DNA of 64,000 nt from Terebella lapidaria (taxonomy: Eukaryota; Annelida; Polychaeta; Terebellida; Terebellidae): NCBI GenBank assembly GCA_949152475.1, contig OX424563.1, forward strand, positions 16,093,001 to 16,157,000. The letters are read 5' to 3'. The notes beneath the pieces are model-generated. The model was not told the origin of the DNA. It saw only the letters and a list, made by a program, of their open reading frames with translations, and did no database searches. Numbering within the stretch: the stretch's first letter is position 1; every line of letters starts with the position of its first letter. This document shows, piece by piece, positions 1-64,000 of the stretch. The translations under genes were made by a program, and so were the position numbers.

Positions 1-221
1 TCACTTCAAACATATACCACACAGCTACTGCTACTGGTATTATGAGTGCATACTTAAAGAGTGCAAATAGGTAAGTCCATTATTGAACTGTAACTTGAGT
101 GACATATTAGGAAACATTACATACAATAACATGGGGGTAAGGAAACTAAACATAAACATGCATATACTACTCGATACCAAACTGCCTGTACATGTACGTT
201 CGGAGCAGGGTTATATGGTGA
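1..221 (-). other. 3' flank of sulfotransferase-like gene copy 1
   Basis: This stretch is nearly identical to 21714-21932 and 31944-32162, the 3' flanks of gene copies 2 and 3. The duplicated block therefore extends past the stop codon and off the left edge of the window. It is probably 3' untranslated sequence plus downstream DNA. No separate gene is seen here. Confidence 0.8.
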
Positions 222-1526
222 TCATATGGTGCCGGGAAGAAGATAGTCGTCATCCCAATCGTCTGGAACAGGAATGCCATGTTCTTGAGATGTCCTGGTC
301 ATGACGTCACGGATTTCTTGAGTGATGTGTAGATTACGCAGTAGTGCCTTGCTCAGACTTTCCCTGCTTATGGTTGAGCCACGCTGAGAATCCAATTTAA
401 ATGCCTTCACGGCATCTTCGATCAAGTCAGATGACAATCCACAGATTTTGAACACCTTGGCCACTGTTTGTATTGGATTTTTGCATGCCTGTTCATAGCG
501 GATACCATGGAGTACAGCCTCACGATTTCTGATATATTCTTTGACGGCTGTTCCCTGCAACCAGTAGCCCCATTCTATGTCCATCGACAGTTTTGGATAC
601 CAGCCTTGAAAGAATTCGTACATGAAGCCACAGAACCTCATGTGGTACGCCGCTATTCCATGAACTCGTGAGAGCAGTCGAAATAAAACACCAAATGAAG
701 GTGCTCCTTCAACACTTTTTCTGACAGAAAGCGCAACTTGCACAGGGTCACGGTAAATGAAAAACTGTATGACCTCGGGGAACGCTTCTTGTATCAAGGC
801 AGCACTAGGGAAAATCATGGGCACGGGCTTGATGATGCACGCTAGAAATTGGCCGCTCGACTGTTTGCACAGGAGTGTGATCACATCCCTGATCAGTTTC
901 ACCTTCTTATCTCTGCCCCAGTCTTTTCGCAATTCAAACAGATGCATAGCCTTGGTTAACGCATGTGGCTCACCGAGAGTGAGGCATCTTCCTGTCGACC
1001 TGAAAACATCAGTCATCAAAGTGCCACCACAGCGCCCAACATTCTGCAAGATGACCAGCTTAGTATCTCTCATTGTGATGCGCTCAGCCAGCTTGTGGGA
1101 AGATTCCAGAGGCATTGCGATGATGTACATGGGGGAGCTCTCAAAAGCCATGGATGCAAACGGGTACGAATCTGGACCTTTTGCGCTTGGAGCAAGTTGC
1201 ATGAATAGAGCATCTTTGTCCGTGAATTGCAGAAGATGAACATCATCTCGTAACACGTACTCAGGCGTCGTAAAGGTGTGATGGACCAGAATGTAGTCGG
1301 TGATATGTGTCATGATGAACACGTCAAGTTTGTAATGGAACAGAATACGCATAATGTGTGCAGATGAGTCGTAGTTTCCCGGCTCCCTGGATATATGTTT
1401 CTGATGTAGAACTCCAGTCCACCACCATGCTATCGTTTGGCAGAAGCTATAACACAAACTCAATACATAAAATGATATCCAAAGCAAGACAGACCATAAA
1501 AGACGTAGGTTTCCAACTAAATCCAT
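222..1526 (-). CDS. Sulfotransferase-like membrane protein, copy 1
   Basis: One uninterrupted exon encodes 434 residues. A hydrophobic, Trp/Phe-rich segment near residues 9-40 should anchor it as a type II membrane protein, probably in the Golgi or ER. The core resembles the P-loop sulfotransferase superfamily: a beta strand leading into GRCGGTL (5'-phosphosulfate-loop-like), then RDPVQVALS after a hydrophobic strand (3'-phosphate-binding-like), then RYEQACKNP before a helix. By family knowledge it would move sulfate from PAPS to a carbohydrate or small acceptor; the substrate cannot be inferred. The frame stays open eight codons further upstream, but I chose the ATG opening MDLVGN because all paralogues start there. 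A CCAAT box in gene orientation lies about 45 bp upstream (ATTGG, 1569-1573). Unlike copies 2 and 3 it has no transposon in its promoter region. Confidence 0.8.
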   Translation of the reverse strand: MDLVGNLRLLWSVLLWISFYVLSLCYSFCQTIAWWWTGVLHQKHISREPGNYDSSAHIMRILFHYKLDVFIMTHITDYILVHHTFTTPEYVLRDDVHLLQFTDKDALFMQLAPSAKGPDSYPFASMAFESSPMYIIAMPLESSHKLAERITMRDTKLVILQNVGRCGGTLMTDVFRSTGRCLTLGEPHALTKAMHLFELRKDWGRDKKVKLIRDVITLLCKQSSGQFLACIIKPVPMIFPSAALIQEAFPEVIQFFIYRDPVQVALSVRKSVEGAPSFGVLFRLLSRVHGIAAYHMRFCGFMYEFFQGWYPKLSMDIEWGYWLQGTAVKEYIRNREAVLHGIRYEQACKNPIQTVAKVFKICGLSSDLIEDAVKAFKLDSQRGSTISRESLSKALLRNLHITQEIRDVMTRTSQEHGIPVPDDWDDDYLLPGTI

Positions 1527-1559
1527 ATCTGTGCATTGAGAAGACCACACAAAATTGTG

Positions 1560-2206
1560 TGTATCGTCCTATTGGCAATAGCTGTAATATGGTTTATTCT
1601 GGGAACATTGAAGAAAATACTCTGGGAACATTGAAGAAAATACGCTGTATGTATTCATTTAGCTGACAAAACACCACGTGCTCTACAGCGAGCCAGATAG
1701 GCGTTACTGTCAGAAGCCCCAGATTGAATGAAGGGTCCAAGGTTCATAACATATCTAATATCGTAGCGATCAGTATACATTGTGGTAAACCTACTGATAT
1801 GCTAGAAATATTGTTATTTCTCGAAATCAGTCTGGGTTGTTACTTGCCAGAATTAATATTTCGGCAATACTGTTGATCGGTTGGGACTTTTTCTCATCAA
1901 AACCGAATGCATTTTCTTCCATTGCACTGAAAAATGTGAAACTCTAGTGGAACTTCGGGTTCAAAGTATGTACCACATGTCAATGCCATGATTTGTTCAA
2001 AAGTTATGTCGGTTAGAAGTGGCTGGGATCCTGTGTTTCAAGACGTCATTGTGCGACAGGTTTGCAATGTGAGAACATTTGGGAATAAACGTGGCATAAA
2101 CATTCCTAGAACCACCTGCTTTTATTACATGTACATGTGCCAACTTAAAGCATCATTAAACATATTACCGACATTTTACCCATGTTAATAACGTCAGCAC
2201 TTATGT
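1560..2206. other. Upstream region of gene copy 1, no gene seen
   Basis: No convincing reading frame is present. A segment near 1735-1780 resembles 51390-51430, upstream of gene copy 4, so copies 1 and 4 appear to keep an older version of the 5' flank. In copies 2 and 3 a transposon occupies this position. Confidence 0.5.
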
Positions 2207-2287
2207 AGGATACATTCGAACATGTAACAAGTAGAGGCGTAGTATCGTTCACGAGTTCACTCCCAGATGATTGAAAACGTTCTTGTT
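2207..2287. repeat. 81-bp repeat, copy 1
   Basis: This block recurs with few changes at 6073-6153. In both places it sits immediately next to an element beginning with GTTACCGGAC. It is either part of an older duplication or a preferred insertion context. Confidence 0.75.
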
Positions 2288-2288
2288 A

Positions 2289-3270
2289 GGTTACCGGACC
2301 TTTGGTCCGATAACCTATTGCCGTGGCGTTCGTCCATCGTCGTCGTCGTCGTCCGTCTATATTTTTATTTTTAAAGTTTACGATCAAATCTTTCTGAAAT
2401 TTTGCACAAAAATGTCTCAAAATAATTGAAGAAAGAGGTATTATTTTATTTTATTTTCGCAATTATTTCAAAATGGCAGCCATTTCCGACGAAAAACGGC
2501 CTATATTGGACTTTGACGGTTGTTTTCTCACTTAATATTGACATTAGAGACTAGGAATCAATTGTGGACATATAGGAAATTATATATTCTGAATATTCTC
2601 ATGACCTAGAATTTGACCTTTGACCTAAATCTCAAGGTCAGTCACCTTATTTTCAAGGTCAGAACACAAAATGGTTAATATCTCGCTTAATATCGACTTT
2701 TCACAGCTTAGGAGTCAATTATGAACATATAGGAAATGATACATACATGTTATTTTCAAGACCTTGAATTTGACCTTTGACCAAAATTTCAAGGTCAGTC
2801 ACCTTATTTTCAAGTCAGAATACAAAATGGCTCATATCTCCTTTATTATCAACTCTACAGCTTAGGAGTCCATAGTGAACATATAGGAAATGATGTATGT
2901 TGAATATTTTGGTGATCTAGAATTTGACCTTTGACCCCATTTTCAAGGTCAGAGAACAAAAAGGCTAATATCTAGCTTATAATCGACTTTACAGCTTAGG
3001 AATCAATTGCGAATATAGAGGAAATGATATATGCTGAATATTTTCATGACCTCTTTTTCAAGGTCACATCACAGAATGGCTATTATCTCATTTATTATCG
3101 ACTTTGCAGCTTAGGAATCTATTGTGAAAATACTAGAAGTGATATGTTCGTTGAATATTTCAAGGCCTTGAATTCATTAATGACTTTATTTTCAAGGTCA
3201 CTGGACAAAAGGCTAATATCTAAATTGTATATTGTCCGATAACCTCTCTTAGCCCTTGGGCTAATATTTT
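2289..3270 (+). mobile_element. Hairpin-ended non-autonomous element with TGACCT-rich repeats
   Basis: The left end is a hairpin: GGTTACCGGACC, three T, then GGTCCGATAACC (2289-2315). The right end has a second hairpin in which TTAGCCC pairs with GGGCTAA (about 3249-3264). The interior is a few degenerate copies, in reverse orientation, of the 134-bp satellite monomer found at 28-30 kb and 44-49 kb. It includes one exact reverse DR1 motif (2614-2626). The left 200 bp match the reverse complement of about 49330-49520, so this appears to be a compact member of the same family. It has no coding capacity. Confidence 0.7.
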
Positions 3271-3600
3271 AGGTTACCGGACATACTTATTGGGATGACG
3301 TGGCGTCCATCATCTGTTGTCTGTCCAGATTTTATTTTTACAGTTTATAGGTGAATTTTTCTAAACTTTCGCACAACATTCCTAAACTAATTAAAAAGGA
3401 CATATTTTTGTTGTCTCTTTTTTCGCTTTTTTCAAAATGGCAGCCGTGTTTTCAATTTTTATGGCCATTCTCTCAAAAACTGTTCACAAAGTTACGAGAT
3501 TTTCAATCCCAAACATTTCCTTATGTACTCTAATGGTTCCATGGTCGATTCAAACTTCAGATTTCTTTAGTCAACCGGATCTCTCTATGTTAGTATTCGA
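3271..3600 (+). mobile_element. Related GTTACCGGAC-ended element, copy 1
   Basis: It begins head-to-tail directly after the previous element with the same GGTTACCGGAC start, then diverges. The same sequence recurs at 6159-6490. It contains no open frame that resembles a protein. The right boundary is uncertain because the sequence passes into the 69-bp repeat. Confidence 0.65.
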
Positions 3601-3609
3601 CCCGCCGAA

Positions 3610-4130
3610 TTTGATTCTTCGGCTGTAGGGATGCTTCGGAAAACTGCGGTGCTCCGGCTACAGTGGTAATTTGGGAGACTTTGGTACTTCGGCTGCAGGG
3701 GCGCTACAGCAAGCTCTCCTAAAACATTTATGTTATGAAAAGGAATGAACTTCTGCAGGAAGACGGCTGCAGGAAGTCTCGGTTGATTCTATTACTTCGG
3801 CTGCCAGAGCGCTTCAGCAAGCTCCGGTACTCCGAATGCAGGACGTCTCAGTTGACTCTATTACTTCGGCTTCTGGGACACTTCATGAAGCTCCGGTTCT
3901 CCGGCTGCAGAAAGTCTCAGTTGACTCTATTACTTCAGCTGCCGGGGCACTTCAGGAAGCTCCGGTACTCTGTCTCCAGGCTGTCTCAGTTGACTCTATT
4001 ACTTTGGCTGCCGGGGCGCTTTGGGAAGCTCCGGTGCTCTGGCTGCAGGTCATCTCAGTTGACTTTTGTACTTCGGCTGGTGAAGTACTTCGGGCAACTG
4101 TGGTGCTCCGACTGCAGGCCATCTTAGTGG
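3610..4130 (+). repeat. 69-bp minisatellite
   Basis: From 3760 to 4130 about five tandem units of 69 bp each carry a CAGTTGACTCTATTACT-type segment and an AAGCTCCGGT segment. More decayed units extend left to about 3610. Because 69 is divisible by three, two plus-strand frames stay open through most of the array and give repetitive 23-residue peptides. I read these as by-products of the repeat, not as a gene. Confidence 0.85.
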
Positions 4131-4176
4131 TAGCGTTTTCGGGGCGGTGTAAGGTTCACCATCATGTAGTCTGGAG

Positions 4177-5004
4177 AAAACTATGTTTTTATAATCATTC
4201 TAATCACTGGAGGATGCAAATGCCACTTGTTATGTTACGGATGAAAAAAACGCCAAAAGAGGATCCAATGGAGTGGCAACGTGTTTGTGCATGCAAGTGA
4301 ATCCCACCTGTGCAAATCCAAATGTGGAAGAAGTCACCTTCTATTCCGACACATGTGGAGGTCAGAATCGCAACCAGTTTGTAGCAGCGGCACTTTTGTT
4401 TTCTCTGTCCCAGAATGCAAAACTGAAAGCATCCAATCTCAAATTTTTTGAGAAAGGCCATTCCCAGATCAAGAGCGACTCTGTTCACTCAGTAATTGAG
4501 ACAGCAAAGAAAAGGACTAGTGTGTTTGTTCCATCTCAGTGCTACACAGTAATCACTTTGGCTAAAGAAAGAATCCATACGCAGTGATACCAGTGAAATA
4601 TGATGATATCAATGATTTCGAAACTTTCACTGTCAAAACATAGCAGAATACAAAAATCCATTTACCCTGCTGGTTGAGTGAACTGGTTGAAGATAAGATG
4701 GCTGCAAGTTCGCAGCACAGAAGACAAAAGTTTATCCATTAATTACAAGATGAACTGAGCAAATTTCATGGAACTGAGAACACAATGAGGGCGAAGAGAG
4801 AAGATTCCATGAAAGCTTTACACCAATAAGCTGCCAGTCTCAGTAGCAAAAAAGAAAGACCTGCTTCCACTCTGCAAATCTGGGATAATTCCAGAAGATT
4901 TGCACGGTTATTGCCAATCCCTCCCTGTTTCAAAAGTTATCAGAGAAAAAGTCCCTCCCACTGATTATGAGGGCAATGAAGATTCAGAGCCCGATGGACA
5001 ATAA
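4177..5004 (+). pseudogene. Decayed DDE-transposase-like gene fragment
   Basis: The clearest part (4273-4587) translates to a segment with YSDTCGGQNRN, then a GHSQIKSDSVHS motif and a SQCYTVI motif. This arrangement is typical of a large family of transposase-like proteins with a D-x-C-x-GQN signature in invertebrate genomes (similar to the DUF7869 type). A downstream block (4831-5004) reads LPVSVAKKKDLLPLC and HGYCQSLPVSK and ends at a natural-looking TAA, which suits the C-terminus of the same protein. A frameshift near 4580 and a stop soon after separate the two blocks, and no N-terminus is visible, so it is dead. The family name is from memory and the transposase role is an inference. Confidence 0.5.
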
Positions 5005-6072
5005 GTTAGCCGTCTCCATCTCATCTGATATGATAGCATTGAGTTCATTTCATAGCTAAGTTCAGTTTAGTAACTGAAGAAATTGTCTTCTCGTCAATTT
5101 GTTTCATCAAGATGTTGCATTTTAGTAATCAATAAATGACATATAATTCTGAAGTTCATTCTTTTTCATAACATAAGTGCTTTACACAACATATGTATAT
5201 ATACATAATATGTTCACATTACGACAAATACTTAGCATGTGTATCCTTGCTGCATCAATAATGCACAGCCGTCGACTCGCAATTTATTTGCAAGAAGGAG
5301 ACAAATGTTATATGTCTCGATTCTGCACAGTACAATACCATCCATTAATTTGGAGCCACTTTAGTGAGGTGTTGATTACCACATTTTGGTATTGCAGTCA
5401 TATGATTATGAGTGTCAATTTTCAGTAAACCCAGTGATAAAAATTACAGGCTACATTGGGGTTACAATGAAAATGATCGCCATAGGGATTTGACTGGATA
5501 TTCCACTTGCTCTGGATCAATTATCACATAATCTCGAGGGAACATACGTTCGATGAAACCTTTTCCTTGGGTATATATTCATTTTCAAAACATTTGCTGC
5601 TCAGAATCTTTCAAGGTAGATGGTGATATTGAATAAAAAAACATCAATGGAAAGAATTTGTGGTCCGTACATAATCTATATTATGTAATTTATTGGTGGT
5701 TCAGAATGTCAATATGTGAAAAAAATAAGAAACAAGTATATCACACATCAATATTCAACTGGCTGTATAACAGTTTGAAATGTGTCACTACTTTTGAGTA
5801 GCTCCAAATTAATGGAGGGCACTGTATATGATTGAATTATGTCATGCAGAGAGGGGATAATTACAAATTACTCATTAAACTGATAACCAAGCGAAATACA
5901 ACGTTCACCTTCATGCTGCATGTATAGCTGATGGCTCTGCATATTTTAATGTCAGCATTCATGAAAAAACCCAATTAGGATGAATATTGTAGACCATCAT
6001 AACCTATTCGCCTGTTTTCTCAGAATTGTAAAAACACACTTAGCCCCTTTCTGCATTAAGCCCACAACATGC
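5005..6072. other. Intergenic, no gene seen
   Basis: AT-rich sequence without a convincing frame on either strand. No inverted repeats or tandem repeats were obvious. Confidence 0.5.
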
Positions 6073-6153
6073 AGGATACAATCGAACATGTAACAAGTAG
6101 AGGCGTAGTATCGTTCACGAGTACACACCCAGATGATTGAAAACTTTCTTGTT
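6073..6153. repeat. 81-bp repeat, copy 2
   Basis: Near-identical to 2207-2287 and again directly left of a GTTACCGGAC element. Here a few T/A bases separate the two. Confidence 0.75.
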
Positions 6154-6158
6154 TTTAT

Positions 6159-6490
6159 GTTACCGGACATACTTATTGGGATGACGTGGCGTCCATCATC
6201 TGTTGTCTGTCCACAATTAATCTTTGAAGATTGCGGGTGAATTTTTCTCAACTTTTGCACAAAATACCTAAAATAATTAAAAGGGTCATATTTTCATTGT
6301 CTCTATGTTCGTTTTTTTTCAAAATGGCGTCCGTTTTTAAATTTTGACGGCCATTTTCTCGAAAAGTGCTCAGAAAGTTACGAGATTTTCATTCCAAAAC
6401 ATTCTCCTTATGTACTGTAACGGTTCTAGGGTCGATATATACTTCAGATTTCTTTAGTCAACCGAATCTCTGTGTAAAGTTCGGCGGGCG
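6159..6490 (+). mobile_element. GTTACCGGAC-ended element, copy 2
   Basis: It matches 3272-3600 closely, including the GGGATGACGTGGCGTCC segment, a CAAAATGGC segment and a TTTCTTTAGTCAACCG segment near the end. Similarity stops close to where GC-rich Gypsy-type sequence begins. Confidence 0.65.
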
Positions 6491-6715
6491 CTCGCTACAG
6501 GGCGTCCGGCACTACTCTATGGAACACTACAACATGGTACAGTCAGCCCGGAACGAGTTCGGCCGTCATACACTACGACATAACACATGCATCTCACCAA
6601 CTCCTTAACTACAACATGCATATTACACAGTTATGGTAATGTAGCCGTATGTAGAGCCCGAGATGCCATGGGAGCGGCACCACGGAACCCGTACACGTGG
6701 GCATGTTGCTAGTAC

Positions 6716-9700
6716 CTAGCCTTCTTCCTCCTCCTGCATCGCCTCATTGTCCGTGCCGCCTTTCTTGGGGTTTGGCATCAGAGAAGAGTCCCTACGCTGC
6801 GGAAGCAGTGGAGCCGGCATGGAGTAATCCGGCTGCACAGGCGGACGAGGCAGGCCTGGTGGCGGTTGCAGGGGTTTTACTGGGGAACCCCGCATACCAG
6901 GTCCTGACGGAGCGAACGCGTAGGAGGCCGGTAGAGCTGTCGCGCCGAGGTGGGCCACGGCGCCGAACATCTCTACCGTATCGCGGGTGCGCTGGACGCC
7001 GGCCTACGCTCTTCCCACATCCGGACGAGGATGGGGTAGATGGCCAGCTCCAAAGCGGCATCCGCCCGCTGGAGAGCAGACTGGTCCACGGCGGACGACG
7101 AGAGGTCATCAACGCCCTGGAGCAGGCGAGTCCTAGCAGCTTCGGCTCTGGCGGCGGCTTGCCCTTGGGCGAAAGCCCGCCACTCACACTCGGCCGACAA
7201 AGTCCGGTAGCTCTCAAGGCTCCGCCGGGTACCTTCCAGGAGGCCTTGGTCATGTGCCAGGTGGCACGCGACACGAGAGGCCTCGGCACGGTACCGGCTG
7301 AGCCGTTCCAGAGAGCGGTCCATCTCCGCTACGAGGTATTCCGCGGTCTGAGTGAGCCTTCCACGCTGGGGATGATCCCAGGGGTACTCTTCTCTCGCGC
7401 TGACCAACGCGGCTACACCTGTGGATCCCAAGTCACCAATGGCGCGAGGGACCGGCAGGCTAGCCAACGCTGGGTCCGACGTTATCCGATCTAAACCATC
7501 GTGACGATGGCCGACCGCCTGGCCTACAGACTCGCGGAAAGTCGCGTAGGCACTGGCAGCCGCAGATCTGAACTGTCTGAGCACATCCTCTGCCGGATTG
7601 AGGGGATCCATGTCCAGGGAGGCTAGGCTTTGCCATCCCGCAGACGTCCCTGCAATCGGTACAGAAGACGCGGACGTCAACCTCGAGAGAGGTGGCGCAC
7701 GTCCGGAACTACTTGCCACGGAAGGAGTCTCACATGGGGTCTTAGGCCTGACCACCGACATGGAACTCGAGGAAGCGGTGGTGCCGACACCACACGTCCC
7801 TCTGACGGACCCGCAGGGACCGTCACTTCCAGCAAGTTTGGGTAATCCTGCGTCAGTGCGCCCGGAGACTGCAGGGGCGTCGTCCGGACCGGATTGGTTC
7901 TGGTGGACGAGCCTTTCCCCTGAGTCTTTGACTGGGGCCGATGCTTGGGGGATGCCACGCGTGTCCGTGCCGCGATCTGCAGCATCTCCGACACGATCAT
8001 GGTGACCCAGTTCCGTTCTTCCACTACTGGAGAGACCGGCGGTTGACTGACAGCCTCTGCTGCTATCTGGGCAGCTTCCGCCGCCTGGTACTCCGCCGGG
8101 GACTGGGTCATGGACGCCGTCAGGCGAGCTGTGTAGCTCGAGCCCGCGGACACGACACCAGACTGCTTCTAGTTGTCGTCCATGACGCACTTTGCTACAA
8201 TCCCGGTTGAGCGCACGATGCGGGTCCTTATACCCGTGCAGGGATAGCGGACAGAGAGGGCAAAATACCCCGTCCTCCGTCACGGGTGGCAGCCCGACGC
8301 GCTCCTCGTCCGTGAGTGGACGAGACCTTGTAAAAGGCGTGTCGGCCGTCATACCCGCCTCCGACGAACGTCGGTTGTACGCATCCCTGCCGTATTGTGC
8401 AAGAAACATGTGCCCTCGACGCACACCAGGGAGTTCGGGGCCCATACCGGCCCACAGCCTCTGGATAGAAGGCTGCTCCAAAGACGTCCGTCGCTGTTTG
8501 GACGCCCCCGAACGACCACTCGACCTGGGTTGTCGAGGCACACTCTGCGCACGCTGAGCGGCAGCTTTCTGCTGTTCGTCGCAGTAAGCTTGCCACCCCG
8601 CATCCAGTGCGGAGTCGGACAGGTCCGTAACCCCGTCATATTCCGCTTGCCGACGAAGGAGCTCCAACCGGAGATCTCCCTTCTTTGGCAAGGGCCGCCC
8701 TTTATCCACTGGACTGGATCCGCTCTCCGCCGCTCCGGGCGGCTTTGACTGTCTGGAGGATTTGCCGGAGGAGGTTCCTTTTGGTGCCCTGGAGGGCGCC
8801 GGTTTGCTGGAACCTCCCGCACCCCGGTCGGACTTTGCGGATGTACCGTCCGCACCACTTCTCGAAGGAGTTGGCGTCTTGGTACCCCCGGATTTGGCGG
8901 AGGACCCTGTCTTGCCGTCCGGCTTAGGCGCCAGCAGCTTAGGCCCTCTGGACTTAGGTCCGGACTGGGGCGAGGGACCACCGGACTTGCGTTTCCGGTG
9001 ATTCCTCTTCTTCTTCTTCCTCGTCGGAGGAGCGGCCCGGTCCTGTCCCTGGTCAGGATCGGACTAGGATTGCCCGCGGTTAAGGCCTCTAGTTTCTGTT
9101 GGGCCTCCCACTGCTTCTGAGCAATTTGGCTCGGTACCGGGTGTGCTTGGAGACAGGCGAAATAAACCCGTCATCCTTCCCCGTGGTGTCTTCCAAGCCG
9201 GCTCCCTGCTCTGAGGCCTAACCTGGGACGCAGCTTGCTCAGCCGCATCAACCTGTTCAGCCCAAGGCACAGGTTTGCCCTAATCACGCGGACCAGGCTC
9301 CGGAGGTGCGGACACCGAGGAGTTCTCGCCGGAACCGGTGTCCGGACGGCCGCGGCCATCCGGACGGGTATCCGGACGAGTACTCTCATCCGGCCCAAGA
9401 GATGCAAGCATCTTCGCGGGCGGATGCAACTCAATATCCAAACCAACGGGGCCCGCCTCGCTGTAGTCCATCAACGTTTCCACACGGGAGAGCGGAGACG
9501 GATCAAGAAGCTTCTCGGCTTCTATTGCAGCCAAGTTGCTCTCTACAACGCGGTCCACCATGACCACACTCGCGGCACTAGTGCCGGAGTCGGATTCCTC
9601 GGAACCTGTGTACGAGCCTTAGGAGTCGGCCGAGCGGCCGTCATCCTCAGGCTCAGTTCGTCCCGAGTAAGTGTTACCTCGCTCAAGAGACTCATCTCTG

Positions 9701-9771
9701 GACTGGATCTCGCGATCACTGTCCAGATGCACCTTCCCTCCCGTACTTTCCCCGTCACTTGTTTCTGACAT
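6716..9771 (-). mobile_element. Coding-like region of unknown identity, downstream half of Gypsy region
   Basis: The minus strand has coding-like sequence rich in Pro, Ser, Gly and charged residues. A Lys/Arg-rich stretch lies near 9000. A Cys/His cluster (CPLCPLSLHGYKDPHRALNRDC in pattern, C-x2-C with a later His and Cys) may bind zinc. Composition matches the Gypsy half. It could be an extra ORF after pol, or the gag-like part of a second element. I recognise no family. Treated as part of a broken fossil. Confidence 0.4.
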
Positions 9772-11485
9772 ACTATCCAGGCGCTCCAAGCGTAAACACT
9801 GGGAGTCAGATCCGCAGATCTGTCTCCACCAGTGCCGAGTGCTCGAATGACCAGTGATCTCAAGTTACATAGTTTAAGAGGCATCAAGTGGTAGCAGCTA
9901 TTCTACACGCGCGGCAGTGCAGCACGTCGCCGTGGAAACGTCTATTTATAGCATCAATCAGTACAGGCTGACAAACGAATAACGTTTTCTGACAATGGGC
10001 TTATACATATACACGCATCTCCCCCCGGTGGCTCCTATCACTCCATATATACGGGTGGCAAAAAGTACTGGCCATCCCGGGGGATCCCGCAATTAAAATA
10101 CAGTAATCAACATCAGTCATTAGCTTTCGCTTCCGCACTGGCGGTCAATGACGTAAAGTTAATCACCACAGCAGGATAGAGATTGTATACAATGTATCAG
10201 AAGTCGATCTACTTGTGGATATAACGAATATGTCCACCTTACAACAATGTAAATAAAAATCTACACTGTTCGAACCAGTAATGGAAACAAATCCACCACC
10301 GTTCGCCTGCTTTTTCATAGATCACGGCAAAACAAGCTTCTGATACATACAACACAATCTCCTAAACCCCTCTTAAGCACCAGGAAAAAGATATATCACT
10401 AAACTTATCTCAATGTATGATTAAATGAGTAAGAATAGCGTTTCCACGGCATCCACGCATACATGTGGCTTATATAATCCACTCAAGAAATTATAACATG
10501 AGATGGAAAATAAACAAAACCACTCCCCATAGCCGCTGGTACGCTTACAGGGACGATCGGACATGCCCATGGCAGCCAGACAGACAATTGGGCGCCCTAT
10601 GGGCGTTTGCAACGCGTCCACTAGCAACCCCAACGTACAGCCCGACCACGGAGCGGTGTCCGGTCAAACCCAGAGCCCAAGCAAACGACTACCTGAGCGC
10701 GGAACCAATAGATTAGACGTGAGGCCGGCATGGGCCATAACGTCAATGGTTAGGGGGGGGGGGGCGAACCCTTCATGCCGGCGCCCAATCTAGAGGATCC
10801 CAAACATGGTGAAATCAATAGCCGGTGGTCGTCTGGAGCTGCCCGCGAACGGAGTCCAGGCCGGACGACTACCATATAAAGGCATATTGACCTTATCCGA
10901 TGATAATGAATCCGGATTAAAAGCCACAAAGTATGCTACGCATGTAAAATACGACCCCCTTCTTGGAAGGAGGCCGGGGATCCGGTCATCCCGGCTGGGC
11001 CGTGTATTGTAAGGTACGATCTGGACGAAAATGAGCATCCCCCACTGCCGCGGCTGGTCCGCACACGCGGGCATAACAGCCGGTCCATTACAAATAATGG
11101 TAAGCAGTTTCATGCCGCAAGAAACCTTATCTACTATAAAAAGCCTTATAGTAGTGGCTCACGAGGGATAACACACCGAAGTGCATCATCTTGAAGCGTC
11201 CGGAGTGCCGGACGAGTCACGCGGACGAATCGCGGACGCCGGTCCTCACATCCGGACACTAGCCCCGCATCCAGAGCCAGTTCCCCAAATCCATGGGAAA
11301 GCGCTTCTCCCGTAGCGGACGTAAATCCCAACCTCAGTCTGGCCATACAAGAGGCTGTTCCGGGACCAGGGGTGTCAGGCAGATCCGCAGAAGTCGTCCG
11401 GCCAGCGTAGCCGCTGCGTTAACTACGCCGGACAGCAGCCGAACTGATGCGGATAAGGTTGCCGCACATCCCTAGCGCTAGAAAC
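9772..11485. other. Non-coding part of the Gypsy region
   Basis: No convincing protein is encoded. A run of G near 10750 and a TATAAAA-like site near 11139 are visible. This could include an LTR or leader region, but I could not find a matching partner sequence at the other end. Confidence 0.35.
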
Positions 11486-11493
11486 TACGGGAG

Positions 11494-13940
11494 CATCAAC
11501 GAAATATATTCATATATTCATGCACCTCTCAAGAAGAGGACTATTCGACATGCTCAAGTTCCCTACATGAATAGTATTTTGCGCAGGGCTATAAATCATA
11601 AAAATATGCTGCGAAGAAAATAATTATGATCGCAGCTAGAGTGCCCAAACATGGGAAAAGTATAGGAAACAAAGAAATTTAGTTGTGAAGTTTCGAAGAA
11701 GTGCATGGCACAGTATATGCGAGACAAATGTGACAAAAATGCTGACAGCAAGTCATTTTGGAATATGGTAAAACCCCTAATATCTGATAAATGCAGGGGT
11801 GTACATGACGGCATAATACTATGTGAAAGTAATAGTATAATTAATAGTACTGATAATGTGTGTGACTCGTTAAATGATTACTATAATAACATTACAGATG
11901 GTGATCGAGGCACAGACTCTTTACCTACTCCAGAGCCAGAATTTGGCACAGAAGAATCGGTTCTCTCCATATGGGAGCGTTATGATCAAAGCGATAGCGT
12001 TATGCAAATCAGAAGAAATTGCAATAACAATGCTCATTTCAAGTTTGACGAGGTTTCTGTGCTAGACATCAAGAAACGCTTGAATAAGTTTAATCCAGCA
12101 AAAGCCACTGGGTGGGACCAAATCCCACCCAAATTATTGAAACTGGGTGCAAGTGCATTATGTTATCCTTTAACATACTTAGTGAATAAGTCAATACATA
12201 TGTCTGTTTTTCCATCCAGCTTGAAATGTGCTGAGATTGTACCAATTTTCAAGAAAGGGGATCCCTTATTGAAAGAAAATTACCGACCAGTCAGTATATT
12301 GCCAGGTATTTCAAAAATATTTGAAGGAGTGTTATTTGACCAGCTGTCGTCTTTCTTTGATTAGCAATTCTCACCGTATATTTCAGGGTTTCGTAAAAAC
12401 CACAGCCGTCAAAATGTTTTATTTCGATTTATTGAAAATGTTAAAAACAATTTGGATAACGGTATGGTTGCTGGCGCAATATTGACAGACTTGTCTAAAG
12501 CCTTTGATCATCTGCCGCATGACTTGTTGATAGCCAAATTAAGTGCATATGGGGTTGATATTGATTCATGTTCATTGATGCATACCAATTTCAAAATAGA
12601 TTCCACAGGGTGAAACTGTTTTCAAGTAGGAGTGAGTGGCTTCCACTTACAGTGGGAACCCCACAAGGTTCCATCCTGGGACCATTCTGCTACAATGTCC
12701 ACTCAAATGATTTGATTTTAGATGTTGCCATGCAATGTGATATTTATAACTATGCTGATGATAACACCATTTGTTGTTTTGGGGAAGATATATGTAGTGT
12801 AAAAGAAAAGTTGCAAAATGTAATGTCCGCAATGTTGAAATGGTTTAAATCAAACAATATGAAGGTCAATCTTGACAAGTTTCAGTATATAATATTTGGT
12901 AATAATCATTATGAAAATGAATATGTTACATTGGGTGACAATATTGTATATTCACAACCACAAGTTAAATTATTAGGGATTCATATTGACGCTAAATTAA
13001 ACTTTGACTCTCATATTAAAGATATATGTAGGAAAGTCGGACGGAAATTGAATGTACTGCGGCGTCTGTCCAAGAACCTTCATGAGAAAAGTAAATTATT
13101 ACTATTCCACTCATTTATTTTGTCAAACTTCCAATATTGTTCTATTATATGGCATTTTTGTACTAAAGGGAATGTTCTCAAGATGGAAAAACTTCAGAAG
13201 CAGGCATTAAAATATGTTTTTAATGATCACTCATCAAATTATCAGATATTGATGAAACGAGCCAATTGTTCATCATTATTATGTCCAACGGTTACGTGCT
13301 ATTCTGATTGAAGTATTTAAATGTGTAAACAATTTAGGGCCATCATATCTGAATGAAATGTATAGTCTTCAAAATGGTAACTATGATTGTCGAGGTATAT
13401 TGAAACTAACTCAGTGCAAATTTAAGAGTATGGAATATGGGTATAATACTTTATTGTATCAAGGGAGTAAAACCTGGAACAGAACAGCATAGACAATGAT
13501 TTGAAATCTTCAATTAATCTCAATACATTCAAGAATAGACTAAGCAAATGGCAACCAGCACAATGTAATTGTTCCACCTGTATACTATGTACGTTGAGTC
13601 AAATGTGAATCAATGGTGACCATGTATTGTGTATGTACATTTGTAGGTGCATTTGTTTCTATATTTATGTGATTTGTACGAGCAAGATAATTTGACAATT
13701 GTGCAAGTGATATAGTGTGTATGATTATATTATGAAGTGTGCACGGAAGTAATGTCTATTGATTTATGTGTATGTAATGTGAATATACCTTATGACTTGT
13801 ATATGCCCATTAGTATATATTTATCTTTCATTGTATATACCATCTATCATTGCTTCATGTCGGTAAATAGCTGTTCACCAGCTAATGTTTTATATTGTAA
13901 ATAACCGACGTTGAATAAAGTTTTTTTTTTTATCTTATCT
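11494..13940 (+). mobile_element. CR1/jockey-type LINE, 5'-truncated, nested in Gypsy
   Basis: The insertion is flanked by the 8-bp direct repeat TACGGGAG (11486-11493 and 13941-13948), a likely target-site duplication. The endonuclease half is missing. The coding part starts in the linker (WEKYRKQRN-type segment near 11650) and continues through the reverse transcriptase: NPAKATGWDQIPPKLLK, NYRPVSILP, SKAFDHLPHDL, TPQGSILGP and YADD (12751-12762), then a LINE-type C-terminal region to about 13480. An in-frame stop (12362-12364), a frame change near 12560-12590 and another near 13270-13310 make it dead. The 3' end is AATAAAG, a T run and TATCT repeats. It is younger than the Gypsy element it interrupts. 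Confidence 0.85.
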
Positions 13941-14124
13941 TACGGGAGGGCGAATGCGGAGCGGCGGCGTTACGACGCAAAGATGTCCGCGGACCTCAAC
14001 TCTGGAGATAGCCACAAAGTAGCTGCTCACGGAGGAAAGTCGTGCGGATCCTCACGGAAAGACCTAAAATCCATTCCTGGTGTGATAGATGGATACCGCA
14101 GACGCATCCACATTGGGCGGAACG

Positions 14125-15753
14125 TTAGTCCCACACATATAGTGTCGGCGCAAGGGGTTTCCGGCGTGGCGGCCCATCATCCGCAGGTGGTGGAGGGAGT
14201 GGGGGTACCTGCGGATCGCCTAGATATGGTGGTTCTATGTCCGGACCATCATCTGACGGATCAGAGAGGTCCGGGAGACCCACCATCTGGCGCACACGTT
14301 CGTCCGGAGTCCGCAGATGCTGACCGGACGGATCCCCTAAAGGAGCGTCATCCGGTCCCGCATCTTGTACTAGCGGATCCATGACAAGCAGGCCCTCGTA
14401 CTTCTTCAGGTTGTCTATGTGAACCACCAGAACCCTATCCAGGTCGGAGTCCCTCCTGATCTGGTAGTCCACGTCCGTAACCTGCTTAAGTACCGTAAAC
14501 GGGCCTATCCACGGCTTAGCAAACTTGTTGCCTTGCTTAAGCGGTGGATAATAATACCGCACCTTGTCTCCTTCCGCAAAAGCGGGCCTATCCTTGGCAT
14601 GGGTGTCATAGCCACGCTTCTGCCGGATAGCAGACTTATCCAGGCGCGCTCGCACGAAATCATGGGCATTCGCCATGGCGCGGCGAACCCACTCAACGTT
14701 CTCCGGACCGCACTGGGGTACTGCGCCGGTCTCCGCCGCAGTTGGATACATGATATCCACGGGCAGATTTAGATCCCGGCCGTACAACATCGCGTGCGGA
14801 GTAACTCCGATCGAAGAGTGGACCGACGACCGGTACGCCATTAAGACATACGGGAGATGGTCATCCCAATCATTCGCACGATCATTAACAAAGGCCGCCA
14901 GCATGTTAAGGACAGACCGGTTAAAGCGTTCAACCTGTCCGTCCAACTCGGGCCTGTAAGGGGTGGTGCGCACCTTGGTACTCCCTAGCATCTGTGCTAG
15001 GCTCCGGAACAGATTGCTTTCAAATTGCGTGCCCTGATCCGAACGTACCTGCTTAGGTATACCATGGTACACCACCCATCTATTCACCAGCAACCAAGCT
15101 ACCTCGTCCGCAGTCTGGCGGTGCAGTGGGTACGCGTCGGTATATTTGGTGAAATAGTCGGATATCACCAGGATGTACCGGAAACCACGTGGGGTGACCT
15201 GATGGGTATCCAGTATATCCAATGCTATCCGATCAAACGGCGCGCCAGTCTCAACCGTGGTTAAGGGGTGGCGGCCAGGAGCTGGAACTCCTTTACGAGC
15301 TTGACACCGAGGGCAGGCTGCGCACCATCGTTGCACGTCCAAACTGTTACCAGGCCAGTGGAAGCGCTGTTGTAGCCTATGGAGGGTCCTCCGGATTCCC
15401 AAGTGACCGGTCACCCGGAGGTCATGCAACTGATGGAGCACTTCTTTTCGCAGCTCCACCGAAAGCACCAACTGCCAAATGGGTGGCAGTGGTCTCGGTG
15501 GCTCATAGCTCCGGTACAAGAGGCCATCCTTCAAGGAGAGTCTTTCCCACTGGGAGATGAGAGACTGGGTCTCCTCCCGGTAGGTCTTCCACTCATCCTT
15601 CGAAGGTTTCTGGCCGGCCTCGAGGGCTCTGATTACCGGCGCCAGAGCACTGTCAGCTCTCTGCTTTGCAATCAACTGCGCTGGAGAGTAGCCATCCAAG
15701 TAGTTAGGCTCCTCATCCGACACGTCCGACTGCGCTGCAGCGGCCATCACCAC
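14125..15753 (-). mobile_element. Gypsy fossil: integrase region
   Basis: An N-terminal HHCC zinc domain (GHLGIRR then CPRCQARKG) is followed by a core with D, D and E residues in LDILD, SDQGTQFES and ERFNRSV contexts. A GPY/F-type C-terminal module (WIGPFTVLKQV) comes last. This is the longest recognisable part of the fossil. Confidence 0.85.
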
Positions 15754-16107
15754 CGGGGGTAAGGACCGCTCATACTCAGACTCGTCCTAGGACGCGGAGG
15801 GTACCCACGAGGAGTACACTGCCGGACTCGAGGAAGACTCGCTGGAGCTGAGCCACACCTCCGGTTCGTACGCAGGACGCCATCGCCAGTGTCGGCGGGT
15901 CCGCGCGCAGAGGTGAGCCCTGGATGCTCCGGCCGCCGTGTTGTTAGAGGAGGCGGCGGCCTGCGACCTTCCCGAAATGTCCAATTCCGAGCCTGAGGAG
16001 GAATCCACATCGTGCTTGGATGGAGCCATCCCGGCACAGTTAGGATTCTTGCACTTATGACAACGGGACAGGCCGTCCGCGTTCCCGTGCACCTTACCGG
16101 CACGGTG

Positions 16108-17614
16108 CTAAATTTTCATGTCATACTCCTGGAGTTTGATGAGCCACCGCGCCACCAAGCCATCGGCCTCACTATAGTTGAGGAGCCATCTCAGCGAACT
16201 GTGGTCAGTCCGCGAGCGGAAATGGCATCCCAACAAATAGTGCCGGAACCGCTTGGTCATTGTAACTACCGCGAGCAGCTCGCGGTGCGTGGTGCAGTAG
16301 TTCATTTGAGAGCGGCTCAGAGCCACACTTGCATAAGCTACTACCTGCTCCTGCCCGTCCACGATCTGCGAGAGGACACCGCCGAGTGCAAAGTTACTCG
16401 CTTCAGTGTCCAGGATGAACTCGCAGTCTGGACGAGGGTGCCGCAGCACCGGCGCATCTGCCAAAGCTTGCCGGAGCGCCGAGAAGGCAACTTCCTGCTC
16501 AGCCAACCAGACGAAATCGGCACCCTTTTCCGTGAGGATTGTAAGAGGACGCGTGATCTCCGCAAAGCCTCGCACAAACCGGCGGTGATAACTCGCGAAG
16601 CCCAAAAAGGACCTCACGTCCGCCATGCTGCAAGGCCGAGGCCAGTTCTTCACGGCCTCTAGCTTCTTGGGGTCTGGTCTAACTCCGGTGCCCGTTACCA
16701 TGAAGCCCAAGTACAGTATCTCCTGCGCGAACAACTCGCACTTACTTGGCTTCAACTTAAGGCCTGCTTCGCGGACGCGATGGAGCACCATCTGGAGGTT
16801 GGTCAGGGTTTCCTCAAACAACCGGCCATACACGACGACATCGTCGATGTAGACCATACATCGCTTCCAGAGGAACCCTTTAAGTACCATCTCCATGAGG
16901 CGCTCGAACGTCACAGAGCCCGAACGGCATTACCTTAAATTGGTAGAGCCCGTTCTTGGTAACGAAGGCAGTTTTCGCCCTATCACTCTCCTCCATCTCA
17001 ACCTGCCAATACCCGGAGGCCAGATCCAGAGCACAGAAATAGTGCGATCCGGCCAGGGAATCGAAGGTATCCTCGATGTGCGGGAGAGGATATGAGTCCT
17101 TCCGCGTGGCATCGTTTAGCTTCCGATAATCCACACAGAACCTCCACGAGCCATCCTTCTTCTTCACCATAACCACAGGACTCGCCCAAGAGCTGTCACT
17201 GTCTAGCTCGAGCATCTTCTGCACCTCCCGGTCTATGACCTCTTGGTGCACGATCGCTGCTCGCCGTAGACGCTGTTTAATAGGACGCTTGTATAGGAGG
17301 TCGATGCGGTGTTTGGCAACGTCTGTCTTGCCAACCGCACCGTCCGGACTCATAAACACATTCGCATACTGCCAGAGCAGCTTATGGAGAGCCTGTCGCT
17401 GATCTTCATCCAACTGGTCCTTCGGAACTCTAGATTCCAGATGGTCCGGCAGGGTGTACGATCTCCGGCGGCCGCCGCGGCGCAGGGTGAACGATCTCCG
17501 GCGGCCGCCGCGGCGCATGCAGCGCAGCAGACAGGATCGTCGGGGATGATACGACTCGACGACCCGGGTGCTGCGGTAGCCGCCACACAACCGCACCGCA
17601 GTCAACGGGAGCAT
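16108..17614 (-). mobile_element. Gypsy fossil: reverse transcriptase and RNase H region
   Basis: The palm motif YIDDVVVYG (about 16825-16851) and preceding KKDGSWRFCVDYRKLN are standard Ty3/Gypsy reverse-transcriptase motifs. An RNase H-like region follows with FILDTEASNFALGGVLSQ. Part of the broken element. Confidence 0.85.
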
Positions 17615-18300
17615 CCGTGGGATTTACCACAAGGATGGGCATCGTGCGGGCGTTGGACTTGACCAGAGCCCCACCCAGCATGAGTCCGGTTCCTTGGGCA
17701 AAACTGCTCACCGGCTGTACTAAACACGGACAACCATCGAGGGGCATGTGGGGACGACGCAGCCTCGCCTCAATGATCATCTTGCCCATAGGCGGCACTA
17801 TCGTAGTGCGCGCCGCCCGCAGTTGGAACAACTTACTCGGACCCGCGCGGAAGAGGAAATGGGTGTCCTCTCCCATCCAGAGTTCGCCGGAACAGAAGTT
17901 AGCGATTACCCGGTGGATCCAGAGAAAGTTCATCCCAATGATCCCAGGCACTCCGATATCCGCGACGATTGCCTCTGTGATATACACCTTGTCCCCAAGA
18001 GTAATAGGCAGATCGATTATACCGTGGATACGGATGCTGTTGTTACCCGCTCCGTGGAGCGTGTAATGCCTGGGATCCCGCAACACCATGTCGCGGAGCG
18101 CTGGCTCACACTTGAACGTTCCTGTGGCTACGATGGTAACCTCCGAGCCAGAGTCTACGAGGAACCGGACCGGCTTCCGTCCAAAAGACAGGGGCAGGTA
18201 CCAGCAAGGGTCCCTCACCAGTGCGCACACCGGATGATCGGAATTATCCGGAACACTGGGCTCAGCTACGGAGTCCCCGTTGTCCGCCTCAGCTGCGAAG
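17430..18300 (-). mobile_element. Gypsy fossil: aspartic protease region
   Basis: The active-site signature DSGSEVTIV (DSGS at about 18144-18155) sits in a retropepsin-like context between the zinc knuckle and the reverse transcriptase. This is the expected pol position. Confidence 0.7.
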
Positions 18301-18442
18301 GAGCTAGACTGATCGTCAAGGACCACTTCCGGAGAAGTTATATCTACTTGAGGGTCGTCCCGCTCATCAGCGGGTGAGGAGGCGTCCGGTGCCACCGAAC
18401 TACTATCCTCGGACGCAGTGTTGGTCGCCACCACGTCCGATT

Positions 18443-20185
18443 TCAGTTTCCCTTCTGAAAGGGGCGGCCTTGCTGTTCCGGAGGACCAGGCTGAGGATAG
18501 GTACTCCGGCGCGGATTGGGAAGATTCCCCTGGTATCGGCGTGCCCGCAGACGCTCCAGCAGGTCCGGACATTTCAGCCAAAAGTGTCCCTGTTTTCCGC
18601 AGAAATAGCAGGGACGGTTCTGAGTTGGTCCGGAGGCGAACGCACAACACTCGGTGGGGCCCGGAGAGTCGATTCCGGCGCAGTACGCAATCATCTGCGT
18701 GGCGCCAAAATCATACTCCTCATAGTCATACTAATCCGAGGACGAGCACAACGCGACAGCTGGTGCCGCTTGAACAGGCATCCCTTGCGGGGGTGCCGGT
18801 GAACCAACCCACAGAGGGTTGGACTCCATGGTGGGTGCCTGGGGGACCGGGGCCGACCATGGGGTCACCTGCGATGCCGTGGCAGGAGACGGGGCCACCG
18901 CTTGTGCGGGAATAGCCGGGGCTGGAGGCATCTGTCTGGGACGGACAGCTACCTCTAACGCGAGGGCGGAGTTGATTGCCTCCTCCATCGATCGTTTTTC
19001 ATGGGTGGCCAGCCAGTAGATGTGGTATGGCTGGCCATCGATGAACTGATCGATCAGCATCGGTTCAAACCGACTGGCTTCCATGTCCGGATAAGCCCTC
19101 TGGCCGAGTATGCGCAAATTAAAAGCATACTCGGTAACGGATTCAGTCGGTAGGCGGATCCATGCTTTGAACTCCCGTTCAAACTGCCGCCTGCTGGTCG
19201 TCGGCGTAAACAGTAGGCCCAGTCTCGTGCTGGGTCCATCCTTCGCATACCGCCGTCCGCCAAATCTGGAGTAAATAGTCTTCTAAGTCGGCATTATCCC
19301 CTTTGAACCGCTTCCGCCAGGAAGATTGGTCGGGCGCCTCATCAAGTGGAGAGCGCACCCGACCGGCGGAACCAGCCCTGGGGTCGGCAGTATATATATG
19401 ATGGCAAGGCCCGTGTACCACCCGCTCCCGCGGCGGAGTCCGCCGGGGCAGACATCAACGCCGTTGACATGGGGGCAGGATAGCTCACACTAGCCGCCGG
19501 GTACATTCCCGCAGTCACACTATCCTGACTTGGTGCGGTCGAGACTCCCGTCGAACCCACTAGGTAGGCTCCAGACGGGGCAGCATAGCTAACGTAGCTT
19601 GGGGCCGGAGCCGCCGGTTGCCACTGCATGCCCCATGCACCCTGACTGCCAGGATAAGCTGACCACGCGGCATTAACTCCGGCCAGCGTGGTGCCTCCGA
19701 GTCGCTGAGCAGGCGCAGATTCCATTGCAGGGACCACCGGCGTCTGTGGACTCGAGAGGACTTGGGGAGGAGCCATAGGCCCAATCATCCCCAATCATCA
19801 AGCGCGGTGAAAATCAGCCACTTCTCCCTCTCCGACAAAGACCCCGGAGAGGGTTCCTGGACTGCGGAGACGGCGAGCGGTCCCTACGGTCAGGTCGTCC
19901 CTGATGGGGCGACCGGGCGCGGTCGTAGCGCCCCAGAGGAGCCAACTCACCCAGTGTGTTGGTAAGTTGGTCCACTGCACCTAGTGTGGACCGTCCGGGA
20001 TCCGGACGGGGAATTCTCAAAGAAGTCCACCCGGCCGGATTAGGCATCTGGAACTGTTGGTCCACGTGTCCGGAGGTACTCGCGCCGGCGTTCACTCGAT
20101 CCCGGACATCCGGAGATGCCCCCTGAAAATGTCGTCTGCCACGACCCGCGTCCGGACGTAGGTGTGCGCCATCATGGTTCACCAT
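18443..20185 (-). mobile_element. Gypsy fossil: gag region
   Basis: Pro/Ala/Gly-rich sequence with a capsid-like middle, followed by a single CCHC zinc knuckle (CYFCGKQGHFWLKC, about 18568-18611). The knuckle is the usual C-terminal nucleic-acid-binding part of gag. It lies just upstream, in element orientation, of the protease. Broken. Confidence 0.65.
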
Positions 20186-20199
20186 AATGTAGTCTGGAG

Positions 20200-21100
20200 T
20201 TCATCTTCTTCTGTTGACTGGTCTCCTTCGGCTGGATGTTTGGTTGATAGCTTGGGTTTGGCAGCTATCTCAGACGTTATAAGCTTTGATTTCAACCTGA
20301 CTGGTCTTCCAGTCTCATTCTTATTCTTTGGCTGACTTTACTTCTCAAGATTCTCTAAGTTCAACTTCAGTCTCATTTCATATGTATACTCGAACATAGA
20401 GTCGGCTTGGCCGACTCAAAGATCAACTCTCGGCTACAGGTCAAGGTATATTGACGAATCATACAGTCGGCTGAAATAGCTGGACATCCAGTCATCTAGA
20501 GATGACTTTTCGGCAGCTTCTCCACTCTTCGGCCAATTGACAAGTTCGGCTGAACTGTGATGTGTACTGGTGGGTGTCATAGGGTCAAAAGGCGCTCTCG
20601 CGAGTCGGCAGTATTCATATATTTTGGGGTAGGTGTCACGTGACCTACTCCAACCAATCAAAACTGACTATTTTAACGAACTTTTTTGTGATTGATAACC
20701 AATCAGGAACCACCAGGTACTACATGTAATGTGCATTGTTCCAATCCCACTTCGAAACACTTTTACGTAATCACGTGTTTTGACCACCTAGGTCAGGTTG
20801 AGCCGCAGGGCAACTGAAGCTGCCAACAAATATACCCGAATTTGAATGAACAAATATACACTTATGAGATAAAATTCATTCTTATTCATTAACCGAAAAA
20901 CATCGGGTAACTATATATATCATTCAACGAACAATTAATAAAACTGGCGGAACACAATTTCCGGCTTAAAATAACTACAGTACCTGTGACGTGTATGAAT
21001 TCCGATGCCCTTGAATCGCCGGTCTGCACATTACGGCCATTTTGATTTCAAACAGGTGGGCAAAATAGCTTTTTTGCTCAAATCAAGTCACTCTATATTT
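20200..21100. other. Intergenic, no gene seen
   Basis: The left part (to about 20640) is rich in CGGCTG words that echo the 69-bp minisatellite at 3610-4130. The rest is AT-rich single-copy-looking sequence without a convincing frame. Confidence 0.5.
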
Positions 21101-21538
21101 CAGGTTGATAGAAGATAGAACACATTATATATAATAAGATCTACAAGAGCGATGAACCAAACACAACCAATTCAATGAAAAAAAACCTCAATATTTCCGA
21201 GCAGATTTGACATTCTTAGACAGATTTGGGATTTGAGTATCGGACAGAACTACGCCAGACGCCGACATTTTGGTCAATGTATCATATCAAGAAAGTAACG
21301 TTCAAAACGTTATGATTGTTCAGCCCAAGAAGGCATTACTCACTTCACTATATACTATTGTCAAGTACAAGGAGTAGTTATGATCCATATCATCATGTGT
21401 ATGGATGAGACAGAACAAAATAGAAACGTAGAAAGAAAGAACAATGCATTACACTCATTATATTTCAAATAAATCAAATCGATAGAACTCGATATTTTCA
21501 AGTATACCAACACATTGTACAGAGTTTTAGAAAAACTG

Positions 21539-21544
21539 TTTATT
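21539..21544 (-). terminator. Candidate polyadenylation signal of gene copy 2
   Basis: AATAAA on the minus strand, about 390 bp after the stop codon. It is conserved at 31769-31774 downstream of gene copy 3. Position and conservation are suggestive only. Confidence 0.35.
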
Positions 21545-21932
21545 CATAATGTAATATATACATTATTATAAGTGCTTTAGAAATGTTGCCAAATAGAACT
21601 CAAAAAGAAAAATCAAGGTATGATGCCATTGAACACGATATGCATAACTATATCCATAACTAAAACTATACAGGAATATTGTATACATCTACAGCTTGAA
21701 TGAAACACATTGTCACTTCAAAATATACCACACAGCTACTGCTACTGGTATTATGAGTGCATACTTAAAGGGTGCAAATAGGTAAGTCCATTATTGAACT
21801 GTAACTTGAGTGACATATTAGGAAACATTACATACAATAACATGAGGGTAAGGAAACTAAACATAAACATGCATATACTACTCGATACCAAACTGCCTGT
21901 ACATGTACGTTAGAAGCAGGGTTATATGGTGA

Positions 21933-23243
21933 TCATATGGTGCCGGGAAGAAGATAGTCCTCATCCCAATCGTCTGGGACAGGAATGCCCAGTTCTTGAG
22001 ATGTCCTGGTCATGACGTCACGGATTTCTTGAGTGATGTGTAGATTACGCAGTACTGCCTTGCTCAGACTTTCCCTGCTTATGGTTGAGCCACGCTGAGA
22101 ATCCAATTTGAATGCCTTCACGGCATCTTCGATGAAGTCAGATGACAATCCACAGATTTTGAACACCTTGGCCACTGTTTGTATTGGGTTTTTGCATGCC
22201 TGTTCATAGCGGATACCATGGAGTACAGCCTCACGATTTCCGATATATTCTTTGACGGCTGTTCCCTGCAACCAGTAGCCCCATTCTATGTCCATCGACA
22301 GTTTTGGATACCAGCCTTGAAAGAATTCGTACATGAAGCCACAGAACCTCATGTGGTACGCCGCTATTCCAGGAACTCGTGAGAGCAGTCGAAAAACAAC
22401 AGCAAATGAAGGTATTCCTTCAACACATTTTCTGACAGAAAGCGCAACTTGCACAGGGTCACGGTAAATGAAAAATTGTATGACCTCGGGGAACGCTTCT
22501 TGTATCAAGGCAGCACTAGGGAAAATCATGGGCACGGGCTTGATGATGCACGCCAGAAATTGGCCGCTCGACTGTTTGCACAGGAGTGTGATCACATCCC
22601 TGATCAATTTTACCTTCTTATCTCTGCCCCAATCTTTTCGCAATTCAAACAGATGCATAGCCTTGGTTAACGCATGTGGCTCACCAAGAGTAAGGCATCT
22701 TCCTGTCGACCTAAAGACATCAGTCATCAAAGTACCACCACATCGCCCAACATTCTGCAAGATGACCAGCTTAGTAGGCCTATGTCTCATTGTGATGCGC
22801 TCAGCCAGCTTGTGGAAAGATTCCAGAGGCATTGCGATGATGTACATGGGGGAGCTCTCAAAAGCCATTGATGCAAACGGGTACGAATCTGGACCTTTTG
22901 CGCCTGGAGCAAGCTGCATGAATAGAGCATCTTTGTCTGTTATTTGCAGAAGATGTACATCATCTCGTAACACGTACTCAGGAGTTGTGAAGGTGTGATG
23001 TACCAGAATGTAGTCGGTGATATGTGTCATGATGAACGCGTCAAGTCTGTAATGGAACAGAATACGCATAATGTGTGCAGATGAGTCGTAGTTTCCCGGC
23101 TCTCGGGACATATGCCTCTGATGCAAAACTCCAGTCCACCACCAAATTATAGTTTGGAAGAAACTATAAAACAAGATGAATCCGTAAAATGATATCCAGA
23201 GCAAGACAGACGATAAAAGACGTAGGTTTCCGAGTAAATCCAT
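21933..23243 (-). CDS. Sulfotransferase-like membrane protein, copy 2
   Basis: A single-exon gene of 436 residues. The membrane anchor is near residues 9-40, the 5'-phosphosulfate-loop-like GRCGGTL at 166-172, the 3'-phosphate-like RDPVQVALS at 261-269 and RYEQACKNP at 345-353. A Ser-rich QRGSTISRESLSK follows at 383-395. Compared with copies 1 and 4 it has HRPT in place of DT just before the P-loop strand, a two-residue insertion shared with copy 3. It differs from copy 3 at ten residues and ten nucleotides. Ile23, Arg66, Ala69, Gly335 and Phe370 are unique to this copy. An inverted-repeat transposon starts 78 bp upstream of the ATG, so transcription may start within that gap or inside the element. 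A CCAAT box (ATTGG, 23286-23290) remains in the gap. Confidence 0.8.
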   Translation of the reverse strand: MDLLGNLRLLSSVLLWISFYGFILFYSFFQTIIWWWTGVLHQRHMSREPGNYDSSAHIMRILFHYRLDAFIMTHITDYILVHHTFTTPEYVLRDDVHLLQITDKDALFMQLAPGAKGPDSYPFASMAFESSPMYIIAMPLESFHKLAERITMRHRPTKLVILQNVGRCGGTLMTDVFRSTGRCLTLGEPHALTKAMHLFELRKDWGRDKKVKLIRDVITLLCKQSSGQFLACIIKPVPMIFPSAALIQEAFPEVIQFFIYRDPVQVALSVRKCVEGIPSFAVVFRLLSRVPGIAAYHMRFCGFMYEFFQGWYPKLSMDIEWGYWLQGTAVKEYIGNREAVLHGIRYEQACKNPIQTVAKVFKICGLSSDFIEDAVKAFKLDSQRGSTISRESLSKAVLRNLHITQEIRDVMTRTSQELGIPVPDDWDEDYLLPGTI

Positions 23244-23321
23244 GTCTGTGCGTTACGATGATCACACGAGCTTGTGTATCGTCTCATTGGCCATTTGAAA
23301 ACGGTATAGAATACACTCTTT

Positions 23322-25960
23322 ACCTTGCCTAAGCGGACTGACGTAACGCGCGTTACGTTGATCCAAGATGGCGAATGGTAGGTTTAGCTTCAACAAGATT
23401 CCCAGCTTTTGGCTATTTTACAAAAGTAAAATTGAACTACAGAAAGTAGGCCTATGAGTTTGCACGACACTTAAAAAATCTCAATCATTGCAGTATTTGC
23501 ATGGCTGATTAAAAAAAAGCCTGGACTAGCGTAACGCGGCTACTTACGTACGGGTAGTCATGATTAATGAATGCTTTCAGCAATGCTAAACCAGAATCCA
23601 CGCATTCGAATTTCTTTGTTACGTTTTTTGTTCCGAACTTCCATGTTGTTCACATGGATCTATTTCAGAGAATAGCACACACGGCGAGTTGCCTATGAAG
23701 TGTACGGCAGTATATACACGCATATGTTATGTTCCCAAACCAAAAATGCTTCAACAAAAATAACCAGTAAATCGAAGCGTTACCCTGTGATAACTATTTC
23801 CATCTGTTACTGTCGCCTCCATCGGGAGACGACATATTCAAATACGATTAAAACGCCCAATGATTGGATGCGTTTGTCCGGTCCTGCTATATTCCCGCAG
23901 CATTTGGTTACAATCACTAAGGAAAATATTCTCGTTAGTTTGCATAATGTTTCAGATTTATTCATGCCTGATAACCGCAAAATGAGATCGAGAACTTCAA
24001 ATCTACACAACCTGTATGGAACTATATTGATAGCTATATTTATGGAACTATATTGATATTGAAATCTGGCAAAAGGGATCAAAACACCAGTCTCTGTATT
24101 TATTTTTCTGCACCGGAGACAGGGTGCACAATGCTATGCGGAAAATATTTTATAGCTGATTTTGTCGCGTTCGATGCAGTTTGACGAAATATTTCACCCA
24201 AAGATGTTGTTTTGCAAGTCGAGTACTATATTACAGATGTGAATATAGGAGCCTTAAATGTACAAGTTGTAGCATGTTAAATTTATATTGACGAGCCACG
24301 TGTACCGTGCATATAGTTTTTTGCAAGAGTGGGAGCTGTAGGGGTTTCGAATCGATATGAGTCTGGCGAAGGTCTGGGAATTGTTCCATTTTGGGTCCAG
24401 AAAGTCTCTACTTTTGTTATCCACAGAATAGTGGAAACCCTTTGAATATAATAGCAGTATGTCATGACTGCAATGGTCCAGACTCAAGTATTATTACTAC
24501 TTGAAATATTACAAATCGGTAATTTCAGCTGGTGACCCTTACATTCTCGACCTCGGGCGATAATGGGGAATTTTGATCATACGACCATTGGTCATATAGC
24601 AAACAATAGAGAATTGACCACAGAAAAATACAAAATTATTAGGGATAATTAATTAGGAATATGAACAGAGTTATTGCAACTTTTCGATTTTGACTCTTCT
24701 GTGACTTTGACCTTGTCGTTCAATATTGAGCTGTACTTTGAGCTGTATTATTACTACTTGAAATATTACAAATCGGTAATTTCAGCTGGTGACCCTTACA
24801 TTCTCAACCTCGGGCGATACCGGGGAATTTTGATCATACGACCATTGGTCATATAGCAAATAATAGAGAATTGACCACAGAAAAATACAAAATTATTAGG
24901 GATAATTAATTATGAATATGAACAGAGTTATTGCAACTTTTCGATTTTGACTCTTCTGTGACTTTGACCTTGTAGTTCAATATTGAGCTGTAAAGTATTC
25001 ACTGTACTGTTCCTATTATCAAGGCACATCTCATGGACGAAAACGGTATAAACAGATTGAAAACTGGCTTCACAATATGGTCTCGAATCTCAGAACACTC
25101 ACAAGTGTTGAAATCGTCATCCCAACGTTTCGACATCGGGCGATAATTGAGAGTTTTGGTCTTAAGACCATCGGTTGTTCGCCATACGATCGGGAATTGG
25201 ACAAAGAAAAATACCAAAAGGTTGAAAATTTAATATTAATTCGAACCGGAGTTATAGCCAATTATGTGATTTTCTTTTTTCCGTTGCCATGGCAACCGTT
25301 TTTATCCGATTTCGACAGAATTCGAAAGGGATGGAGTCACTACCAAAGCACTCTAGCCCAGGTTCAGATCGATTTCAGATCGAACAGACTTTTTACAATC
25401 GAGTTATGAGCGCAGACATGTGCATTGCACTGAAACGTCGCTGACAAAAAATAACCGAAATCGTGACCCCCAATTTTTCAACATCGGGCGATAATGAAGA
25501 GTTTTTGTCGTACGACCATCGGTCGTACACCATACGATCGGGAATTGGCCAAATAAAAATAAAAAAAATAGTTGAAAAAATTAATATCAAGTACAACCGG
25601 AGTTGGAGCCAATTATGTGATTTTCACTTTTTCCGTTGCCTTGGAAACCATTTTCATCCGATTTTGACCGAGCCACTGACATTCTGCTTCATCCCTATGA
25701 ATTTGTATCCGAGTTATGCCCGCGGACAGACAAACAGACAGACAGTCCCAAATGCAATACCCTCGCCCCCCCCCCCCCCTACGGGGGCGATCATGTTTCA
25801 AGGTATAGAGCGTTTTTTATAGTGTGCCTGATGAATGCTTCCGGGCGGATAAGACCAGTGTTTTCTTGGATTTTTGCGACAAATCTTGTCGAAGCTAAAC
25901 CTGCCTTTCGCCATCTTGGATCAACGTAATGCGTGTTACGTTAGTCCGCTTCGGCAGGGT
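23322..25960. mobile_element. 2.6-kb DNA element with 79-bp terminal inverted repeats
   Basis: The left end (23322-23400) and right end (25882-25960) are imperfect inverted repeats of 79 bp. Both include AAGCGGACT, a TTACGTTGATCCAAG segment and AAGATGGCGAA. The left repeat holds the perfect palindrome ACGTAACGCGCGTTACGT (23340-23357). The interior has no transposase-like frame; it has tandem units with CGGGCGATAAT and CGACCAT words, and in this copy a run of C near 25770. It is a non-autonomous element or the remains of one. A shorter copy is at 33552-35983. It inserted before the 10-kb duplication. Confidence 0.8.
24491..25004. repeat. 257-bp tandem repeat inside the TIR element
   Basis: Two units start with TTATTACTACTTGAAAT at 24491 and 24748. 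Two looser relatives follow at about 25130-25440 and 25440-25800. Those units share CATCGGGCGATAAT and CATACGATCGGGAATTG words. The same pair is present in unit B from 34721. Confidence 0.8.
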
Positions 25961-26986
25961 GCTCTTGTTCATTATGACACTATTTCTAGGTCAACCTACA
26001 CATCGTATGTAATATTTTTTTGTTGTTGCCGACGAACACTCGGGCGCAACTACTTGATAAAAGTTAACGTGTTATACAAACCACATCAGGCGAGTCTATA
26101 TATAGTTCAAACATTAGTATCATGGGTATTCGTGAGGGGTCCAACGTCCTAGCGTATCATTTAAAACGTGACGCTTGTGCGTTCGTCCTTGTACATTATC
26201 ATATACGTATGTACTTATATTATCCAACAGACGACTCTTTCTCATTGATTGCTATGGGAGTTTCTGGTGGACACCGTTTGAATTTGTTTACATTATGGCC
26301 ATTCCCGGTACTTTGTAACTTGTCGCACCGCGATTCCAGCTCCCGCATATCGATGGTTGAGCGAAAACTACGTTAGAATGGAGGTTAGCTGAGTGACGCA
26401 CACAAAAAAAGAAAGCCAGCTGCTGGTACTGTGTTTCACTCATCCATTTAACTCACACAACGATTTTTTCAGACATATTTATCTGTTGTTGATGTGGAAT
26501 AGTTTCTTCCCAGTGCAGTTTTATTTCGCAGCGTTAAAGTGGCATAATCCGTTTTGGGAATTTGTTCTATATCATGTACAGTATATAGAGTAATTAACCG
26601 AGGCGTTAGCCAAGGTCAATATGACATTTCTGAATAAATATGACATTTCAATAAAATATTGATCAGTCTAGCACGGAAAGCCAATAAGTCAAAGACCACT
26701 GTGCTTTGTGACACGAGAAAAGACATGACAATATTATGTGACAATTCACAATGCGTTCTAGTTTGTGATATCAACCTTGACGTACCGAGTAATATATCAT
26801 GTCGACACATGGCTTGCATTCTGTATAACTAGTCTCGCGAACACAAATTGGCGTATACGACGCAGACATATTAGAACTATAAGTAATACAAATGTGTTTA
26901 CGATTAATTCTTGCAAGTGGGCGTGACCGGAGTTGTATCTGTAAATGTGATTATCAATTATTAATTACATATATATACTTGTGCTT
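25961..26986. other. Conserved duplicated flank, no gene recognised
   Basis: It matches 35984-37684 apart from the insertion there. Open frames of up to about 90 codons exist, but they look like chance. Apparent conservation between the units only reflects recent duplication. Confidence 0.5.
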
Positions 26987-27301
26987 GAGGCATGCGTTTA
27001 CAAATTGTAAGCCAGAAAAAAAGTCGTGTAGATCGTGTCTTTTGACTTTCTAGAATACTTTGGACTAAACCCCGATATACGGCTGTAAAATGAGGCATGC
27101 GTTTACAAATTGTAAGCCAGAAAAAAAGTAGTATAGATCGTGTCTTTTGACTTTCTAGAATACTTTGGACTAAACCCCGATATACGGCTGTAAAATGAGG
27201 CATGCGTTTACAAATTGTAAGCCAGAAAAAAAGTAGTATAGATCGTGTCTTTTGACTTTCTAGAATACTTTGGACTAAACCCCGATATACGGCTGTAAAA
27301 T
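26987..27301. repeat. 105-bp tandem repeat, three units
   Basis: Units begin with GAGGCATGCGTTTAC at 26987, 27092 and 27197, exactly 105 bp apart and almost identical. Unit B has a single unit (about 42672-42778), so the array changed size after the duplication. Confidence 0.9.
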
Positions 27302-28044
27302 GTTTCGGAGTCCATTCCCATATATATCACGGATACAGTAACTGACAAAAGTGCTGGCCACCTGATTGTGACTGACACCATTCCTTTGGGCCGAAGAATC
27401 ATTATCATTTTCCTGGGCTCTGCTCTCCATTGACGAAAAAAATACACGCATGTTATTCACGCAACCGATGACATCAAAAAAAGTTTTCCGCCACCAAACA
27501 CAATGGTCCTATTCACATACCCCTCCTAGAAGTCGGCAAACTCCGTAGTTCAAACTGACCAATCGCAGCTGCGCGCAATCTTCGGAAATCTGGGAAAAAT
27601 CCCAGCCTGACCACGTGTATCGAAACCACTCAAAATGTCGTGTGACACGCATGATATAGTGTTCAGGCCAAAAAGAAACATACCATTTTGTGACATTCGC
27701 TGATATTTTCGGGACAAAAGACCTGTGAACCCATACCTTCCCCTGTTGAGACCAACCTTACCCGTAAAATCATTTGACTGAGTAGCCAGGACTATTTGTT
27801 TACAAACACAGCGCGAGGATCACCATGGTCACCGGCCCGTGTTTCCCTTACTGGGATTTCCCCAATACTGTGTTGACATTCTGACCAAACTCGTATCGCC
27901 CGTTTTTGGTGATCGTTTGGCTAAGAAACCCTTATTTCCATACAGCCTTGTTGCAAATAATATAAGGTTATTGATGTGATAACGGGTTTGAGGCACGAGT
28001 TCTTGTCGCGCTACATAACTCACGAGCTTGCGAGTTTTAAAATA
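27302..28044. other. Duplicated flank, no gene recognised
   Basis: It corresponds to 42779-43440 in unit B with small differences. Short frames are present on both strands but none is convincing. Confidence 0.5.
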
Positions 28045-30475
28045 TTATGTTCAAAATATTCGGCATACATCATTTCCTATACGTCCACAATTTAGTCCCA
28101 AGCTGTAAAGCGGATAATAAGCGAGATGTCAGCCACTTTGTGCTTTGACCTTTAAAATGGGGTCAAAGGTCAAATTCAAGGTCATCAGAATATTCAGCAT
28201 ATATCATTTCCTATATGTCCACAATTGATTCCTAAACTGATAAGTCGATAACAAGCGGCTATTTATTAGCCATTTTGTGCTTTTACCTTGAAATGACATC
28301 AAAGGTAAAACTCAAGGTCATGACAATAATCAACATATATCATTTCCTATGTGTCCACGATTGATTCCTTGTCTATAATCTCAATATTAAGTGAGATATT
28401 AGGCATTATGTTTCCCATCATGAAGCATAGGAGAATTTAACATGGGAAAGACCATTTGAGCACCCTTCCAGAAAATGAAAATGGCCGCCACACGCAGACC
28501 AGCGATTCAGGGGCAACAAAACTTATACACACCACAGAGGTATGTGAGGGCAATCTTTTGAAGCACACATAGGCCCAAGGGATCTGTAGCTTACCGGCTA
28601 GCCAGAAAGTGATCGGACCGATCGTCTGGTAACTTCAAGGTTACAAGTATATTCAGCATATATCATTTCCTATATGTCCACAATTGATTCGTAATCTGTA
28701 AAATTGACAACAAGTGAGATATGCGCCATTTCGTGCTCTGACCTTGAAAATGAGGTCAAATGTCATATCCAAAGTCACGAAAAATATTCAGTATATATTA
28801 TTTCTTATATGTCCACAATTGATTACCAAGCTGAAAAGTAAATAATAAGCGAGATATCAGCCATTTTGTGCTCTGATCCTGAAAATGAGGTCAAAGGTCA
28901 AATTCAAGGTAATCAGAATATTCAGCATATATCATTTCCTATATGCCCACAATTGATTTCTAAGCTGTAAAGTCGATAATAAGCAAGATATTAGACATTT
29001 TGTGCTCTGACGTTGAAAATGAGGTCAAAGATCATATTCAAGGTCATGAGAATATTCAGCATAAATCATTTCTTATATGCCCACAATTAATTCAGAAACT
29101 GTAAAGTGAATCATAAGCGAGATATTAGCCATTTTGAGCTCTGACATTGAAAATGAGGTGAAACGTCAAATTCAAGGTCATCAGAATATTCGGCATAGCT
29201 GTTTATATCATTTTATATCATTTTCTATATGTCCAAATTTCATTTCTAAGCTGTAAAGTTGATAATAAGCGAGATAATAGCCATTTTGTGCTTTGACCTT
29301 GAAAATTAGGTCAAATGTCGATTTTAAGGTCGTCAGAGTATTCGAGATATATCATTTCCCATATGTCCACGATTGATTCCTAAGCTGTAAAGTCGATAAT
29401 AAGCGAGATATTAGCCATATTGTGCTTTGACCTTGAAAATAGGTCAAAAGTAACATTGAAGGTCATGAGAATATTCAGCTTGTATCATTTCTCATATGTC
29501 CACATTTGATTCCCAATCTGTAAAATGAATAATAAGCGAGATAATAGCGATTTTGTGATCTGATCTTGAAAATGAGGTCAAAGGTCAAATTCATGGTCAT
29601 CAGAATATTCGGCATATATCATTTCCTTCATGGTCACAATAGATTTCTAAGCTGTAAAGTCGATAATAAGCGAGATATTAGCCATTTTGTGCTCTGACCT
29701 TGAAAATGAGGTCAAAGGTCAAATTCAAGGTCATCAGACTTTTTCGGCATATATCATTTCATATATGTCCACAATTGATTCCTAAGCTTTAAAGTCAATA
29801 ATAAGCGAGATATTAGCCATTTTGTCCTGTGACCTTGAAAATGAGATCAAAGGTCAAATATCAAGGTCATCAGAATATTCGGCATATATCATTTTTTATA
29901 TGTCCACAATTGATTCCTAAACTGTAAAGTCGATAATAAGCAAGATATTAGACATTTTGTGCTCTGACCTTGAAACCGAGGTCAGAGGTCAAATTCAAGG
30001 TCACGAGAATATTCAGCATATATCATTTCCTATATGTCCACAATTGATTCCTAGTCTCTAATCTCAATATTAAGTGAGATATTAGACTTATTGTGTACCA
30101 TTCCAAAGCAGAATTTAACATGGGAAAGTCGCATTTTGGCCGAGTTTGGGCCCAAAATGGCCCACTTCGAGCAATTAAAAGGCAACGAAATTTATACATG
30201 TCACAGAGGTACATATGAGGAGTGTTATGCATGAATAAGAAAAAAAGTTACTGAACATATTTTGAGAAAACGACCGTCAAAGTCCAAAATTTGCTATTTT
30301 TATAGCAAAATGGTTGTCATTTTTAAAAAAAATCGAAAATCAGAAAACTAAAAACTCTTTTTCTTGGAAATATTTTTAGGTATTTTTGTGCAAAATTTCA
30401 GAAATATTCCATCGTAAACTTTAAAGATAAAAATGTGAACGGACGGACGGACGGACGGACGACGGACCCAACGAA
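28045..30475. repeat. 134-bp satellite, block A
   Basis: Monomers of about 134 bp contain TCAAGGTCA, a TATATCATTTCCTATATG segment, ATTGATTCCTAAGC, GATAATAAGCGAGATATTAG and TGACCTTGAAAATGAGGTCA. Many carry AGGTCAAAGGTCA, a perfect DR1 arrangement. Non-monomer modules with ATTTAACATGGGAAAG interrupt (near 28430) and close (30100-30440) the block. The block ends in GGAC repeats. It belongs to the hairpin-ended family seen at 2289-3270. Confidence 0.9.
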
Positions 30476-31298
30476 AAAAGCACAACTATGTCTGTAACTA
30501 CGATGTTTTCTACCATAGCAATGATAAGAAACAATTAATTTGTCACTCTGAACACATGCCTCAAAGTTAATCGTAAAATAAACAAATCGACCTTACATTG
30601 TACATATGTGTGTTAAAACTTAAAAATGTGCATTAAAATTTAGAAAAATTTAAATTGAAGCATCATGTAAATACATTTTGTTGGTGCTCTATGATAGAAA
30701 AAGGTAGACAAGCTGGCACAAACATGAACGAAGCAATAAAAATCAGGTCATTATGACCTTCGGTAAAATATACATAACTATATCGCTAACTATACATGTG
30801 TGCTTGACAGTCCATTATTGAACTGTAAGTGACACAGTAGTAAGCATGGCATACACTATAATGCAGGTATGTGTCAGTTTAAAGTACTAGTATATTGCAG
30901 ATATGACGTGATCTTATATGAAAGATCTCATTGATCTGAGCAAAATGGCCTTTACGGCATGTAAATATCACATTCTGTTCAAAAGTTACAGCACTTTAAA
31001 GACTGAAATCGGCAAATTTGCTTTTTCAAAACAATTTAGCTAATTAGTATGCAAATGAGATATTCATGACGTCATCGGGGGAAGCTGTTTTAATTAGGTA
31101 CTTTGATATGTGTTATTCATCGATTTAATGTTATGATTATTTATCAAGACTTATTCCATACAGTTTTCAGTATGAATAATCAGTGTTTTCACTTTTTCTC
31201 TTGTTGTCAAGGTAACCAGTGACCTGGTATGGCCCATAGCAACCATGGTTGCTTGGGCCAGAAACCCACTTAGAACAGAATATGCACAAATAAAATGG
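30476..31298. other. Spacer with remnant of a gene 3' flank
   Basis: About 30737-30860 matches the 3' flank of gene copy 4 (AATAAAAATCAGGTCATTATG, also at 49527), then the copy 2/3 flank (GTCCATTATTGAACTGTAA). This looks like the edge of another gene copy whose coding part is absent. The remainder shows nothing recognisable. Confidence 0.55.
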
Positions 31299-31335
31299 TG
31301 TTCTATCTTCTATCAGGTTGATAGAAGATAGAACA
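31299..31335. repeat. Perfect 16-bp inverted repeat at the duplication junction
   Basis: TGTTCTATCTTCTATC (31299-31314), five bases, then its exact reverse complement (31320-31335). Unit A has only the right arm. The hairpin lies across the junction between units A and B. Confidence 0.9.
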
Positions 31336-32162
31336 CATTATATATAATAAGATCTACAAGAGCGATGAACCAAACACAACCAATTCAATGAAAAAAAACC
31401 TCAATATTTCCGAGCAAATTTGACATTCTTAGACAGATTTGGGATTTGAGTATCGGACAGAACTACGCCAGACGCCGAACAACGACATATTGGTCAATGT
31501 ATCATATCAAGATAATAACGTTCAAAACGTTATGATTGTTCAGCCCAAGAAGGCATTACTCACTTCACTATATACTATTGTCAAGTACAAGGAGTAGTTA
31601 TGATCCATATCATCATGTGTATGGATGAGACAGAACAAAATAGAAACGTAGAAAGAAAGTACAATGCATTACACTCATGATAATTGTATATATTTCAAAT
31701 AAATCAAATCGATAGAACTCGATATTTTCAAGTATACCAACACATTGTACAGAGTTTTAGAAAAACTGTTTATTCATAATGTAATATATACATTATTATA
31801 AGTGCTTTAGAAATGTTGCCAAATAGAACTCAAAAAGAAAAATCAAGGTATGATGCCATTGAACACGATATGCATAACTATATCCCTAACTAAAACTATA
31901 CACGAATATTGTATACATCTACAGCTTGAATGAAACACATTGTCACTTCAAAATATACCACACAGCTACTGCTACTGGTATTATGAGTGCATACTTAAAG
32001 GGTGCAAATAGGTAAGTCCATTATTGAATTGTAACTTGAGTGACATATTAGGAAACATTACATACAATAACATGAGGGTAAGGAAACTAAACATAAACAT
32101 GCATATACTACTCGATACCAAACTGCCTGTACATGTACGTTAGGAGCAGGGTTATATGGTGA

Positions 32163-33473
32163 TCATATGGTGCCGGGAAGAAGATAGTCCTCATCCCAAT
32201 CGTCTGGGACAGGAATGCCCAGTTCTTGAGATGTCCTGTTCATGACGTCACGGATTTCTTGAGTGATGTGTAGATTACGCAGTACTACCTTGCTCAGACT
32301 TTCCCTGCTTATGGTTGAGCCACGCTGAGAATCCAATTTGAATGCCTTCACGGCATCTTCGATCAAGTCAGATGACAATCCACAGATTTTGAACACCTTG
32401 GCCACTGTTTGTATTGGGTTTTTGCATGCCTGTTCATAGCGGATACCATGGAGTACAGCCTCACGATTTCTGATATATTCTTTGACGGCTGTTCCCTGCA
32501 ACCAGTAGCCCCATTCTATGTCCATCGACAGTTTTGGATACCAGCCTTGAAAGAATTCGTACATGTAGCCACAGAACCTCATGTGGTACGCCGCTATTCC
32601 AGGAACTCGTGAGAGCAGTCGAAAAACAACAGCACATGAAGGTATTCCTTCAACACATTTTCTGACAGAAAGCGCAACTTGCACAGGGTCACGGTAAATG
32701 AAAAATTGTATGACCTCGGGGAACGCTTCTTGTATCAAGGCAGCACTAGGGAAAATCATGGGCACGGGCTTGATGATGCACGCCAGAAATTGGCCGCTCG
32801 ACTGTTTGCACAGGAGTGTGATCACATCCCTGATCAATTTTACCTTCTTATCTCTGCCCCAATCTTTTCGCAATTCAAACAGATGCATAGCCTTGGTTAA
32901 CGCATGTGGCTCACCAAGAGTAAGGCATCTTCCTGTCGACCTAAAGACATCAGTCATCAAAGTACCACCACATCGCCCAACATTCTGCAAGATGACCAGC
33001 TTAGTAGGCCTATGTCTCATTGTGATGCGCTCAGCCAGCTTGTGGAAAGATTCCAGAGGCATTGCGATGATGTACATGGGGGAGCTCTCAAAAGCCATTG
33101 ATGCAAACGGGTACGAATCTGGACCTTTTGCGCCTGGAGCAAGCTGCATGAATAGAGCATCTTTGTCTGTTATTTGCAGAAGATGTACATCATCTCGTAA
33201 CACGTACTCAGGAGTTGTGAAGGTGTGATGTACCAGAATGTAGTCGGTGATTTGTGTCATGATGAACACGTCAAGTTTGTAATGGAACAGAATACGCATA
33301 ATGTGTGCAGATGAGTCGTAGTTTCCCGGCTCTCGGGACATATGCCTCTGATGCAAAACTCCAGTCCACCACCAAATTATAGTTTGGAAGAAACTATAAA
33401 ACAAGCTGAATCCGTAAAATGATATCCAGAGCAAGACAGACGATAAAAGACGTAGGTTTCCGAGTAAATCCAT
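32163..33473 (-). CDS. Sulfotransferase-like membrane protein, copy 3
   Basis: A single-exon, intact gene of 436 residues, 426 of them identical to copy 2. Every one of the ten nucleotide differences from copy 2 changes an amino acid. Cys280, Val396 and Asn412 are found only here. Gln74 and Tyr303 agree with copy 4 instead of copy 1, which hints at sequence exchange between paralogues. The P-loop-like, phosphate-binding-like and membrane segments are unchanged, so the protein should be functional if it is expressed. The TIR element again starts 78 bp upstream. The CCAAT box and the candidate polyadenylation signal at 31769-31774 are conserved. Confidence 0.8.
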   Translation of the reverse strand: MDLLGNLRLLSSVLLWISFYGFSLFYSFFQTIIWWWTGVLHQRHMSREPGNYDSSAHIMRILFHYKLDVFIMTQITDYILVHHTFTTPEYVLRDDVHLLQITDKDALFMQLAPGAKGPDSYPFASMAFESSPMYIIAMPLESFHKLAERITMRHRPTKLVILQNVGRCGGTLMTDVFRSTGRCLTLGEPHALTKAMHLFELRKDWGRDKKVKLIRDVITLLCKQSSGQFLACIIKPVPMIFPSAALIQEAFPEVIQFFIYRDPVQVALSVRKCVEGIPSCAVVFRLLSRVPGIAAYHMRFCGYMYEFFQGWYPKLSMDIEWGYWLQGTAVKEYIRNREAVLHGIRYEQACKNPIQTVAKVFKICGLSSDLIEDAVKAFKLDSQRGSTISRESLSKVVLRNLHITQEIRDVMNRTSQELGIPVPDDWDEDYLLPGTI

Positions 33474-33551
33474 GTCTGTGCGTTACGATGATCACACGAG
33501 CTTGTGTATCGTCTCATTGGCCATTTGAAAACGGTATAGAATACACTCTTT

Positions 33552-35983
33552 ACCTTGCCTAAGCGGACTGACGTAACGCGCGTTACGTTGATCCAAGATG
33601 GCGAATGGTAGGTTTAGCTTCAACAAGATTCCCAGCTTTTGGCTATTTTACAAAAGTAAAATTGAACTACAGAAAGTAGGCCTATGAGTTTGCACGACAC
33701 TTAAAAAATCTCAATCATTGCAGTATTTGCATGGCTGATTAAAAAAAAGCCTGGACTAGCGTAACGCGGCTACTTACGTACGGGTAGTCATGATTAATGA
33801 ATGCTCTCAGCAATGCTAAACCAGAATCCACGCATTCGAATTTCTTTGTTACGTTTTTTGTTCCGAACTTCCATGTTGTTCACATGGATCTATTTCAGAG
33901 AGTAGCACACACGGCGAGTTGCCTATGAAGTGTACGGCAGTATATACACGCATATGTTATGTTCCCAAACCAAAAATGCTTCAACAAAAATAACCAGTAA
34001 ATCGAAGCGTTACCCTGTGATAACTATTTCCATCTGTTATTGTCGCCTCCATCGGGAGACGACATATTCAAATACGATTAAAACGCCCAATGATTGGATG
34101 CGTTTGTCCGGTCCTGCTATATTCCCGCAGCATTTGGTTACAATCACTAAGGAAAATATTCTCGTTAGTTTGCATAATGTTTCAGATTTATTCATGCCTG
34201 ATAACCGCAAAATGAGATCGAGAACTTCAAATCTACACAACCTGTATGGAACTATATTGATAACTATATTTATGGAACTATATTGATATTGAAATCTGGC
34301 AAAAGGGATCAAAACACCAGTCTCTGTATTTATTTTTCTGCACCGGAGACAGGGTGCACAATGCTATGCGGAAAATATTTTATAGCTGATTTTGTCGCGT
34401 TCGATGCAGTTTGACGAAATATTTCACCCAAAGATGTTGTTTTGCAAGTCGAGTACTATATTACAGATGTGAATATAGGAGCCTTAAATGTACAAGTTGT
34501 AGCATGTTAAATTTATATTGACGAGCCACGTGTACCGTGCGTATATTTTTTTTGCGAGAGAGGGAGCTGTAGGGGTTTCGAATCGATATGAGTCTGGCGA
34601 AGGTCTGGGAATTGTTCCATTTTGGGTCCGGAAAGTCTCTACTTTTGTTATCCACAGAATAGTGGAAACCCTTTGAATATAATAGCAGTATGTCATGACT
34701 GCAATGGTCCAGACTCAAGTATTATTACTACTTGAAATATTACAAATCGGTAATTTCAGCTGGTGACCCTTACATTCTCGACCTCGGGCGATAATGGGGA
34801 ATTTTGATCATACGACCATTGGTCATATAGCAAACAATAGAGAATTGACCACAGAAAAATACAAAATTATTAGGGATAAATAATTATGAATATGAACAGA
34901 GTTATTGCAACTTTTCGATTTTGACTCTTCTGTGACTTTGACCTTGTCGTTCAATATTGAGCTGTACTTTGAGCTGTATTATTACTACTTGAAATATTAC
35001 AAATCGGTAATTTCAGCTGGTGACTCTTACATTCACGACCTCGGGCGATGATGGGGAATTTTGATCATACGACCATTGGTCATATAGCAAATAATAGAGA
35101 ATTGACCACAGAAAAATACAAAATTATTAGGGATAATTAATTATGAATATGAACAGAGTTATTGCAACTTTTCGGTTTTGACTCTTCTGTGACTTTGACC
35201 TTGTAGTTCAATATTGAGCTGTAAAGTATTCACTGTACTGTTTCTATTATCAAGGCACATCTCATGGACGAAAACGGTATAAACAGATTGAAAACTGGCT
35301 TCACAATATGGTCTCGAATCTCAGAACACTCACAAGTGTTGAAATCGTCATCCCAACGTTTCGACATCGGGCGATAATTGAGAGTTTTGGTCTCAAGACC
35401 ATCGGTTGTTCGCCATACGATCGGGAATTGGACAAAGAAAAATACAAAAAAGGTTGAAAATTTAATTATGTGATTTTCTTTTTTCCGTTGCCATGGCAAC
35501 CGTTTTTATCCGATTTCGACAGAATTCGAAAGGGATGGAGTCACTACCAAAGCACTCTAGCCCTAGTTCAGATCGATTTCAGATCGAACAGACTTTTTAC
35601 AATCGAGTTATGAGCGCAGACATGTGCATTGCACTGAAACGTCGCTGACAAAAAATTTTCAACATCGGGCGATAATGAAGAGTTTTTGTCGTACGACCAT
35701 CGGTCGTACACCATACGATCGGGAATTGGCCAAATAAAAATAAAAAAATAGTTGAAAAAATTAATATCAAGTACAACCGGAGTTGGAGCCAATTATGTGA
35801 TTTTCACTTTTTCCGTTGTTTCAAGGTATAGAGCGTTTTTTATAGTGTGCCTGATGAATCCTTCCGGGCGGATAAGACCAGTGTTTTCTTGGATTTTTGC
35901 GACAAATCTTGTCGAAGCTAAACCTGCCTTTCGCCATCTTGGATCATCGTAATGCGTGTTACGTTAGTCCGCTTCGGCAGGGT
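33552..35983. mobile_element. DNA element with 79-bp terminal inverted repeats, unit B copy
   Basis: The inverted repeats are at 33552-33630 and 35905-35983. It is about 200 bp shorter than the unit A copy. Losses include about 25 bp near 35465, a short piece near 35655 and about 155 bp near 35818, the last removing the C-run segment. These are deletions in B or gains in A. Confidence 0.8.
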
Positions 35984-36042
35984 GCTCTTGTTCATTATGA
36001 CACTATTTCTAGGTCAACCTACACATCGTATGTAATATTTTT

Positions 36043-36735
36043 GCTCGGGGGCCATTAGGCCGCCGAGCATATTATGTGGCGAGAAAATTGCCGGATGCGA
36101 TGCATGTTTTATAGCTGCTTTATATAGTTAGTGTGCTTGCTTCTGCGCATAGATGATCCAAGCCATGTGCTTATGTTTACCACAGAGAGAGAGAGAGAGA
36201 GATTTTGTTTCATGCTTATCATTCTGACCCCAATTCTGGTTCTTGCAATATCTTGTATATCGTGTATATAGTAGGCTACAAACAGTCCAATGTTGTGCCA
36301 TGGTATTCTAGCGTGTAGCGGTGTATTAAATAAAGTTATGTGAGGGTGGTTGGATGTAGATGTTAATTACTTCGTTAATGAAGGTGTTATGATGAACATG
36401 AAAAAGTAAGTTCACTTCCATAGCATGTACGTTAACATCTAACCGTTTGGCAAAAAAAATCACATTTTAAACTTTGGTATAAGTACAGCTAAATCAAAAT
36501 GTTTTTAAAAAAATCCCGAACTTGTATTTGTATTGTACAATACTGCAATGAATGTACATTGTGACTGCTCATCTAAAGATATGTAAATGGACACATTTCA
36601 GAAACATTCAAAATAAAACTTTTGTGGGAAAAAAAAACTTCGTCAATTCATGAATTACACATGCTACCAATACCATCCATTCAACAAATACTTCCCCCGA
36701 GTTTTGACTGTTTTTTTAAAAACAGCCAACTTGTT
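36043..36735. mobile_element. 0.7-kb insertion present only in unit B
   Basis: Unit A reads straight across this site. The insert starts with a hairpin (GCTCGG pairing with CCGAGC, 36043-36068) and has CTCGGGGG at 36044-36051 with its complement CCCCCGAG at 36694-36701. Near the right end CTGTTTTTTTAAAAACAG forms a second hairpin. An AG microsatellite lies at 36184-36202. No coding capacity. The class is unknown. Confidence 0.7.
36184..36202 (+). repeat. AG microsatellite
   Basis: A run of GA dinucleotides inside the unit B insertion. Confidence 0.9.
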
Positions 36736-37684
36736 TTGTTGTTGCCGACGAACACTCGGGCGCAACTACTTGATAAAAGATAACGTGTTATACAAACCAC
36801 ATCAGGCGAGTCTATATATAGTTCAAACATTAGTATCATGAGTATTCGTGAGGGATCCAAAGTCCTAGCATATCATTTAAAACGTGACGCTTGTGCGTTC
36901 GTCCTTGTGCATTATCATATACGTATGTACCTATATTATCCAACAGACGACTCTTTCTCATTGATTGCTATGGGAGTTTCTGGTGGACACCGTTTGAATT
37001 TGTTTACATTATGGCCATTCCCGGTACTTTGTAACTTGTCGCACCGCGATTCCAGCTCCCGCATATCGATGGTTGAGCGTAAACTACGTTACGTTGGAGG
37101 TAACTCTGAGTGACCCACACAAAAAAAGAAAGCCAGCTGCTGGTACTGTGTTTCACTCATCCATTTAACTCACACAACGATTTTTTCAGACATAATTATC
37201 TGTTGTTGATTTGGAATAGTTTATTCCCAGTGCAGTTTTATTTCGCAGCGTTAAAGTGGCATAATCCGTTTTGGGAATTTGTTCTATATCATGTACAGTA
37301 TATAGAGCAATTAACCGAGGCGTCATCCGAGGTCAATATGACATTTCTGAATAAATATGACATTTCAATAAAATGTTGATCAGTCTAGCACGGAAAGCCA
37401 ATAAATCAAAGACCACTGTGCTTTGTGACACGAGAAAAGACATGACAATATTATGTGACAATTCACAATGCGTTCTAGTTTGTGATATCAACCTTGATGT
37501 ACCGAGTAATATATCATGTCGACACATGGCTCGCATTCTGTATAACTAGTCTCGCGAACACAAATTGGCGTATACGACGCAGACATATTAGAACTATAAG
37601 TAATATAAATGTGTTTACGATTAATTCTTGCAAGTGGGCGTGACCGGAGTTGTATCTGTAAATGTGATTATCAATTAATAATTA
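36736..37684. other. Duplicated flank, no gene recognised
   Basis: It matches about 26018-26966 in unit A at high identity up to the LINE insertion. Nothing gene-like beyond short open frames. Confidence 0.5.
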
Positions 37685-37756
37685 TTAGTATTATTGTTTA
37701 TTTGTCACTTTAGGCCTCCGGCCCATACAACTCACGTACAAACATTCATACACAAA

Positions 37757-40700
37757 TCAGAAATACATGTGTTTCTGTTGGTCACTCTTGATTCTTCTTT
37801 TAAATGCTTGGTACAAGAACAAACTGATTTTCCTGATTACAACTTCATTTGTGGATTTAAGTATTCTATAAAACTCTGATATGTTATCAACAAGCATGAT
37901 TTCGCCTAAATATTCAGCTCGAATATTACTATATGCCGGACATTTAAACATGAAATGATATTCATCCTCTATGACTTCTACATTATGAGCTTTACAAAAT
38001 TTGCAATACCTTTTATCTCTATCTACCTGTGCAGCATGGTGTCTACCTGATTCTATTTCTAAATTATGACTGCTACATCGAAATCTGGCCATCACAGAAA
38101 TATGTTTCTTTTCTCTCAATACCTTTATATAATTTGCCGGTTGGAAGATTTCTACTATTTTACTATACAATTGGAGTTTAGTACTATTATTAATAATGCC
38201 TTGCCATTCCTGAATAAAACAGTCTTTAACTCTTTGTTTAAACACATTCATAAACATACTGATATCACCCACTCCTTGTGCTTCCCACACATGCTGGAAT
38301 CCATAAGTACATAAAAGATACTTCACTTTAGCACACCAAGTATTCCTACCATTATCAAACAATTGTTTACTCAACAAGTAACATTGATATGTCATCCGAC
38401 TTGCTGGATGCTGTAGAGTCTTCAACCAGAATTTGACACATTTACAATAATAAATTACAAAGAGTGGAAATCTGCCGCAATCACCTAGTACTGCCATACT
38501 TGGAGTTTGTGTAGATACTCCCAGTACACGTTTACAAAACTTTATATGTACTCTCTCAATACGTTCTCGTTTTTCATAACCCCAAATTTCTGCTCCGTAA
38601 CAAAGCACTGGTACTACAGTTTTATCGAATAAGTCAAAGATTGTAGTAACTGGCATGCCGCCACACATTTTGTTTAGTCGGTACAAATAAGTTAAAGCCT
38701 TCATACCCTGATTTGATAATGTATCTTGTGCTTTGATCCATTTTAAAGAACTAGAAAAAACCACTCCTAAATATGGTACAATTTCTAATGTATCACCTTT
38801 ATAATAGAACTTTTCTGTTTTCTTTACAATTCCACCCTTCCTGAACACAACTATTTTCGATTTTTTAAAGTTTACACTCATTCCCCATTCATTACAGTAT
38901 TTCTCTAAAACATTCAACGCTCTCTGCAGTTCACAAACTGTATCAGCACACAAGACCATATCATCTGCATATAACAATACCTTGACATTCTTAGATTGTG
39001 ACACCTGTATCCCATGACAGTCAGATTGATTTAATGCTTCCACAAATTCATTTAGATATAGTGCAAATAGAAATGGTGATAACATACATCCTTGCCGTGT
39101 ACCTATCTTACAGTCAAACAACTGACTTAAACCATTATCCATTTTGACACATGCTTTAAGATTATCATACATAGAATATAACAAGTTAAAGACTTTACCA
39201 TGAACACCACGCTTTATCAATTGAGTGAACAATGCTACATGAGGTATACTATCGAAGGCCCGGGAAAAATCAATGAAAGCTGCATACATTCTGCCTTTAT
39301 GTTTAGTAAGATACTTCTCACACAATATATACAAATTAAATATTTGATCACAGGTTGAATAACCTTTTCTGAAACCAGCTTGTTCCTCGTACTGCAAATT
39401 TTGTTCTTGAGCCCATACATTCAGTCTTGTATTTATTATGCTTGTCTGTATCTTACTTGTAATACTCAGCAGTGAAATACCTCTATAATTCGATGGCAAC
39501 TCAACATTGCCCCCTTTATACAACATATGGATTACAGCTTGACACCAAGACTCAGGGAAGATACCACTATTCAAGATAGCATTATATAACTTACACAAAT
39601 ATGGAGTTATAACAGTTTTTGCATGTTTGAAAACCTCTGATATCAGACCGTCCATTCCTGGAGCTTTACCAGTGTTCAACTCATCTATTGCTTTACTTTT
39701 TTCATATTCACTCACATGACAATTGACATCCACGGGTATATTATCATCACAACTGTTGCATATCTCTTTATGTTGCTGTACAAATTCGGACATATCAGCG
39801 CTCACATCACCCGGTTTTCCTAGTAAATTCTGGAAGTAATCTACCCATTCATTGGGACTGATATTATTCTTTTTCATACTACCTTTTCTCAACCTTTTCA
39901 ATTTAGGCCAACATGCTGTTGTACTATGAATAGAATTCTTTATCTGATAATACAATTTATCTTCATGCACCTTCTGTTTTTCTCTAAATTTCATTTTGAA
40001 CTCTTTTTTACGTTTTTGATAATTCCTTAGGTGTTCTGTGTTTCTAGTTTCCCTATACTTCTTCAAGCACCTATTTCTTTTCTGTTTACAATTTTTCAAC
40101 TCGGTATCCCACCAAGCCACCTCTCGCCCTTTCCTTTTAGATTTACCAACATTATCACATTTATATGATTTGACCATCTCTCCACATGCCCTCAACAGCA
40201 CATTATTCAACTGGTTTACCGCCTCATCACAGTTCTGTAACATACAGTTATTCTCCAAATCTACAAACATACTCTCTGCAACATCATCACACATTTTCTC
40301 ATGAAAAGTTGTCTTTTGTTCATCACACCAAACTACTCTAACTACTGGTAATACATTTATATTTTCATTGTGTTCTTCTTGCGGACCTCTACTACATTCA
40401 TGCGCTTTCATTGCTACTAGTATTTCAAAGACCACAGGAAAATGATCAATACCACTATCAGTTATATCTTCAGTTAAAACACACATTTTTTCTATTGCAT
40501 GAAACAAACTTGTTGAGCACAAAACATAATCAACCAAACTGCACCCACCAGATGCAACACATGTTAACTCCCCTCTTCTATCATCTTCAGTTCTACCATT
40601 CACAATATGAATGTTTAGGTTGATGCACATATCTATCAAACATTTACCAAAATTATTGACCACACAATCCAAAGAATTTCTGTTTCTCTCAAAATCATCC

Positions 40701-41284
40701 ACCTCATAGATTGTCAAGATATCTCGTACATTTACATATTTGTCATCATCACTCACATAATCATTCAACCTAGCACACCTTGCATTCATATCTCCACAGC
40801 ATACAGTATCGAAGTCGCTCTGCGCCATAATTTCTACCAGCTCATCTTGCAACTGCTCGATACCACTTACATCAATATCGTCATAAATGAATGAGCCTTC
40901 TGGCGGTATATACACACAAACTAACAGAATATCCTTCTTGAGACCAAAAAATGTCTTATCTAAATTGAAAAACAATCCATGTTTGAATCTAGACACAATG
41001 CGCTGTAGCCCCGGTACAATTCTTTCGGAGACGAAGACCACTAGACCACCTGAGCACCGTCCGAATCTGCTACGTCTGGTTCCCTCCAACGAAAATGATG
41101 TCATTCCTGGTATCCAGTCCTTGAATTCACCTGGAATCTCGCTCCACGTCTCTGAAACTGAAAATATATCATATCTCCTGATAATGTCAATTAGATTTAC
41201 ATCGTCTTTCTTGTTTTTTAAACCACACAAGTTCCAAGCTCCAACATTTAAACTGCACTGTTTTCCACATTCAATAGGCTTCAT
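37757..41284 (-). CDS. LINE ORF2: endonuclease-reverse transcriptase
   Basis: 1175 residues without interruption. The N-terminus is an APE endonuclease: NVGAWNLCG at 13-21, Glu45 in SVSETW, GDMNA near 164-168, SLVDYVL near 249-255 and the catalytic DH pair at 280-281. The reverse transcriptase follows, with GKAPGMDGL, YRGISLL, AGFRKGYST, FIDFSRAFDS, GTRQGCMLSP and the catalytic YADD (38960-38971, residues about 772-775). A C-terminal C-x2-C, His, Cys cluster (YCKFC ... YHFMFKC) is zinc-finger-like. It nicks target DNA and copies the element RNA at the nick. It starts 24 bp after ORF1 ends, so it is probably translated by reinitiation. All key residues I could check are present. Confidence 0.9.
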   Translation of the reverse strand: MKPIECGKQCSLNVGAWNLCGLKNKKDDVNLIDIIRRYDIFSVSETWSEIPGEFKDWIPGMTSFSLEGTRRSRFGRCSGGLVVFVSERIVPGLQRIVSRFKHGLFFNLDKTFFGLKKDILLVCVYIPPEGSFIYDDIDVSGIEQLQDELVEIMAQSDFDTVCCGDMNARCARLNDYVSDDDKYVNVRDILTIYEVDDFERNRNSLDCVVNNFGKCLIDMCINLNIHIVNGRTEDDRRGELTCVASGGCSLVDYVLCSTSLFHAIEKMCVLTEDITDSGIDHFPVVFEILVAMKAHECSRGPQEEHNENINVLPVVRVVWCDEQKTTFHEKMCDDVAESMFVDLENNCMLQNCDEAVNQLNNVLLRACGEMVKSYKCDNVGKSKRKGREVAWWDTELKNCKQKRNRCLKKYRETRNTEHLRNYQKRKKEFKMKFREKQKVHEDKLYYQIKNSIHSTTACWPKLKRLRKGSMKKNNISPNEWVDYFQNLLGKPGDVSADMSEFVQQHKEICNSCDDNIPVDVNCHVSEYEKSKAIDELNTGKAPGMDGLISEVFKHAKTVITPYLCKLYNAILNSGIFPESWCQAVIHMLYKGGNVELPSNYRGISLLSITSKIQTSIINTRLNVWAQEQNLQYEEQAGFRKGYSTCDQIFNLYILCEKYLTKHKGRMYAAFIDFSRAFDSIPHVALFTQLIKRGVHGKVFNLLYSMYDNLKACVKMDNGLSQLFDCKIGTRQGCMLSPFLFALYLNEFVEALNQSDCHGIQVSQSKNVKVLLYADDMVLCADTVCELQRALNVLEKYCNEWGMSVNFKKSKIVVFRKGGIVKKTEKFYYKGDTLEIVPYLGVVFSSSLKWIKAQDTLSNQGMKALTYLYRLNKMCGGMPVTTIFDLFDKTVVPVLCYGAEIWGYEKRERIERVHIKFCKRVLGVSTQTPSMAVLGDCGRFPLFVIYYCKCVKFWLKTLQHPASRMTYQCYLLSKQLFDNGRNTWCAKVKYLLCTYGFQHVWEAQGVGDISMFMNVFKQRVKDCFIQEWQGIINNSTKLQLYSKIVEIFQPANYIKVLREKKHISVMARFRCSSHNLEIESGRHHAAQVDRDKRYCKFCKAHNVEVIEDEYHFMFKCPAYSNIRAEYLGEIMLVDNISEFYRILKSTNEVVIRKISLFLYQAFKRRIKSDQQKHMYF

Positions 41285-41308
41285 GGGTGTTATGGGCTGA
41301 GGTCGTTC

Positions 41309-42322
41309 CTAGTCTTCTTGCTCTTGGCCCATTTCTGGGAGTGCCGCACTGTGTTCCTCCATGCGTGCTGAGCTTAGTTGTTTATCTTCTTGTGCAGCAC
41401 TCTCCTCGTCAGTGTCTGCTGCCACATTAATAGTCTCTTCAGTGTGTACCTCTGCCTGGATGTACACCTGTCGATGATCTTGAGTCTGTTCTTGCGACAG
41501 TGGTCCAGAGTCTTGATCCAGATCACTTCTCGATGCACTCGTGTATCCCTTACCGAAATTTCGGCTCCAACGCGCTCCTTCGTGTGGCCTCCTCCTGTCA
41601 TAACCGCCAGTGTGATGAGATGCACGTATAGGGGGACCACGACTCCAGGCCCCGTATTGTGGTTGATCTTCTTTCGGCGTGATCTTCCCGTTGCCTGCTA
41701 TATAGTATTCATCACCCGTCGGTAGTAGGTCTAAAATCATTTCGAAGTTTTGTTGCATAACTCTGTCTGTGTGCGGTCGCGATGAGCGGATGAACACTCC
41801 TCTGAACTTACTTCCCTTTAGCTTTGTTTTCGCCCTCAGTGCTTCCAACTTTTCTTCCTTGCTAGGCAACAAGATTTTCACTAGCCCTGGTTTAGCATTC
41901 CTCGACTTGAGACGTAATGCCTTAGTCACGGACACCTGAGTCAGGCAAAGACCCTCATGAATCAGTTCACGTACTTTTTCCACAATGTTCTCCGTAGTAT
42001 CTTCCTGTAGCCCAATGCACACGAGGGATCTTTCCGCAGGAAAATCGTCGCGATCCATGAGCACTTCATTCATCTGGCCTTTTATCTGTGTGAACTGCTC
42101 TTCTGTGTCGTTCTCTAGCGCGGCCATCCTTTCTTCACAGAGCCCCACTCGTGTACCCAAACTTTCATTGAGGTTAGTGATCGCCAGTTTTATGTCATCA
42201 AATTCTTCTGTGAACTGCTTCTTCATGTCCACTATAACATTGTACAGGTCACTGATAGTCTTTGGTTGACCAGACTTCATTTTGACATCCTTTCCCCTTG
42301 TGCCGTCAGCCATCAAGTCCAA
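41309..42322 (-). CDS. LINE ORF1: RNA-binding protein
   Basis: 337 residues. A predicted coiled coil lies near residues 25-90 (repeated heptad-like Leu/Met/Ile with Glu and Lys). It is followed by an RRM-like fold region with SLVCIGLQE and FRGVFIRSS. The C-terminal part is basic, then acidic (QEDKQLSSARMEE). Such proteins coat LINE RNA as trimers. Placement directly upstream of ORF2 supports the call. The assignment rests on position and overall architecture; sequence similarity was not tested. Confidence 0.75.
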   Translation of the reverse strand: MDLMADGTRGKDVKMKSGQPKTISDLYNVIVDMKKQFTEEFDDIKLAITNLNESLGTRVGLCEERMAALENDTEEQFTQIKGQMNEVLMDRDDFPAERSLVCIGLQEDTTENIVEKVRELIHEGLCLTQVSVTKALRLKSRNAKPGLVKILLPSKEEKLEALRAKTKLKGSKFRGVFIRSSRPHTDRVMQQNFEMILDLLPTGDEYYIAGNGKITPKEDQPQYGAWSRGPPIRASHHTGGYDRRRPHEGARWSRNFGKGYTSASRSDLDQDSGPLSQEQTQDHRQVYIQAEVHTEETINVAADTDEESAAQEDKQLSSARMEEHSAALPEMGQEQED

Positions 42323-42650
42323 CTACTAGTACGGTGAGTCAGCCAAGACGTTATGACGAACGAGAACAGTGTAGGGCCTACTGTCAGAGAACCGTGAGAC
42401 GGTGTGGTGTGGAGTCTTGAATCACTACATTATCGCCCACATAAACAGCGAACGACAGCTCTTACAACACTGACCCCAATAGGCAACAAAGTTTATTTAC
42501 GTTCTAGGCTAGTCTATTAGGGGTATACTTCCTTTATGAGACATTAGTTGGTCCATAAAACTTCAAATAATTGTACAAAAACACAATATTTTCGCGAGAA
42601 TTTAGAAACACATGTAGATCCGATTTGACTAAACACCGACCAAAACTCAT

Positions 42651-43636
42651 TACATATATATACTTGTGTTTGAGGCATGCGTTTACAAATTGTAAGCCAG
42701 AAAAAAAGTCTAGTACAGATCGTGTCTTTTGACTTTCTAGAATACTTTGGACTAAACCCCGATATACGGCTGTAAAATGTTTCGGAGTCCATTCCCATAT
42801 ATATCACGGATACAGTAACTGACAAAAGTGCTGGCACCTGATTGTGACTGACACCATTCCTTTGGGCCGAAGAATCATTATCATTTTCCTGGGCTCTGCT
42901 CTCCGTGGACGAAAAAAAATACACGCATGTTATTCACGCAACCGATGACATCAAAAAAAGTTTTCGGCCACCAAACACAATGGTTCTATTCACAGACCCC
43001 TCCTAGAAGTCGGCAAACTCCGTAGTTCAAACTGACCAATCGCAGCTGCGCGCAATCTTCGGAAATCTGGGGGAAATCCCAGCCTGACCACGTGTAGCGA
43101 AACCACTCAAAATGTGTGACACGCATGAAATAGTGTTCAGGCCAACAAGAAACATACCATTTTGTGACATTCGCTGATATTTTCTGGAAAAAGACCTGTG
43201 AACCCATCCCTTCCCCCGTTGAGACCAACCTTACCCGTAAAATCATTTTACTTAGTAGCCACAACTATTTGTTTACAAACACAGCTCGAGGAACACCATG
43301 GTCACTGGCCCGTGTTTCCCTTACTGGGATTTCCCCAATACTGTGTTGACATTCTGACCAAACTCGCATCGCCCGTTTTTGGTGATCGTTTGGCTTAGAA
43401 ACCCTTATTTCCATACAGCCTTGTTGCAGATAATGGGGCATATGGGTTAAATATAATCTGTATTGCCGTCTATGATGAGAAAATGTGCGATAAACTGGGC
43501 ACTGCGGATTTGTTTATTACCGTTACTGCGCGCAGCTGTGATTGGTCGGCACTCGCGTGACCAGTGGCGGGAAATTCTGTGAATAGGACCATACCAGGGA
43601 CTCGAATGAAATTGCTCTTAATTTGATGCCCGCGTC
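42651..43636. other. Duplicated flank with a single 105-bp unit
   Basis: It resumes the unit A order after the LINE: one copy of the 105-bp repeat (about 42672-42778), then sequence matching 27302-27950. After about 43440 the match with unit A stops. A 92-codon minus-strand frame (42986-43264) has no recognisable features. Confidence 0.5.
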
Positions 43637-43765
43637 GGCCCAAGTATCATACACTGCGCCTTCCTCTATAATCAATAAGCATTAAAAAGGTGACAGACGG
43701 ATAAATGGTATTCATTTAGTGGACGAGTTGTATTAAGGCGCAGTATACAGTATGATACCTGGGCC
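43637..43765. mobile_element. 129-bp inverted-repeat element
   Basis: The ends are near-complementary: GGCCCAAGTATCATAC... from 43637 to 43662, and its complement ending at 43765 with GTATGATACCTGGGCC. It could fold into one long hairpin. Resembles a very short MITE. Confidence 0.6.
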
Positions 43766-44269
43766 CTCGCGTCTTTCATTCGTTGCCAGCGTCTTGTGAA
43801 ACTAGTTCAAACGACTCGCCAGTCGACCTCTCAGCTACAGTGAGAACAAAAATCATAACATTGAAAAGAACAGTTTGGACGACCGCCTCAACTCTCATAT
43901 ACTATACTGTTATCCTTTTTGGAATTAACGTTTAGTTTTTGTTTTAGCAAGGGAATGTTCACAAAATTGCTGTTTTTTTCACGTAGGGCCAATACCACAC
44001 AGAGAACTCGACTGGCATCGTGGTAATCTTGATGTAGGCCTACAGTGAAAATTGTTTTTCCACCAAAACGGCAATAATTGTCATTGCAACACAGTGGACA
44101 GAAAATAATGCAAATAAATGTATCACATTATGCAAAAGTCAATATGGCTTCCAGGGTTGTAATGCAAAAACGTTGTATCCATCTCACATATTGATGGCAA
44201 TAGGTTGATACGACGTAAAATGTCAATTTAAAAAAAGGCTATATTTGTTAATATTTATTTCAGAAAGAA
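43766..44269. other. Spacer containing a module-X copy
   Basis: About 43975-44220 resembles the X modules at 52965-53310 and 56245-56600. It shares AATACCACACA-type sequence, CAATAATTGTCATTG and GGTTGATAC. It shows that this module exists outside the 52-64 kb region. Confidence 0.6.
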
Positions 44270-47200
44270 TTTGATCTTCGACCTCATTTTCAAGGTCAGA
44301 GCACAAAATCGCGGTTATCTCGCTTATTATTCACTTTACAGCTTAGAAATGAAATTTGGACATATAGAAAATGATATAAAATGATATAAACAGCTATGCC
44401 GAAAGAAGATTACTGTACGATATTTTTCCGCCATGATAGTTTTATCACTATGACGTCAAACGTTCTGGAGATTTTGGAGAAATGTCAGCCATATTACAAA
44501 GTTTATATTGCACCTGGTTTTAAATTAATAGATATCAAACGCGTATATCATATGAAGGGATACACTGTCTATCAATACACACAGGTTCATCCTAATCGAA
44601 TGACGATTTTAAAGTCGATAATAAGCGAGATATTAGCCGTTTTGTACTTTAGTTTTGAAAATGAGGTCAAAGGTCAAATCCAAGGTTATCAGAATATTTG
44701 GACTATATCCTTTCCTATATGTACACAATTGATTCCTAAGCTGTAAAATCGATAATAAGTGAGATATTAGAAATTTTGTACTCTGACCTTGAAAATGAAG
44801 TCGATGGTCAAGGTTATCAAAATATTCGGCATACATCATTTCCTATAGTCCACAAATTAGTCCCAAGCTGTAAAGTGGATAATTAGCGAGATATCAGCCA
44901 TTTTGTGCTTTGACCTTTAAAATGAGGTCGAAGGTCAAACTCAAGGTCATCAGAATATTCAGCATATACCATTTCCTATATGTCCACAATTGATTCCTAA
45001 ACTGATAAGTCGATAACAAGCAGCAATTTATTAGCCATTTTGTGCTTTGACCTTGAAAATGAGATCAAAGGTAAAATTCAAGGTCATGACAATAATCAGC
45101 ATATATCATTTCCTATGTGTCCACGATTGAATCCTTGTCTCTAATCTCAATATTAAGTGAAATATTAGGCATTATGTGTCCCATTATGAAGCATAGGAGA
45201 ATTTAACATGGGAAAGACCATTTGAGAAACGTTCGGGAAATGAAAATGGCCGCCACACGCAGACCAGCGATTCAGGGGCAACGAAACTTATACACATCAC
45301 AGAGGTATGTGAGGGCAATCTTTTGAAGTAAACATAGGCCCAAGGGACCTGTAGCTTACCGGCTAGCGAATAGGTGATCGGTCCGATCGTCTGGTAACTT
45401 CAAGGTTACAAGTATATTCAGCATATATCATTTCCTATATGTCCACAATTGATTCGTAAGCTATAAAGTTGACAACAAGTGAGATATGCGCCATTTCGTG
45501 CTCTGACCTTGAAAATGAGGTCAAAGGTCATATCCAAAGTCACGAGAATATTCAGTATATATTATTTCTTATATGTCCACAATTGATTACCAAGCTGAAA
45601 AGTAAATAATAAGCGAGATTTCAGCCATTTTGTGCTCTGACTTTCAAAAGGAGGTCAAAGGTCAAATTCAAGGTAATCAGAATATTCAGCGTATATCATT
45701 TCCTATATGTCCACAATTGATTTCTAAGCTGTAAAGTCGATAATAAGCAAGATATTAGACTATTTGTGCTCTGACGTTGAAAATGAGGTCAAAGATCATA
45801 TTCAAGGTCATGAGAATATTCAGCATATATCATTTCTTATATGTCCACAATTGATTCCCAAACTGTAAAGTGAATCATAAGCGAGATATCAGCTATTTTG
45901 TGCTCTGACCTTGAAAATCAGGTGAAACGTCAAATTCAAGGTCATCAGAATATTCGGCATAGCTGTTTATATCATTTTATATCATTTTCTATATGTCCAA
46001 ATTTCATTTCCAAGCTGTAAAGTGAATAATAAGCGAGATAATCGCGATTTTGTGCTCTGACCTTGAAAATGAGGTCGAAGATCAAATTCAAGGTCATCAG
46101 AATATTTGGCATATTTCGTTTCCTTCATGGTCACAATAGATTTCTAAGCTGTAAAGTCGATAATAAGCGAGATATTAGCCATTTTGTGCTCTGACCTTGA
46201 AAATTAGCTCAAAGGTCAAATTCAAGGTCACGAGAATATTCAGCATATATCACTTCCTATATGTCCACAATTGATTCCTAAGCTGTAAAGTCAATAATAA
46301 GCGAGATATTGGCCATTTTGTGCTCTGACCTTGAAAATGAGGTTAAAGGTCAAATTCAAGGTCACGAGAATATTCAGCATATATCATTTCCCATATGTCC
46401 ACAAGTCTCTAATCTCAATAGTAATTGGGATATCAAGAACATTGTGGCCCATTATAAAGCATAGGATAATTTAACATGGGAAAGTCCTATTTGGGCCCAG
46501 TACAAAAAATCAAAATTCCCGCCACATGCAGACCGGCGATTCAAGAGCATCGAAACTTTTACACATTATAAGGATACATGAGGGAAACATTTTGAATCTA
46601 AAATCTCAAAACTGATCAGACAGTTTCTGAGAAAATAATTTTCAAAGTTGAAAACATACAAAAACGGCCATTTTCGGCATAAAAATGACCGCCAAAACTG
46701 CATAATCGATTCAATAAAAATTAGCCCAATGGGCTAGAAAGGTTACCGGAGAAATATACAGAGTTAAGCCGAGAAAGTTGAAGGTCAAACTCAAGGTGAC
46801 CACTGAAATCGCCATATCTCTAACCTTGAAAATGGGATCAAAGGTTAAATTCTAGATCACCAAACTATTCAGCATACATCATTTCCTATATGTTCACTAT
46901 GGACCCCTAAGCTGTAAATTTGATGATAAGCTAGATATAAGCCATTTTGTAATCTGACTTTGAAAATAAAATGATTGACCTTGAAATTTAGGTCAAAGGT
47001 CAAAGTCAATATCATTAAAATGTTCAGAATATATATCATTTCCTATATGTTCACAATTGATTCCTAAGCTGTAAAGTCGATAATAAGCAAGATATTAGCC
47101 ATTTTGTCCTGTTGACCTTGAAAATGAGGTCAAAAGTCAAATTCAAGGTCACTAGAATATTCAGCATATATCATTTCCCATATGTTCACAATTGATTCCT

Positions 47201-49520
47201 AAGCTGTAAAGTCCATAATAACCCGAGATATTAGCCATTTTATCCTGTGACCTTGGAAATGAGGTCAAAGGTCAAATTCAAGGTCACGAGAATATTCAGC
47301 ATATATCATTTCCTATATGTTCACAATTGATTCCTGAGCTGTAAAGTCGATAATAAGCGAGATATTAGCCATGTTGTCCTGAGACCTTGAAGATGAGGTC
47401 AAAGGTCAAATTCAAGGTCATCAGAATATTCGGCGTATATCATTTCCTATATGTCCCCAATTGATTCCTAAGCTGTAAAGTCGATAATAAGCGAGATATT
47501 GGCCATTTTGTCATGTGACCTTGAAAATGAGGTCAGAGGTCAAAATCAAGGTCATGAGAATTTTCAGCATATATCATTTCCTATATGTTCACAATTGATT
47601 CCTAAGCTGTAAAGTCGCTAATAAGCAAGATATTGGCCATTTTGTCCTGTGACCTTGAAAATGAGGTCAAAGGTCAAATTCAAGGTCATCACAATTTTCA
47701 GCATATATCATTTCCTATATGTTCACAATTGATTCCTAAGCTGTAAAGTCGCTAATAAGCAAGATATTGGCCATTTTGTCCTGTGACCTTGGAAATGAGG
47801 TCAAAGGTTAAATTCATGGTCACGAGAATATTCAGCATATATCATTTCCTATATGTTCACAATTGATTCCTAAGCTGTAAAGTCGCTAATAAGCAAGATA
47901 TTGGCCATTTTGTCATGTGACCTTGAAAATCAGGTCAAAGGTCAAATTCAAGGTCATGAGAATTTTCAGCATATATCATTTCCTATATGTTCACAATTGA
48001 TTCCTAAGCTGTAAAGTCGCTAATAAGCAAGATATTGGTCGTTTTGTCCTGTGACCTTGAAAATGAGGTCAAAGGTCAAATTCAAGGTCACGAGAATTTT
48101 CAGCATATATCATTTCCTATATGTTCACAATCGATTCCTAAGCTGTAAAGTCGCTAATAAGCAAGATATTGGCCATTTTGTCCTGTGACCTTGAAAATGA
48201 GGTCAAAGCTCAAATTCAAGGCCACGAGAATATTCAGCATATATCATTTCCTATATGTTCACAACTGATTCCTAAGCTGTAAAGTCGATAATAAGCGAGA
48301 TATTAGCAATTTTGTCCTGCGACCTTGGAAATGAGGTCAAAGGTCAAATTCAAGGTCACGAAAATATTCAGCATATATCATTTCCTATATGTTCACAATT
48401 GATTCCTAAACTGTAAAGTCGATAATAAGCGAGATATTAGCAATTTTGTCATGTGACCTTGAAAATGAGGTCAAAGGTCAAATTCAAGGTCACAAGAATA
48501 TTCAGCATATATCATTTCCTATATGTTCACAACTGATTCCTAAGCTGTAAAGTCGATAATAAGCGAGATATTAGCCATTTTGTCCTGTGACCTTGAAAAT
48601 GAGGTCAAAAGTCAAATTCAAGGTCACGAGAATATTCAGCATATATCATTTCCTATATGTCCACAATTCATTCCTAGTCTCTAATTTCAATATTAAGTGA
48701 GATATTAGGCTTAATGTGTGCCATTATAAAGCATAGGAAAATTTAACATGGGAAAGTCACATTATTTTGGGCCGAGTTTGGGCCCAAAATGGCCCACCTC
48801 AAGCGATTCAAGCGCAACGAAATTTATACATGTCACAGGGGTACATATGAGGAGTGTTATGCATCAATGAGAAAAAAAGTTACTGAACAGATTTTGAGAA
48901 AACGACCATCAAAGTCCAAAATTGGCCATTTTTAGACGAAAACGGCCGTTCTGACCTTGAAACCGAGGTCAGAGGTCAAATTCAAGGTCACGAGAATATT
49001 CAGCATATATCATTTCCTATATGTCTACAATTGATTCTTAGTCTCTAATTTCAATTTTAAGTGAGATATTAGGCTTAATGTGTCTCATTATAAAGCATAG
49101 GAGGATTTAACATGGGAAAGTCCCATTTGGGCCGAGTTTGGGCCCAAAATGGCCCACTTCGAGCGATTCAAGGGCAACGAAATTTATACATATCACAGGG
49201 GTACATAGGAGGAGTGTCATGCATCAATAAGAAAAAAAGTTACTGAACAGATTTTGAGAAAACGACCATCAAAGTCCAAAATTGGCCATTTTTCGACAAA
49301 AACGGCCGCTATTTTGAAAAAAATGCGAAAATCAAAAAACTAAAAAAAATCTTTCCTGGAAATATTTTTAGGTATTTTTGTGCAAAATTTCAGAAATATT
49401 CGCCTGTAAATTTTAATGATAAAAATGTGGACGGACGGACGCTGGACGACGGACGACGGACGCCGGACCACGGACGACGGACGCAACGCCACGGCAATAG
49501 GTTATCGGACCAAAGGTCCG
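44270..49520. repeat. 134-bp satellite, block B
   Basis: A longer relative of block A. Between 47260 and 48480 exact AGGTCAAAGGTCA motifs occur at 47262, 47396, 47664, 47932, 48066, 48334 and 48468, all at multiples of exactly 134 bp. An internal element end (TAGCCCAATGGGCTA then GGTTACCGGA, 46723-46750) shows that at least two hairpin-ended elements are joined. The right end is GGAC repeats followed by GGACCAAAGGTCC (49498-49510). The ATTTAACATGGGAAAG modules occur near 45190, 46450, 48735 and 49105. Confidence 0.9.
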
Positions 49521-49613
49521 GTAATCTAATAAAAATCAGGTCATTATGACCTTCGGTAAAATATACGGTAAAATATACATAATATCCCCAAACCACATTT
49601 CGGAGCAGGTTTA

Positions 49614-50933
49614 TCATATGGTGCCGGGAAGAAGAAAGTCGTCATCCCAATCATCTGGGACAGGAATGCCCAGTTCTTGAGATGTCCTGGTCATGACGTC
49701 ACGGACTTCTTGAGTGATATGTAGCTCATGCAGTACTGCCTTGCCCAGACTGTCCCTGCTTATGGTTGAGCCACGCTGAGAATCCCATCCAAAAGCCTTC
49801 ACGGCATCTTCGATTAAGTCATGCGACAATCCACAGATTTTGAACATTTTGGCCACTGTTTGTGTTGGGTTTTTGCATGCCTGTTCGTAGCGTACACCAT
49901 GAATTTGGAGCCCAGCCTCAAGACATTTGATGTATTTCTGGACGGTCTTTCCCTGGGTCCAGTAGCCCCATTCTATGTCCATAGATACCTTCGGATACCA
50001 GCCTCGACAAAATTCATACATGTAGCCACAGAACCACAAGTGGTACGCCACCATTCCAGGAATTTTTGGTAACAGTCGAAATAGCACAACAGAAGAAGTT
50101 ATTCCTTCAAAACATTTCCTGAGAGAAAGTGCAACTTGCACAGGGTCACGGTAAAGGAAGAACTGCGTTGCATCGGGGAAGGCTTCTATTAAAAAGTCAT
50201 TATAAAGCATAACCAGGGGAAGGGGCTTGATGACGTAGGCCAAAAATTCGCCACTCGAGTTACTAGAGCGTTTAAACAGGAGTGTGATGACATCCCTGAT
50301 TAATTTGACTTTCTTTTCTCTGCTCCAGTCTTTATGCGAGTCAAACAGATGCATTGCTTTGGTCAGAGCCTGTGGCTCTCCGAGAACAAGGCATTTTCCT
50401 GTCGACCTGAAGACATCAGTCATCAAAGTACCACCACATCGCCCGACACTTTGCAAGATTACCAGTTTGGTGTCCCTCATTGTGATGCGCTCAGCCAACT
50501 TGTGGAAAGATGCCAGAGGCATTGCGATGATGTACCTGGGGGAGCTCTCAAAAGCCATGGATGCAAACGGATACAATTCTGGTCCCTTCGCGCCTGGAGC
50601 AAGTTGCATGAATATGGCATCTTTGTCTGTGATTTGCAAAAGATGGACATCATCTCGCAACACATATTCAGGCGCCGTAAAGTTGTGATGGACCAGAATG
50701 TAGTCGGTGATTTGTGTCATGATGAACACGTCAAGTTTGTAATGGAACATAATACGCATAATATGAGCAGAAGACTCGTAGTTTCCCGGTTCCCTGGACA
50801 GAAGCCTCTGACGTAGAACACCTGTCCACCACCAAAGTATAGTTTGGAAGAAACTGTAGCACACGCTGAATATTTGGAATGATATCCAAAGCAAGACAGA
50901 TGATAAAACACGTAGATTTCCGAGTAAATCCAT
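49614..50933 (-). CDS. Sulfotransferase-like membrane protein, copy 4
   Basis: A single-exon, intact gene of 439 residues and the most diverged of the four. The membrane segment, GRCGGTL, RDPVQVALS and RYEQACKNP are all conserved. It has NSS inserted after KRSS, and LQIHG in place of LHG before RYEQ, and it lacks the HRPT insertion of copies 2 and 3. No transposon lies directly upstream. The 3' flank runs within about 90 bp into the end of the satellite block. Divergence concentrated outside the binding motifs suggests the enzyme has been kept under selection. Confidence 0.8.
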   Translation of the reverse strand: MDLLGNLRVLSSVLLWISFQIFSVCYSFFQTILWWWTGVLRQRLLSREPGNYESSAHIMRIMFHYKLDVFIMTQITDYILVHHNFTAPEYVLRDDVHLLQITDKDAIFMQLAPGAKGPELYPFASMAFESSPRYIIAMPLASFHKLAERITMRDTKLVILQSVGRCGGTLMTDVFRSTGKCLVLGEPQALTKAMHLFDSHKDWSREKKVKLIRDVITLLFKRSSNSSGEFLAYVIKPLPLVMLYNDFLIEAFPDATQFFLYRDPVQVALSLRKCFEGITSSVVLFRLLPKIPGMVAYHLWFCGYMYEFCRGWYPKVSMDIEWGYWTQGKTVQKYIKCLEAGLQIHGVRYEQACKNPTQTVAKMFKICGLSHDLIEDAVKAFGWDSQRGSTISRDSLGKAVLHELHITQEVRDVMTRTSQELGIPVPDDWDDDFLLPGTI

Positions 50934-51008
50934 GTCTATGCGTTAAGATGACCACACAAGATTATGCTATCTTTTCTTAAATTATACACCCTTGTTCATC
51001 GTGAAGTA

Positions 51009-51164
51009 AACAATATTCCTACGTCAGTATACACGCTGTATGTATTCACATGTACTACATTGACGAGTCCATCTGAAAAAAAAACAAACAATATTCCTAC
51101 GTCAATATACACACTGTATGTATTCACATGTACTACATTGACGAGTCCATCTGAAAAAAAACAA
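51009..51164. repeat. 78-bp direct duplication upstream of gene copy 4
   Basis: Two near-identical units with CAATATTCCTACGTC start at 51011 and 51089. Each ends in a run of A. They lie within 250 bp of the gene start and could affect its promoter. Confidence 0.85.
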
Positions 51165-51469
51165 CAACACTAGACCCCTATACGACGAGCAAGACAGAAA
51201 CACTATGGTTCGTGTGAGGGTAATTACTTCTAGGTCAACATACACACTGTTTGCATTCACTTGTGCGGCACTGTTGTGCGATGACACTTGCCTGAAATAC
51301 CGGTCAAAATATCATTACGCGTTATAAAGTACATGTAAAACGACCCAGATATGCGAGACCACAGCTCGTTCGTTCAATTAGCACCAGGTTCATAGCATAT
51401 CGTTTAATATCGTAGCGCTCAATATGCAGGCAATACCGTGCCAAAAATCACCAATAGTATATTTAAAAT

Positions 51470-52060
51470 AAAAAAAAATTACAAACGCACACAATTTTTC
51501 ATGAAGTTGTGATCCTAACGACACCAAACTGTTCTTCAACAATATTACACACACAAAATATCTGATATAAAGTTGTGGTCCGAACGACGCCAAAAAATAT
51601 TTTTGTGAAAAAAAATCGGTTAAATCAATAAAGCACACAATATCGCACAAACTTGTGGTCCAAGCGAGACCAGAATATTTTCCACAAAACAAAGACACAA
51701 CTTTGTGAGCTGACGACCCTGAAATATTTTTCAATAATAGGCCTATTACATGTACACAATTTGTGATACTCGTATGGACTCAACGATGCCAGAATATTTT
51801 TCAATCACAGCATAATTTCGCATAAACGTGTGGTCCAACCAACACAAGAATATTCTTCGCAAAAAATCACAGACACGGTTTTTCTCATACTTTTGGTCCT
51901 GATAAATCAAGAATATTATTCAAAGAGAACACAATATGCACATTATCTCGCATACACTTGTTGTCCCAACCATAGCAGCTTCTTTTGAATTACAGACATA
52001 CAATTCCTCATGAAGTTGTGGTTCTGCTAATGATACCCGGATATTTTGCAATAACCATGA
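51470..52060. repeat. Degenerate tandem repeat with GTGGTCC and AATATTTT words
   Basis: Loose units of roughly 65-95 bp share a CACAAT segment, a TTGTGGTCC segment, ACGACACCA and GAATATTTTTC. They are too decayed for an exact period. There is no coding content. Confidence 0.55.
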
Positions 52061-52230
52061 ATTAGCAATTTTATATTCAGTAATCTATACCTACACATAC
52101 TCACACTTAATACTTCAGATGACCCATATTACGTGACTTTCTTGCATGTTCCATGTAAACTGTCCAATGACTTCTCATATTTGAACTGAAGACAACGTCA
52201 CAGTGAACTGGTGGATGCTGACTGGTTCTA

Positions 52231-52939
52231 TCTACGGAAGCCCATATGTGACATGCGCGTAAAAATTTTCTATATGTTCTTTCCAGCAAAAAGCTAGCAC
52301 GTTCGAACGTGGAAGCATTTAACACTATCACGTTCGCACGTGGAAACAACTAGGGCTACTGCGTTCACACGTGGAAAGTCCGAGGTTACCACGTTCACAC
52401 GTGGAAGCATTTAACGCTTCCACGTTCGAACGTGGAAACTTCAGGAGCTACCACGTTCGCACGTGCAAAGATTTGGATGTGGTAGCCTCAAATGCTTCCA
52501 CGTATGAACGTGGTAGCTTTGAAACTTTCTACGTGTGAACGTGGAAACCTACATCTTTCTACGTTCGAACGTGGTAGGTTTTAAAGTTTCTACGTGCGAA
52601 CGTGAAAGCATATGATGTTTCCACGTGTGAACTTGGTAGCTTTGAAACTTTCTACGTGTGAACATGGAAACCTACAACTTTCTACATTAAAACTTGATAG
52701 GTTTTAAAGTTTCTACGTGCGAACGTGATAGCTTCGGACTTTCTACTTGTGAACGTTGAAGCCTACATCTTTCTACGTGCGAACGTGGTAAGTTTCAAAG
52801 TTTCCACGTGCGAACGTGATAGCGCTATATGCTTTAACGTGCGAACGTGGTAGTTATGAACTTCGTGCGAACGTGCAAGGTTTTTAATAGAAAAACACCA
52901 ATTTTTCCTCCGCACATGTCACCTATGGGTTTCCATATC
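52231..52939. mobile_element. Inverted-repeat element carrying a phased palindrome array
   Basis: The ends are inverted repeats: GGAAGCCCATATGTGACATG at 52236-52255 against the complement ending at 52934, with weaker pairing outward. Inside, about twenty near-palindromic sites of the form ACGTNNGAACGT start at 52299, 52330, 52361, 52391, 52422, 52453, 52500, 52531, 52561, 52592, 52623, 52654, 52684, 52715, 52745, 52775, 52806, 52837 and 52863. Spacing is 30 or 31 bp apart from two exceptions. No coding capacity. Looks like a MITE with a specialised interior. Confidence 0.75.
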
Positions 52940-52952
52940 TATCAGCATGTGG

Positions 52953-53189
52953 TTATGTATCTTTACTTATCGCGCGGTTTGTTTCGTACTTACTGAACTG
53001 GAATACATAACTGGGTTCAATGGGTGTGCGTTGTCCGGAATAGAGATAATATCTCTTGTTGGGCCAATATGATATCGAGAACTCATCTGGCAATGTGGTA
53101 ATCTTGATGCACAGTGAGAAATTGTTTTCCGCCAAAACGGCAATAATTGTCATTGTACCACAATGAACAGATAAAAGCACATTATCCAA
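52953..53189 (-). pseudogene. Module X1, coding-like segment
   Basis: An open minus-strand stretch of about 78 codons includes SVHCGTMTII and ITTLPDEFSISYW. The same frame without gaps in X2 (56302-56544) gives a related but very different sequence (SVQCGMVTID). A Cys followed about 15 residues later by Trp recalls an immunoglobulin-type fold, but this is weak. No splice sites were established. Confidence 0.25.
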
Positions 53190-54294
53190 GAGCCACTACT
53201 GCTTTAAGGATTGTAATGCAAAAAGTTGTATCGAACTCACATATTGGGGGCAATAGGTTGATACTTACATACACATGAAAAACATTTATCCGTAACTCCC
53301 AGAATATTATTTATTTTCTCTCAACAAAACACTCTGTCAAATGAATCATTGACCTAGTTGACCGATGTAAGGCTAACACTCTGGAAGCTGATCTGGTGAG
53401 CAAAATAATGTTTCTGTAAAATACTGACCACAATACCTTAAAACGGGGATTCGAAGCAGCGTTCGAGTGTACAAGCCCACAATGGACCTTTATCCAATTA
53501 TCATAACATAGGCAACCATCGGCTAGTTGATACTTGATGATACAAACAAAAAAAGTTAATGCTTTCAGTCGCCCCTGCATTCCCCTAATGATGAAAAGAT
53601 AGACGCTTTCCGGTCGCCGACGATAGCGTGGTGCCCCTGACACTCTATCATCCCTGTTGCCCAAAATATGTTAATTAGGACGAAATGTCATGACTGTCGG
53701 GCCGGTGTCTTTCATCAATGTCAGTAATAAAAGTTACAGCGGTAATAGGTTGATACATAATTACTATTTATTACTGATAATAATAAATAGCTAACTATAT
53801 TTATTATATGTAGTAACACTTCTAACAACGATAATATTCAACAACTTAAATAACTGTAAAGAGTTAATTCCCGAATCACTTCAAGATAGGGTTTAATCAA
53901 ATATTGAAACAGAGTTCTGTGGTGACTTTAAATTTGACCTTCAGTGACATTGGAATTTCAAGAGGGCAATTTTTCCCGAAAACAAAAGAAGAAAACAGCT
54001 GTGGCTTAGCATGTTATATTTCTGCGGTAACCTTTTGTAGCTTTTGGGCTAATTTATGATGTATTAATTGATAATTCCGTAATCGCATATATCTGTTGTA
54101 TTGATACATTTTGAAAACATGAAAGCCGTTATGAACATATGAATAGGTATGTTCATGAGTTTATAAAATTGAATGTTGAACGATTCATCCATAACATCGA
54201 TCATTAATAATGACCCAATTAAGGGCACGTTGACTCATGTGATCAGGTGAAATAATAACATACATTTATTTGAACATTTATTACCTGGTTGGGC

Positions 54295-54700
54295 CTACGA
54301 GATTGATATAATTCCACAAACAACAACACGTGCCAACCTTTTCAAAAATACAACAGTTTGACCTTGGTGGTTGTTTGAAAAAGGCAAATATCCGTTGCCC
54401 CTCGTCGTGACTGATCTGCTACTCAATTTTGTTGTCCCTAACGTGTCATACACAGGGATAAAAATTGGTCCTTTATGAGATTCTGTCCACTTACATTGTG
54501 AAATATCGCCGCCTGGAATGACATTACGCACCCACAGATGACAGTTAGGTCTAGAGGAAGACGACCGTGGTAGCACGGCGGCCCATCATGGACGACTGTA
54601 AGGTGATTTGCCGTGTGAATGGAATGGGCCATCAGTGTGAATGAGCTCGGTGGCAAGCCAAGTGAGCATCATGGCCACAGCAATCAGCAAATGGAGCATA
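54295..54700 (-). pseudogene. Module Y1, coding-like segment with signal-peptide-like start
   Basis: On the minus strand MLHLLIAVAMMLTWLA looks like a signal peptide and is followed by ELIHTDGPFHSHGKSP. The same start is seen in Y3 (60926-61117). Further on, the frame contains VIPGGDISQCKW and VYDTLGTTKLSS, echoed in Y2 and Y3. An in-frame TGA lies between the two parts in Y1 and Y3, and Y2 and Y3 have more breaks. I read these as decayed copies of an unrecognised secreted-protein gene. Confidence 0.35.
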
Positions 54701-57330
54701 CCCGGCTTTAGTTGTTCACACTTTGATACATATGTTTCCGTACTGGTGCTATTGGACTGGTGTTAGACATAGGAAATGCTCACTTCTTTGGAATACCTGA
54801 TTTCATATCCTTATTGCAAAATATAGAGTTCATGGAGAAAAAAACACACCTATGCGATTTGTGCATCTCTTTGTCCTTCTAATGACGTCACTCTCTGGTG
54901 GTTAATAACGAAGTGTAAAATCATTTATCAACTTTGATTTCGCCCCTTCCATCACATGGTAAATGAACACTGATTCTGAGACAAATAACAACAACAATGG
55001 GATTTTCCTCAGTCCTCAATATATAACGCCCGTGAATTCGCGGGAGTACTAGAGACATGGAGAAAGTCTTCATGGGCATAATCCTTTGTAATTGTGCACA
55101 GGAAGGGAATATTCATCCGATTCTACGAAATTGTCTCGTCGCCAATTACAAGCTATCGAAGGAATATCTGTAGCGTATAGTGCAGATGCACGGAATGATT
55201 GTATGGATCACGTCGTAGAAACAATAGACTAACGCATCCAAAATTATGTCATTATAATCATGCATGTATTCATGCACAGACCAGCAAACCTTCAGATATG
55301 TAACTCTCTACATGTGCACGGTGCAAATAACATTGTGAATACACATTATGATTGGGGATCCAATGTCCCTGGTGCGTCAAAAACCCAAACCCGTCCCTGA
55401 AATGGTACAAGTTGAAATGATATTGTACCTGATCGTCCCTTACATATCGCTAACACCTGAACGGATCTCTGGTGTTGAGAGCGTGACCATGAATTTTAGT
55501 TTTGTGAACCTCGTCCACCATGGACAACCAAGCGATAGGGATGAGCCTATGAGGGTATTTTTGTATATACAATTTTTTAGTTTGATAGATCTGAACGGAC
55601 CAATTACACTCATGGTAAGTGACCATGAAGTCGAGTTCCGGTGGACATGGAGCCCTGTGACCTCCCGGCCCCACTCAGAACTTTCCAATACTCTTCAATG
55701 ATCCGAGTTTTCCAGTGAGGGTTGTAATGCTCGGGCTGGTGGCAATGCATGGACCTGCGTTCAAAAAGGTTGATTCGATAATCATATCAACATTTTTTTT
55801 CAGCTTTAATGCACTTCCGTTTGAACACACTTGAGCATCGATAACTGTTGATCACGTTAGGGTGTTAAGAATTCTCTTTCTTGAGTAGTACTGAGAGTTT
55901 GCAACTGTGATATGCGAGTTTTAACAAATTAATTTGTGAATTGTCACAGATACTGAAGTTTGAATGAACCAGTAGTAATGTCCCAAACACCAGGAAGTGG
56001 CAAGGATATATTTATGTTGGTGTCACATTCTATCAATAGGAGTGCAAATTTTATATCATAGTTTGGCCACTTGCCTAATTATGATGTATTGCAAAGTTCC
56101 TGTAATTATCTTGTTTTACGTGTCCCAATTGTCATTTGATGGTGATAGATGCGTTGTACGCATTAAACCTGCATCATCAAAACGCATCGTAGCACTAACT
56201 CTGGCTGTTGACTAACCCTATTATACACACGGTTATACAAGCTAACATATCGCGCGCTTCCATTCACCCAGTCACCGAACTGGAATACATAATAACAAGG
56301 TTCATTTGGTGTGCGTTGTCCATATCATGATGATGATGTCTCTCGTGGGACCAATACCACACAAAGAACTCCTGACTTCTTGGCAATCTTGATGTACAGT
56401 GAAAATTCGTTTTCCGTCCATAACAGTATCAATTGTCACCATACCACACTGGACAGATAAAAACGCACATAAAAGTCGCATCATGCAGAAGTCGATACTC
56501 CTTCCATGGTTGGAAAGTGAAAAGTTGTTTCCTGTCTCACACACACGACAGGCATTAGTCCGTAATTCTCAGAATGTTAGTAGTTACTTCCAACAAACAT
56601 CGTCACTTGCCTGAACAAAGCCATGATAAAACACTCCAGATAAATATGGATTGTTTTTTAGAAAGTTTTCCAAAAAACAATAATGTTCGGCTGCACCAAT
56701 AAGCTTGCAGGTTCTGTTGATGACAATTGATGCACATATTCTGCAAATGCCATATCCCATGACAGGAATTAACTATGTACCGGAGCACGCAAGTACTGTA
56801 GACCTCAGAGTTCATAGGCTCATTCCATCAAAATGGACTGTAGTCATAACATGACGACAACCAATCGTCACAATACAAAAAAATCGATTGTACGGTTTAC
56901 ATGTGATTATGCATTCATCATTCATTTGCAGCTAATGCTTCAATCATTTCTGCACATAAGGCTACGGGCGTGGTTCCTTACACAACGGTCTATTTAACTA
57001 CTAAGTTTTCTATCGACTGTGACCGATTGCTGACACTCGTTCTTTTGCCATTTATATGCTAATTACATCATAGAATTTGAACAAGTTGACACCAGGACTG
57101 ACACCACGGCGAATTTTGATGTTAATGTTTGATAAAGCTTTGTTTCTATTCCGAAACTCTTCAGTATTGGTCGAAAACAGGATTGTCATTCGAGTGGTTT
57201 CAGGTTGGAAATAATCTCACGTTTATTTGAGCATGGAATGGCCAAAATACTGTGTTTGGGAAAACCAACAGTCCTGTCAGTGTGGAGACATTGGTGCATT
57301 TTTTGTTTCTTGCACAATCAGAATGTCAGA

Positions 57331-57347
57331 GGTAGGTAGGTAGGTAG
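57331..57347 (+). repeat. GGTA microsatellite
   Basis: Four tandem GGTA units plus one base. Ordinary simple repeat. Confidence 0.9.
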
Positions 57348-57832
57348 AGAATATTTTTTTGGCATGAATAATCAAATGAAACATGGGTGAGTCAAATGCT
57401 GTATTGATACAATGTTATGTTTCGGCCCACATGGCAAATCCTTCCAAATTCATCAAACTAAGAGCTTTAAGACATAAAACTGGTGTAGATGTCAGTTTTA
57501 TAGCGTCTAGATGAAATACATTGCGCACCATGCACCATAAAAAGTGGCATCTAGTTGTGATTGAACTTACATCAGTTTCTATGTAGTGAGCTGTTGCTGT
57601 AACTGGGTGCTGTAACTGAATGCTACGATCCAGTTCTGGAACATCGTATCAGCTGGGTATCATGCCGCATTTTTTCACCAAATTTTAGAATTCTACCTAA
57701 AAATATTGGAAAGTTGCAATCTCCCCCAATGTTAAATTCCAGCCCCAACATGGAATTTCAGAGTCGGCACACAAAAGCCACAACTTTTATGTTTGATTTA
57801 TATTAATAAATAATACATAATGTAGACCGACT

Positions 57833-58220
57833 ATGCCTTCCGGCTCAACGCAATATGTGAGGCATAAACATGATAAAAGCCCTGAATTTAATGGAATTTG
57901 TTTGATCCCATTTTGTAATGAATTTTACATAGGGGAATATTGCAAACTATTTCATTTTTTGCGAGGAAAATTTGTTGTTATTACTTGGCCAAAAATACTA
58001 CTTGATAGCAGGACGTCTAGATAGAATCAAAAAATTTGGTGTAAAATTGCGGCCTAATACCCAGTTAAGACACGCACATTTTCAAGTTGATCCGGTTATT
58101 CGAAACTATTCTACGGCCAAAAAACGTGTTTCACTGATAGGTGAACTTGACTTTAGTAGTGTCTATTCAAATATTCATAGTGCGTTGAGAAATTACGAGG
58201 CTCACAAATCCACGCCATAG
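57833..58220 (+). pseudogene. Unrecognised coding-like fragment
   Basis: Two overlapping plus-strand frames (57833-58024 and 57972-58220) look like consecutive parts of one protein separated by a frame change near 57990. The second part has a natural-looking composition: RIKKFGVKLRPNTQLRH, KKRVSLIGELDFSSVY, then a stop. It lies in extra sequence between modules X2 and Y2 that other units lack, so it may have arrived with an insertion. I recognise no family. Confidence 0.3.
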
Positions 58221-61200
58221 AAAAACCAATACGTCTCACTCTTTCTCAAACATACAATAGTTTTGTGGTTGTTTGAAAGCCAGAATATCCGCTGTCCTTC
58301 TTCGTGACTGACCTGCTACTCAATTTTGTCGTTCACAACGTGTCAAAGCGACGGATAAAAATGGTCTGTCTAGTTACATTATGACATATCGCCCCCTGGA
58401 ATGACCTTACAAACATAGGAGATGGTGCTAAGGTCTAGATGAAGACGACCGTGACAGCATGGTTCTCCATGATGGATGGCTGTCAGGTGATTTGCCGTGT
58501 GAATGTAATGGGCCATCAGTGTGAATGAGCTCGGTTGTGCACGAAGCTTCACTTGTTCACTACTTGGTACATGTATTACGCGTGATGGTGCCATTTGCTT
58601 CATATATCCGATATTTCTATACGTATAGAAGTGGCTCAGATTATCGTCTTGTAAAGAACTATGTGGTTGGTAAAAACACCTTTTATTTCATGCACAAGTC
58701 ACATTTCACCCTGAGTTCTGTCCCACCATCTCATTTGGGAATATGTGTTGGCTCTGAGTGAATTGACAGAAATACCAGATACATCGGGGAAGTGTTCATT
58801 GACGCGCACATTTCAACCGGACGTAGATCGCCAAATTTCAGCGGGGGAGCCAAACTCAGATCTTGAATCACAGTGACTTTCTACATGAATTTTCTACATG
58901 ATGATTTTGTTCATGAAAAATATATGCGTGCTAATCACTGGTCTATGTTGAACTAAATGTGATGTTCCCCAAACACACGAAAATATCCAGTTCCCATTTT
59001 GGTCATATGGGCTTGTGAGAATTGGAGTTCATTCTGCAATATCAAGTTCGAGATCCAGAATAGAACTCCAACTAGGATAATGGTAAGTTTCGTCCAGTGA
59101 TAAATAAATTCAACCATCCAATTGTAGACGTTTTGAGTCAAGGATGGTCAAGATAGGGCGATTTTCTAGAATGTAAACGGATCCACATGGAGATACAAAC
59201 AGGCAAAATACCCATCAAGAATATTATTGTCTAGCGCTCTCGCGAATAGTCCTACTGATCGTGGGTGTTTTTGTTCTGTTGTTCCACTAAACATCAGATA
59301 GCACATTTTTAGTTCTATCACCGTTTGACGTGTCCCTTTATGTAGGCTTTTTCTATACATGTGTGTTTAATTTCCAGAATTCGACAATAGCATTCGACAA
59401 TAGCATCCGTCTCAAGAGTTTCCACGTTGATTGTGCATGAGTTTGTTGAGATAGTGGTGATTGAACAAGTGTTGGTCAAAATGTTTCTTCTTTTCTTTAC
59501 CATTGTGAACTGTCTGGAGCATACACGCCTTGTGAGAGTGCCAATCAAAAATATCAAGCTGACAGCAATGTCACATGAAGTTATTTTTGTTAGATTACTA
59601 GAACTCTCACCTGATAACAAGTCAGCATATCATTCCATCAATCAACAATAATTGTATTTTCATCATCTAACTTTTTTTTTTTGCACTTCGGTGCCGTTTT
59701 TCCGGGTTTTGATTTAATTGTGTATATGCTTTTCATAACTGACTGTGTTGGAAGACATAGTAGAAATAACTGAACACTCAGTCACTTGTCGGAAATATGT
59801 ATGTCAGTAGTTGAGATATAACAATCTTCCATAATCAAATCTTCCACAAACATAGTCAAATTGTGAACTTTTTATCAATGTACTTGCCACAGAATGACGT
59901 GTTTGGTATGGTATGATAGCATGCCTCCGTTGGTATTCATGTACTCTTTCAAACACGGAGTTGTACACAAAGGTCACATTTTCCAGGCCAAGATAACGGA
60001 AAAATGCTACCATATGTATTTGATCATTCTTCACATATCACCAAGTCTGGCCACCTGAACAGACCGATCACAGCCCAACAGAGAGACGATAAAGTCGAAT
60101 CCCAAACGACATGGAGCTCTGTAACCTCAAAATGTTCCAAACCCTATGAAAGTCACCAGCCTGTTGGTAATAGTCTCTAACGGTCGCAGGGCTCAAGCGG
60201 GTATTGTAACTGCACCAAAAAAACTGGCAAGTTTGGTTTCCCAACTGCTCAATAAGGTGATGTTAATGGAGCCCGCCATGTGAAGCCAAATGATAATGAT
60301 AAACCCTTCGGGAAAGTTTTGTACACCTAGAGTTTTCTCTTAATGTTATTTCCCTTGTGTACACTGGGGCATCGATAACTGTTGATCACATGTGGGCGAT
60401 TAGTGTTCTGTTTGAGGTAGAACTGAATCTGCAACTGCAAATGTGAACTTGTAGTTGTATACATCAGATACTGAAGTTTGGGGGATTTTGGGTAGTAACG
60501 TCCAGATCATAATAATGTGCCAAGGATGTATCTATGCTGGTGTTGCATTTTCGGTTCTATAACTCAATGATAGTGATGTTGTCAAGCTAGCTAATTTACC
60601 CACATACACGTATTAGATATCCATCTGAACATACATAGGAAGGTGGGAAATTATGAGGTTAACCAATTTCCACACAAAGAAAAGACATATATTAAACATT
60701 TCAAAGGCACAACTGTTTGTCCCTGGTGGTTGTTTGAAAGGTAGACTATCAATTATGCTACTCAATTTTGTTGTCCCCAGCGCGTCATACAGGCAGACAA
60801 AAATTGGTCTTTTATGAGACTATGTCTATTTACAATGTGAAATATCGCTGCCTCTAATGACCTTCCGCACCCATGAGATGGCACTTAGATCTGGAGGAAG
60901 ATGACTGAGATAGCATCACTGCCCATCATGGACGACTGTAAGGTGATTTGCCATGTGAATGGAATGGGCCATCAGTGTGAATGAGCTCGGTGGCAAGCCA
61001 AGAGAGCATGATGGCCACAGCAATCAGCAAATGGAGCATACCAGGCTTTATTTGTTCACAACTTGATGCATGTGTTTCGTGTGCTGGTGCCACTGGATCG
61101 AAAACTATTGTACACATTTACATAATCATGAAGTAAAACACTTCATTCATATTGACCTCAAGATATTTTTTGAAGAGGATATTCATATAATTCATTATTG

Positions 61201-61886
61201 TGAAAATCTGAATGCAAAGAATCTACATGAATGTGGCTCCAATATGGTGATTCATGTTATGATTTTACGGACAGGATAAACGAATATAGAATATAACTCT
61301 CCGAAACCAATTCGTATGTGTGTCGCTTAGTCACCCTGCAAAGAATGTTGGTTATTAACACATTACATGCACAAGCCATATGTAACCATCAGTTTGTCCC
61401 TTCCCTCACATGGGACATGGGCACTGGTTCTGAGCCAAATCACACTAACAATAGAATCTACAGCAGTCCGGATATTAGAATTGCGAATTGCCGGAAGTAC
61501 CAGAGACAATGAGAAAGATTACATGGACATAATCTATTATAATTGTGAACATGAAAGGTACAGTCATTAGATTCGAGAAAGAAACTTTGCGAAAACAAAG
61601 TATGATGGGAAATTAGTGGTCGTAGAGCGTCAAAAATCGGAACCAGTCTCTGAATTGTATACTATTATCCTTTTTATTATAATTCCTTTTTATAGCGCCA
61701 CGTCAAAACACTTGAAATGAACGCTGGTAGCTAGAGAGTTACCATATATTTGAGTCCCGGAGTGGTACGAAAGTCATCGTTCTGGTACTGGTAGTCTCTA
61801 CTGGTCGCAGGGCTCCGGCAAGGGCTCTAAATTCCGGGGCCTGCGTCAGTACATGAAAATATTTAATTTGGAGTCTGTAATTGTTT

Positions 61887-62233
61887 CTACGGAGCCCCTA
61901 AGGGGACATACGGAGCCCCTAAGAGGACACACCTGTGAGTGAAAAAAAAATTTTTTTCGCATTCGAACGCGATGTTTTCGCGTTCCCTCGCGAGCTTTTC
62001 GCGTTCGAACACGATGTTTTCGCGTTACCTCGCGAAGTTTTCGCGTTCCCTCGCGAAGTTTTCGAAAACGCGAAAAATTGATTGTGTTGACGCCCATGAC
62101 TTCTGAGAAGGTTTTGCTACAAGATCGCGTTCGAACGTGAAAAGATCGCGTGGGAACGCAAAAAGATCGCAAGGGAACGCGAAAAAAAAATTGTTTCTTA
62201 ACTTTTGGTTGTGTCCCCTTAGGGGCTCCGTAG
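61887..62233. mobile_element. 347-bp MITE with perfect 22-bp inverted repeats and 21-bp palindromic units
   Basis: The outer 22 bp at each end are exact reverse complements; they begin CTACGGAGCCCC and contain the palindrome CCCCTAAGGGG. Inside the left half, units with CGCGTTCGAACGCG or TTCGCGTTCCCTCGCGAA words start at 61958, 61979, 62000, 62021, 62042 and 62063, exactly 21 bp apart. The right half has GATCGCG units at 62123, 62144 and 62165, also 21 bp apart, in opposite sense. No coding capacity and no clear target-site duplication. Confidence 0.85.
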
Positions 62234-62270
62234 ATATCATATCAGACCTTCAATATACTATATTAATACT

Positions 62271-62700
62271 ACCCTGCATGTTTATTGGTACAGTGGATTT
62301 TTCCCCGAGGAAGAGATTACTGCCCGAGGCGTAAGCCGAGGGTGGTCTTGTCTCAGGAGGGGAATAATCCGCGGTACCAATATACATACAGGGTTGTATT
62401 TATTATATCATACCGAATGTATGTTTTGATAAAACGTCTTTGGCGAATGATGCTGCCGGTTAGTATTATATAAATACAACCATGTATGTATATTGGTACA
62501 GCGGATTATTCCCCGAGGGAGAGATTACTCCCCGAGGAAGAGATTACTGCCCGAGGCGTAAGCCAAGGGTGATCTTGTCTCAGGAGGGGAATAATCCGCG
62601 GTTCCAATATACATACAGGGGTTGTATTTGTTATATGATATCGAATGTCTGATTTGATAAAACGTCATTGGCGATTGATGCTGCCGGTTAGTATATCAAA
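62271..62700. repeat. Tandem pair of hairpin elements
   Basis: Each unit is an inverted repeat of about 36 bp per arm (62271-62394 and 62478-62623). The arms carry TATTGGTAC and GGATTATTCCCC words, with a loop containing CCCGAGGCGTAAGCC. A shared spacer follows (TTTGATAAAACGTC, GATGCTGCCGGTTAGTAT). Units are 207 and 223 bp. The second loop has an extra GAGATTACTCCCCGAG. Likely MITEs duplicated together with flanking DNA. Confidence 0.8.
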
Positions 62701-64000
62701 TAACCAGTTAGTATATCAAATTGCGGTCGGCTCGTATTAGCGTATTACCTCACGTGTATTGGCCAATCAAAGAGCGTGATTCTTACATGAGGTATAATAT
62801 AAAGTCTTATGGAATACCTTGCATTAATGTTTCTGCGTAGATTGGCAGAGAATACTAAGCTATATTCATGGTGTCATGCTTCAGTGGATATATTAAGACA
62901 TATATTCAAACATTTATGTGTGCACATGGGTCACATTTTCGACGCCGAGCAGAGAATGCTCCCATATGTATCTGATAATCCCTTACATATCGCCCAGTTT
63001 GATCATCTGAACAGCCAAAAAGAATGACCATAAAGTCGAGTCCCGGAGGACACGAAACACTGCGACCGGCTGTGACCCCAAAAGGACCCAACCGCTATGA
63101 AGGTCGGTCCTTTCTCAGTACTCTCTAATGATCAGAGTGCTCCAGCGAGGGTTGTAAAAGCATGATCCTACTGGAATGCATGAACATGTGGAAAGTTTTG
63201 TTTCCCAACTGACCAATAAGGTGGTTTGAATGGAGCCCACCATATGATGCCACGCCACAATGATCACCCTTGGGGGTAATTTTGTATACCTAAAGTTCAA
63301 TAAAGGTGATTTGATAATCGTTTCACCGTTTTGTCTCCAGTACAATTCCCTTGTAAACACTCCAGCATCAATAACTCTCGATCACATGTGGGAGCTTACA
63401 GGTTTGAACCCAAAGTAGAGCTGAAAGTCTGCAACTGTGATAACAGTACATTGTAAAAAGTTAATTCATGGAGTGTACATGTAGGTTTAGGTTGGTGTTG
63501 CATCCTGTCAAAACGAGTGCTAATTTTATCATAGGTTGACGTCATGCCAAACTGTGATGTATTGCAAATGTTCTATTCTCTAGTTTCATGTTGCTCAAAT
63601 GTCACGTGGTGGTGCTTGGCGCATTCCACACGTTATACTTGCATCGGCAAAATACAACATAGACTGATGACGGCCAAGCCTATACCTTACAACTTTATCA
63701 TAGTGCCAATTTTATCATAGTTGGACGTCATGCCTAACTATTATGTAGATGTTCTATTATTCTCTTGTTTCCAATTGTCACGTGATGGTGATTGACGCAT
63801 TCCACACATTTAACTTGCTTAATTATGCGGGGTAATTGATCGCACGCTTCCAGCATGCTTCCCCAGTTACCGAACTGGAATAAATAATAACTGGGTTCAA
63901 TTGGTGTGCGTTGCCCGAAACATTATGAGGATGTCCCTCGTGGGGCAAATATCACGGCGAGACCTAGTCTGGCAATTCGTACTCCCATTAAAACGACACT

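Follow-up and report, generated by a model that had tools for sequence, protein, structure and literature searches.

The stretch of Terebella lapidaria DNA analysed in this study (64,000 nucleotides at full length, referred to as the window) contains two non-coding elements with terminal inverted repeats (TIRs), whose features are collected in Table 1. The window also holds retroelement open reading frames (ORFs; reverse transcriptase and integrase). On the minus strand, ORFs of 448 aa (225-1568) and 442 aa (49617-50942) match sulfotransferases; one of these matches exceeds the Pfam cut-off and the other falls short of it. Two segments, 21936-26655 and 32166-37372, are apparently mutual copies about 10.2-10.7 kb apart, judging by the corresponding placement of their 439-aa ORFs, of double repeats of 257 bp and of short repeats. 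Tandem arrays of about 134-bp units were noted at 28634-30085 and 44610-48708; each unit contains repeated TGACCT/AGGTCA half-sites, locally as AGGTCAAAGGTCA, and we presume a resemblance to nuclear-receptor response elements. The short repeated inverted pieces with TTGGTACAGNGGATTNTTCCCCGAGG at 62262-62620 are perhaps another small mobile element.

Table 1. Features of the two non-coding elements, with positions counted from the first nucleotide of the window
Feature	Positions	Strand	Remarks
Whole non-coding transposon copy, family 1	52233..52937	+	705 bp, TA..TA ends; TIR pair and target duplication
Left target site duplication, TCTATC	52227..52232		6/6 identical to right flank
Right target site duplication, TCTATC	52938..52943		pairs with left flank
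Left TIR, 23 bp, family form TAYGGAAGCCCATAGGTGACATG	52233..52255	+	1 mismatch to family form
Right TIR	52915..52937	-	1 mismatch to family form on minus strand
Left arm, 6 sites	52298..52465	-	GAACG on minus strand, toward left tip; steps 31,31,30,31,31; 14-bp core starts 52298, 52329, 52360, 52390, 52421, 52452
Centre, flip of site handedness	52466..52498		flanking sites 47 bp apart, start to start
Right arm, 13 sites	52499..52875	+	GAACG on plus strand, toward right tip; steps 31,30,31,31,31,30,31,30,30,31,31,26; 14-bp core starts 52499, 52530, 52560, 52591, 52622, 52653, 52683, 52714, 52744, 52774, 52805, 52836, 52862
Second element, family 2	61888..62232	+	similar TIR TACGGAGCCCCTAAGGGGACA; TCGCGTTCGAACGCGA-type sites every 21 bp

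When up to five mismatches to a 14-bp core were allowed, 19 sites were identified in the first element, and the 18 steps between them comprise 16 of 30 or 31 bp, the central one of 47 bp and a last one of 26 bp. This agrees well with the preliminary description, which counted about twenty sites at 30- or 31-bp intervals with one 47-bp gap and a 26-bp final step. The inverted repeats that it placed around the array (52231-52939) are also present, although the element itself is slightly narrower (52233-52937). The sequence ACGTNNGAACGT, with at most one mismatch, was matched 30 times on both strands of the 64-kb window (2.95 matches expected; largest number in 100 shuffles, 9), and 28 of these matches lie inside the family-1 array, the other two being located in the second element at 62127. 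The handedness of the sites switches at the 47-bp step, with CACGTTC kept in the left units and GAACGTG in the right ones. Each unit contains two ACGT cores or nearly so, some of which read CACGTG. The two arms are complementary (73% over 165 nt).

The family is widespread in the genome (761.6 Mb searched). The 709-bp query produced 828 first-look candidates, 40 of which were scored, while the family-1 TIR (at most one mismatch) revealed 951 ends, against none for the reversed control. From the fetched loci we obtained a sample of 67 two-ended elements, 11 of them without the left flank. A perfect 6-bp target duplication was present in 38 of the 56 elements with both flanks, and 10 more showed a 5/6 match. 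In most copies TAYGG...CCRTA ends adjoin the duplication, but the TA..TA result is partly one of choice, as the copies were found through the TAYGG pattern. The TIRs, the 6-bp duplications and the number of ends confirm the earlier suggestion that the array moves as a unit. Short, non-coding, bounded by TIRs and a target duplication of fixed length, and present in many copies, the family-1 element has all the features of a MITE. Three elements (L042, L043 and L045) have common flanks and a common target duplication and represent one insertion within a segmental duplication on contig 6. Two of them (L043 and L045, with flanks as in L042) were dropped from the alignment, indel and tip-distance tests and retained in the target-duplication, step, orientation and half-site counts; elements longer than 900 bp were excluded from the orientation, half-site and tip-distance counts.

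The preliminary description had reasoned that drifting spacing in other copies would fit a plain young tandem repeat. The spacing is kept: over the 67 elements, 1052 of the 1188 steps are of 30-32 bp and a further 59 are exactly 47 bp, i.e. the central step. The left arm consists mostly of six sites, and is followed by the 47-bp step and a right arm of variable length. The detected sites number from 5 to 31 per element, and copies often differ by whole units; there are also small copies with only six sites (L065 and L074). Tandem Repeats Finder recognized further blocks of about 61, 92 (91/92) and 123 bp, which indicates that units were duplicated in groups. Block duplication of this kind also produces regular spacing and accounts for part of the regularity observed.

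Related arrays occur in several sister families. The family-2 element of the window (L086) lacks a target duplication, its flanks agreeing at only 3/6 positions, and its left end carries the TIR twice. This element (61880-62240) is apparently part of a tandem duplication, together with C9:16158050 and C9:16161223 beyond the window; the three copies, at intervals of about 3.17 kb, are 100, 97 and 85% identical to the query. The family-2 form of the TIR, common to families 2, 3 and 4, was found at 135 exact ends genome-wide. In 30 fetched family-2 loci, steps of 21 bp (228 cases) predominate over those of 20 bp (17) and 22 bp (2), the remaining steps being scattered and including chance matches in the flanks. 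In the same loci a 67-bp centre was recorded 20 times, and an end pair with a perfect 6-bp duplication was present in 17 of the 30.

Six elements picked by size from the 135-end list share the TIR of family 2 and contain different arrays. Four of them (family 3) carry ATTTCGTTCCCTCGAAAT-type units, with a period of 20.1-20.7 bp in 11 of 12 fitted runs and of 21.9 bp in one run of seven. The other two (family 4) carry ATTTCGAGCGCTCGAAAT-type units, spaced in L119 by a mean of 20.7 bp (alternating 19 and 22-23) and represented in L121 by three sites only, at 23 and 21 bp. The 6-bp duplication is perfect in two of the six, matches at 5/6 in one and is unmatched in three. The interior of family 7 was read in one element of 145 bp (L014:197-341; TIR TACGGTGCCCCTGATAG, duplication ACAATA), which lies beside a family-1 copy and contains four CTTCGTGCGAACGA-type sites, 21 bp apart and in one orientation; the TIR pattern of this family has 365 matches genome-wide (control 0). 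Two more TIR variants constitute families 5 and 6. In all, palindromes recur about every 20-21 bp in four further array types with similar ends. The sequence CGTNCGAACG is present in families 1, 2, 3 and 7 (a minority of the units in the case of family 3), and the bases surrounding it differ.

The same periods are visible in pairs of sites. Exact copies of CGTTCGAACG separated by 4-32 bp formed 95 forward pairs genome-wide (control 0), and among the 50 listed, within the allowed spacing of 14-42 bp, 12 are 21 bp apart, 10 are at 30-31 bp, 27 at 41-42 bp and one at 23 bp. For family 7, among the 100 listed of 128 pairs (allowed range 16-42 bp), 56 are spaced by 21 bp, 41 by 42 bp and three otherwise. 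Since the pairs share ancestry and the families are probably of common origin, these counts are not independent trials. The change between a two-turn and a three-turn period, with the core retained, is a notable feature of the group.

The ends allow a tentative classification. According to a paper on the kindred superfamily IS481EU (PMC10045372), TA..TA termini are a constant feature of complete IS3EU families, whose target duplications are usually of 6 bp, and GingerRoot elements have 6-bp duplications and mostly TA..TA termini. Judging by its TA..TA termini and the 6-bp target duplication (seen in families 1 and 2), the MITE most likely belongs to IS3EU/GingerRoot. Both groups have similar ends and duplications, and family 1, with no transposase in the copies read, fits either of them.

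A DDD/E transposase related to IS3/IS481 is characteristic of autonomous IS3EU/GingerRoot copies. No transposase is coded in any copy read, and no autonomous copy was found. A whole-genome search with the IS481 transposase profile gave 5964 candidates, 67 of which were scored (best 102 bits; cut-off 224 bits). We take the matches to be retroelement integrases, judging by their long ORFs, and by eye none was located inside a TIR pair among the listed pairs of families 1, 2 and 7. Two large family-1 elements, L047 (2412 bp) and L048 (1791 bp), considered as candidates for autonomy, proved to be interrupted copies with no ORF longer than 117 aa. Of 15 single TIR ends (L071-L085, with 4 kb downstream), 10 were copies whose second end, 296-872 bp away, has more mismatches; for L077, L078, L081, L082 and L084, no stop-to-stop ORF of more than 197 aa was present in the 4 kb. 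The best remaining candidates for an autonomous partner are two family-7 TIR pairs, one spanning 19327801-19330058 of contig 2 (2.26 kb) and the other 56287667-56290426 of contig 3 (2.76 kb).

The sites have a definite relation to the ends of the elements. In family 1 the GAACG half faces the nearer tip in either arm. When GAACGYG motifs were counted (palindromic sites both ways, arms split at the element midpoint), 764 were directed toward the nearer tip and 207 away from it in family 1, with 219 versus 113 in family 2; the midpoint is not the flip point of family 1, and the outward counts for this family are therefore conservative. In family 7, an enclosing TIR within 400 bp was recognized for 20 of the 28 rows listed on contigs 1-3; these 20 rows come from 16 loci and are all outward, 16 of them at 19 or 20 modulo 21 from the tip. 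One of the eight others, at C1:83165743, was located 40 bp beyond a TIR instead of within it. Family 3 departs from this pattern, the motif occurring in both orientations within one arm.

The distance of the array from the tip is also nearly constant. The outermost site lies 63-65 bp from the tip in 46 of 60 family-1 elements at each end, and 48-51 bp from it in family 2 (21/28 left and 22/28 right ends). The distance is 55 and 55 in the two elements of family 4, whose matching ends are long; family 3 was left out of this comparison, as the site search matched the ends themselves. The outermost family-1 site is a perfect CGTTCGAACG at 47/60 left and 46/60 right ends, compared with 67 of 976 inner sites.

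A further regularity concerns the sites themselves. For family 1 we compared sites with spacers in an alignment of the elements with a length of 560-880 bp (58 of the 67), 56 of which were used after dropping the two with the flanks of a third. Mutations private to one copy were taken as post-insertion, and these singletons are equally frequent in sites (0.0146 per cell) and spacers (0.0152), from which it follows that inserted copies decay neutrally. Among the 19 consensus units, spacers diverge by 0.362 per position and sites by 0.107, a value 3.4 times lower. After normalisation to the private rate, a ratio of 0.30 is obtained, and an equally low value was reached by 0.125% of permutations over the 30 unit positions; when a 14-bp block was slid round the unit, this occurred in 2/30 placements, the true one included. 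Eleven positions are invariant in all 19 consensus units, T N3 ACGT NN GAACG N4 A (in the 30-bp frame, T 5, ACGT 9-12, GAACG 15-19 and A 24). Variants common to at least two copies are likewise rarer in sites (0.0168) than in spacers (0.0392).

In these alignments it is the sites, not the spacers, that are preserved over rounds of transposition, as would be expected if they matter during the movement of the element and not after it. The preliminary description was thus right that spacers vary around constant sites, as far as units are compared with each other. Spacers as conserved as the sites, which it associated with a plain young tandem repeat, are found for post-insertion mutations among copies and not between units.

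The helical geometry is less simple than first supposed. A lattice fitted to the family-1 consensus has a period of 30.74 bp in the left arm (residual 0.24 bp) and 30.77 bp in the right (0.39 bp). A step of 30.75 bp makes three turns at about 10.25 bp/turn; at 10.5 bp/turn it is 0.75 bp short, and the fitted period drifts by about 26 degrees from one site to the next. The centre of 47 bp amounts to about 4.5 turns, and the two arms are therefore out of phase, on opposite faces. The original proposal that all sites face one side of the helix fails at this centre and is affected by the drift at 10.5 bp/turn; a single-face arrangement can hold at best within one arm.

Selection on the spacing was assessed from indels. 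There are 30 private spacer indels (versus 257 substitutions) and 13 private site indels. In a simulation built on the 30 spacer indels, unconstrained steps are expected to have an SD of about 3 bp, and the observed 0.55 was equalled in 2.5% of simulations, which lends moderate support to selected spacing. The order of steps in the right arm is not significant, since shuffled orders phase as well in 6.5% of cases (P 0.065). The evidence for selection on spacing is weaker than that for selection on sites.

We consider it probable that the arrays consist of binding sites for a transposase, or for a partner protein, within a MITE, with two or three helical turns from one site to the next. The interior of the element would then consist of two mirror-image subterminal arrays of the dyad site described above, its copies directed at the nearer tip and set at intervals close to a whole number of turns. 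The protein bound may be a transposase, supplied by an unseen autonomous relative, or one that cooperates with it. Binding would probably begin at the near-perfect outermost site, at its near-fixed distance from each tip, and might then extend cooperatively on one face of each arm. This could raise the local concentration and the specificity of the transposase, and aid the pairing of the two ends.

A role of the arrays in end recognition during transposition is suggested by the conservation of the sites, their neutrality after insertion, the special outermost sites, the tip distance and the orientation. Against this model we count that no transposase or autonomous copy was found, that the order of steps gave P 0.065, that the simulation of spacing gave only moderate support, that block duplication also produces regular spacing, that a second placement of the 14-bp block has an equally low ratio, that one family-7 row lies outside a TIR and that orientation is mixed in family 3. 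Two full arms are also not needed, given the six-site copies L065 and L074 and the 145-bp element of family 7 with four sites in one orientation.

A more specific reading, which we regard as possible though rather unlikely, is that a helically phased polymer of transposase uses the arrays as tracks, and that the period evolves in whole-turn jumps, from 21 to 31 bp. A dimer would load on the perfect outermost palindrome, at its fixed tip distance, and more dimers would join alongside at every two or three turns, giving one filament per arm, of opposite polarity; the filaments would then pair. If this is true, sister families in one genome record the geometry of a protein polymer, with the contact to the GAACG core remaining constant.

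Less probable is that the array is a plain tandem repeat within a MITE, grown by slippage or unequal exchange, without function and with a spacing inherited from its first unit. Several observations are in line with this: the number of units varies freely (5 to 31 sites), the blocks of about 61, 92 and 123 bp represent unit-level duplication, post-insertion mutations are neutral, private indels are found in sites (13) as well as in spacers (30), and the step-order test was not significant. Such a repeat fails to explain why sites diverge so much less between units when their mutation rate is equal to that of spacers, CpGs included. It also does not account for outermost sites that are perfect far more often than inner ones, or for the motif's recurrence in families 1, 2 and 7, where it is mostly outward and repeated at steps of 21 or 31 bp. 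We regard this explanation as weakened by the contrast between sites and spacers, and read the conservation of sites amid diverging spacers as pointing to selection for putative protein binding.

The bound protein could instead be a host transcription or chromatin factor, which would open chromatin or place the element in germline-active or unmethylated DNA. ACGT cores are read by factors of the bHLH and bZIP types. The two ACGT cores, or nearly so, of each family-1 unit, some of them CACGTG, would suit such a factor, as would the CpG-rich sites, in which the singleton rate at CpGs is mildly raised (0.0179 versus 0.0127 at other site positions). We nevertheless find this improbable, since the unit types read in families 2, 3 and 7 rest on CGTNCGAACG with other outer bases and not on CACGTG, transcription would be of little benefit to a non-coding element, and orientation and distance are fixed relative to the tips.

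Selection on DNA or RNA folding, as also proposed in the preliminary description, with hairpins, cruciforms or fold-back of the arms aiding excision, replication slippage or small-RNA production, is very unlikely: the sites are near-palindromic, the arms largely complementary and a single mirror pair out of 15, at positions 3 and 26 of the frame, exceeds the shuffles (13 complementary cells versus 9.25, P 0.03), but there is no overall compensatory change across the dyad in the 19 consensus units (103 complementary cells versus 104.4 in shuffles, P 0.69), for which reason we reject the hairpin, and the GAACG half is retained (intact in 843/1120 family-1 and 234/300 family-2 sites) while its mirror half is often lost (351/1120 and 130/300 intact). 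Of the first interpretation of this locus, mobility, spacing and site conservation thus stand, whereas the single helix face and folding do not.

The binding-site model can be set beside several known systems. Short non-coding elements with internal tandem arrays reportedly exist in bivalves (the Pearl and Donax MITEs). The long inverted arms of family 1 (165 nt, 73% complementary), composed of 31-bp subrepeats, resemble those of Foldback-like elements; its target duplication is of 6 bp and not of the Mutator-type 8-10 bp, and “foldback” thus describes its architecture only. In Tetris, according to the relevant part of PMC4079207, units are of about 220 bp and target duplications of 8-10 bp, compared with about 31 bp and 6 bp here. 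Table 1 of PMC8268682 includes two oyster satellites labelled DNA/IS3EU, with monomers of 690 and 129 bp.

Multiple binding sites at transposon ends are documented for Galileo, whose THAP domain binds multiple sites in tandem-repeated TIRs, and the authors suggest, in the section concerned, that these confer specificity on the transposase (PMC3688188). The three THAP sites reported there for Galileo-G lie about 70, 570 and 710 bp from the tip, and not at short helical steps as in the elements studied here. A likeness is also offered by piggyBat (piggyBac superfamily), in which, as described in part of PMC11707139, an imperfect palindrome is repeated from the tip and the transposase binds three palindrome-containing left-end sites, the third of which restricts activity. 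More sites therefore need not mean more activity. The piggyBat sites are three in number, about 44 bp apart, confined to the left end and associated with different termini (PMC11707139), whereas the arrays studied here have up to 31 sites, are present at both ends and have steps of about 21 or 31 bp.

Among the best literature matches, mostly from outside subscription journals, none describes helically phased palindrome arrays in IS3EU-type elements. Four of five motifs had no match in this literature, and the matches of CGCGTTCGAACGCG are, by title, not about transposons. The elements belong to known kinds, namely MITEs carrying tandem repeats, Foldback-like elements and multi-site transposon ends (Galileo and piggyBat); the number of sites, the helical phasing and the 21/31 switch look new.

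To conclude, a few extra transposase sites are common at the ends of eukaryotic transposons. In the case described here, several families within one genome have kept the core and a spacing close to whole turns, while the spacers, the number of sites and the period have changed. If the binding-site model is correct, these families would constitute a natural variant series for the assembly of a phased transposase oligomer on DNA. They also suggest that what appears to be a “tandem repeat” can be an array that is under selection while the element transposes and neutral once it has inserted; conservation between copies, taken alone, would miss this distinction.
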